35,096 nt of DNA from Chthoniobacteraceae bacterium (GTDB lineage: Bacteria; Verrucomicrobiota; Verrucomicrobiia; Chthoniobacterales; Chthoniobacteraceae), in NCBI GenBank assembly GCA_947448395.1, contig CANFNA010000014.1, forward strand, positions 1-35,096. Reading direction: 5' to 3'. Numbering within the stretch: position 1 is the first letter of the stretch; the number at the start of each line of letters is the position of its first letter. Under the pieces are notes generated by a model. The model did no database searches. It was not told the origin of the DNA and saw only the letters and a program-made list of their open reading frames with translations. Below, piece by piece: positions 1 through 35,096 of this stretch. The position numbers were made by a program, and so were the translations under genes.

Positions 1-920
1 AGCAGGAGGTTGCCGGAGTTGAGGCGCCGGATGAAGAAGCGGGCATTTGGGTTTTGTATTGCGGAGTCGACTGGTTGGGTCCACGTGCGACCGCCGTCGA
101 TCGATGTAGATTCGCTGACGCCCTTACCTGCGCGGGCAAGCATCCACAGCGAACCGTCTTTGCGCTCAACGATCATGTGTTCGTCGAAGTCAGACTTCGG
201 AAACGACACACCTCCGCGGCGGGACCAAGTTTTCCCTTGGTCGGAGGACACAAAAACGTTCGCCATTCGGATCGAATCGAGGTCCTTGTGTGCGTCCCTA
301 AAAGTCTCGACCCCTTCGAAGTCTTTATTCCAAGGTCCCATCCGATCTCTGCTCCATAGTGAAACGGGAAGCAGCCACTCGCCGTTGCTGAGCACGGTCG
401 GCTTATTGAGCGTGCAGCCATCTGCAAATCGACATGGCGCCGACCATTTTGGCTCAAGATCGTCCGGGTTGTCGCAGCGAATGTACCAATCTCCGGCTCG
501 CCCATCAAAATAACCGAGGCTCTGATCAAAGAAGCACCAGAGGCGCCCGAGTGGATCCGTCCACAGATTTCCGACAAGGCAGCGGCGGTTTGGTTTGCCG
601 GGAAGATCCGTCGGGTCGATCACAACGCGGGGCTTTGACCATGTCTTCCCGCTGTCGTCGCTCGAGGCCAACATGAAGAATCCGTTAGGGCTGTCTCCAT
701 TTCCAACCCATGCAGCCCAAAGACGCCCCTTCGGGGTCCGGTCTATTCCGAGCACCATGTTGCCTGGCCGTACTGCATCGGCATACTCCGGGCCTGGACT
801 CGTATTGATGTGCGGAGGCTCGAGTGACAAATCCGCTGTGGAGCGATCAAGCGCGGAGCACTGAGCGCTCAGCGCTAAAATAGAGACGATTGAGGCGGCT
901 GCACTGATGAGGAAAGACAT
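1..920 (-). CDS. Sialidase-like BNR-repeat protein, 3' end cut by window edge
   Basis: An open frame runs on the minus strand from an ATG at 920 to the first base of the window without a stop, giving 306 visible residues. A hydrophobic start (residues 2-23, ending near SAQCSA) looks like a signal peptide. Asp-box motifs of the BNR/sialidase propeller are visible: SSDDSGKTW near residue 86, SSDQGKTW, and STSIDGGRTW. The family is BNR_2 (Pfam PF13088 type), often annotated exo-alpha-sialidase. The visible part aligns with the N-terminal propeller of the protein at 3719-6028, for example GIDRTPKGR with GIERTPQGR and FFIRRLNSGN with FFIRRLASGN, so the two are paralogs. The canonical FRIP motif with the first sialidase arginine is not visible, so the substrate may not be sialic acid. 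The start lies 3 bases after the aldolase stop, so this is the last visible gene of the operon. By comparison with the paralog, roughly the last 70-90 residues of one propeller are missing. Confidence 0.85.
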   Translation of the reverse strand, partial: MSFLISAAASIVSILALSAQCSALDRSTADLSLEPPHINTSPGPEYADAVRPGNMVLGIDRTPKGRLWAAWVGNGDSPNGFFMLASSDDSGKTWSKPRVVIDPTDLPGKPNRRCLVGNLWTDPLGRLWCFFDQSLGYFDGRAGDWYIRCDNPDDLEPKWSAPCRFADGCTLNKPTVLSNGEWLLPVSLWSRDRMGPWNKDFEGVETFRDAHKDLDSIRMANVFVSSDQGKTWSRRGGVSFPKSDFDEHMIVERKDGSLWMLARAGKGVSESTSIDGGRTWTQPVDSAIQNPNARFFIRRLNSGNLL

Positions 921-923
921 GGT

Positions 924-1667
924 CTAGGGAGTTTGTTGGTGGGGCTGCGCCGTGGTTAAAACCGCTTGGTAAGCTTTGCGCAAAATTCCGAGGTCAGAAT
1001 CGATAGCGAGCATGCTGAATCCTAAATTTTGCAGAGTCGCTATCTCTGCCGGCTCTCTTAAAAGAATGCCCGCCGCCTTACCGGCATTTGCTGCAGAGGC
1101 AGCAACGCTCTTGAGACATTCCTCGTAGGAGCCCGGGGAGGACGTCGCATTTATTTGAAGATCGAATTGCAGATCCGCCGGGCCAACGAAAAGAACATCG
1201 ACCCCTTCGACACTTGCGATTTCCTGCGCGTTTCGTACCGCGTTTCCAGATTCGATTTGCGCAACAATTAGAGGCTTTGGAGTAGAGTCGGCTGAGCGCA
1301 ATCCGTATTGGTGGGCTCTCACCGACCGCGAGAAACCCCGCTTCCCAATCGGCGGGTAGTGTGCCGCCGCAACAATAGCAGTCGCTTCAGCTGCTGATTC
1401 GATATGAGGGACCATGACTCCGTTAGCACCCCAATCGAGCAGTCTTCCAATGAGGTCGGCGTGCGGGGCTCCGACCCGTACAATCGCAGCGGTACCTGTT
1501 CCCTGTAAGGCATGTAGCAGTCCTGGGATTGCTGACTCTCCGCTGCATCCGTGTTCGAGATCTAGCAGAACCCAGTCAAATCCACAGAGGGCAGCCAACT
1601 CCGCTACCGGTGGTGCCGCACTGGAGACCCAAGTGCCAATTTTTGGATAAGCCATGATAGACTTCAT
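924..1667 (-). CDS. HpcH/HpaI-family class II aldolase
   Basis: This 247-residue protein matches the HpaI family of metal-dependent aldolases, which cleave 2-keto-3-deoxy or 4-hydroxy-2-oxo acids to pyruvate plus an aldehyde in the cytoplasm. Visible hallmarks are GTWVSS near residue 11, LLDLEHG with the catalytic His at 39, IVRVG with Arg 64, QIESGNAV with metal ligand Glu 139, and FVGPADL with metal ligand Asp 165. These correspond to the His, Arg, Glu and Asp positions known in E. coli HpaI. Length is near the family norm of about 250-265. The ATG overlaps the stop of the upstream kinase gene by four bases (ATGA), which implies translational coupling. Relatives include 2-keto-3-deoxy-L-rhamnonate aldolase (RhmA-like) and 4-hydroxy-2-oxoheptanedioate aldolase. 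Sequence alone does not fix the substrate. Confidence 0.9.
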   Translation of the reverse strand: MKSIMAYPKIGTWVSSAAPPVAELAALCGFDWVLLDLEHGCSGESAIPGLLHALQGTGTAAIVRVGAPHADLIGRLLDWGANGVMVPHIESAAEATAIVAAAHYPPIGKRGFSRSVRAHQYGLRSADSTPKPLIVAQIESGNAVRNAQEIASVEGVDVLFVGPADLQFDLQINATSSPGSYEECLKSVAASAANAGKAAGILLREPAEIATLQNLGFSMLAIDSDLGILRKAYQAVLTTAQPHQQTP

Positions 1668-2749
1668 AAGTACGATAAGGGAGCAGTGGTTTTGAGAGCG
1701 TCGATCGCCAGATCGATTCTTGCCCGAGTAAATGCGCGTAGTTCAGGCCCTGAGCTTGAAGCCCCAATCAGAAAAAAATCAGAGGACTTTTCAAAATAGC
1801 CTGCACCCACCCGGATCACCGCTTTGACAATCATGTTCCGCAGCAAATGGAGCCAAAAACGCGGCAAGAAGGAGTCTGGTTCTGGCTGAAAGGAACGGTA
1901 GCCACGGACGGCAAACTCGAGAAAGGCTCCGTTATGAAAACAGCCCAAGAGCGAAAGGTCATCCGTAGGGTCTCCGCAAATGGCATCATCGAAATCGATG
2001 AAGGCCTCGACGGAACGCTTCGTCCCAAGGACGTTCCAAAGCGCGAGATCTTTATGGACGAGGCATCCGCTCGATAAACGCAGCAGGTCTTGGTGTTGAT
2101 CTATGGCCTCCTTGACTCGCCGTCGTTCGTTCTCGGTGAAGAATTCACGCTCGGTCAGAAAGGCAAGGTGGTTGTCCAGATTGAGCAGAAAGTAGTTGGT
2201 ATAGGATTTGTGGAATCCAATGAACCTACCCGTTGCGCGAAGTGGCTCGAGATCCAATGGGCCAAATCCATCCGGGCGTATATTCTGCCACCGCCCAATG
2301 GCCTCGCCGATGGAGCTAGCAATCACGGGCACATTCAACTGACCTGCCTTGATGGATTGGTTCAGATCAGGAAATGGAAGCTGCTCCATTGCCTGCCATG
2401 CAAACGGCACGCGGTCTCGTGAGACATCAACGGCATGAATCTTTGGGACGCGGACGCCAGTTTCCGAGACCCGCTCCATCACGGCTGATTCCATTTCCAA
2501 TTGGCAATCCCCTTCAGGACCGTTTTCGACTCGAATGAACAGCGATGTGCCATTGATCTGGGTAGTCCACGTCAGATGGTTGCCTTGTGACGGGCGCGTT
2601 ACGAGCGAGACTTTTTCTTGGTTGAAGCGGCGCGCTATTTCCGAGCACAAAGATTCTTGAATCGAGGCTTCTGCCGTGGCTCTAGGACCGGTCCCATGAA
2701 AGGCGACGGGGCGGTCGCATTTCCAATAATAGATGTTTCTTCTGCTCAT
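1664..2749 (-). CDS. APH-family small-molecule kinase (phosphotransferase enzyme family)
   Basis: The protein (361 residues from the ATG at 2749; a GTG lies one codon upstream) has the aminoglycoside phosphotransferase/choline kinase fold. The catalytic loop is LVHKDLALWN near residues 230-239, giving the H-x-D-x4-N pattern, and the metal-binding segment IDFDDA follows near 251-256. An N-lobe nucleotide loop is suggested by SQGNHLTW near residue 54, and LFIRVE has Arg where many members have the ATP-binding Lys. Members phosphorylate hydroxyls of drugs, choline, homoserine, sugars or other metabolites. It sits between the symporter gene (gap 21 bases) and the aldolase (overlap of 4), so a catabolic kinase activating an imported substrate before aldol cleavage is more likely than antibiotic resistance. 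The substrate is unknown. Confidence 0.82.
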   Translation of the reverse strand: MSRRNIYYWKCDRPVAFHGTGPRATAEASIQESLCSEIARRFNQEKVSLVTRPSQGNHLTWTTQINGTSLFIRVENGPEGDCQLEMESAVMERVSETGVRVPKIHAVDVSRDRVPFAWQAMEQLPFPDLNQSIKAGQLNVPVIASSIGEAIGRWQNIRPDGFGPLDLEPLRATGRFIGFHKSYTNYFLLNLDNHLAFLTEREFFTENERRRVKEAIDQHQDLLRLSSGCLVHKDLALWNVLGTKRSVEAFIDFDDAICGDPTDDLSLLGCFHNGAFLEFAVRGYRSFQPEPDSFLPRFWLHLLRNMIVKAVIRVGAGYFEKSSDFFLIGASSSGPELRAFTRARIDLAIDALKTTAPLSYL

Positions 2750-2770
2750 CACATTCCGTTGCGCCTGTGG

Positions 2771-3700
2771 CTAAATGGAGGGATTTCTTCGCCACCACGC
2801 GGCGATTACACTTCCGATAAGGTTCTGAATGACGCCGCTAAAAACAGCGGGCACCGCAGCGATGGGTTGTGTTGGGAAATTCTTTTTTGCGAGCATCGCT
2901 GCCATTCCACCGTTTTGCATTCCGACTTCGATTGCGATAGTTCGAGCGGTGATTATCGGATAACCGAGGATTCGAGCGACCATGTAACCCAGTAGAAATC
3001 CGAGCACGTGTAGCAGGAACGCAGCAATGATGAGCTTTCCTGCGTTGTCAATCACAGCGGCAGCATTTTGAGAAACGATGCCTGCCGTGATTAGGACCAC
3101 GGCGATTACTGATACTGCCGGGCCAAAAGGCGAAACGGCTTTGATAACGGAGGGTAGACGCCAATTGCAGATGACCCCGATCAGAAGGGGAGCGACAACG
3201 ACCTTCAGCGTTGAGAGACTGAGTCCCATTGCGTCCACGGGAACATAGTGGCCCGCTAAGAGACGGCACCACAAGGGGGTGGTTGCAAATGCGAACAAGG
3301 TTGAGGTGAGGGTCACCGAGACGGCAAGTGCGACGTCTACTCTAGCGAGATAGCATACGACATTGGAGGCCGTTCCAGAGGGACAACTTGCAACAAGAAT
3401 AAGTCCTACCGCCATGCCGGGTTCGAGGTGCAGCATTCTGCCAATTAGCCACCCGCTCAAAGGCATGATGCTGTAGTGTGCCAGAAATCCGAGACTCAGT
3501 GCACCCGGGGCGCTTAACAGGCGTTGGAAATCGCGGAGCGTCAGGGTCATTCCCATTCCGAGCATCACAGATCCGAGCGCGGCGGTAATCCAGCCGCCGT
3601 TAAACCATGAGAAGGATGGAGGATGAATCAGAGCGATCGCTGAACAGAGGATCAGCCAGAGCGGATAATAGCCCGTAATTGCGGAAAGGATGCGTTGCAT
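2771..3700 (-). CDS. Bile acid:sodium symporter (SBF/BASS) family transporter
   Basis: This is a polytopic membrane protein (309 residues from ATG 3700; a TTG at 3712 would add four residues) with about nine to ten hydrophobic segments. Family hallmarks are GMGMTLTLRDFQRL near residues 48-61 and VASCPSGTASNVVCYLAR near 103-120, the SBF sodium- and substrate-binding region. SBF proteins use the sodium gradient to import organic anions such as bile acids, pantothenate or 2-keto acids. It lies 18 bases downstream of the 769-residue sialidase-like gene and just before the kinase gene, so it probably imports a product released by the secreted sialidase-like proteins. The substrate cannot be read from sequence, but an anionic compound fits both the family and the downstream aldolase. 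Confidence 0.9.
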   Translation of the reverse strand: MQRILSAITGYYPLWLILCSAIALIHPPSFSWFNGGWITAALGSVMLGMGMTLTLRDFQRLLSAPGALSLGFLAHYSIMPLSGWLIGRMLHLEPGMAVGLILVASCPSGTASNVVCYLARVDVALAVSVTLTSTLFAFATTPLWCRLLAGHYVPVDAMGLSLSTLKVVVAPLLIGVICNWRLPSVIKAVSPFGPAVSVIAVVLITAGIVSQNAAAVIDNAGKLIIAAFLLHVLGFLLGYMVARILGYPIITARTIAIEVGMQNGGMAAMLAKKNFPTQPIAAVPAVFSGVIQNLIGSVIAAWWRRNPSI

Positions 3701-3718
3701 GAAAGGCGACAAAAGGGG

Positions 3719-6028
3719 TTATTCAAGACGCCCGAACATGATGCGTTCTTTGCGCGATGGATCAGAGTCGCCTTGGGTTACACACAGCCAAATATTGCCT
3801 CGGTGTTCATGAAAGGTTGGGTACTGAAATGATTGCTCGCTTTCGAAGCGGTACTTCCGTTCCCAGCGCTTTCCGTCCACAGAGATGTCGATATTGAATA
3901 CAGAGCGCGACACCCCATTGATCTGCGCTTTATCCTGCCAGCCAAGATAATAAATGTTTCTGAATCGATCAAAAGTGGGCTTGGAGTTTGTGCCGGTGGA
4001 CACGAAGGACAGGTGTTCGCCGATGCTCCAGTTCACGCCATCTTTGCTCGTGGTGAAGGTATAGTTGCCGTTTCCGCCATCCTGCCTGCAAATGGCCAAC
4101 CACGTGCCATCCGGGAGTTGATTTACCGAGGACTCGCTGAGCCGGAGCGCCGATGGCTCGTTGTAGTGGCCGATCACTTCGAAGGTGTCACGTGCCTCAT
4201 TGATCACAGCTAATCCGTTCTGCGCGCCGATGAAGTTATTGAGCGCTACGTAGGTCTTTCCTCCGAAGACTTTGAAAGAATCAAAGATATAAAGCCCGTA
4301 ATCCTTGGGAGGCTTTCCGAAGCCGACCTTTGCGGCGTCCGCATGAAAATGCTGCGGCTCCATTTCGAATGTTCCGAGGGAGGTCTTTAATTTCGCGGGA
4401 TAGATGCGCTGGTCAAAAGTGAGCGTCTCAAGGTGGAAATCACGATACCATGTTTTCGCCTGACGCTTTCCCGGAGCCTCGCTCGCAAAAAAGCACCGCA
4501 AGGTGTTCTTGTTTAACTGCAGAATGCGCGGAACGAAGCACGCTCCGTCGGGCAAAGAGCCATTTTCGAAGATCTGTTCACCACGTGCAACGGGAATGAC
4601 TTGTTCCGTCTTTAAGGTGTCGAGACTCACGATGGACAGGGCCGAATAGATGAAGGGCCACCCGCCTCCCTCTCCGGCCTTAAGATCGTTTACTTCAGCG
4701 ACGATGTAGGCCTTATTTCCGACTAGAACCATCTCCGCGTCGTGGGCGCCTTTGACCTCAGGGGCCGTGACTTTCACGAGCTTAGCTAGGATTGCGTCGG
4801 CTTTTTGTTTGGGATCCCAGAAATCCGGCAATAGATGCTCATGGGCTAGAGGTGCCTGTGAGCGATCTATACGGCTGACCATTTGCTTGAGGCGCACTTT
4901 TCCGGAAACAGCATGTCCCGCCAAGACATCCTCTTCGCGAAAAGTACTCATCAGGATTTCCGCGGCCCCTCCTCGGTCACGATCGTGAACGAGCCAAATC
5001 AGACCGTCCTTATCCTGAACGCCGTCTGGATAAGAGACGCTATCGCGTTCGTCTAAAAGGAGGCCGTTGTTCCACGAATGGCCGTCGTCGATGGACAGTT
5101 GCGCCGTGAGGTGGCTGCGTCCTTTAAAGTTGTAATGGTTGACTAATAGGAGGTTTCCAGAGGCGAGTCGACGGATGAAAAAGCGGGACCCTGGACTTGC
5201 AATGGTGCTTCGCTTTCCTTCGCTCCAAGAAAGCCCGCGATCGAGTGAAAAGCTCTCCCAGAGATGACCGCTGCTGGTGCGAATTAGCATCCAAAGGCGG
5301 CCGTCTTTGAGTTCCGTGATCATATTCTCGAGTGCCCATGGCGCCGACCGGACGGCACCATGCAGTTTCCACGTTTTCCCTTCATCTTTGGAAATGCCAA
5401 CGCCATGGAGCGTGGGTTGCTGGCGGTCGTTATATCCGGTGCACCAAGCATGTACCGGTTCTGCCGCGTGGGTCACTGGCATGAGCCACTCACCAGTCGA
5501 CAGAACGGTAATTTTATTCATGCGAAATGCGAAAGGGACTTCGTAGCCTACTTTAAATTCTGGACCGAAAATGGGAGGGTTTGCGTCGGGTCGCTCGCAG
5601 ATTCGAGCACGAACATCGTGTGTCGCCGTGGACTGGTTTCCGCGATTAAAAATATACCATAAGCGTCCCTTCGGATCGATCCACGGAGTTGGATCGAAGC
5701 AGCGTGTGCCGTCGGCGGTTGGCGCGCCGATTGTGAGAGGTGAGTTAAAAGTTTTTCCATTGTCATCGCTGTAACTGATCAAGACTGTGTTTTCAGGTTC
5801 AGGCTCCTTGGCGCCTCCCGAGAACCAACTCACAAAGACTCGGCCTTGGGGAGTGCGCTCAATTCCCGGGATACCCTGCCATGTCCGGACCGGACTGAAG
5901 CTGGAAGTCTCAGTGCTGGCCTCGGAGTGCATGGCGCTGAGACCGAGAACGGCGATGATTAAAAGGGTCGCAAACAACAATGAATGCGAGGCGACGGCGC
6001 CGTTGTCGGGGGTGCGGTTGGGGCTCAT
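3719..6028 (-). CDS. Secreted sialidase-like protein with two propeller regions
   Basis: A 769-residue protein with a charged N-terminus and a hydrophobic stretch at about 16-33 that is a plausible signal peptide. Residues 45-370 form a BNR_2/sialidase-like region with Asp boxes at YSDDNGKTF (86-94), SKDEGKTW (213-220), SLDRGLSW (261-268) and SIDDGHSW (312-319). Residues from about 390 to the end form a second propeller-like region with degenerate boxes (TSKDGVNW, SVDGKRW). Common single-propeller sialidases have about 350-400 residues, so this is a tandem architecture. The FRIP arginine motif is absent: QGIPGIERTPQGR occupies the equivalent position, as in many BNR_2 proteins, so glycosidase activity is inferred rather than shown. 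It is the first gene of the minus-strand operon and diverges from the LacI regulator with 60 bases between them. The ATG has no Shine-Dalgarno sequence. Confidence 0.88.
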   Translation of the reverse strand: MSPNRTPDNGAVASHSLLFATLLIIAVLGLSAMHSEASTETSSFSPVRTWQGIPGIERTPQGRVFVSWFSGGAKEPEPENTVLISYSDDNGKTFNSPLTIGAPTADGTRCFDPTPWIDPKGRLWYIFNRGNQSTATHDVRARICERPDANPPIFGPEFKVGYEVPFAFRMNKITVLSTGEWLMPVTHAAEPVHAWCTGYNDRQQPTLHGVGISKDEGKTWKLHGAVRSAPWALENMITELKDGRLWMLIRTSSGHLWESFSLDRGLSWSEGKRSTIASPGSRFFIRRLASGNLLLVNHYNFKGRSHLTAQLSIDDGHSWNNGLLLDERDSVSYPDGVQDKDGLIWLVHDRDRGGAAEILMSTFREEDVLAGHAVSGKVRLKQMVSRIDRSQAPLAHEHLLPDFWDPKQKADAILAKLVKVTAPEVKGAHDAEMVLVGNKAYIVAEVNDLKAGEGGGWPFIYSALSIVSLDTLKTEQVIPVARGEQIFENGSLPDGACFVPRILQLNKNTLRCFFASEAPGKRQAKTWYRDFHLETLTFDQRIYPAKLKTSLGTFEMEPQHFHADAAKVGFGKPPKDYGLYIFDSFKVFGGKTYVALNNFIGAQNGLAVINEARDTFEVIGHYNEPSALRLSESSVNQLPDGTWLAICRQDGGNGNYTFTTSKDGVNWSIGEHLSFVSTGTNSKPTFDRFRNIYYLGWQDKAQINGVSRSVFNIDISVDGKRWERKYRFESEQSFQYPTFHEHRGNIWLCVTQGDSDPSRKERIMFGRLE

Positions 6029-6034
6029 TGTTTC

Positions 6035-6040
6035 ATATTA
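6035..6040 (-). promoter_or_regulatory. Possible -10 box of the sialidase operon (leaderless)
   Basis: On the minus strand TAATAT (five of six matches to TATAAT) ends six bases before the ATG at 6028. That spacing would place the transcript start at the start codon itself and fits the lack of a ribosome binding site. No convincing -35 is present at 17-18 bases. The call is tentative. Confidence 0.35.
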
Positions 6041-6083
6041 CCCAGACAGCGGTAGGATTTTGAGTGCCAGATTAAAATTCCGT

Positions 6084-6098
6084 GCGTTATGATAACGC
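6084..6098. promoter_or_regulatory. Perfect 15-bp inverted repeat, candidate LacI-family operator
   Basis: GCGTTAT-G-ATAACGC is a perfect palindrome with 7-base arms around a single central base. It covers the first possible ATG of the regulator (6089) and contains TATGAT (6088-6093), a good -10 match placed seven bases before a second ATG at 6101. An odd-length operator with a half-site GATAAC recalls the lac operator. Its position suits autoregulation and control of the divergent sialidase operon. Binding is inferred. Confidence 0.6.
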
Positions 6099-7138
6099 TC
6101 ATGCCCTCTGATGGAGTGACGTTAAAGCATCTGGCACAGATCTGCGGGGTTTCACTCATGACGGTCTCCAGAGCAATCCGCGGGGCGCCTAGGGTGGCCT
6201 CGAAAACTAGGGAGGCAGTCTTAAAAGCCGTGCAAGCGTTGGGCTACGAGCCCGACCCGCATTTGCATCGGATGATGAAGTTGGTGCGTTCGCGAAAGCG
6301 GGTGAGGATGCGCGCGGTCATGGCCGTTCTCCGTGAGGATATTCCTCGAGATGATCTCGTAAGCCCATCCTATCAGTTCGTGCCGATTGAGGAGATGCGT
6401 CGCCGCGCGAGGGGGTACGGGTATGAGGTAGAGGAGTTTTGGCTTGGGCGCGGGACTCAGACTCCGTATCGCGTTCAAAGGATTTTAGAGGCGCGAGGGA
6501 TTGAGGGGGTCCTAGTATCGCCGCAGAGCGAGGAGTTGTTATGTGCGCAGATGGATTATTCACCTTTTGCGGCGGTGACATTCGGTTATGCGATGAGTGA
6601 GCCTGCTTTGCACATGTGCGCAGGAAATATGAATTTAGGAATTCAGCGCGCGGCACTGGAATTGGATCGGCGAGGGTATCGACGGATTGGCCTGGCGATC
6701 ACACCTTGGATCGATCGTAGGTCGCAGAATGGGTACAGCGCTGGGATGCTTCATTTTCAGAAACAGATTCCGCGCTCAAGGCGAGTGCCTATTTTAATGA
6801 TGCCTTACAACAATCTGGGCCGTTGTTTCGGCGTGTTCGCGAATTGGATGCGCAAGTGTCGTCCCGATGCCCTGATTACTTTTGAGACACACGCTCCGAG
6901 TTGGTTAAAGCGCATGGGCTTGCGAATCCCTGAGGATGTTGGGTTTGTCGTTCATGACTGGACAACGCGGATGTCCGGCTTTGCTGGGATTTATCAGCGA
7001 AGAGATCACCTGGCAGCCGCGGCCGTGGATTTGGTGATTACGCAACTTTCTCAGAACGAACGAGGAGTGCCCGCCGTGCCGCGCCAGTTGATGATTCCGC
7101 CCGAGTGGGTGGAGGGGCCGAGCGTTCGGCCAAAATAA
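6089..7138 (+). CDS. LacI-family transcriptional regulator
   Basis: This 349-residue protein has an N-terminal LacI helix-turn-helix, VTLKHLAQICGVSLMTVSRA (residues 10-29), followed by a periplasmic-binding-protein-like sensor domain (about 70-349) with segments such as GIEGVLVSPQ and RRGYRRIGLAI. The hinge reads LGYEPDPHLHRMM instead of the usual P-x-A-x-x-L helix, a variant I associate with Verrucomicrobiota regulators. The coordinates use the first ATG. An in-frame ATG at 6101 would give a 345-residue protein starting five residues before the domain and may be the true start, because the inverted repeat 6084-6098 overlaps the first one. Neither has a clear ribosome binding site. It diverges from the sialidase/symporter/kinase/aldolase operon and probably senses a sugar or intermediate of that pathway. 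Confidence 0.92.
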   Translation: MITLMPSDGVTLKHLAQICGVSLMTVSRAIRGAPRVASKTREAVLKAVQALGYEPDPHLHRMMKLVRSRKRVRMRAVMAVLREDIPRDDLVSPSYQFVPIEEMRRRARGYGYEVEEFWLGRGTQTPYRVQRILEARGIEGVLVSPQSEELLCAQMDYSPFAAVTFGYAMSEPALHMCAGNMNLGIQRAALELDRRGYRRIGLAITPWIDRRSQNGYSAGMLHFQKQIPRSRRVPILMMPYNNLGRCFGVFANWMRKCRPDALITFETHAPSWLKRMGLRIPEDVGFVVHDWTTRMSGFAGIYQRRDHLAAAAVDLVITQLSQNERGVPAVPRQLMIPPEWVEGPSVRPK

Positions 7139-7177
7139 GGACGTGGCCGAAGGATTGCGCGGACCGTGAACAAATTT

Positions 7178-7194
7178 TCAGCGAGATTCGCTGA
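7178..7194. terminator. Hairpin between convergent genes, possible terminator
   Basis: TCAGCGA-GAT-TCGCTGA forms a perfect 7-bp stem with a 3-base loop. It lies between the end of the LacI gene (7138) and the end of the convergent DUF5069 gene (7198). Neither side carries a proper T-run: on the minus strand the stem is followed by AAAATTT. Intrinsic termination is therefore uncertain. Confidence 0.35.
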
Positions 7195-7197
7195 GGC

Positions 7198-7725
7198 CTA
7201 TGCCCGCCCTGCAGAACGCTTAACAGCCTCAACAATCTCGCGGTCGTTGGCGCCGCACTCCCAAACGAGCTTCAGAAATCCGCCAAGCGTCATGTGGATT
7301 TGGCGCAGGAAGGGGCGATCTCCTCCACAACCATACATCAAATCTCGGGGCATTTCGCCCCGCAGTTTTAAGCGCGCTTTCACAATGAGGCGTGGCAGCC
7401 ATGAAATGCCGTCTACGGATGCAGATTTCGCGGGGAGATCTGCCATGGAAGCGATTGTTGCTGGAAATTTACCGTTCATGACCTGCTGAAAGTAATCTCG
7501 TCTGATGCCCTGGACATCGATGACGGTCGCGAGATCCGGCTCCCCCCAGTCGAGGAGATCATCTACGAAGTCGAACAATTCCTGTGTGGTGCATCCGATC
7601 GAGGCCAGGAAAGCAGTGTCTTCCGGGCTAAACATGGTTTCAGGACTCCGGCGTCCTGCTTTCCACGCTTGCACGCCGCGTTCGTGAACCGCCCTCAAAT
7701 TGTTTTCCCAGTGGGTCTCGCTCAT
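7198..7725 (-). CDS. DUF5069 family protein
   Basis: This 175-residue soluble protein has no signal peptide or membrane segment. The core DGISWLPRLIVKARLKLRGE (about residues 105-124), followed by a short linker and a helical TLGGFLKLVWECGAND segment, matches the DUF5069 pattern in which a leucine-proline-arginine motif precedes a helical domain. I associate the family with Verrucomicrobiota and related phyla; no biochemical function is established to my knowledge. The gene is convergent with the LacI gene and divergent from metF, with 117 bases between starts and a 16-bp palindrome in that gap. No functional link to either neighbour is evident. Confidence 0.8.
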   Translation of the reverse strand: MSETHWENNLRAVHERGVQAWKAGRRSPETMFSPEDTAFLASIGCTTQELFDFVDDLLDWGEPDLATVIDVQGIRRDYFQQVMNGKFPATIASMADLPAKSASVDGISWLPRLIVKARLKLRGEMPRDLMYGCGGDRPFLRQIHMTLGGFLKLVWECGANDREIVEAVKRSAGRA

Positions 7726-7781
7726 AGACGATTCATGATTAACAGGCTCGGGCGAGATGGTCCATTCGGGCGTCCATTTTG

Positions 7782-7797
7782 CTCAAAGCGCTTTGAG
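7782..7797. promoter_or_regulatory. Perfect 16-bp palindrome, LacI/CcpA-like operator candidate
   Basis: CTCAAAGC-GCTTTGAG is a perfect even palindrome with a central CG, in the gap between the divergent DUF5069 and metF starts, 45 bases before the metF ATG. Its core AAAGCGCTTT resembles the AAnCGnTT consensus of LacI-family operators such as cre sites. Which regulator binds it, if any, is unknown. Confidence 0.45.
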
Positions 7798-7842
7798 GAT
7801 GGCAGCGGTCTGTGTTCTGGTTAGGGTGGCATTTCATTTCCT

Positions 7843-8721
7843 ATGTTTCGCGAACAGATCCTCCAAGCTCTCAACAATCCTGGGCGCCCCACGGTTTCGG
7901 TGGAGTTTTTTCCGCCGAAGGATTTGCTGGCTGCAGGAGTGATGCTTCAAACAGCTAAGACTTTACAGCCGATGGGAATAGACTTTGCTTCTATCACATA
8001 CGGTGCGGGAGGCACTTCACGGGACACGACGCTTTCCTACGGTGGTGAATTGGTAAAAGCGGGGTTTCCTCTTATCGGCCATCTGACTTGTGTCGGGCAT
8101 GCTAGTAACGAATTGGAGGCGATTATTCAGCAGTATGCGAATGCAGGATTCTCGGGGATTTTGGCTTTGAGGGGAGATCCGCCCAAGGGGCAGACGACTT
8201 TTGAGCGGCACCCTGAAGGTTTCGCACACGCGTCTGAGTTGGTGCGCCTCATTTCAAAGGCACATCCAGATCGCTTTGCGGTGGGTGTCGCGGGATTTCC
8301 GGAGCGTCATCCAGACGCCTTAGATGATGCATCCGACATTCGATTTCTCGCAGAGAAGATTGCTGCGGGTGCGGACTTTGTTACGACACAGCTTTTTTTT
8401 GATAACGCGGATTATTTTCGATTTGTCGGAAGTGTCAGAGCGGCTGGAGTTTCAGTGCCGATTTTGCCCGGTATCATGCCTGTATTATCGCTGAAACAGG
8501 CGCGCAACTTTTGTGGATTTTCCAAGGCGCGCCTGCCCGCTGCATTAGTGGAAGAACTCGAGGCCTGCGGCGCGAATGAAGATGCGCAGCGCAGGGTGGG
8601 GGTTTCTTGGTCCGTGCGTCAAATCCGAGGTCTTTTGGAGCGCGGGGCTCCCGGCTTCCATCTGTACATTCTGAACCGCGCTGAATCGGCGGTGGAAGTT
8701 CTCAGTGCTCTTCGCTTATGA
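7843..8721 (+). CDS. metF: 5,10-methylenetetrahydrofolate reductase
   Basis: This 292-residue FAD-dependent TIM-barrel enzyme reduces 5,10-methylene-THF to 5-methyl-THF, the methyl donor for methionine synthesis. Hallmarks are SVEFFPPK with the catalytic Glu near residue 21, the SITYGAGGTSR segment (about 46-56), HLTCVG, ILALRGDPPKG with the flavin-site Asp near 107, DFVTTQLFFD near 174-183, and PILPGIMPV. Length matches bacterial MetF (about 290-300). The ATG at 7843 follows a 117-base divergent gap holding a 16-bp palindrome. The stop codon overlaps the start of the next gene by four bases (ATGA), so the two are translationally coupled. Confidence 0.96.
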   Translation: MFREQILQALNNPGRPTVSVEFFPPKDLLAAGVMLQTAKTLQPMGIDFASITYGAGGTSRDTTLSYGGELVKAGFPLIGHLTCVGHASNELEAIIQQYANAGFSGILALRGDPPKGQTTFERHPEGFAHASELVRLISKAHPDRFAVGVAGFPERHPDALDDASDIRFLAEKIAAGADFVTTQLFFDNADYFRFVGSVRAAGVSVPILPGIMPVLSLKQARNFCGFSKARLPAALVEELEACGANEDAQRRVGVSWSVRQIRGLLERGAPGFHLYILNRAESAVEVLSALRL

Positions 8722-9614
8722 AGCCTTTTCAAAAACTCGCTCAAGTCCAGTCGCCTGACGGCTCGTTCATTTCTCTGCATGAACATGATGGCGAGTATTA
8801 TGTGAAACACAATGGGCGCCAGCTCATGAGCACGATTGCAACGGTCTCGGAGCAAGTGCTCGCAGATGTGGGTTGTGGGTTTTTGAGAAACGCCCCAGCA
8901 CCTCGTGTTTTGATTGGAGGCCTCGGGCTCGGCTTCACGCTAAAGCGCGTGCTCGAGATTGTCGGCCCGAAAGCCGTGGTGCACGTTTCGGAGCTTTTGC
9001 CCGAAGTCGTCCAATGGAATCGAGAGTTTCTAAAGGGTGTGAATGGGCGCTTTTTGGACGATCCGCGCGTGGAGGTGCTCACGTGTGACGTTTTCGAGGT
9101 GCTTCGAAAGGCTGCGCGTGATCCGTATGATTCGATTCTCCTCGATGTCGATCATACTCCGGCGTCATGGGTGCAGGTTCAGAACGCGCGCCTCTACGAT
9201 CGATCCAGTTTTGGCGTTGTTCGACGGGCTCTTCGGCCAAGGGGACTGGTGGCGTATTGGTCTGCCGGCGAGGAGCCTGATTTTGTGAATCGATTTTCAC
9301 GTTCCGGTTTTCGCGTACAGACGCACGAGGCGAAAGCCTACCCCTCGGCCAGACGAGCGGTGCATCGGATTTACGTGGGCTCAGTGCTCCCAAAACCAGA
9401 TTCTGAGGAGGCGCCTAAGGCAGCGCCTCTTCAGCCTCCGAAGCGTTCATCGCCTCCAAAGCCACCGGGGAGCTCTAGTCCGAAGGCTTCACGTTTTTCA
9501 AAACCCAAGAAGGATTTGCACCCATTTAAGACCCCAGCTCAGGTTGCAGGACTGCAACGCGAAGAGCGGCGGCGTCACGAAGCTAAGGGCGGGGGAAAGC
9601 GGCCTCAGCGTTGA
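8718..9614 (+). CDS. Spermidine-synthase-like SAM-dependent methyltransferase with basic tail
   Basis: The 298-residue protein has a class I methyltransferase core resembling spermidine synthase (residues 1-222). Visible parts are glycine-rich motif I RVLIGGLGLGF (63-73), VSELLPEVVQWNREF (acidic residue after strand 2), DPRVEVLTCDVFEVL (115-129) and ILLDVDHTP (140-148). The last 76 residues (223-298) are low-complexity, rich in Lys, Pro, Ser and Arg, suggesting a disordered nucleic-acid- or protein-binding tail. The canonical polyamine-binding aspartates of true spermidine synthases cannot be confirmed, so substrate and even transfer type are open. It overlaps metF by four bases, so it is probably co-expressed with SAM-cycle metabolism. 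It converges on rfbA. Confidence 0.8.
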   Translation: MKPFQKLAQVQSPDGSFISLHEHDGEYYVKHNGRQLMSTIATVSEQVLADVGCGFLRNAPAPRVLIGGLGLGFTLKRVLEIVGPKAVVHVSELLPEVVQWNREFLKGVNGRFLDDPRVEVLTCDVFEVLRKAARDPYDSILLDVDHTPASWVQVQNARLYDRSSFGVVRRALRPRGLVAYWSAGEEPDFVNRFSRSGFRVQTHEAKAYPSARRAVHRIYVGSVLPKPDSEEAPKAAPLQPPKRSSPPKPPGSSSPKASRFSKPKKDLHPFKTPAQVAGLQREERRRHEAKGGGKRPQR

Positions 9615-9640
9615 GGCAGGGCCGCTATTGGCTCGAACAG

Positions 9641-10528
9641 CTACTGGGATTCGCCGTCCCAGATGAAGTCGGTGCATTGCTCTAGATAAGCACGGTAGTC
9701 ACTTTTGGGGAGGGCTTCTGTGAGCTTCTTAAACTGATCTTTGGTCAGGAAGCCGCGCCCATAGGCGATCTCTTCCAGACAAGCTACTTTAAGGCCCTGA
9801 CGGTGTTCGATGGCCGCAATGTAGTTGCTAGCCTCCATGAGGCTCACAGGGGTTCCAGTATCCAGCCATGCCATTCCCCTGTTTAAGGGACGAACCTGTA
9901 ACTGGCCTTTGTGAAGGTAAGTCAGATTTACGTCCGTGATCTCAAGCTCACCTCGGGGTGATGGTTTCAGCGCCCGACAAATATCAACGACCTGTTTGTC
10001 ATAAACATATAAGCCGGGAACAGCGAAGTTGCTCTTGGGCTGCTTCGGTTTCTCTTCGAGACTGAGCGCCTTCCCGTCCGGCCCGAACTCGACTACGCCG
10101 TATCGTTCAGGGTCTCTCACTGGGTAAGCAAAAACACAGGCTCCTTCTTGGAGGGTGAGAGCGTTCCGGAGGAAATCCAGATTTCCATGAAAGATATTGT
10201 CCCCAAGAATCAGAACGCTCCGATCCGCGTCCTCTAGGAAGTCTGCGGCGATAATAAACGCTTGGGCGATACCCTCGGGCTTTGCCTGAGCTGCATAGGA
10301 TAGACGGATTCCGAAGCGGGATCCGTCTCCAAGGAGATCCTCGAAGCGGGGAAGATCCTGAGGAGTGGAGATAATTAGGATGTCTTGAATCCCCCCCAGC
10401 ATGAGCGTGGAGAGGGGATAAAAAATCATCGGCTTGTCGTAAACTGGGAGCAACTGCTTGCAGACAATTCGGGTGAGTGGATAGAGGCGGCTTCCGGCTC
10501 CGCCCGCCAAGATGATCGCTTTCGTCAT
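9641..10528 (-). CDS. rfbA: Glucose-1-phosphate thymidylyltransferase
   Basis: This 295-residue nucleotidyltransferase makes dTDP-glucose from dTTP and glucose-1-phosphate, the first step to dTDP-L-rhamnose and other deoxysugars of surface polysaccharides. It begins with the signature [17 protein letters not shown] (residues 3-19), followed by [25 protein letters not shown] (with a catalytic Asp), [17 protein letters not shown], and the C-terminal [10 protein letters not shown] chose the ATG at 10528 because it begins immediately before the conserved N-terminus and gives the usual length. The open frame continues upstream to 10810, but that extension is unrelated sequence overlapping the divergent gene at 10630. 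The other rfb genes (rfbB, rfbC, rfbD) are not in this window, so it stands alone here. Confidence 0.95.
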
Positions 10529-10584
10529 GAAAATAGAATCGCGCCAGTCGGTGTCGGAGGAAACAAAAAACACTGAAGCTGCTC

Positions 10585-10606
10585 TTTGCTTCCGGTTTGC
10601 TTCGGG
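10585..10606. repeat. Tandem 11-bp direct repeat in a divergent promoter region
   Basis: TTTGCTTCCGG (10585-10595) is immediately followed by TTTGCTTCGGG (10596-10606), ten of eleven bases identical. The pair lies in the 101-base gap between the divergent rfbA (start 10528) and the gene at 10630. It could be a direct-repeat binding site or chance. Confidence 0.4.
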
Positions 10607-10629
10607 TTGATGTTCGGAGCATGGTTTGA

Positions 10630-11571
10630 ATGATGAAACGCCCCTACGCATCGACCGGATGGCTGCTGGTTGCCGCAGGTTTGATTTGTGGTGTAGCGCT
10701 GGGTGCTTTTTGGCCCGACGGAACACCCTCGAGTTCCATCCAAGGGGCAAAGCGTGCGCAAGATTCCGAAAGCGGAGTTCGTGCCGAAGGCTCTGAGCAA
10801 GGAGCAACACCTTCGAGCGGGACTGTCCGGCGTGATGGACTCGTTTTTGGTGGAGCCGGCGAAGAGGAGGAGCGGATCAAAAGACTTTCCCCCGATCGAT
10901 TGATTTCTCTATTTGAGAGGGTCTCAAAACTGAAAAGTGATTCGAGAAAGTACATTTTAGCCTATCGACTTGCGAGTTTTCTTGGACCTGAACAGATCCA
11001 ACAAGCCTTGAAGGCGGCGAAGGAAGACCTTGAGGATGGAGATTACGTGGCGATGCGTGCTCTCGCGCGGCGTTGGGCAGAGCTTGATCCACAGGCAGCC
11101 ATCAAGACTGGTCTGGAAACGAAGCAGTCCCATCTTTTTTATCCAGCGCTGGAATCTTGGTCGCATATGGAGCCGGGCGCTCCGATGCGCTGGGCTATGA
11201 ACGCGGATCCAGATGCACGCTTGAAGACGTTGCAGGCGCTCTTAGGTAGCCGGCTTCTAGATCAGTCTCAGTTAGAGGAGCTTGTCGCTAGATCCTCAAA
11301 TTCTGATAACCAAGATTTGAGGCAACAAATTCTCCCTTCAGCGACGATGCGTCTGGCTGAGTCGGCTCCTGGAAATGCCCTGTTTTCGGCAGGGAGTATC
11401 GACGATCCGCAACTGCGTGAACGGACCGTTCGGCTTGTGCTGACGCGCATATCTCGGTCGGCGCCGGATGTGGGACAGGCTTGGATTAACGCTCAAAAGA
11501 CTCTGACGCCAGAGCTTCGGGAGCAGTACCAGGCAATCCTTTCCAGGACGGTGCCGAAGGCGCCGCGGTAG
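10630..11571 (+). CDS. Membrane-anchored alpha-helical protein of unknown function
   Basis: This 313-residue protein is not recognised as a named family. An N-terminal hydrophobic segment (about residues 9-27) looks like an uncleaved anchor or signal peptide. It is followed by a low-complexity Ser/Glu/Gly linker (30-75) and then a mostly helical domain. Segments such as [11 protein letters not shown] and [19 protein letters not shown] suggest short helical repeats of the HEAT/TPR-like kind, and similar W-x-x-x-D-P-x-A repeats occur in uncharacterised Verrucomicrobiota proteins. It probably acts at the cytoplasmic membrane with the repeat domain outside. It is divergent from rfbA and ends four bases before the end of the convergent L,D-transpeptidase gene. 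A second ATG follows directly, so the start is uncertain by one codon. Confidence 0.75.
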
Positions 11572-11575
11572 CACT

Positions 11576-12190
11576 TCAACTTTGCGTCGCGGGAGATCGC
11601 GAAGCGAAGGTCGCTTTGTCTTTTTCATCCTCCCGAGGGATGGGGAGGGGTGCGTTCTCAATAAATACTCGAGCGCCTTTTCCAACCGTGTTGAAGATTC
11701 GCAACACATCGCGTGAACGCATCCGAATACAGCCGTAACTTGCCGGTGTCCCAATTCGCGATTCCTCTGGGGTTCCGTGGATGTAAATCATTCGCTCGAA
11801 AGCATTGCAGTTGCAGTCTTCCAAGCCCTTTAGCCAGAGGATTCGTGTGACAATGGGATCCCGTCCCGGCGCATTCACCGCAACAATCTCGCCAGTTGGT
11901 TGACGGCTCTTAAACTTCATCCCGAGAGGTTCCCCTTCCCCTATTTTTCGGGCGACTTCAAATTTCCCGAGAGGGGTCCGGTTGCTGCCCGGTTGATCGC
12001 CGATCCCGAATTTTGAGGTAGAGACGTCGAAACGGGCCACTTCCGCGCCTTTTTTATAAAGTGCAATCCGCTGTTCCGGAATACTCACACGAAGCACATG
12101 CGTTCTGTCGACTGAGCACGACGTCAGAAGGCCGGTGATGCACGCACAGAGTAGAAGAAGGAATCTCCGAAAAAAGAGGGCGTGTCTCAT
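11576..12190 (-). CDS. L,D-transpeptidase (YkuD family) lipoprotein
   Basis: The 204-residue protein starts with a lipoprotein signal: basic start, hydrophobic core, and LLTSC with the lipidated Cys at 25. The YkuD catalytic domain covers about residues 32-172, with RTPLGKFEVA (71-80), YIHGT with His 138, and ASYGCIRMRSRDV with catalytic Cys 154. These enzymes make 3-3 cross-links in peptidoglycan or attach proteins to it. The motif has Tyr where the typical S-H-G-C has His. The gene lies 24 bases downstream of the dienelactone hydrolase gene on the same strand and may be co-transcribed. The ATG at 12190 directly precedes the signal peptide. Confidence 0.92.
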   Translation of the reverse strand: MRHALFFRRFLLLLCACITGLLTSCSVDRTHVLRVSIPEQRIALYKKGAEVARFDVSTSKFGIGDQPGSNRTPLGKFEVARKIGEGEPLGMKFKSRQPTGEIVAVNAPGRDPIVTRILWLKGLEDCNCNAFERMIYIHGTPEESRIGTPASYGCIRMRSRDVLRIFNTVGKGARVFIENAPLPIPREDEKDKATFASRSPATQS

Positions 12191-12214
12191 GTGTCGGTCA
12201 GTTTGAGTGGTTCA

Positions 12215-13027
12215 TTAATGGCGCTTTTGAGTCGAAGAAGACTGGAATATTTCCCCGAAGAAAACCTGCATAGCATTCCATGAACGGCGTGCCGATGGCT
12301 CGTGATAAGCCGCGCCTTTCGACTTGTCGGTGCCCGCCTTTTTCTGAGTGAAGGAATGAACTGCATCCCCGTAATAAAACATCTGCCAGTCCACTCCACC
12401 GTTTCGTAGTTCGTCTTGGAATGCCGCGATATCGGGTGGTTTTACGAAAGGGTCATCTGCTCCATGCAACACTAAGACTTTCGCTTTAATGTTTTTTCCG
12501 TCTGCTGGTGTTGGCGAATCTAAGCCGCCATGAAAGCTAACAACACCGCGTACTTCGGCGCCGGAGCGGGCAAGTTCAAGAACCGTAGTACCTCCAAAAC
12601 AGAAGCCGATCGCCGCAAGATTGGATGTGTCGACATTTGTGTTCCTGCGCAGTTCCTGCAGAGCAGCGGTAGCTCGCTGGCGAAGCAATGGTCTGTCCGC
12701 CTTGTACTTTCCGGACTCGGTCGCTGCTGCGTTCATATCGGTGGGTCTCACACCCTTGCCGTAGATATCCGCAGCGAAAGCCACATAACCAAGGCGGGCA
12801 ATATCTTCTGCTACGGCGCGAGTTTGATCAGTGACCCCCATCCAGTCATGAATGATTAAAATCCCGGGTCGTTTTCCAGCGAATGAGTCGTCTCGTGATT
12901 GTAAGCCTTGAAGCACAGTCGATCCCTCACGGTATTCCACGGTCTCCGTCCGAATTTCTGCTGAAGACAAAGGGTTAAAGAAGCTGAGGCAAAGTAACAG
13001 AGGGAGAAGCAAAGAAGGCTGTTTCAT
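12215..13027 (-). CDS. Exported dienelactone hydrolase family protein
   Basis: A 270-residue alpha/beta hydrolase with an N-terminal signal peptide (residues 1-23, ending LSSAE). The dienelactone hydrolase fold is shown by ILIIHDWMGVTDQTR (56-70), the nucleophile elbow GFCFGG with catalytic Cys 143, HGADDPFV with Asp at 191-192, and GDAVHSF with His 224, forming a Cys-Asp-His triad. Members hydrolyse dienelactones or other esters; an exported version is more likely a general esterase than part of chlorocatechol degradation, since no catechol pathway gene is nearby. It is followed after 24 bases by the L,D-transpeptidase gene and is preceded by pilT at a distance of 92 bases. Confidence 0.9.
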   Translation of the reverse strand: MKQPSLLLPLLLCLSFFNPLSSAEIRTETVEYREGSTVLQGLQSRDDSFAGKRPGILIIHDWMGVTDQTRAVAEDIARLGYVAFAADIYGKGVRPTDMNAAATESGKYKADRPLLRQRATAALQELRRNTNVDTSNLAAIGFCFGGTTVLELARSGAEVRGVVSFHGGLDSPTPADGKNIKAKVLVLHGADDPFVKPPDIAAFQDELRNGGVDWQMFYYGDAVHSFTQKKAGTDKSKGAAYHEPSARRSWNAMQVFFGEIFQSSSTQKRH

Positions 13028-13119
13028 GCTCTGAAATCTTACAGCAGTTTTCAGGAAATGGAAACCAGCTGAGCCACGAGATTCGCGGTCAATTGTTTTT
13101 GGGAGGCGGTTTTCCGCGA

Positions 13120-14265
13120 TTACATTTTAGAGAGAAGCATGTGCATCGCTTGTGGGTCATTGGCGCTGTCCATGGCCTCGAGCACCGAGATGGTCCCGTT
13201 CTGGACAAGCAGCTTGAGGTGCGCCTCCAAGGTATTCATGCCGTCCTTTGTCTGGGTCTCTAGCATCGTTGAAATCTGATGAACGGCGCCCAGCCGAATG
13301 AGGTTTCCGACTGGCAAAGTATTTTTCAAAACCTCCATCGCAACACTCCGGCCGCCAGCTTGGTTCATCACAAGTCTTTGGCAGATCACATACGAGAGTG
13401 CCATCGATAGTTGGGTCGCGACTTCCTTTGCTCTTTCAGTCGGAAACATATCAATGATCCGAGTGATCGCGCCCTGTGTATCGCGCGTGTGAAGTGTGGA
13501 AAAGACCAGATGTCCGGTTTCCGCAGCCGTTAGAGCGAGAGAGATCGTGTCCCGATCCCTCATCTCCCCTACTAAAATGATGTCTGGATCTTCGCGAAGC
13601 GCGCTTTTCAGACCCGAGGAGAAGGAAGGGATGTGTCTGCCTAGTTCGCGTTGCGAAAACAAAGCAGACTTGCTTTTGAAAACATACTCGATGGGATCCT
13701 CGAGGCTGATGATTCGAACGAGGCGATGCTCGTTGATATGGTTTGCGAGAGACGCGATCGTCGTTGATTTCCCGCTACCCGTGTTGCCGGTGAGTAACAC
13801 CAACCCGCTTTGAAGTCGGCAGATATCTTGCCATACAGCTTCCGACGGAAATCCAATCTCCTCAAGAGTGGGAATTTGCGATGGAAGGGCGCGAATTACA
13901 GCGGCAATCCCGTCGCGGTCCGTGAAGACGTTGAGTCGGAAAGAGATGCTTTTCTCAGTCCACTCCCACGAAGCATCAATATCGGTAAGGGCCTCGTTTT
14001 TGAGACGAATCCAGTGATCTTCCCGAAGGAGCGGATAGATGAGCGCTTCGACCATATCTGCTGTGAGCGGGGCACCCTCGTTAATGGGACGAATATCCCC
14101 ATCATAGCGGAAGGCCGCAGGATGTCCGACTTTGAGGTGGAGGTCGGAGTAGCGCGACATTCCGCGCACAAAGTGCTTTGGATTGGTGAAGCAGGAAAGC
14201 AGGTCTGCAATCGAAAGCATTCGATCCGGTAGCGGATAAATGGGTGTTTCAAACGTGACAGACAT
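13120..14265 (-). CDS. PilT/PilU-type secretion ATPase
   Basis: The 381-residue protein belongs to the type II/IV secretion ATPase family, PilT branch. Visible elements are the N-terminal domain motif SRYSDLHLKVG (37-47), Walker A GNTGSGKST (160-168), the Asp box IISLEDPIEY (185-194), Walker B DIILVGEMRD (228-237) and His box GHLVFSTLHT (251-260). PilT hexamers power type IV pilus retraction at the inner membrane. The protein is about 35 residues longer than typical PilT, with an N-terminal extension before the SDLH motif. No other pilus gene is in the window, so PilT versus PilU is undecided. The upstream same-strand gene encodes a small coiled-coil protein 90 bases away. Confidence 0.92.
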   Translation of the reverse strand: MSVTFETPIYPLPDRMLSIADLLSCFTNPKHFVRGMSRYSDLHLKVGHPAAFRYDGDIRPINEGAPLTADMVEALIYPLLREDHWIRLKNEALTDIDASWEWTEKSISFRLNVFTDRDGIAAVIRALPSQIPTLEEIGFPSEAVWQDICRLQSGLVLLTGNTGSGKSTTIASLANHINEHRLVRIISLEDPIEYVFKSKSALFSQRELGRHIPSFSSGLKSALREDPDIILVGEMRDRDTISLALTAAETGHLVFSTLHTRDTQGAITRIIDMFPTERAKEVATQLSMALSYVICQRLVMNQAGGRSVAMEVLKNTLPVGNLIRLGAVHQISTMLETQTKDGMNTLEAHLKLLVQNGTISVLEAMDSANDPQAMHMLLSKM

Positions 14266-14355
14266 CTAGGGGAAGGGAGGCTAAGGTTTAAAAAGACGAC
14301 ATGCGGCGGCAGTCAGTTAAGAACGGAAGGGGGGATTAGGGGGTCTTTTTTGGTA

Positions 14356-14631
14356 TCACGATTGGCGGATCTTTTCCTTTTTCAATTCCGCTTCTTCTTG
14401 AAGCCGTGCCGTTTCTCTGAGGAGTTGCTGTTCGATTTGAACGGCTCCCTCAAAATCTCCGGCGCCTTTTGCTGTTTGAATTTGCTCACGGAGGAAGAGC
14501 TCCTTTTCGGCAATTTTTGCGCGGGTGACGGATGTGATCTCCGCAATTTCTGCGACCTGAGCGGAAGTCAATGTTTTGGAAGGCGTCTGTTTTTCGAGAC
14601 GTTCCATGGCGAGTTCATATGCACTTTTCAT
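14356..14631 (-). CDS. Small coiled-coil protein, conserved hypothetical
   Basis: A 91-residue, highly charged, almost entirely helical protein. Residues 20-91 carry heptad-like Ala/Leu/Glu patterns typical of coiled coils, and the segment GDFEGAVQIEQQLLRETARL recalls UvrB/UvrC-motif helices without being a clear match. The start MKSAYELAMERLEK is one I associate with small hypothetical proteins of Verrucomicrobiota; function is unknown. There is no signal peptide or membrane segment. It lies upstream of pilT on the same strand and is divergent from the HAD phosphatase gene with 47 bases between starts. Confidence 0.72.
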   Translation of the reverse strand: MKSAYELAMERLEKQTPSKTLTSAQVAEIAEITSVTRAKIAEKELFLREQIQTAKGAGDFEGAVQIEQQLLRETARLQEEAELKKEKIRQS

Positions 14632-14678
14632 GGGGGAAGTTCGTGAAAACTTTAGCGTCTCAGGTCAATCTCTCACAC

Positions 14679-15458
14679 ATGATTCGACTGCTTAGCACGG
14701 ATTTCGACGGAACCTTGGTGGACCATTTTGCGATTCCTCCGGTGGATCCGGCCCTTTTTTCGATGCTGGAGGCGCTTCGGGGGAAGGGAGTGCATTGGGC
14801 GATTAATACGGGCCGCGATTTGCCATTTGTGGACGAGGGTTTGAGGGAATTTGGATTTCCGATAGAGCCTGACTTTGTTTTGACCGCTGAGCGCGAGGTT
14901 TTTCATCGGGGTCCGGGCGGTGGCTGGCAGGACTTTGGGGAGTGGAACCAGCGGTGCTACAGAGCGCATGATGCGCTATTTGAGCAGGCATCAGAATTGC
15001 TGACTGATATTCAATGCTTTGTGGATGAGGAGCGTGTGGAGGCAAATTTGATTATGGAGGGAGGAAGGCTGGTGGGTTTGGCCTCAGAGACGGAAGCGGA
15101 GATGGATCGTATTTGCGCGTTCTTGGAGGTGGAGCGCCGACGAGTTCCGGGTTTCGGATTTATGCGGAACACCATTTGGGTGCGATTTTGTCACGAGGCC
15201 TACAGTAAAGGGACGGCGTTGTCTGAATTAGGGCGGTTAACGGGTATTGGGCCGGATGAGATATTTGCCGCGGGAGATCATTATAATGATCTTCCGATGC
15301 TAGACGGAGTGCATGCGAAGTGGGTGATGTGTCCATCAAATGGAGTTGAAGTGGTGCAGGAGGTGGTTCGTCGGGCGGGGGGATACGTTGCGAAAGGACG
15401 TTGCAGCTCTGGTGTAGTTGAGGCGTTGAACCATTTCGGCGCCCTGATCCGAGGATGA
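14679..15458 (+). CDS. HAD-superfamily (Cof-like, type IIB) phosphatase
   Basis: This 259-residue protein has the four HAD motifs: STDFDGTL with nucleophile Asp 8 and acid/base Asp 10, AINTGRD with Thr 44, SKGTAL with Lys 177, and GDHYNDLPML with Asp 200 and Asp 204. A type II cap lies between motifs II and III, as in Cof/sugar-phosphate phosphatases and trehalose/sucrose phosphate phosphatases. I start at the ATG at 14679, which places motif I at the N-terminus; the frame is open further upstream but overlaps the small divergent gene. Its stop overlaps the start of the maltokinase-like gene by four bases (ATGA), so both products probably act in one pathway. A sugar-phosphate substrate is inferred. 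Confidence 0.88.
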   Translation: MIRLLSTDFDGTLVDHFAIPPVDPALFSMLEALRGKGVHWAINTGRDLPFVDEGLREFGFPIEPDFVLTAEREVFHRGPGGGWQDFGEWNQRCYRAHDALFEQASELLTDIQCFVDEERVEANLIMEGGRLVGLASETEAEMDRICAFLEVERRRVPGFGFMRNTIWVRFCHEAYSKGTALSELGRLTGIGPDEIFAAGDHYNDLPMLDGVHAKWVMCPSNGVEVVQEVVRRAGGYVAKGRCSSGVVEALNHFGALIRG

Positions 15459-16486
15459 ATCAGCCAGCTCCAAAGCGACGATTTCGCGCGATTCGCGGTG
15501 GATTTCGCGAGAGAAGTGTCGTTTGGAGTCCTTTGGATTGCGGGTCTACCAACCGCCTGTGGAAGGGGCGTGGGAAGGTGTGCGATTGGCTTTTAAAGTG
15601 GTATCGGTATCCAGAGGCGGGAATCCATCCCGAGGCTGAAATCGCACGCTTTCTGGGAGCTTTTGATCACGTTGGGGTTGCAGGTTTCGGGGGAATTCTT
15701 GAGGAGAGTTTGGGGGATGGGGGTTGGATGACGGTTGCCCTGATTCAGGAGTGGGTCGAAGGATCCACGGCTTGGGAGAAAGTCATCCGAGAGTTGCGTG
15801 ATGGGGTCGTTGATGTGGTAGCCGCGCGGCGTTGGGGCCGAACCGTTGGCGGGGTGCATGCGGCGTTATCCTCCGGAGGAAAGAAATCGGAGTTTGGAGC
15901 CGAGCCATGGACGGAAAGTGACTCGCGCGAATTGGCGAAGAGAGTCGAGGCACTCGGCGTAAAGCTCTTATCCGCGCTTTCTGAAGGCCAACCGAGTCAG
16001 GTGTGTCCGTTGGTTTGGACGGAATTACGAGCGAGATGGTCGACGAGTGAGGGCGAGCGCGAATGGCGTCAAAAGGCACGGGCACTCGCGGAAGTTCAAG
16101 TCGGCGGAGCTCGCAGCCGAATCCATGGAGACTTGCATCTGGGACAAATTCTAGAGGCGGAAAACGGCGCGACGATTTTAGTCGATTTTGAAGGGGAGCC
16201 ACTTCGGTCGATTAAAGAGCGGCGCGCTATGGATGCTCCTTTGCGGGATGTGGCGGGAATGTGGAGATCCTTCTCTTACGCGGGCGCTGTTAGTGGAGTC
16301 GGGATGGAGAGAGTTGAAGGGCTCCAACAGTCTTTTTTAGGAGGATGGTCGGAGTGCATGCCTTTCCCGGAAGGGAATTGGAGGTTGCTGTTAAACGGTC
16401 TAATTTGGGAGAAGGCGATTTACGAGACGCTCTACGAACTCCGTCATAGGCCGGACTGGATGTGGGTTCCCGCACAAGCGATTTAA
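15455..16486 (+). CDS. Maltokinase-like sugar kinase
   Basis: The 343-residue protein has an APH-like kinase fold with features of maltokinase (Mak/Pep2) and of kinase domains fused to trehalose synthase. Visible are a nucleotide-loop-like GSTNRLWKG (30-38) and Lys 48, the catalytic loop RIHGDLHLGQIL (222-233) with Asp 226, the metal-binding VDFEGEPL (243-250), PLRDVAGMWRSFSYA (262-276), and a C-terminal EKAIYETLYELRHRPDWMWVP segment. In the GlgE pathway maltokinase makes maltose-1-phosphate from maltose and ATP. Known enzymes are about 430-450 residues, so this one is short, apparently at the N-terminal cap region. It is coupled by a 4-base overlap to the HAD phosphatase. No glgE or treS is in the window, so the maltose assignment is an inference. 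Confidence 0.75.
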   Translation: MNQPAPKRRFRAIRGGFRERSVVWSPLDCGSTNRLWKGRGKVCDWLLKWYRYPEAGIHPEAEIARFLGAFDHVGVAGFGGILEESLGDGGWMTVALIQEWVEGSTAWEKVIRELRDGVVDVVAARRWGRTVGGVHAALSSGGKKSEFGAEPWTESDSRELAKRVEALGVKLLSALSEGQPSQVCPLVWTELRARWSTSEGEREWRQKARALAEVQVGGARSRIHGDLHLGQILEAENGATILVDFEGEPLRSIKERRAMDAPLRDVAGMWRSFSYAGAVSGVGMERVEGLQQSFLGGWSECMPFPEGNWRLLLNGLIWEKAIYETLYELRHRPDWMWVPAQAI

Positions 16487-16680
16487 CGGCATTACCGCAG
16501 ACTTCTGTCTCCGAACCTCGCTGTAAAGGACCTCGGAAGTGGCTGTGGCGGTGCCGGTGCCGGCGCAACAGGATGAGGCGAGTCAGCCCTGAGCGCGTTT
16601 TTTCACGGAGGAAGGTGAAATCGGTAAAAGCGATTTTCAATTCACTCCAATTTCTCACATCTTCCGTAATTCTCCCCAAT

Positions 16681-17931
16681 ATGTGTCTCCATCTACGCTT
16701 CTCCAGCATGGTCCTTGGCGCAACCGCATGGGCATTTCTTACCTCGCAATCACTGGCTGAAAACTGGTCGACATGGCGTGGACCGCGGGGAGACGGTTCG
16801 AGTGCGGAGACAAGGGTGCCCGTCCGATGGAGCGATACCGAAGGTGTTGTGTGGAAAACACCATGTCCTCCCGGCCACGCTTCCCCGATTGTCTACAACG
16901 ACAAAATATTTACCGCTGCCTATGATAAGGAAACTGGTGCGAGGCTTTTAGTCTGCTTTGAGCGGCGCAGTGGTAAAGAGCTATGGCGTCAAACCGTTCT
17001 CACCGCTTCGCTCGAGCGAATTCACACCGAGAACTCGCACGCTTCCAGCACACCTGCCTGCGATGGAAGGTTCGTATTCTGCTCATTCTTGGACGGCAAT
17101 GAGCCTGTTATTAGCGCCTACGATCTGGACGGAGTCCTTGCATGGCAGAAACGCCCGGGAGTTTTCAGAAGCGTTCATGGTTTTTGTAGCACCCCCATTC
17201 TCTGGAAGGAGAAGGTGATCGTAAATTGTGACCATGACGGGCCCGGCTACATCGTTGCGCTTGCCCGCGAGGACGGACGGGAGCTCTGGCGAATCGAACG
17301 CCCGAACAACACCCGCAGTTACGTTGTGCCTCTCATTAGAGAAGTTAGTGGTCGCGTTGAAATGGTGCTGTCCGGTTCAAAATGTGTGGCCGGCTACGAT
17401 CCCGATTCGGGATGCGAACTCTGGCGCATTGACGGACCCACCGAACAATTTGTGGCTTCGATGGTGTACAGCGACCGCACGGGTCTTTTTTACATGAGCG
17501 GCGGATTCCCAAAGCACCATGTGCAAGCGATCTGTCCTGGTGGATCTGGAAACGTCACGGCAAGTCATGTGGTCTGGCATCACAATCCACCAGGGCCGGT
17601 GGGAGTCAGCTACGTTCCCTCGCCTTTGGTAGAGGGAGACTGGTTGCTGCTGAACGATGACCGCGGATTTGCCCACGGGTTTGACGCTCAGACAGGCAAC
17701 GTTGTCTGGAGCGAACGCTTCGGCCGTCAACATGCCTCGCTCGTGAGCGCGGCAGGGCTGGTTTACTTCTTAAACGACAAAGGCGAATGCAGCGTGGTGA
17801 ATCCGGCTCAAAAATTTGAACTTGTTTCCAAAAACGTCCTTGGAGAAAGCACCTATAGTTCGCCGGCGATCAGCGATGGGCAAATCTTTCTACGCTCTGA
17901 AAGGCACCTCTGGTGCATCGGCGAGCCATAG
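16681..17931 (+). CDS. Secreted PQQ-like beta-propeller protein
   Basis: A 416-residue protein from the ATG at 16681, which gives a signal peptide (about residues 1-26, ending QSLA) directly before ENWSTWRGPRGDG, the typical W-x-x-W-R-G-P start of secreted PQQ-like/WD40-like propellers. Repeated blades carry patterns such as AYDKETGARLLVCFE, RRSGKELWRQ, REDGRELWRIE, DPDSGCELWRI and DAQTGNVVWSE, the tryptophan-docking motif of quinoprotein-type propellers. True PQQ dehydrogenase ligands are not evident, so a scaffold or binding role outside the cytoplasm is likely. The frame is open upstream to 16462, but that part overlaps the kinase gene and lacks sense as a protein. A paralog lies at 31866-33179. 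Confidence 0.87.
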   Translation: MCLHLRFSSMVLGATAWAFLTSQSLAENWSTWRGPRGDGSSAETRVPVRWSDTEGVVWKTPCPPGHASPIVYNDKIFTAAYDKETGARLLVCFERRSGKELWRQTVLTASLERIHTENSHASSTPACDGRFVFCSFLDGNEPVISAYDLDGVLAWQKRPGVFRSVHGFCSTPILWKEKVIVNCDHDGPGYIVALAREDGRELWRIERPNNTRSYVVPLIREVSGRVEMVLSGSKCVAGYDPDSGCELWRIDGPTEQFVASMVYSDRTGLFYMSGGFPKHHVQAICPGGSGNVTASHVVWHHNPPGPVGVSYVPSPLVEGDWLLLNDDRGFAHGFDAQTGNVVWSERFGRQHASLVSAAGLVYFLNDKGECSVVNPAQKFELVSKNVLGESTYSSPAISDGQIFLRSERHLWCIGEP

Positions 17932-18104
17932 AAGAGGGACCATAAGGCATTCGCCGAAGGGTCCTGCCATATGGGGTAATTTGTTTGCTGTAGCGCAGAT
18001 GGAATGACGAAAGCGCGATCAAGGTAAGCGAGGGAATATACCCTCCGCATATAAATTATGGAAAACCGTTGCGGGCAGGGCCTCGGAACGGGTTCTCTCG
18101 AAAG

Positions 18105-19121
18105 GTGAGTTTTTACAAATCTCTTCTCAGACCCCTTTTGTTCTCTTTTGATCCCGAGACGGTGCACCACGTCGCAATGGATCTGTTGTCCGAAATGGGC
18201 TCGGGGCTTCGAGTTTTCGCGCCAACACATGCCGCCCAACTTGCGCGTAAGGTTTTTGGTGTCGATTTTCCAAGCCCCGTGGGTCTGGCTGCAGGGTTTG
18301 ACAAAAATGCAGTCGCACTTGGCGGATGGGAATGGATGGGTTTTGGCTTTGCGGAAATTGGAACTGTCACAGCAAAGCCCCAACCGGGGAATCCTTTACC
18401 GAGGCTGTTTCGGATTCCGGAACTCGAGGCGGTCATTAACCGATTTGGCTTTAACAACGATGGTGCTGCTGTGGTTGCAGAGAGGCTCTTGGCACTCCGA
18501 GCTTCAGGCGAGTGGCCCAAGATCCCAGTGGGCGTGAATCTTGGAAAATCCAAGGTGACTCCTTTGGAGGAGGCCAATGAGGATTACGTTGAATCTTTCC
18601 AAAGGCTCCGAGGTTTTGGTGATTACTTCGTGCTGAACGTTTCGTCGCCGAATACTCCGGGGTTGAGGCAACTTCAGGATCGCTCAGCCCTCGAGTCGCT
18701 TTTGAAAGCGGTCCAATCTGAAAACAAAACCTGTTTGCCGCTGCTCCTCAAAATTGCTCCGGATCTGGAATGGAGTGCGATTGAAGAAATATTGGCGCTC
18801 GTTGAAGCTCATCAGCTATCTGGGTTGATTGCCACCAACACAACGATTGATCATGCGAGTGTTCCTGATGCTAAGCGACAGCAGGGTGGACTGAGTGGGA
18901 AGCCCCTGAAAAAGAGGGCGCTCGAGGTGCTTCGATTTCTAACGGCGCGCACGAAGCTTCCAGTCATTGGAGTGGGCGGGATTGCCACTCCAGACGATGC
19001 TCTTGAGCGGTTGGATGCTGGCGCGGCACTGATTCAAATTTACACAGGTCTCATTTACGAGGGACCTGGTCTGATTCGTTCGATTCACCGAGCCCTTTTG
19101 AACCGTAAAAAAGGCGTGTGA
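18105..19121 (+). CDS. pyrD: Dihydroorotate dehydrogenase (quinone), class 2
   Basis: This 338-residue FMN enzyme oxidises dihydroorotate to orotate in pyrimidine synthesis, passing electrons to quinones at the membrane. Hallmarks are the membrane-associating N-terminus SFYKSLLRPLLFSFDPE, GLAAGFDKN (60-68), EIGTVTAKPQPGNPLPRLFR, NRFGFNNDG, VNLGKSK, LNVSSPNTPGLR with the class 2 catalytic Ser near 181, LIATNTT, GGLSGKPL and GVGGI. I choose the GTG at 18105 because class 2 enzymes begin just before this F-Y-x-x-L-x-x-P-L-L-F motif; a TTG at 18069 would add 12 unrelated residues. The next gene starts 30 bases downstream on the same strand. Confidence 0.94.
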   Translation: MSFYKSLLRPLLFSFDPETVHHVAMDLLSEMGSGLRVFAPTHAAQLARKVFGVDFPSPVGLAAGFDKNAVALGGWEWMGFGFAEIGTVTAKPQPGNPLPRLFRIPELEAVINRFGFNNDGAAVVAERLLALRASGEWPKIPVGVNLGKSKVTPLEEANEDYVESFQRLRGFGDYFVLNVSSPNTPGLRQLQDRSALESLLKAVQSENKTCLPLLLKIAPDLEWSAIEEILALVEAHQLSGLIATNTTIDHASVPDAKRQQGGLSGKPLKKRALEVLRFLTARTKLPVIGVGGIATPDDALERLDAGAALIQIYTGLIYEGPGLIRSIHRALLNRKKGV

Positions 19122-19151
19122 TTCGCGATGTGTTCTTTCGATGAGATGCCT

Positions 19152-19943
19152 ATGAAAGTGTTTCTCTGTCAGCACGACATTGTTTGGGAGGCCCCAATCG
19201 CAAACCACCGAAAGGTGAGCACCTTGTTAGGGTCGAAGACGATAGAAAGAGGATCCTTAGTAATTCTTCCCGAGATGTTTGCGTGTGGATTTAGTCTCAA
19301 TGTTGCAAAAATTGCGGAAGCCAAAGACGGGGAAACTTGTCGATTCTTAGCTTCAAAATCACAGGAACTGGGAGTTTTCCTCATGGCCGGAATCGTGACG
19401 CATGGAAGAGATGGTAGGGGACGAAACGAGGCGGTTGTTTTTTCTCCGGAGGGCCGTGAGATGGTTCGCTATTGCAAAATGCATCCGTTTGCACCGGGCG
19501 GCGAAGCGGAATGTTATGAAGCAGGAGAATCGCCAAGCATGTTCGATTGGATGGGGCATAAGGTGGCGCCGTTCATTTGCTACGACCTTCGTTTTCCAGA
19601 ATGCTTTCGTGCCAGTGGGCGCGCGCGCGCTGAGCTTGTCACTGTGATTGCGAATTGGCCGGAAGCTCGCATCCACCATTGGATCCGTTTGCTCCAAGCC
19701 CGCGCGATTGAGAACCAATGCTGGGTTGCAGGGGTCAATCGAATCGGGCAGGACCCTAGGTTTTCATATTCTGGCCGGAGCGTAATTGTGAATCACCACG
19801 GAGATATCGTCGTGGACGCTGAAAGCAGCGAGGGTTTGGTTGATACCGTGATCGACTTCAGTTCGATTGCAGAGTACCGGGCGGACAAGCCGTTTTTAGC
19901 GGATATGCGTGTAGACTTGGTGCCGCCCCAGAAGCTTCTGTAG
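19152..19943 (+). CDS. Nitrilase-superfamily amidase (omega-amidase-like)
   Basis: The protein (263 residues from ATG 19152; an upstream ATG at 19128 adds eight) has the carbon-nitrogen hydrolase triad: LPEMF with Glu 41, YCKMHPF with Lys 109 and FICYDLRFPE with Cys 143. The DLRFPE motif and length resemble omega-amidase/YafV-type enzymes that hydrolyse 2-keto acid amides such as ketoglutaramate, but other amides are possible. There is no signal peptide, so it is cytoplasmic. It follows pyrD closely and may be co-transcribed with it. Its end is convergent with the FGGY kinase gene, 27 bases away. Confidence 0.88.
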   Translation: MKVFLCQHDIVWEAPIANHRKVSTLLGSKTIERGSLVILPEMFACGFSLNVAKIAEAKDGETCRFLASKSQELGVFLMAGIVTHGRDGRGRNEAVVFSPEGREMVRYCKMHPFAPGGEAECYEAGESPSMFDWMGHKVAPFICYDLRFPECFRASGRARAELVTVIANWPEARIHHWIRLLQARAIENQCWVAGVNRIGQDPRFSYSGRSVIVNHHGDIVVDAESSEGLVDTVIDFSSIAEYRADKPFLADMRVDLVPPQKLL

Positions 19944-19970
19944 ACGTCAGAGTGTCGGTTGGCGCAGCCT

Positions 19971-21281
19971 TTAATCCTTTGGTGTAAGGGTTCCTAGCCC
20001 TCGCATGGTCGCATCTGTGACGGAGCGGAATCTCCATTTACCTGACCAGTCCCGTCGCATGAGGCGGTCGAGATGATCAGATCCGCCGGATACAGCGATA
20101 CTCGGAAGAATCTTTGTGCCAGAGCTTTGCATGAGCGGTAATCGTGCGGCGCTCGCTGCGATGAGTCCTTCCAGCATTGCTGAGAGCATATTTTCGCGCG
20201 TGGATGCCAGTGTTAGTCCTGAGAAGCCTCCTTGGCGCTGTTCGAGGCTGGTGCGCTCTCCAGCCATATAGGGCTCGAATTTGACAGTTCCGGCTGCGGC
20301 GGGGCCAAGCTTGGCTAAGCGGAACATTTCCTTCCTAAAATCCTCAATCGACATGCCTTGAAAGAATTGGAGACGAGCCCAATAGAGCGCAGAGGCGACA
20401 GCCGCCATGGTGCCTACCATCACAAATTTATTTTCGATTCCGAGTGCGCGAGTCAGCAGTTGCTCGTGAGGGCGTGGTTGTTGGGTGCAAAGGGCCAGCA
20501 CATCCGTTGAGCCACACACATTGAAGAGTTGGCCGTGATTGGCTCCAGCGAGCAGCATCCCAGCACTTCCGTCCACGAGACCTGTCATCACCGGGGTCCC
20601 GGCGCGAAGGTGAAATCGTACCGATGCCTCTTGGGTTATGGTGCCTGCGATGCGGTCAGCCTCTTGAATCTCAGGTAATAAATTTGGATCCGCACCGATG
20701 TTTTCACAGAGGTTGGCGTTCCAGCCTTTCAGAGAAAGCGTGTTATAGAGACCTGTGAAGGAAGCGTTTGAAGGGTCGGTTACACGCGCTCCCGTCATGT
20801 GTCTGTGGAGGAAAGTGTTGAGATGACCGACTAGATCGGCGCGCTTAAGCCGCCGAGGTTCGTGTTTCCGATACCACGCCCATGTCGTGGAGCTGATGCC
20901 CCCCGGAAATGGGCGGCAGCCGGTGATGGCAAGATGCTTCTTTTTACCAATGCGCGATTCAATTTCGCGTGCGATCTCCACACTTCGTCTGTCCTGATGG
21001 GTGACGAGGGGTGTTAGCGGCTTGCCCGATTTATCCATGGCAACCCAAGCGGGGCACATGACCGCAAGCGCTATTGCGTCAACCTGTTTGGCTTTCCCGC
21101 TGAGTCCGTGGATGGCTGCGGCGACCGCGCGAAGGAGGTCTTCCGCATCGACCTCCACTTTTGAGCCTGCATGGGTGGACTTGAAAAATACGCGGGGCGA
21201 TTCTGCGAGCACTCTTTTTCCTGACAAGATTCCAGCGATTACAGACGAGGAACCGACATCGATACCGAGGAGGGTTGGCAT
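19971..21281 (-). CDS. FGGY-family carbohydrate kinase
   Basis: This 436-residue sugar kinase has the N-terminal phosphate loop LLGIDVGSSSVIAGI (4-18), THQDRR (94-99), TDPSNASFTGLYN (168-180), TGLVDGSAGMLLAG with the likely catalytic Asp 237, NVCGSTDVLAL, and a C-terminal nucleotide-binding AVSGGSDHLDRLM. FGGY kinases phosphorylate xylulose, ribulose, glycerol, gluconate, sedoheptulose and similar substrates. This one is shorter than xylulokinase (about 480-500), and its specificity cannot be set by eye. A sedoheptulokinase-like role is possible, given the transaldolase elsewhere in the window. It is divergent from a TIM-barrel isomerase-like gene at 21538, a plausible partner in pentose or ketose use. 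Confidence 0.85.
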   Translation of the reverse strand: MPTLLGIDVGSSSVIAGILSGKRVLAESPRVFFKSTHAGSKVEVDAEDLLRAVAAAIHGLSGKAKQVDAIALAVMCPAWVAMDKSGKPLTPLVTHQDRRSVEIAREIESRIGKKKHLAITGCRPFPGGISSTTWAWYRKHEPRRLKRADLVGHLNTFLHRHMTGARVTDPSNASFTGLYNTLSLKGWNANLCENIGADPNLLPEIQEADRIAGTITQEASVRFHLRAGTPVMTGLVDGSAGMLLAGANHGQLFNVCGSTDVLALCTQQPRPHEQLLTRALGIENKFVMVGTMAAVASALYWARLQFFQGMSIEDFRKEMFRLAKLGPAAAGTVKFEPYMAGERTSLEQRQGGFSGLTLASTRENMLSAMLEGLIAASAARLPLMQSSGTKILPSIAVSGGSDHLDRLMRRDWSGKWRFRSVTDATMRGLGTLTPKD

Positions 21282-21537
21282 GAGATGGGGAGGGTTATTG
21301 AAGTTGGGAGAGGCGACGAAGCTCCGAGCCTGAATAGCAGTGAGATAAAACTCTTATGGTGGACTAAAAGCGAGACAAACGGAGAGTTGATTTTGACTCA
21401 CAACAAACTAGCGGGTGGCGAGTTAAGGGTTCTTTTTGTAGGGGTGCAGGGCTTCCGCCCTTTGGCGCGGCATTGTTGGGGGCCCGCCTATGATTTGGAA
21501 CTTCCGCCCCTTTCAAATATCGCGTGTAATTTAGAGA
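21282..21537. other. Intergenic region between divergent kinase and isomerase-like genes
   Basis: This 256-base stretch holds no convincing gene. The nonamer CTTCCGCCC occurs twice in the same orientation, at 21452-21460 and 21501-21509. No strong hairpin terminator or clear promoter hexamer pair is evident. Confidence 0.5.
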
Positions 21538-22557
21538 ATGAGCTCGAGATTTTCCCTCAAAACCGCCGTTCAATTGGGAGTTGTTCCCACGCACATCAAA
21601 TTTGTCGGTGGACTGGTTCCAGACGAGCACGGAAAATTTCCGCGGGACGCCGCTGGTGTTTTGGAGACGGTTGCATCGATGCGAGTGCTGTGTGAGGCCT
21701 CGCAAGTTCGTCCAACGTGCGTTCAGATTCCCTTCTTTGCCTCTGCCCAAGCATCGGAAGTGGGGGAGATGGTAGCTGGTCTAAGGGCTTTAGATCTTGA
21801 GGTACACTTCATCATGATGGTTGGAGGAGCGAACCCGATGAATCCTGCAGATGAAGATGCTGTGGTGGCTCAGCTTGTGACGAGTTTGAAGGCGGCGGTG
21901 ATTCACGGAGTGCGGCACGTTTCATCCACCTCGATCGAAGAGTGGATGAGCGCAAATGAAACCCGTCGCGATGGGTTGGCTTTCGAGGCGGCGGTGGCAC
22001 AAAACGTCCGCGTTCACCTTCGGGCGTACGAGGAAGCGGGACTGCGGGGGTCTTGTGTAGAAGGTTGGCATATTGAGTTTTTGCGACCAGGAGAATTCAA
22101 AACATTTACCGATCTTGAACGTGGATGGGGGTTTGTGCGCGAGGCGAACAAGGCGCTCGGTAAAAAGTTTTTCAAGCTTTTGGTAGATGCTGCCCACTGC
22201 GGCGATTCGGGCCTTTCAATTGAGCAGAACGAGGCGTTGATCCGTCGCATTGCCGAAGCTCAGGAGTTGGGAATTTTTCATGCTTCCGCTAAGACAACTC
22301 GAGGATGCCTATCGACGGATGATGGCTGGATTGGCGCTTTGCTGAGTGCGGCGGCGCGGACTGGAGAGCTCAGGCACGTATTTGTCGAAGTTTTCCACCA
22401 CGAAGATCCGGCTCTGGAGTTATTGCGGAGGCTAGATCCCGGACATGGGATCGATACACGCGATGGTCGCACGTATAGCGAGGTCACGGCAGACGGACTC
22501 AAAGATGTGGGGCGTCGGTTGAACAACCTCCGCGCGCGGAGCATCCTGCGATCGTGA
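21538..22557 (+). CDS. TIM-barrel sugar isomerase/epimerase-like protein
   Basis: The 339-residue protein is not a textbook match, but its last strands carry the pattern of the xylose-isomerase-like TIM barrel (AP_endonuc_2): KLLVDAAHCGDSG with Asp/His, IFHASAKTTRG with His, and VFVEVFHHEDP with Glu, spaced as metal ligands on successive strands. Members isomerise or epimerise sugars and inositols. There is no signal peptide, so it is cytoplasmic. It is divergent from the FGGY kinase gene and convergent with nagB, with 13 bases between the stops. The reaction and substrate are unknown. The ATG at 21538 is the first in the frame and no strong ribosome binding site precedes it. Confidence 0.65.
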   Translation: MSSRFSLKTAVQLGVVPTHIKFVGGLVPDEHGKFPRDAAGVLETVASMRVLCEASQVRPTCVQIPFFASAQASEVGEMVAGLRALDLEVHFIMMVGGANPMNPADEDAVVAQLVTSLKAAVIHGVRHVSSTSIEEWMSANETRRDGLAFEAAVAQNVRVHLRAYEEAGLRGSCVEGWHIEFLRPGEFKTFTDLERGWGFVREANKALGKKFFKLLVDAAHCGDSGLSIEQNEALIRRIAEAQELGIFHASAKTTRGCLSTDDGWIGALLSAAARTGELRHVFVEVFHHEDPALELLRRLDPGHGIDTRDGRTYSEVTADGLKDVGRRLNNLRARSILRS

Positions 22558-22570
22558 GGTCTCTAAATAC

Positions 22571-23350
22571 TCATCTCAGTAGAGATGCGGCTGCAGCATC
22601 CAGAAAAAGGACTGCCTCTCGCCGAGTTCTTACAATGCTCGCCGGACAGGACGTGTCGACGGGGCCGAGACAAGTTGAGTGCACCGCTTGAGCCTTCCGT
22701 TCGCCCGGCACGACAATGCTGAGGTGAGCGGCATTGCGGAACACTGGTAGCGTCAGTGTGATGGCATTGTTAGGGACCTCTTGGAGGGAGCTGAAGCAAC
22801 CATCATTCACCTGCTGTTGGCGGCAAATAGCATCGAGTTGAACAATTTTTGCTGATTCAGGGTCGCTGAAGTCTGCCACCGGAGGGTCATTGAAGGCGAG
22901 ATGACCATTCTCGCCTATCCCGAGACAGATGAGGTCGATGGGGGCCTCGTTGATGAGTTTTGAATAACGGGCACATTCGTGCGCCGGGTCTGGGGCCTCT
23001 CCGGCGATTGGATGAAATCGCCCGACGTTGATTTTTGAGAGGAGATGCTGCAGCAGATAATTGCGGAAGCTTGCTGGATGCGAAGCTGAGAGTCCGATGT
23101 ACTCGTCCATGTGAAAAGCAGTGACTTTGGACCAGTCGATTTGTCCGACGGATTCTGAAACCAAGGACTCCAGAAATTGATCCTGAGACGGTGCGCAGGC
23201 AAAGATGATTCGTGCGGCACCGGTGAGAGAAATTTGTTTAGAGACAATTTCAATAACATGTTTTGCCGCGGCCATCCCCATGTCTAGACGCGTGGGATGG
23301 ATTGAGATGCGAGGTGATCCTTCGATAAGGTCTGGAGAATGGGAGGTCAT
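22571..23350 (-). CDS. nagB: Glucosamine-6-phosphate deaminase
   Basis: This 259-residue enzyme converts glucosamine-6-phosphate to fructose-6-phosphate and ammonia. The active-site segment FHMDEYIGLSASHPASFRNY (about residues 79-98) contains the catalytic Asp 82, and LGIGENGHLAFNDP (143-156) carries His 150. Length is close to E. coli NagB (266). The ATG at 23350 is chosen because it lies seven bases after the nagA stop; the frame stays open to 23467, but that extension overlaps nagA and lacks homology. The allosteric GlcNAc-6-P site of the hexameric enterobacterial enzyme cannot be judged. It is the last gene of the gntR operon and its product enters glycolysis. Confidence 0.93.
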   Translation of the reverse strand: MTSHSPDLIEGSPRISIHPTRLDMGMAAAKHVIEIVSKQISLTGAARIIFACAPSQDQFLESLVSESVGQIDWSKVTAFHMDEYIGLSASHPASFRNYLLQHLLSKINVGRFHPIAGEAPDPAHECARYSKLINEAPIDLICLGIGENGHLAFNDPPVADFSDPESAKIVQLDAICRQQQVNDGCFSSLQEVPNNAITLTLPVFRNAAHLSIVVPGERKAQAVHSTCLGPVDTSCPASIVRTRREAVLFLDAAAASLLR

Positions 23351-23357
23351 GAGATAA

Positions 23358-24305
23358 CTAGGCAAAGGAGAATCCAAGCGCTGTGAGAGGGATGCGCGAC
23401 GCCATATTGGAAGCGTCTGCATGCGTGATTCCGAGCCATTGACTGGCATTTGCAATGCCTTCATCAAGTTGGAGTGAACTGCCCGCGAAATACGGACTTC
23501 CTGGCATTCGAACTACCCTATCTAAACCGACTTCCAATTCGAGACGTCCAATCGTATATCGGCCTGGTGGCGCGCCAGCAGCAGCCATCGCGTCTGTGGT
23601 TAAGATGACTTTATTAGGCGGTTTAGCGCGAAACAGATTTCGAAGTGTGGCTGAAGGGAGATGGACGCCGTCTGGGATGAGACATGCAATTAATTCATCT
23701 CGGGCGAGAAGACGTTGAATGATATTGTCATGCCGGTGGAGTTCCGCGGGACAACCATTTCCAAGGTGCGTGCAGAGTGTTGCGCCGGCCCGGATGGCCT
23801 CATCGATTTGAACATCACTAGCGTTCGTATGCCCCAACGAAATACGCACTCCAGATGCGGATGCAGCCGCTATAAATTCACTCGATCCTTCCCGCTCTGG
23901 TGCAAGGGTGACGAGACGAATATGGCCTGATGCAGCCTCCTGCATGAGAGTAAACTCCCGCCAGTCTGGGTTCTTCATCGCCTCGGCGGGATGGGCCCCG
24001 CGATACCCCGTCTCTGCGCTCAAATAAGGACCTTCAAGATGGTACCCGACGATGGTGTCAGAGATCAGAGCGTCTTTGGTTCTATACGATTCAAATATGC
24101 GGAGTTTTGAAATGATCGCATTCGGTGCATCCGTAATGAAAGTTGCTAAAATTCGGTGCATGCCGCATTCGTGAAGCCTCAGACAGGCTATTCGCACCTC
24201 CGAAAGAGTCGGACAGCGTTGAAAGTCGACGCCCGCAAATCCGTTTACCTGAAGGTCGAATAGGCTGTCAGGTGCTGGCTTTGGGCTTGAGGAGCCAGTT
24301 TGCAT
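23358..24305 (-). CDS. nagA: N-acetylglucosamine-6-phosphate deacetylase, short form
   Basis: This amidohydrolase removes acetate from GlcNAc-6-phosphate. Visible motifs are FDLQVNGFAGVDF near the N-terminus (Gln rather than His, as in single-metal E. coli NagA), YHLEGPYLS with the metal-ligand Glu, SLGHTNAS with His, CTHLGNG with His, and ILTTDAMAAAG with the catalytic Asp. At 315 residues (ATG 24305; a GTG at 24311 adds two) it is about 65 shorter than E. coli NagA and lacks most of the N-terminal strands of the beta-sandwich domain. An in-frame TAG lies shortly upstream of the GTG, so no longer start is possible. It lies 20 bases after the isomerase gene and seven bases before nagB. Confidence 0.9.
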   Translation of the reverse strand: MQTGSSSPKPAPDSLFDLQVNGFAGVDFQRCPTLSEVRIACLRLHECGMHRILATFITDAPNAIISKLRIFESYRTKDALISDTIVGYHLEGPYLSAETGYRGAHPAEAMKNPDWREFTLMQEAASGHIRLVTLAPEREGSSEFIAAASASGVRISLGHTNASDVQIDEAIRAGATLCTHLGNGCPAELHRHDNIIQRLLARDELIACLIPDGVHLPSATLRNLFRAKPPNKVILTTDAMAAAGAPPGRYTIGRLELEVGLDRVVRMPGSPYFAGSSLQLDEGIANASQWLGITHADASNMASRIPLTALGFSFA

Positions 24306-24325
24306 GAACACTTTGTTCGCGGTGG

Positions 24326-25204
24326 TTATGCGCTATGGAGGATGGATTCAAGTAACAGCTCGAGAGCACGTCCGTAGCGGACATAAGATTCACGACGGAC
24401 TTCTGCAGACGCCTGAGCTGCCCCAAGGTGAATGATGCTTGCCACGTGCGGCTCGATCGAAATGCCAGCCGTGTAGCCGCTTTTGAGCAAATCAATTAAA
24501 ATTTCGCGCATGCAGGCGTCTCCTTCTCCCGGGAGAGTGAATTCGTTGCTTTTTCCGCCTGCTGGATTTCTTCGGCAGTCCTTGATGTGGACGTAACGAA
24601 TTAGCGGGCGCACTTTTTCGTAAAAGCTCCAGCTCTCTTGGCCGTATGCGGCCGTGTTGCCGATATCATAGAGAACGCCAACATTCGGATGATTCACACG
24701 CTCGATAAACTCGCAGGTGTTTTCTGCACTGAGTCCCGCCCAACCCTCGCAGTTTTCATGCAGCAGGAGAATGTCTGATTCCTCGGCAATACGAGCCATT
24801 ATCTTATAACGACGAATCCCCTCTTCTCGCCAGTGGTCCATAGTTGCGTCTCCGCGAACCCAACTCATCGTCCTCACAAAGCGCGTGCCGACGCGGTTCA
24901 TTCTTTTCGAGAGCAGTCGAAGATCTGCGAGGTCTAATTCGAAGTCGCCTGTGATGGGACGGCTCCAGTTACCAATGGCAGACGCGAATGCTGTGACGGA
25001 GAGTTTTGCCGCTTCGATGGCTGCTACAGCATGTTCGAACTCGTCATCGCTGAGTAGGGCTGTGGAGGCTTGCTTGCCGCTGATCTGACGGAGTTCGATG
25101 CAGGACCATCCGAGTTCCTGATGTGCGGCTATCTGGCCATGAATGTCGTCTGCGGCCTCATCCGCTATGCCCGAGACGGGGAATGGGAGGTGGTTTGGGA
25201 GCAT
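24326..25204 (-). CDS. Sugar phosphate isomerase/epimerase (TIM barrel)
   Basis: The protein (292 residues from ATG 25204; a TTG at 25243 would add 13) is a xylose-isomerase-like TIM-barrel enzyme of the AP_endonuc_2 family. Metal-binding positions are visible as LLLHENCEGWAG (Glu), VGVLYDIGNTAA (Asp), YVHIKDCR (His and Asp) and AGISIEPHV (Glu). GWSCIELRQISGK near the N-terminus is also typical. Such enzymes epimerise or isomerise sugars, keto-inositols or hydroxypyruvate. It lies between an oxidoreductase gene and nagA in one operon, so it may convert an unusual amino sugar to a form that NagA accepts. The substrate is unknown. Confidence 0.85.
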   Translation of the reverse strand: MLPNHLPFPVSGIADEAADDIHGQIAAHQELGWSCIELRQISGKQASTALLSDDEFEHAVAAIEAAKLSVTAFASAIGNWSRPITGDFELDLADLRLLSKRMNRVGTRFVRTMSWVRGDATMDHWREEGIRRYKIMARIAEESDILLLHENCEGWAGLSAENTCEFIERVNHPNVGVLYDIGNTAAYGQESWSFYEKVRPLIRYVHIKDCRRNPAGGKSNEFTLPGEGDACMREILIDLLKSGYTAGISIEPHVASIIHLGAAQASAEVRRESYVRYGRALELLLESILHSA

Positions 25205-25249
25205 GATTGAATTTGGAGAAAGTGGAGATTCAGGTCGACGCAAAGTGTC

Positions 25250-26257
25250 TTACTGAGATGCTTTGGACATCACTTCAGCGATGGAGACAGGCCGTCCGCC
25301 CTGACGCTTGCTCTCGTCTGCAGCTTCCATGAAAGCGAACATATTGATGGTTTCCTCTTGTGTGACTGGCGGAGTTCCTGTTTTGAAAAACTTAATGATC
25401 TCCCCCAGAAGAGGGGTGTAGTCGTCGGTTCCGGATTTTTGTTCCGCAAAGGCTTTGCTCCCAAAAATCATCACGCGGTGCGGCGTAGCTCCATTGCGGA
25501 GTCCGTGAAGGATGCCCATCCGGCCTCCCTTCCAGACGCCGGTTACGAGTTCACTGGATTCGGTCTGCACGCGGCTGACGGTTTCACAGCCGTTTCCGAG
25601 AATGGTAAAAAGTGCTTCCGTGGCGTGGATTCCATACCAGAAGAGGTCTGGATGGGTTGGGTCAAGGGAAGAGGGGCCGAAGGAAATGACACTTCGAATC
25701 TCACCCACATTGACCTTCTGCAGTTCGCGCAGCGTTTCGTAAAAGCGATAGGAAGAAGAGCTGAAAACAGGAACGTTCGCGGCCCGTGCCAGACGGAAGA
25801 TCTCGAGGGCGTCGTGGAGAGATCCTGCGATAGGTTTATCGATAAAAAGTGGCTTTCGAGCGGCGATGACGGCTTTGGCTTGAGCGAGGTGAGGGCGTCC
25901 GTCAACGCACTCTAACAAGATTGCGTCAACGGAGGCGGCTAGAGCTTCAATGGTAGGCTCCACGCGAACGCCCCATTTCTCAATCAACTCTTTTTCGAAG
26001 GCTTCATGTCGGCTCTCGCTGCTGGCGATATCCGGACTGAAGCTCTTGTAAAGGGCAACGATTTTTGCGCCTTCAACATGTCTTGGATTTTGTGGGTCGT
26101 TTAAAATTTTGGTGAAGGCGGTGACGTGGGATGTGTCAGAACCGATGATTCCAATTTGGAGTTCTGCGGTAAGCTTTGCGGAGAACCACAGAAGGACAAG
26201 GGCCGAGAATGTAGCGGTTTGCAAGGTGACTCGGAGTGGGGAGATTGGCGGTTTCAT
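25250..26257 (-). CDS. Gfo/Idh/MocA-family oxidoreductase with N-terminal signal
   Basis: A 335-residue protein from ATG 26257. The frame is open to 26311, but that extension overlaps gntR. Residues 8-30 form a hydrophobic signal or anchor without a twin-arginine motif. A Rossmann fold follows: LQIGIIGSDTSHV (about 33-45) and IVALYKSF, with the Gfo/Idh/MocA lysine in LFIDKPIAGS and the substrate domain beyond. The cofactor loop GIIGSDTSH differs from the usual GxGxxG, so cofactor binding may be altered. Exported family members are known in Planctomycetes and Verrucomicrobia, usually with Tat signals. Here a Sec-like signal would deliver an unfolded, cofactor-free protein, which is odd. It is the second gene of the gntR-nag operon. 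Confidence 0.82.
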   Translation of the reverse strand: MKPPISPLRVTLQTATFSALVLLWFSAKLTAELQIGIIGSDTSHVTAFTKILNDPQNPRHVEGAKIVALYKSFSPDIASSESRHEAFEKELIEKWGVRVEPTIEALAASVDAILLECVDGRPHLAQAKAVIAARKPLFIDKPIAGSLHDALEIFRLARAANVPVFSSSSYRFYETLRELQKVNVGEIRSVISFGPSSLDPTHPDLFWYGIHATEALFTILGNGCETVSRVQTESSELVTGVWKGGRMGILHGLRNGATPHRVMIFGSKAFAEQKSGTDDYTPLLGEIIKFFKTGTPPVTQEETINMFAFMEAADESKRQGGRPVSIAEVMSKASQ

Positions 26258-26283
26258 TGGGGGATTATGAGCGGTTTGATGCA

Positions 26284-26967
26284 TCAGCTGTGAGGGGTCC
26301 ACTCCTGCCATCGAGTGATGTGTTGCTGAAGGAGTTGTATGGCCGCGGCAGAGTTTTGCATTTCAAGTGCATCAACGATGTGGGCGTGGTCAGCGGCGGA
26401 GGCTTTGGATTCGGCGAGGCAAGTTGCTGAGACGTAACTGCGGAAGTTTTTTACCAGCATGGCTTCAAAAGGCCATCGGATGGTTTGCCATGCGGCGCTG
26501 AGCCACTGAGAATGGGACGCAGCGCAAAGTAGTTCGTGAAATTCTGCATCGAGACGAGCTAGGGCCTCCGGCGAATCCGCAGAGGCGAAGGCGTGTACAT
26601 TTTGACGAAGCTGGATGAGATCTGCGGAGACTCTGGCGGAAGCTGCGAGTCCCGCGGCAAATGCTTCTAGTTGGAGGCGAATCGCCGTAATCTCCTGCCA
26701 GTCGGTTTCGCCGAGTTTGCGGGCGACGAGGGTGTTTCTTTTCCCCAGAGCGACTAGGCCGTCGCGTTCAAGCTGGAAGAGCGCTTCGCGTACGGGTACG
26801 CGGCTGACGCCGAGGCTTGCCGCGCACTTGGATTCGGTGAGCGCCATTAGAGGGGTAATTTCTCCAAGAACGACTCGGTGGCGTAATTCTTCCAAGACTT
26901 GTTCTGCGACGCTTTGACGCGCCACGCTGAAAGCAGATGCAGGCGGAAATGGGGAGGGGGAAACCAT
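26284..26967 (-). CDS. GntR-family (FadR/FCD subfamily) transcriptional regulator
   Basis: This 227-residue regulator (ATG 26967) has an N-terminal winged helix at about 18-82 with TESKCAASLGVSRVPVREAL (44-63), the GntR recognition region. A helical FCD ligand domain follows, in which RLDAEFHELLCAASHS and ASAADHAHIVDALEM carry the Asp/His residues that usually bind a metal and a small organic acid or sugar acid. Coordinates exclude an upstream extension to 27015 that would be translated across the operator. The gene heads the operon gntR, oxidoreductase, isomerase, nagA, nagB, and its own promoter overlaps a perfect palindrome, so it probably represses the whole operon and itself. The effector is likely a pathway intermediate. 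Confidence 0.92.
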   Translation of the reverse strand: MVSPSPFPPASAFSVARQSVAEQVLEELRHRVVLGEITPLMALTESKCAASLGVSRVPVREALFQLERDGLVALGKRNTLVARKLGETDWQEITAIRLQLEAFAAGLAASARVSADLIQLRQNVHAFASADSPEALARLDAEFHELLCAASHSQWLSAAWQTIRWPFEAMLVKNFRSYVSATCLAESKASAADHAHIVDALEMQNSAAAIQLLQQHITRWQEWTPHS

Positions 26968-26980
26968 CTGGGTGGCTGTA

Positions 26981-26995
26981 TGTATACCGTATACA
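26981..26995. promoter_or_regulatory. 15-bp palindromic GntR-type operator
   Basis: TGTATAC-C-GTATACA is a perfect inverted repeat with 7-base arms, resembling TGTATACA-type sites reported for FadR-subfamily regulators. It ends 14 bases before the gntR ATG and covers the -10 box of the minus-strand promoter, so bound regulator would block RNA polymerase. Confidence 0.75.
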
Positions 26996-27015
26996 GCGGG
27001 GATCCTGCCCGTCAA
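26988..27015 (-). promoter_or_regulatory. Sigma-70-like promoter of the gntR-nag operon
   Basis: On the minus strand TTGACG (27015-27010, five of six matches to the -35 consensus) is followed after 16 bases by TATACG (26993-26988, four of six matches to the -10). Transcription would begin near 26981, giving a leader of about 14 bases to the gntR ATG. The -10 is embedded in the palindrome 26981-26995. Confidence 0.6.
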
Positions 27016-27109
27016 TTCTCTCAGTTAAATGCTCGTGGAGATTCTGTTCTGTTCTGGCGGGCTGCCCGCTTTTGCGTATTATGGCTGCTTGCGGTCCAAC
27101 CCCTGAGCG

Positions 27110-29146
27110 ATGAAGCGACTGAGTTATATCATTGTTTCCACCTTATTTTTGTCTGCTCTGCGCGCTGAGGAGCCGCGGCCTGAGCCTCCTAGTTTGACAC
27201 GCTTCTCTGTGGAGCACATGAACCCTGCTGTTTCACCGTCAAACGACTTCTATCGGTATGCGTGTGGAAAATGGTTGAAGCAGGCATCGATTCCCGAGGA
27301 CGAGACGTCTTGGAGTCCAACGATGGCGCTGATTAGGCGCAACGGTCTTTTGTTACGGGAGATTTTGGAAGAGTTGCGTTTAGACTCTCCCAATCGGACG
27401 CCGGTTCAGCGTCAATTAGGAGACTTGTATGCGGCAGCACTGGACCAAGAGACAATCAATGCGCGCGGGATTGAGCCTATTCGCGTAGATTTAGAGCGAA
27501 TTGAAAGACTGGATAATCGCGAGGATTTGGCATCGCTCGTGGCGAGCTTGCACACTCGAGGGATCGGTGCCCTGTTTGAGGTGATGGTCGACGCGGATGC
27601 GAGAAAGAGCGACGTTTACGCTCTTGAGGTGTCTCAAGGTGGACTTAGTTTGCCGGACCGTGACTACTACTTGGAGACCCGATTCGCAAATGAACTGGCT
27701 GCGTATCGGAATTATATCGCACTGGCGCTTCGGATTGCTGGGCGAAAGGAAAAGGCTGTCGCCGCAGATGTCCGTGCGGTGATTTCGATTGAGATGGCTT
27801 TGGCGCGAGCTAGCAAGACGCTCGAGGGACTTGGCGACCCAGAGGCAAATTACCACAAGATGAGCAGGGTCGAACTCATTGGGTTGGCGCCAAGTTTCGG
27901 TTGGGACGCTTATTGGAAGGACGTTGGAGCTGGGGAGGTTGCATCCTTGGTGGTAGGGCAGCCGAACTTCTTTAAAGCATTAGAAACGCAGTTGAGGGAA
28001 CGCACTCTGGATGAGTGGAAAGCATACTTGCGTTGGAATGTGATCAATGGATCTGCATTGCTGCTATTTGAACCACTGGAGAAGGCTCATTTTGAATTCT
28101 ACGGTCGGACGCTGCAAGGCACACCACGGCCAGAGCCCCGCTGGAAGCTTGCAATTCATCAAGTGAATCGCTGCCTCGGGGAGGCGCTGGGCCAAATTTA
28201 TATGGATCGGCACTTCCCGGAATCATCGCGGTTCAAAGCGGAGCAGTTAGTTGAAAATCTCCGGCGGGCATTTTCGGAAGAACTTTCTAAAAATTCGTGG
28301 ATGCAACCGGAGACGAAGCAAGAGGCGGTTGCGAAGTTTAGCGGCTTTCGGACTAAGATTGGGGGCCCATCAAAGCCGCGGGACTACAGCGCCCTCGAAA
28401 TTCGGCGGGATCAACAATTCGAGAATGTTCGCCGCTCCGCTGAGAGTGAATGGCGTCGGGATATGTTGCGGATAGGCAAACCAGTAGATCGGGACGAGTG
28501 GCAAATGAATGCCCCTGCGGTGAATGCTTATTTCAAGCCAACCGCGAATGAAATTGTGTTTCCTGCAGGGATTCTCCAGCCACCGTTTTTTGACCCTTCA
28601 ATGGATGATGCCGTCAATTATGGCGCAATTGGAGCAACGATTGGTCACGAGATGACTCATGGGTATGATAATGAAGGTCGGAAATATGATGCTGCAGGAA
28701 ATTTACGGAACTGGTGGACGGGGAAAGATGCAGCGGAGTTTCAAAGGCGCAGTTGGGGTTTGATAGAGCATTTTAACCGCCTCACGCCTCTGGCGAATCT
28801 CAAGGTCAATGGGAGACTCACCTTGGCCGAAAACATTGCAGACCTTGGAGGTCTGAGGATCGCGTATCAGGCCTTGCAAAAGGAATTGGAGAAGGATCCT
28901 TCAAAGCGCCAGACTATTGATGGACTGACTCCAGAGCAGCGGTTTTTTATTTCGTACTCCCAGAGTTGGGCCGCCCTGATTCGCCCAGAATCGCTCCGTG
29001 CATCTTTGACGACTGACACCCATGCGCCAGATATCCTGAGAGGGTTTGCGCCTCTAATGCACATGGACGAGTTTTATACCACGTTCGGAATTAAGTCAGG
29101 GGCGGCCCAAGCGATCCCGAAAAAGTGGCGCGCTACCATCTGGTAG
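27110..29146 (+). CDS. Secreted M13-family metallopeptidase (neprilysin/PepO-like)
   Basis: The 678-residue zinc endopeptidase has a signal peptide (residues 1-19, ending ALRA). The N-terminal M13 domain begins near MNPAVSPSNDFYRYACGKWL (about 37-56). The catalytic domain contains NEIVFPAGILQPPFF, the zinc motif HEMTH (513-517) with the catalytic Glu 514, and ENIADLGG with the third ligand Glu 574. Length matches bacterial PepO-type enzymes (about 630-690). These enzymes cleave oligopeptides outside the cytoplasm, so it would supply peptides or process envelope factors. It diverges from the gntR operon with 142 bases between starts and ends convergent with the transhydrogenase gene. Confidence 0.95.
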   Translation: MKRLSYIIVSTLFLSALRAEEPRPEPPSLTRFSVEHMNPAVSPSNDFYRYACGKWLKQASIPEDETSWSPTMALIRRNGLLLREILEELRLDSPNRTPVQRQLGDLYAAALDQETINARGIEPIRVDLERIERLDNREDLASLVASLHTRGIGALFEVMVDADARKSDVYALEVSQGGLSLPDRDYYLETRFANELAAYRNYIALALRIAGRKEKAVAADVRAVISIEMALARASKTLEGLGDPEANYHKMSRVELIGLAPSFGWDAYWKDVGAGEVASLVVGQPNFFKALETQLRERTLDEWKAYLRWNVINGSALLLFEPLEKAHFEFYGRTLQGTPRPEPRWKLAIHQVNRCLGEALGQIYMDRHFPESSRFKAEQLVENLRRAFSEELSKNSWMQPETKQEAVAKFSGFRTKIGGPSKPRDYSALEIRRDQQFENVRRSAESEWRRDMLRIGKPVDRDEWQMNAPAVNAYFKPTANEIVFPAGILQPPFFDPSMDDAVNYGAIGATIGHEMTHGYDNEGRKYDAAGNLRNWWTGKDAAEFQRRSWGLIEHFNRLTPLANLKVNGRLTLAENIADLGGLRIAYQALQKELEKDPSKRQTIDGLTPEQRFFISYSQSWAALIRPESLRASLTTDTHAPDILRGFAPLMHMDEFYTTFGIKSGAAQAIPKKWRATIW

Positions 29147-29173
29147 AACGACGAACCACGAAAATGAGGGCCC

Positions 29174-30607
29174 TTAAAAGGAGCGCATCTTCTTGCCTGA
29201 AAGATTACCGAGGCCGTCGTAACAGGCGTATTTGTAAAGGTCGTGCAGTGTGGGATAGTTGAACACAGTGCCAATGACGTCAGGCACGGTCTTTTTGTCG
29301 TTCACTAGCGTTTGGCCGAAGTGAACAATTTCAGAGGAGAGTGGACCGATGAGGTGGCATCCGATGATCGTCAAACTGTCCTTGAGAAAAACGATTTTCA
29401 GAAAGCCTGATTGGAGGCCCATAATTCGTCCTCGGTGAGTGAGCGAGTGGTGCGCGACGCCTACAACGTAATCGAGTTTTTGATCTTTGGCTTGTTCTTC
29501 GGTCATGCCGACCATCGACACTTCTGGGATGGTATAGATGCCATACGGAAAGAGCTTTGGAAGCCGGTCCAGATCGTGGATGTCGTACATGTGCGAAATG
29601 GCAACACGCCCCTGATCCATACCGGTTGCGGCAAGGGCAGGGAATCCGATGACATCGCCTACGGCAAAGATATGGGGAACATTGGTTCTATAATTCTCAT
29701 CAACCAAAATGGCTTGGCGCTTTCCGAGAGCAACACCGGCTTTATCGAGTCCAAGATTGTTGGTTCCGCCATTGCGTCCGGCGGCGTAAAGGAACATCTC
29801 GGTTTCAAGGACGGTGCCAGTGGAGAGGACCGTCTGCACGCCGTCCGAATCCTCGCACTGAATGCGTTCAACCTTTTCGATGTTTGAATCGAAATGAATG
29901 GTAACCCCGTCGCCTCGCATCTCATCGATCAGGGCCTGTGAAATCTCAGAATCAAGGAAGGGCAGAATTTTTGAGCTATTGTTTACGAGGAACACTGTGG
30001 TGCCCATCGTTGCGAAAATCGTCGCATATTCGCACCCGATCACTCCTGCACCCACGATGACCATCGATTTCGGAATGCGGTTAATCTGGAGAATGGTATC
30101 GGAATCGTGGATGCAATCGCGATCGAAAGGGATGTTTTCGGGATGAAAAGGATACGAGCCGGTGGCGATGACGAAGTTTTCTCCTCGAATGAGGCGACTC
30201 GGCCCCTCCTTTGACTGCACACGCACATGGTGTGGATCTTCAAAAGTAGCGAAGCCTTGGACAAGAGTGACTCCGTGGCTGCCTATGTTTCCGCGAACTT
30301 CAGCTTCGACTTCGGTTTGGACGAGGCGCTGGCGGTAGAGAAAGTCTTCGATACGAGTTTCTCCCTTGAGGACTTTTTCAGTTTTGTAGAGGCCTTTTTC
30401 GTAAACGCCCGAAAAGAAGATGCTAGTTTCCTTCAGGGTCTTTGAAGGTAGCGTTCCCGTATTAACGCCTGCACCACCGACCTCGCGCTCCTTCTCGATG
30501 AGCGCGACGCTCCTACCAAAATAGGCTGCTTTTACGGCAGCCTTTTCACCGGCGGGGCCGGAGCCGATGACAATCAGATCGAAATCGGTTTTATCGTTCG
30601 CATTCAT
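29174..30607 (-). CDS. sthA: Soluble NAD(P)+ transhydrogenase-like flavoprotein
   Basis: This 477-residue FAD enzyme of the dihydrolipoamide dehydrogenase fold most resembles Si-specific pyridine nucleotide transhydrogenase, which interconverts NADH and NADPH. Motifs are FDLIVIGSGPAGEKAA (FAD), MVIVGAGVIGCEYA (NAD), FLYAAGRNGGTNNLGLD and IFAVGDVIG. The segment aligned with the redox disulfide reads GGAGVNTGTLPSKTL: both Cys positions are replaced, by Gly and Thr. SthA enzymes normally keep the first Cys and lack the second, so a disulfide mechanism is excluded here. The start is the ATG at 30607; an open extension to 30793 overlaps the lactonase gene. It lies 58 bases downstream of that gene on the same strand, so both may balance NADPH supply. 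Confidence 0.88.
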   Translation of the reverse strand: MNANDKTDFDLIVIGSGPAGEKAAVKAAYFGRSVALIEKEREVGGAGVNTGTLPSKTLKETSIFFSGVYEKGLYKTEKVLKGETRIEDFLYRQRLVQTEVEAEVRGNIGSHGVTLVQGFATFEDPHHVRVQSKEGPSRLIRGENFVIATGSYPFHPENIPFDRDCIHDSDTILQINRIPKSMVIVGAGVIGCEYATIFATMGTTVFLVNNSSKILPFLDSEISQALIDEMRGDGVTIHFDSNIEKVERIQCEDSDGVQTVLSTGTVLETEMFLYAAGRNGGTNNLGLDKAGVALGKRQAILVDENYRTNVPHIFAVGDVIGFPALAATGMDQGRVAISHMYDIHDLDRLPKLFPYGIYTIPEVSMVGMTEEQAKDQKLDYVVGVAHHSLTHRGRIMGLQSGFLKIVFLKDSLTIIGCHLIGPLSSEIVHFGQTLVNDKKTVPDVIGTVFNYPTLHDLYKYACYDGLGNLSGKKMRSF

Positions 30608-30665
30608 ATTAGGGCGCGCAGGGTGACTGGGTTGAGCAAAGGCTCCAAGAGGACGGGAGAAGTGT

Positions 30666-31808
30666 TTATTCCAAAGGGAGAAATCGAACGCAGACGGGCC
30701 CGCCGACCGAGATCGTTTGGCCAGTGGGGAGGAGCTTTCCAGACTCTGAATTAACGGAAAGCACGGCCACCGAGTTGCTGTCCTGATGAGCAACGAGCAT
30801 CCATTTGCCGCTTGGATCGAGTGCGAAGTTACGCGGCACCTTCCCTTCCGCCGAAGCGTTCTGAATGAGAGTCAGTTTTCCAGTCTGAGGATCGCAACTA
30901 AAGACAGCGATTGTGTCGTGGGTGCGGTTAGAAACGTAAACGAAACGTCCGTTGGGATGGGCAACGGTTTCAGCGGTGCTGAAGCCTTTCTTTTCTCTAT
31001 CTTCCAAAGGAAGTGTGGAGACGGTCTCAATCTCTGAGAGAGCGCCAGTTGCGGCTTGATAGGCGAAGCTGGTTGCCGTCATGAGCATTTCGTTGTTCAC
31101 GAAAACGAAACGTCCGTTTGGGTGGAAGGCGAGGTGACGGGGACCCGATCCCAGAGGCACATGAGCCTTACCGTGTGCAGTGAGGGATGCTTTTGCAGGA
31201 TCCATCTTATAAATGAAGACCTCGTCGGTACCCAGATCACACGCGAAGGCGAACTGGTTGTCTGGGCTCGGATTGATGCTATGGCCGTGGGGGCCTTTTT
31301 GCCGTGCTTGGTTGGGGCCAGATCCGGTGTGCTGGATGAACGAGACGGGTTCGCTGAGGCCTCCATCTGCGCCGATTCCGAAGGAAGCGACGCTTCCAGT
31401 GCCGTAGTTTGCGACCATGGCCATCTGTCCGGTTTTATCGGTTGAAACGTGACAGGGCCCACCTCCGACGGAAGAGGTTTGATTGATGGGAGTGAGTTTT
31501 CCCGAGGGGCGTTCGATGGCGAATGCAGACACGGCCCCGCTGGAAGCTCCCGGGGTGACATTTTCTCCTACGGCGTAGAGAAATTTCTTTGAGGGGTGGA
31601 TCGCTACAAAACTTGGATTGCGTGTTTCGACGGCTAATTCAGGGGCTGAAATTCGGCCGGTAGAAGCATCGAATCGAGAGACGTAGATGCCCTTGCTGCC
31701 AGACTTCTGATTTGTGTAGCAGCCGAAGTAGACCAGATGGGTGTCTTCGGCAAAGGTGTTTGAGGCAACCGCAAGTCCGAGGGTAAGGATGAAGAGGGGT
31801 GACTTCAT
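30666..31808 (-). CDS. Lactonase-family beta-propeller (6-phosphogluconolactonase-like), exported
   Basis: A 380-residue protein with a signal peptide (residues 1-20, ending NTFA). The seven-bladed lactonase fold (PF10282, the YbhE/Pgl type) is shown by VYFGCYTNQKSGSKGIYV near the N-terminus, NPSFVAIHPSKKFLYAVGE, GPCHVSTDKTGQMAMVANY, GPHGHSINPSPDNQFAF, GSGPRHLAFHPNGRFVFVNNE and ETVAHPNGRFVYVSNR. YbhE hydrolyses 6-phosphogluconolactone, but that substrate is cytoplasmic. The signal peptide suggests a role in hydrolysing a different lactone outside, as with many exported members. It lies between a PQQ-like propeller gene (gap 57) and sthA (gap 58), all on the minus strand. Confidence 0.88.
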   Translation of the reverse strand: MKSPLFILTLGLAVASNTFAEDTHLVYFGCYTNQKSGSKGIYVSRFDASTGRISAPELAVETRNPSFVAIHPSKKFLYAVGENVTPGASSGAVSAFAIERPSGKLTPINQTSSVGGGPCHVSTDKTGQMAMVANYGTGSVASFGIGADGGLSEPVSFIQHTGSGPNQARQKGPHGHSINPSPDNQFAFACDLGTDEVFIYKMDPAKASLTAHGKAHVPLGSGPRHLAFHPNGRFVFVNNEMLMTATSFAYQAATGALSEIETVSTLPLEDREKKGFSTAETVAHPNGRFVYVSNRTHDTIAVFSCDPQTGKLTLIQNASAEGKVPRNFALDPSGKWMLVAHQDSNSVAVLSVNSESGKLLPTGQTISVGGPVCVRFLPLE

Positions 31809-31865
31809 TCGGGGAGAATGAAGAGAATCCGCCTGTCTTGCAAGGGAGGCGGGAGCGAGGCCCCT

Positions 31866-33179
31866 CTATTTTCCGGAACTTCCGACTGTTTTTCCAATAC
31901 AGAACAACTTGGTGTCGGTGCGGAGGAAAAGTTGCCCATGCGATGCGACAATCATGGAGCGGACCTGTTTATCCTCGGAGGTTCCAAACGAGGCCTGATG
32001 GAGGAGTTTTCCGTCTGCAGCGCTTACGACAACGACGTCGCCGTTGAAATTTACGATGAACACTTTGCCGTCGGCAACGAGTGGGGATGCTTCGTACTTG
32101 ATGCGACCTGGAGTTTCAAACGTCCACTTTACGACGCCTTCGGGAGAGACTCGACAAAGGGCCTTGGAGACATCGGAGAGAACAAAAAAATCACCGTCTG
32201 AGAATGCAGGTGTTGGGACGTCGGAAGATACGTTGCGGTCTGTGCTGGCCCATGCCAGGCCTTTTTCATCCATGTTTCCCGAACCTGGTTTTACGGCATA
32301 AACGGGCGACTTTTTCGGTGCGCAGCCGAGTACGACCCCAGCGCCAGCTACGGGAGATGGAACGAGGCGCCAATGGCCGATACGAGTCGGGTTCCAAGTG
32401 CCCCAGCGCCAAATTTCGGACCCCGTGGCGGGATCATGTCCCGATAGCATATCGCCGCCTGCTATGAGGAGCTGCCACTTCCCGTTAATTTGATAGGGCA
32501 TGGGGGTGCTAAACGCTTCTCGCGACTCCGCTTGAGCTTCGGTTGCCCGAACGTGACGCCATTGTGTCTTTCCGGTAGCCGGCTCTAGGCAGAGCAGGTA
32601 GGACTCTGCTCCATCCTTTCCACGGTCGTGCACGGGTTGATCGCGTTGGAGAACCTGGATGTAGAGCCGCCCTTCGAAGAGAAGCGGGCTGGCTGAAAAC
32701 GTCCACTGATACGCAAATTGGCCGTAGTCTTCTTCGATATTCCGTTTCCAGATTTGTTTGCCATTGAGGTCGAATGCAATGAGGTCGCCATTGCCGTAAA
32801 AAAACACGACGAGCTTCCCGTCAGTCACTGGGGAGGGAGATGAGAAGTTGCTACGGTCGTCACGGCGGATGCCATCTCCGACTTTGTTTTGCCAGAGAAT
32901 CTTGCCGGAGATGCGGTCGAGGCAGATTGCATGGATGGATTGGTTTTCGCGATCTACCGAGGAAATGAAAACTTTGTCACCGAGCACAATCGGCGTTGAG
33001 GCACTTGGGCCATTCATTGGTGTCGACCAGACCACGTCGCGATCGGGCGAGAAGGAAGTGGGCAAATGGATTTCCGAGCTCGATCCATTGAAAGAGGGAC
33101 CTCGCCATTGAGGCCAGTCTTCCGCTTGAGCATGGATGGAAACCAGCGCGAGAGGTGCCAGCAAAGAGAGCAGTTTCAT
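31866..33179 (-). CDS. Secreted PQQ-like beta-propeller protein (paralog)
   Basis: A 437-residue protein from ATG 33179 with a signal peptide (residues 1-19, ending HAQA) directly followed by EDWPQWRGPSFNGSSSE, the same W-x-x-W-R-G-P start as the protein at 16681-17931. Blade motifs include DRISGKILWQNKVG, DLNGKQIWKRN, EPATGKTQWRHV, DPATGSEIWRWG and SAADGKLLHQAS. No haem-binding CxxCH or clear PQQ ligands are seen, so catalysis is not implied. Such proteins are abundant in Planctomycetes and Verrucomicrobia and their role is unsettled. It heads the downstream minus-strand run with the lactonase and sthA genes. The frame is open to 33215, but that extension precedes the signal peptide. Confidence 0.87.
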   Translation of the reverse strand: MKLLSLLAPLALVSIHAQAEDWPQWRGPSFNGSSSEIHLPTSFSPDRDVVWSTPMNGPSASTPIVLGDKVFISSVDRENQSIHAICLDRISGKILWQNKVGDGIRRDDRSNFSSPSPVTDGKLVVFFYGNGDLIAFDLNGKQIWKRNIEEDYGQFAYQWTFSASPLLFEGRLYIQVLQRDQPVHDRGKDGAESYLLCLEPATGKTQWRHVRATEAQAESREAFSTPMPYQINGKWQLLIAGGDMLSGHDPATGSEIWRWGTWNPTRIGHWRLVPSPVAGAGVVLGCAPKKSPVYAVKPGSGNMDEKGLAWASTDRNVSSDVPTPAFSDGDFFVLSDVSKALCRVSPEGVVKWTFETPGRIKYEASPLVADGKVFIVNFNGDVVVVSAADGKLLHQASFGTSEDKQVRSMIVASHGQLFLRTDTKLFCIGKTVGSSGK

Positions 33180-33452
33180 AGAGGGGGGATTTATTTTTGA
33201 GAGCGCGATCTGCACAAACTGGAAACGCGCGGGCGAAAAAGCATTGGCGTAAGTCTGTCTTCAAAACAAGACCTGCTCGTGTGAATAATACCCTTGAGCT
33301 TTCTAAACCTTGGATGTGGCCTTTGGCACAGACCGTAGGAATGGGTGCTCAGCCGTACATCTCGCCTCTGGATCGAGGGCGGTTGATGTAAAAAAGCTCC
33401 GGTTGTGAAACCGGAGCCTTTCTTGAGGGACAGATCAGACCCTGAAACGGAT
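33180..33452. other. Intergenic region after the transaldolase gene
   Basis: This 273-base stretch is the longest without an accepted gene. It holds the transaldolase terminator (33390-33417) and must contain the start region of the PQQ-like gene. A plus-strand frame of 64 codons beginning with TTG (33197-33391) is not accepted as a gene. No clear promoter pair is seen for the minus-strand gene. Confidence 0.5.
33390..33417 (-). terminator. Intrinsic terminator of the transaldolase transcript
   Basis: Read on the minus strand, a perfect 9-bp stem GCTCCGGTT/AACCGGAGC with a 4-base loop is followed at once by six Ts (33395-33390). It begins 35 bases after the transaldolase stop, a textbook rho-independent terminator. 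The other strand lacks a strong T-run. Confidence 0.9.
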
Positions 33453-34415
33453 CTAGAGCTTGGAGGAGATGACCTGCTCAAGCTTCACAATATCCGCCGC
33501 GAATTTCCGGATACCTTCAGCGGTCTTTTCGGTAGCCATCGCGTCTTCATTGACCAAAAAGCGGAACGTTTTCTCGTCCAAATTGAGTCGCTCGATCGGG
33601 GCTGATTTAGCGGCAGCGACATCGAGTTTGCGGGTTACGGGGTCGTGAGATTCGGCGAGTTTGGCAAGGAGATCGGGTGAGATCGTCAGGAGGTCACTGC
33701 CTGCCAGCTCTATAATTTGAGAGACGTTACGGAAGCTGGCACCCATGACTTCGGTCGCGTATCCGAAGTGCTTGTAATAGTGGAAGATTTTAGTGACCGA
33801 CTGTACTCCAGGATCTTCGGCGCCCGTGTACTCGCGCTTATTGGCTGCTTTGAACCAGTCGTAAATGCGGCCTACGAAAGGCGAAATCAACTGAATCTTC
33901 GCCTCTGCGCAGGCGACGGCCTGAGGAAGCGAGAAAAGAAGAGTGAGGTTACATTTAATACCCTCTTTTTGGACGATTTCAGCGGCTTTAATCCCCTCCC
34001 AAGTTGAGGCGATTTTGATGAGAATACGGTCTCGGGAAACGCCTGCTTTTTCGTAAAGGGCGATGAGTTCGCGGGCTTTCTTGACGGTCCCGTCGATGTC
34101 GAAGGAGAGACGGGCGTCGGTCTCCGTGGAGACACGGCCGGGAACGATTTTCAGAATCTCGAGGCCGAAGGCGATGAGGATGTGATCGATGATATCATCG
34201 AGCTGCTTGGCCCCAGTGAGCCCGGTGTTTTTACGGTCTGCGATGACCTTCTCTAAAATGGGCGCGTACTGAGGTTTGGTCGCGGCCTGAAGGATCAACG
34301 ATGGATTGGTGGTGGCATCGAGCGGTTGGAATGCTCGCATGGACTCGAAATCACCGGTATCGGCGACGACTTTTGTAAACTGCTTGAGTTGTTCTAGTTG
34401 GTTTAGATTGCTCAT
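33453..34415 (-). CDS. tal: Transaldolase
   Basis: This 320-residue enzyme of the classic TalB type transfers dihydroxyacetone between sedoheptulose-7-phosphate and glyceraldehyde-3-phosphate in the pentose phosphate pathway. Hallmarks are [12 protein letters not shown] (31-42), [14 protein letters not shown] (93-106), [12 protein letters not shown] with the Schiff-base Lys 134, [30 protein letters not shown] and EVMGASFRN. Length matches E. coli TalB (317). A strong terminator follows 35 bases after the stop. The upstream dihydrolipoamide dehydrogenase gene ends 53 bases before its ATG, so they may share a transcript. Confidence 0.96.
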
Positions 34416-34468
34416 GGTGACTAGTGACTTATGGGAAGTGGATGTTTGGGGAGAGGATCGTATGGCGA

Positions 34469-35096
34469 CTAAATGTGGATGGCGTGTCCGTGTGCCTGTC
34501 CTGTGGCTTCATGAATCATTTCACTGAGCGTTGGGTGGGCATGAATAGTGCCTTCGATTTCATCGATGGTGGCCTCGAGTGTGATTGCGAGACCGAGTTC
34601 AGCGATGAGTTCTGTTGCTTCCGCTCCAATAATATGCGCGCCTAGTACTTCTCCGTGCGGTTCGCCAAGGATGAGCTTCACGAATCCTTCTATCTCGCCG
34701 ATGGCTCGAGCTTTTCCGCTCGCCATATAGGGGAACTTACCAACCTTGAACTTGATGCCTTTTTCTTTTGCAGCGCGTTCGGTCAGGCCGACGCTAGCGA
34801 CTTGAGGTTGGCAGTAGGTGCAACCAGGGAAGTTCTGAACCTTCTTGGGTTTAAATCCAGATTGGAACATTCCGTTGACCGCCTGTACGGCTTCAAAACT
34901 AGCAACATGCGCCAGCCACGGTGGCCCGATAATGTCGCCAGCCGCGTACACGCCGGGAATGCTTGTTTCATAACGGTCGTTGGTTTGGAGATAGCCACGG
35001 TCCGTCAGAGCTGGTTTGAGAGTGCCCCCAGGCAGGAGAGGCTGTACCCCGATTGCTACCAAGCAGACGTCTGCTTCAAGGACCTGTGAGGTGCCC
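34469..35096 (-). CDS. lpdA: Dihydrolipoamide dehydrogenase, 5' part beyond window edge
   Basis: The visible C-terminal 208 residues are open to the window end and in frame with no start needed (an internal Met at 35062 is not the start). Motifs are [30 protein letters not shown] (FAD-binding GD motif), a dimerisation domain beginning [18 protein letters not shown], and [13 protein letters not shown] with the catalytic His-Glu pair near the C-terminus. This is the E3 subunit of pyruvate, 2-oxoglutarate or branched-chain dehydrogenase complexes, reoxidising lipoamide with NAD+. The redox disulfide region lies outside the window. E1 and E2 genes are not visible, so the complex it serves is unknown. 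It precedes tal on the same strand. Confidence 0.92.

Follow-up and report, generated by a model that had tools for sequence, protein, structure and literature searches.

A conserved cassette of sialidase-like proteins, an SBF symporter, an APH-family kinase and an HpaI-type aldolase: a putative operon for acidic sugars

Our results point to an operon, repressed by LacI, for the catabolism of an acidic sugar that is part of an external glycan, a reading to which we assign a probability of roughly 0.6. The operon begins in the window, i.e., the whole stretch of DNA that was analysed, which is the complete contig G000:C14 of 35,096 bp from a genome that is 82% complete and divided over 268 contigs. 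It combines exported sialidase-like proteins with an importer of the SBF family, a small-molecule kinase of the APH family and a class II pyruvate aldolase, and we found no published description of this gene combination in the open-access literature.

If this reading is correct, a metabolic kinase would be added to the APH superfamily, which is best known from antibiotic resistance, pyruvate aldolases would gain a new branch, and a family of sialidase-like proteins with a changed active site would be recognised. A testable substrate would also become available for the genomes of the Verrucomicrobiota and Planctomycetota that abound in freshwater. The cultured carriers Brevifollis gellanilyticus, Runella zeae and Larkinella punicea would make the fate of poorly tracked acidic sugars directly testable.

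Gene content and extent of the operon

The window starts with a packed minus-strand run of five genes, with a LacI gene that diverges from its head. The features of the window, and those that continue on contig G000:C52 (coordinates L134), are as follows:

3–920, minus strand: first 306 codons of BNR-B, with a signal peptide and the first sialidase-like propeller (Pfam BNR_2, 68 bits)
924–1667, minus strand: HpcH/HpaI-family class II pyruvate aldolase (Pfam PF03328, 124.7 bits)
1664–2752, minus strand: APH-family small-molecule kinase (Pfam PF01636, 64 bits)
2771–3712, minus strand: SBF importer of the bile acid:sodium symporter superfamily, PanS-like (Pfam PF01758, 136 bits)
3719–6028, minus strand: BNR-A, exported, with two sialidase-like propellers at residues 44–370 and about 399–769 (Pfam BNR_2)
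6084–6098, no strand assigned: predicted LacI-family operator GCGTTATGATAACGC, a palindrome that recurs before regulon genes in relatives
6089–7138, plus strand: LacI-family regulator, divergent (Pfam LacI and Peripla_BP_3)
L134:15211–16662 on G000:C52, minus strand: second half of BNR-B, 76% identical to a relative's protein
L134:14529–15287, minus strand: Eda, a KDPG aldolase (TIGR01182, 215.5 bits, above the cut-off of 156)

The SBF gene likely starts at the ATG at 3700. The kinase gene has its ATG start at 2749, and its stop codon overlaps the start of the aldolase. With these two starts the gaps between the five genes are 18, 21, −4 and 3 bases, and the ORFs and Pfam matches reproduce exactly the tight packing described in an earlier note on this DNA. 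That note also spoke of two exported sialidase-fold proteins. This holds for the fold, but BNR_2 is a large paralogous family with 17 to 26 matches per genome in these bacteria, so that the label says little by itself; most of its many proteins are uncharacterised.

The same note took positions 1–7138 for the whole locus, which proved too narrow. The BNR-B gene is truncated at base 3 by the contig end. We used the lacking part of BNR-B, taken from relative L020, as a query against the same genome, and this led to contig C52. Fourteen bases at the end of C52 are identical to those at the window end, and the reading frame continues across them. From this overlap, the frame and the homology, we infer that C14 and C52 join. 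Downstream of BNR-B on C52, and on the same strand, lie the Eda-type KDPG/KHG aldolase and then a PfkB-family kinase. The latter matches Pfam PfkB and is nearest to KDG kinases, with a score below the curated equivalog cut-off for KDG/KDGal kinases (189 vs 440). Across the join, the gene order is BNR-A, SBF, APH kinase, HpaI aldolase, BNR-B, Eda and KDG-kinase-like gene, and the operon would thus contain two kinase/pyruvate-aldolase pairs.

An Eda–KDG kinase pair of the same subgroup was present in 20 of the 25 cassette genomes tested. In relatives these genes adjoin BNR-B, LacI or the cassette, and in several Verrucomicrobiaceae they lie at most about 15 kb from the LacI, BNR-A, SBF and APH genes. 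Other neighbours of the pair were also seen. In locus L140 it is accompanied by genes for an MFS transporter and for MR_MLE and DHDPS proteins. In L144 it adjoins a BNR-SASA fusion (sialate acetylesterase family), and L145 and L146 have BNR proteins of similar length at the matching position. The window operon contains no sugar-acid dehydratase to produce KDG. In L058, L075 and L079 a gene of 599 aa adjoins the KDG kinase; a sugar-acid dehydratase was considered for it and rejected, as the sequence looks like that of an M3-type oligopeptidase.

Conservation of the cassette and a shared predicted operator

The APH kinase was present in 16 of 197 relatives. The order BNR-A, SBF, APH, HpaI, BNR-B is repeated in the genus and the family, with a divergent LacI gene where the contig reaches that far; the LacI orthologues adjoining the cassette in relatives are 58–64% identical. 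A scan of species genomes yielded 179 kinase loci, and the best 80 of these 179 were spread over Verrucomicrobiota, Planctomycetota, Bacteroidota, Kiritimatiellota, Lentisphaerota and a few Pseudomonadota bins. The carriers are freshwater and soil bacteria, mostly Verrucomicrobiota. Such recurrence across several phyla places the arrangement far beyond chance. The earlier note had proposed a single locus of sialidase-fold proteins, symporter, kinase and aldolase, which might have been confined to this genome; the search for co-occurrence shows that the gene set recurs, and bears the proposal out across several phyla.

Neighbours of the kinase were counted only over named loci with a stretch long enough to show them. 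The HpaI aldolase stood after the kinase in 68 of 76 such loci, whereas SBF preceded it in 53 of 73, a BNR gene was near it in 47 of 70, and a LacI gene in 12 of 50. Kinase and aldolase distances were correlated (r = 0.78; 0 of 500 permutations). Moreover, among the 197 relatives, the close aldolase group (at least 46% identity) was found in all 16 kinase genomes and in only 1 other. In a neighbouring family only the kinase and aldolase stay together, near other transporters or exported proteins. This indicates that these two genes form the core of the cassette, since the pair is kept without BNR or SBF. Yet, the kinase can apparently serve without the close aldolase as well: of the eight genomes with an orphan kinase, i.e., one with no HpaI gene next to it, seven lack the close aldolase and only one has it elsewhere. 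No common neighbour was found across the orphan contexts L085, L100, L102, L109, L110 and L115. In Runella zeae and Larkinella, the cassette stands behind SusC/SusD-like genes (named from sequence, not by profile search); the ORFs of the window locus include no SusC/SusD gene.

The gap between LacI and BNR-A carries the 15-bp palindrome GCGTTATGATAACGC. An ATG at 6089 lies inside this predicted operator, and therefore the ATG at 6101 is the more likely start of LacI. In relatives, GNGTTANNATAACNC is found in the corresponding gap and ahead of BNR-B; in L137 and L140 it also separates the Eda–KDG kinase genes from a LacI paralogue. Across 12 genomes, the pattern GBGTTANNATAACVC matched at 14 sites, whereas its reversed control matched at 3. 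Judged by their coordinates, 11 of the 14 sites lie at promoters of regulon genes; the remaining three are in G009:C146, G001:C21 and G501:C12. The exact site occurs once in the window and is not significant within the window alone, so that its weight comes from conservation across relatives rather than from window statistics. These sites indicate that BNR-A, BNR-B and LacI/Eda-KdgK share one regulon. Recurrence of the predicted operator at promoters in relatives also answers the objection, raised in the earlier note, that the genes might be transcribed from separate promoters.

Propellers, aldolase, kinase and symporter

In the structure model of BNR-A (pLDDT 82, pTM 0.53), residues 44–370 matched the GH33 sialidase NedA (1w8o) with a VIA Z score of 35.0 over 304 aligned residues (2.4 Å, 21% identity). 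By this model and VIA comparison, the first domain is a six-bladed sialidase propeller. The second half of BNR-A, modelled alone (pLDDT 90, pTM 0.91), is another propeller with sialidases as its nearest structures (VIA Z 30, 12% identity). Propeller uronate lyases are included in the Foldseek matches of this second domain; the top VIA matches are sialidases, with no lyases among them.

A profile alignment to solved sialidases, including BTSA, positioned the catalytic Glu, two Arg and the Tyr. These residues are invariant in the first domains of BNR-A (21/21) and BNR-B (49/49), and are found in all 31 second domains of BNR-A. The second domains of BNR-B retain both Arg and the Tyr in 16 of 16 cases and the Glu in 13 of 16. 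In contrast to GH33 sialidases, none of the 21 BNR-A and 49 BNR-B first domains has the RIP-motif Arg, whose position is taken by Gly in BNR-A and mostly by Met, otherwise Cys or Gly, in BNR-B. The acid/base position, assigned by sequence only, is Glu in all 21 BNR-A domains, and Asp (43/49) or Glu (6/49) in BNR-B. Because the RIP Arg is lost, carboxylate binding may differ, and the domains were not filed as GH33. The earlier note had overlooked this loss.

BNR-A and BNR-B thus resemble the GH33 enzymes NedA (1w8o/1eur) and BTSA (4bbw) in their propeller, catalytic Glu, second and third Arg and Tyr nucleophile. They differ in the absent RIP Arg, in having several propellers per protein and, for BNR-A, in the acid/base Glu. 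These residues suggest that the domains might work like retaining ketosidases. The GH181 sialidase Amuc_1547, also from a Verrucomicrobium, likewise has two of the three arginines, but its Tyr nucleophile is replaced by Gln/His and the enzyme is inverting (PMC10067855, PMC12018670). The invariant Tyr of BNR-A and BNR-B sets them apart from GH181, with which they share the propeller class and the two arginines. Since GH181 enzymes are sialidases with one Arg lost and the Tyr replaced, such a loss does not exclude sialidase activity (PMC10067855, PMC12018670).

The HpaI-type aldolase far exceeds the gathering score of PF03328 (25 bits). Its nearest solved structure is GarL (1dxe, E 1e-36), and the metal- and pyruvate-site residues E38, H39, R64, R75, Q137, E139 and D165 are invariant. 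However, its scores lie below all curated equivalog cut-offs, among them those for GarL (156 vs 393–407 bits), HpaI (147 vs 369 bits) and KDR aldolase (112 vs 441 bits). It shares with GarL, HpaI and YfaU the family, the metal/pyruvate-site residues and the class II pyruvate aldolase type, but differs from these and from KDSG aldolase in belonging to a group of close homologues tied to the APH kinase. To our knowledge, the known HpaI-family aldolases act on unphosphorylated acids. PF03328 enzymes split 2-keto-3-deoxy acids, and the KDSG aldolase of the sulfo-ED pathway accepts a C6 sulfonate, so that a phosphorylated substrate is conceivable for an HpaI-type aldolase (PMC9594981).

The APH kinase has the HxDxxxxN and DxD-type motifs of PF01636, seen as HKDLALWN and DFDD in 16 aligned relatives, and a conserved amino terminus, YYWKCDRP. 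Among PDB sequences it has no close solved relative and matches only weakly to aminoglycoside and hygromycin kinases. Aminoglycoside resistance was rejected as its function, as it scores 26.8 bits against a cut-off of 620 and is tied to a catabolic cassette. The SBF protein scores below the NCBIfam equivalog cut-off for the pantoate/ketopantoate transporter PanS (243 vs 400 bits).

Proposed route and competing readings

In the proposed operon, exported BNR-A and BNR-B, with their Tyr/Glu pair and two of the three carboxylate-binding arginines, would free an acidic sugar from the glycan; a 2-keto-3-deoxy acid (ulosonic-type) or a related sugar acid is most likely. This sugar would then enter the cell with sodium through the SBF symporter. 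The HpaI-type aldolase and APH kinase would then convert one such acid to pyruvate and a phosphorylated fragment, and Eda with the PfkB-type KDG kinase would do likewise with a KDG-type acid. LacI would sense the inducer, presumably the acid or an intermediate, at the palindrome common to the operon promoters. The lack of a close HpaI gene in seven of the eight orphan-kinase genomes argues mildly against a strict order in which phosphorylation precedes cleavage by HpaI. The interpretation given in the earlier note is partly supported.

Several observations weigh against this reading as a whole: the large number of mostly uncharacterised BNR_2 proteins, the loss of the RIP Arg in every first domain, the kinase–aldolase pairs that occur without BNR or SBF, the orphan kinases just mentioned, the action of the HpaI-family aldolases known to us on unphosphorylated acids, and the lack of a sugar-acid dehydratase in the window operon. 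Our candidate sugars are Kdo, Dha and Kdn as they occur in algal or LPS glycans, with uronate or deoxy-sugar glycans as the main alternative. A more far-reaching version, which we offer as speculative and rather doubtful, is that the regulon is the first pathway dedicated to an environmental ulosonic acid, for which Kdo, Dha and Kdn from glycans of algae or bacteria would be examples. It would be made up of a new family of sialidase-like glycosidases that lack the RIP Arg, a new APH-family kinase for a sugar acid or sugar with its new HpaI-type aldolase, and a parallel branch of KDG kinase and KDPG aldolase. A KDG kinase and a KDPG aldolase have been proven in another Verrucomicrobium, as part of the lgu genes of Luteolibacter (PMC12632266). 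That Entner–Doudoroff-type pathway is similar in these two enzymes, in its opposite regulator and in its phylum, whereas we found neither sialidase-fold proteins nor an SBF protein, an APH kinase or an HpaI aldolase in the text of the lgu paper (PMC12632266).

An alternative explanation, which we consider unlikely, might be that a uronate glycan, of the GlcA/Rha type or another, is the target of the propellers, either as hydrolases or as lyases. KDG derived from the uronate would then pass through KDG kinase and Eda, while HpaI would split a second acid (e.g., 2-keto-3-deoxy-L-rhamnonate or 5-keto-4-deoxyglucarate) and the APH kinase would phosphorylate the aldehyde product. This would be consistent with Eda and KDG kinase inside the operon, with GarL, HpaI and KDR aldolase as the closest aldolase equivalogs, with the Foldseek matches to uronate lyases, and with the neighbours of Eda-KdgK in L140. 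However, the best VIA matches are sialidases rather than lyases, the first domains always keep the Glu, the Tyr and two Arg of sialidases, and neither KduI/KduD nor a rhamnose dehydrogenase recurs in the loci.

It is quite improbable that unrelated genes share the operon by chance, with the kinase and aldolase serving in housekeeping or detoxification and the BNR proteins in something else. Orphan kinases, and another family in which the pair occurs without BNR or SBF, would fit this explanation, but the common predicted operator speaks against it, as does a gene order that recurs in several phyla and also in SusCD loci.

Canonical nan operons likewise combine an exported sialidase-fold protein with a transporter, a kinase and a pyruvate-forming aldolase, but the families of the latter three differ from those of our locus. 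The earlier observation that canonical sialic acid genes are missing was upheld: NanE (ManNAc-6-P epimerase) had no match over the cut-off in any of the 21 genomes tested, although the controls were detected and our own genome is 82% complete, and DHDPS-type NanA and NanK are absent beside the cassette. Given the absence of NanE and the loss of the RIP Arg from every copy, classical use of sialic acid is unlikely, and Neu5Ac catabolism was rejected as the likely function. Neu5Ac-type catabolism with non-orthologous parts, HpaI replacing NanA and the APH kinase replacing NanK, would suit the sialidase fold and residues, the BNR-SASA fusion of L144 with its counterparts in L145 and L146, and a NagB-like gene within the window, but seems very improbable given the same two losses, the breadth of SASA as an esterase family, and the position of the NagB region, which belongs to a GntR-linked cluster of its own at a distance of 16 kb.

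Further BNR_2 proteins and FCD/AraC-type regulators

The Chthoniobacteraceae genome that carries the window holds a further cluster of BNR_2 proteins on another contig, C18 (locus L135:3554-12825; positions in L-numbered loci are locus-internal). One member is a BNR-A-like/BNR-B-like fusion, and one LamG-BNR protein resembles those adjoining LacI in relatives (c11). A GHL10 protein is also present, and an FCD/AraC-type regulator diverges from the cluster. In four regulators, the FCD sensor domain is joined to an AraC-type HTH_18 domain, which replaces the usual GntR domain:

L031:8041-8838, assigned by sequence clustering
L034:11532-12308, assigned by sequence clustering
L084:4441-5214, assigned by Pfam
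L135:3554-4330, assigned by Pfam

APH-HpaI cassettes lie near three of these four regulators.

Variation around the cassette

The cassette occurs twice in genome G009. In G009 and G002, BNR-B is reduced to a 34-residue remnant 3' of HpaI. Both the SBF symporter and the APH kinase are broken in G016. These decayed copies lie at:

L021:2111-2212
L023:9171-9272
L035

In L051 (11269-17152) and other Verrucomicrobiaceae loci, HpaI is recurrently followed directly by DUF4886, FAD-dependent oxidoreductases and a polysaccharide pyruvyl transferase family protein.

Next to BNR-B and the Eda-KDG kinase genes, L144 encodes a fusion of BNR_2 with SASA, the sialate acetylesterase family (11975-13897). Similar genes occur in L145 and L146, and a right-handed beta-helix-like gene is found in L144 and L145; the Pfam check covers L144 only.

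Other genes of the window

Separate from the cassette, the window contains a GntR/FCD-linked gene cluster:

19971-27015, FGGY kinase, NagB-like, NagA-like, xylose-isomerase-like TIM barrel and Gfo/Idh oxidoreductase genes

The NagB-like and NagA-like genes overlap by 110 bp, and the latter has no Pfam match. Likewise, a 339-aa ORF on the plus strand (21538-22557) lacks any Pfam match. The window also encodes a further APH-family protein, an unrelated one (15455-16486).
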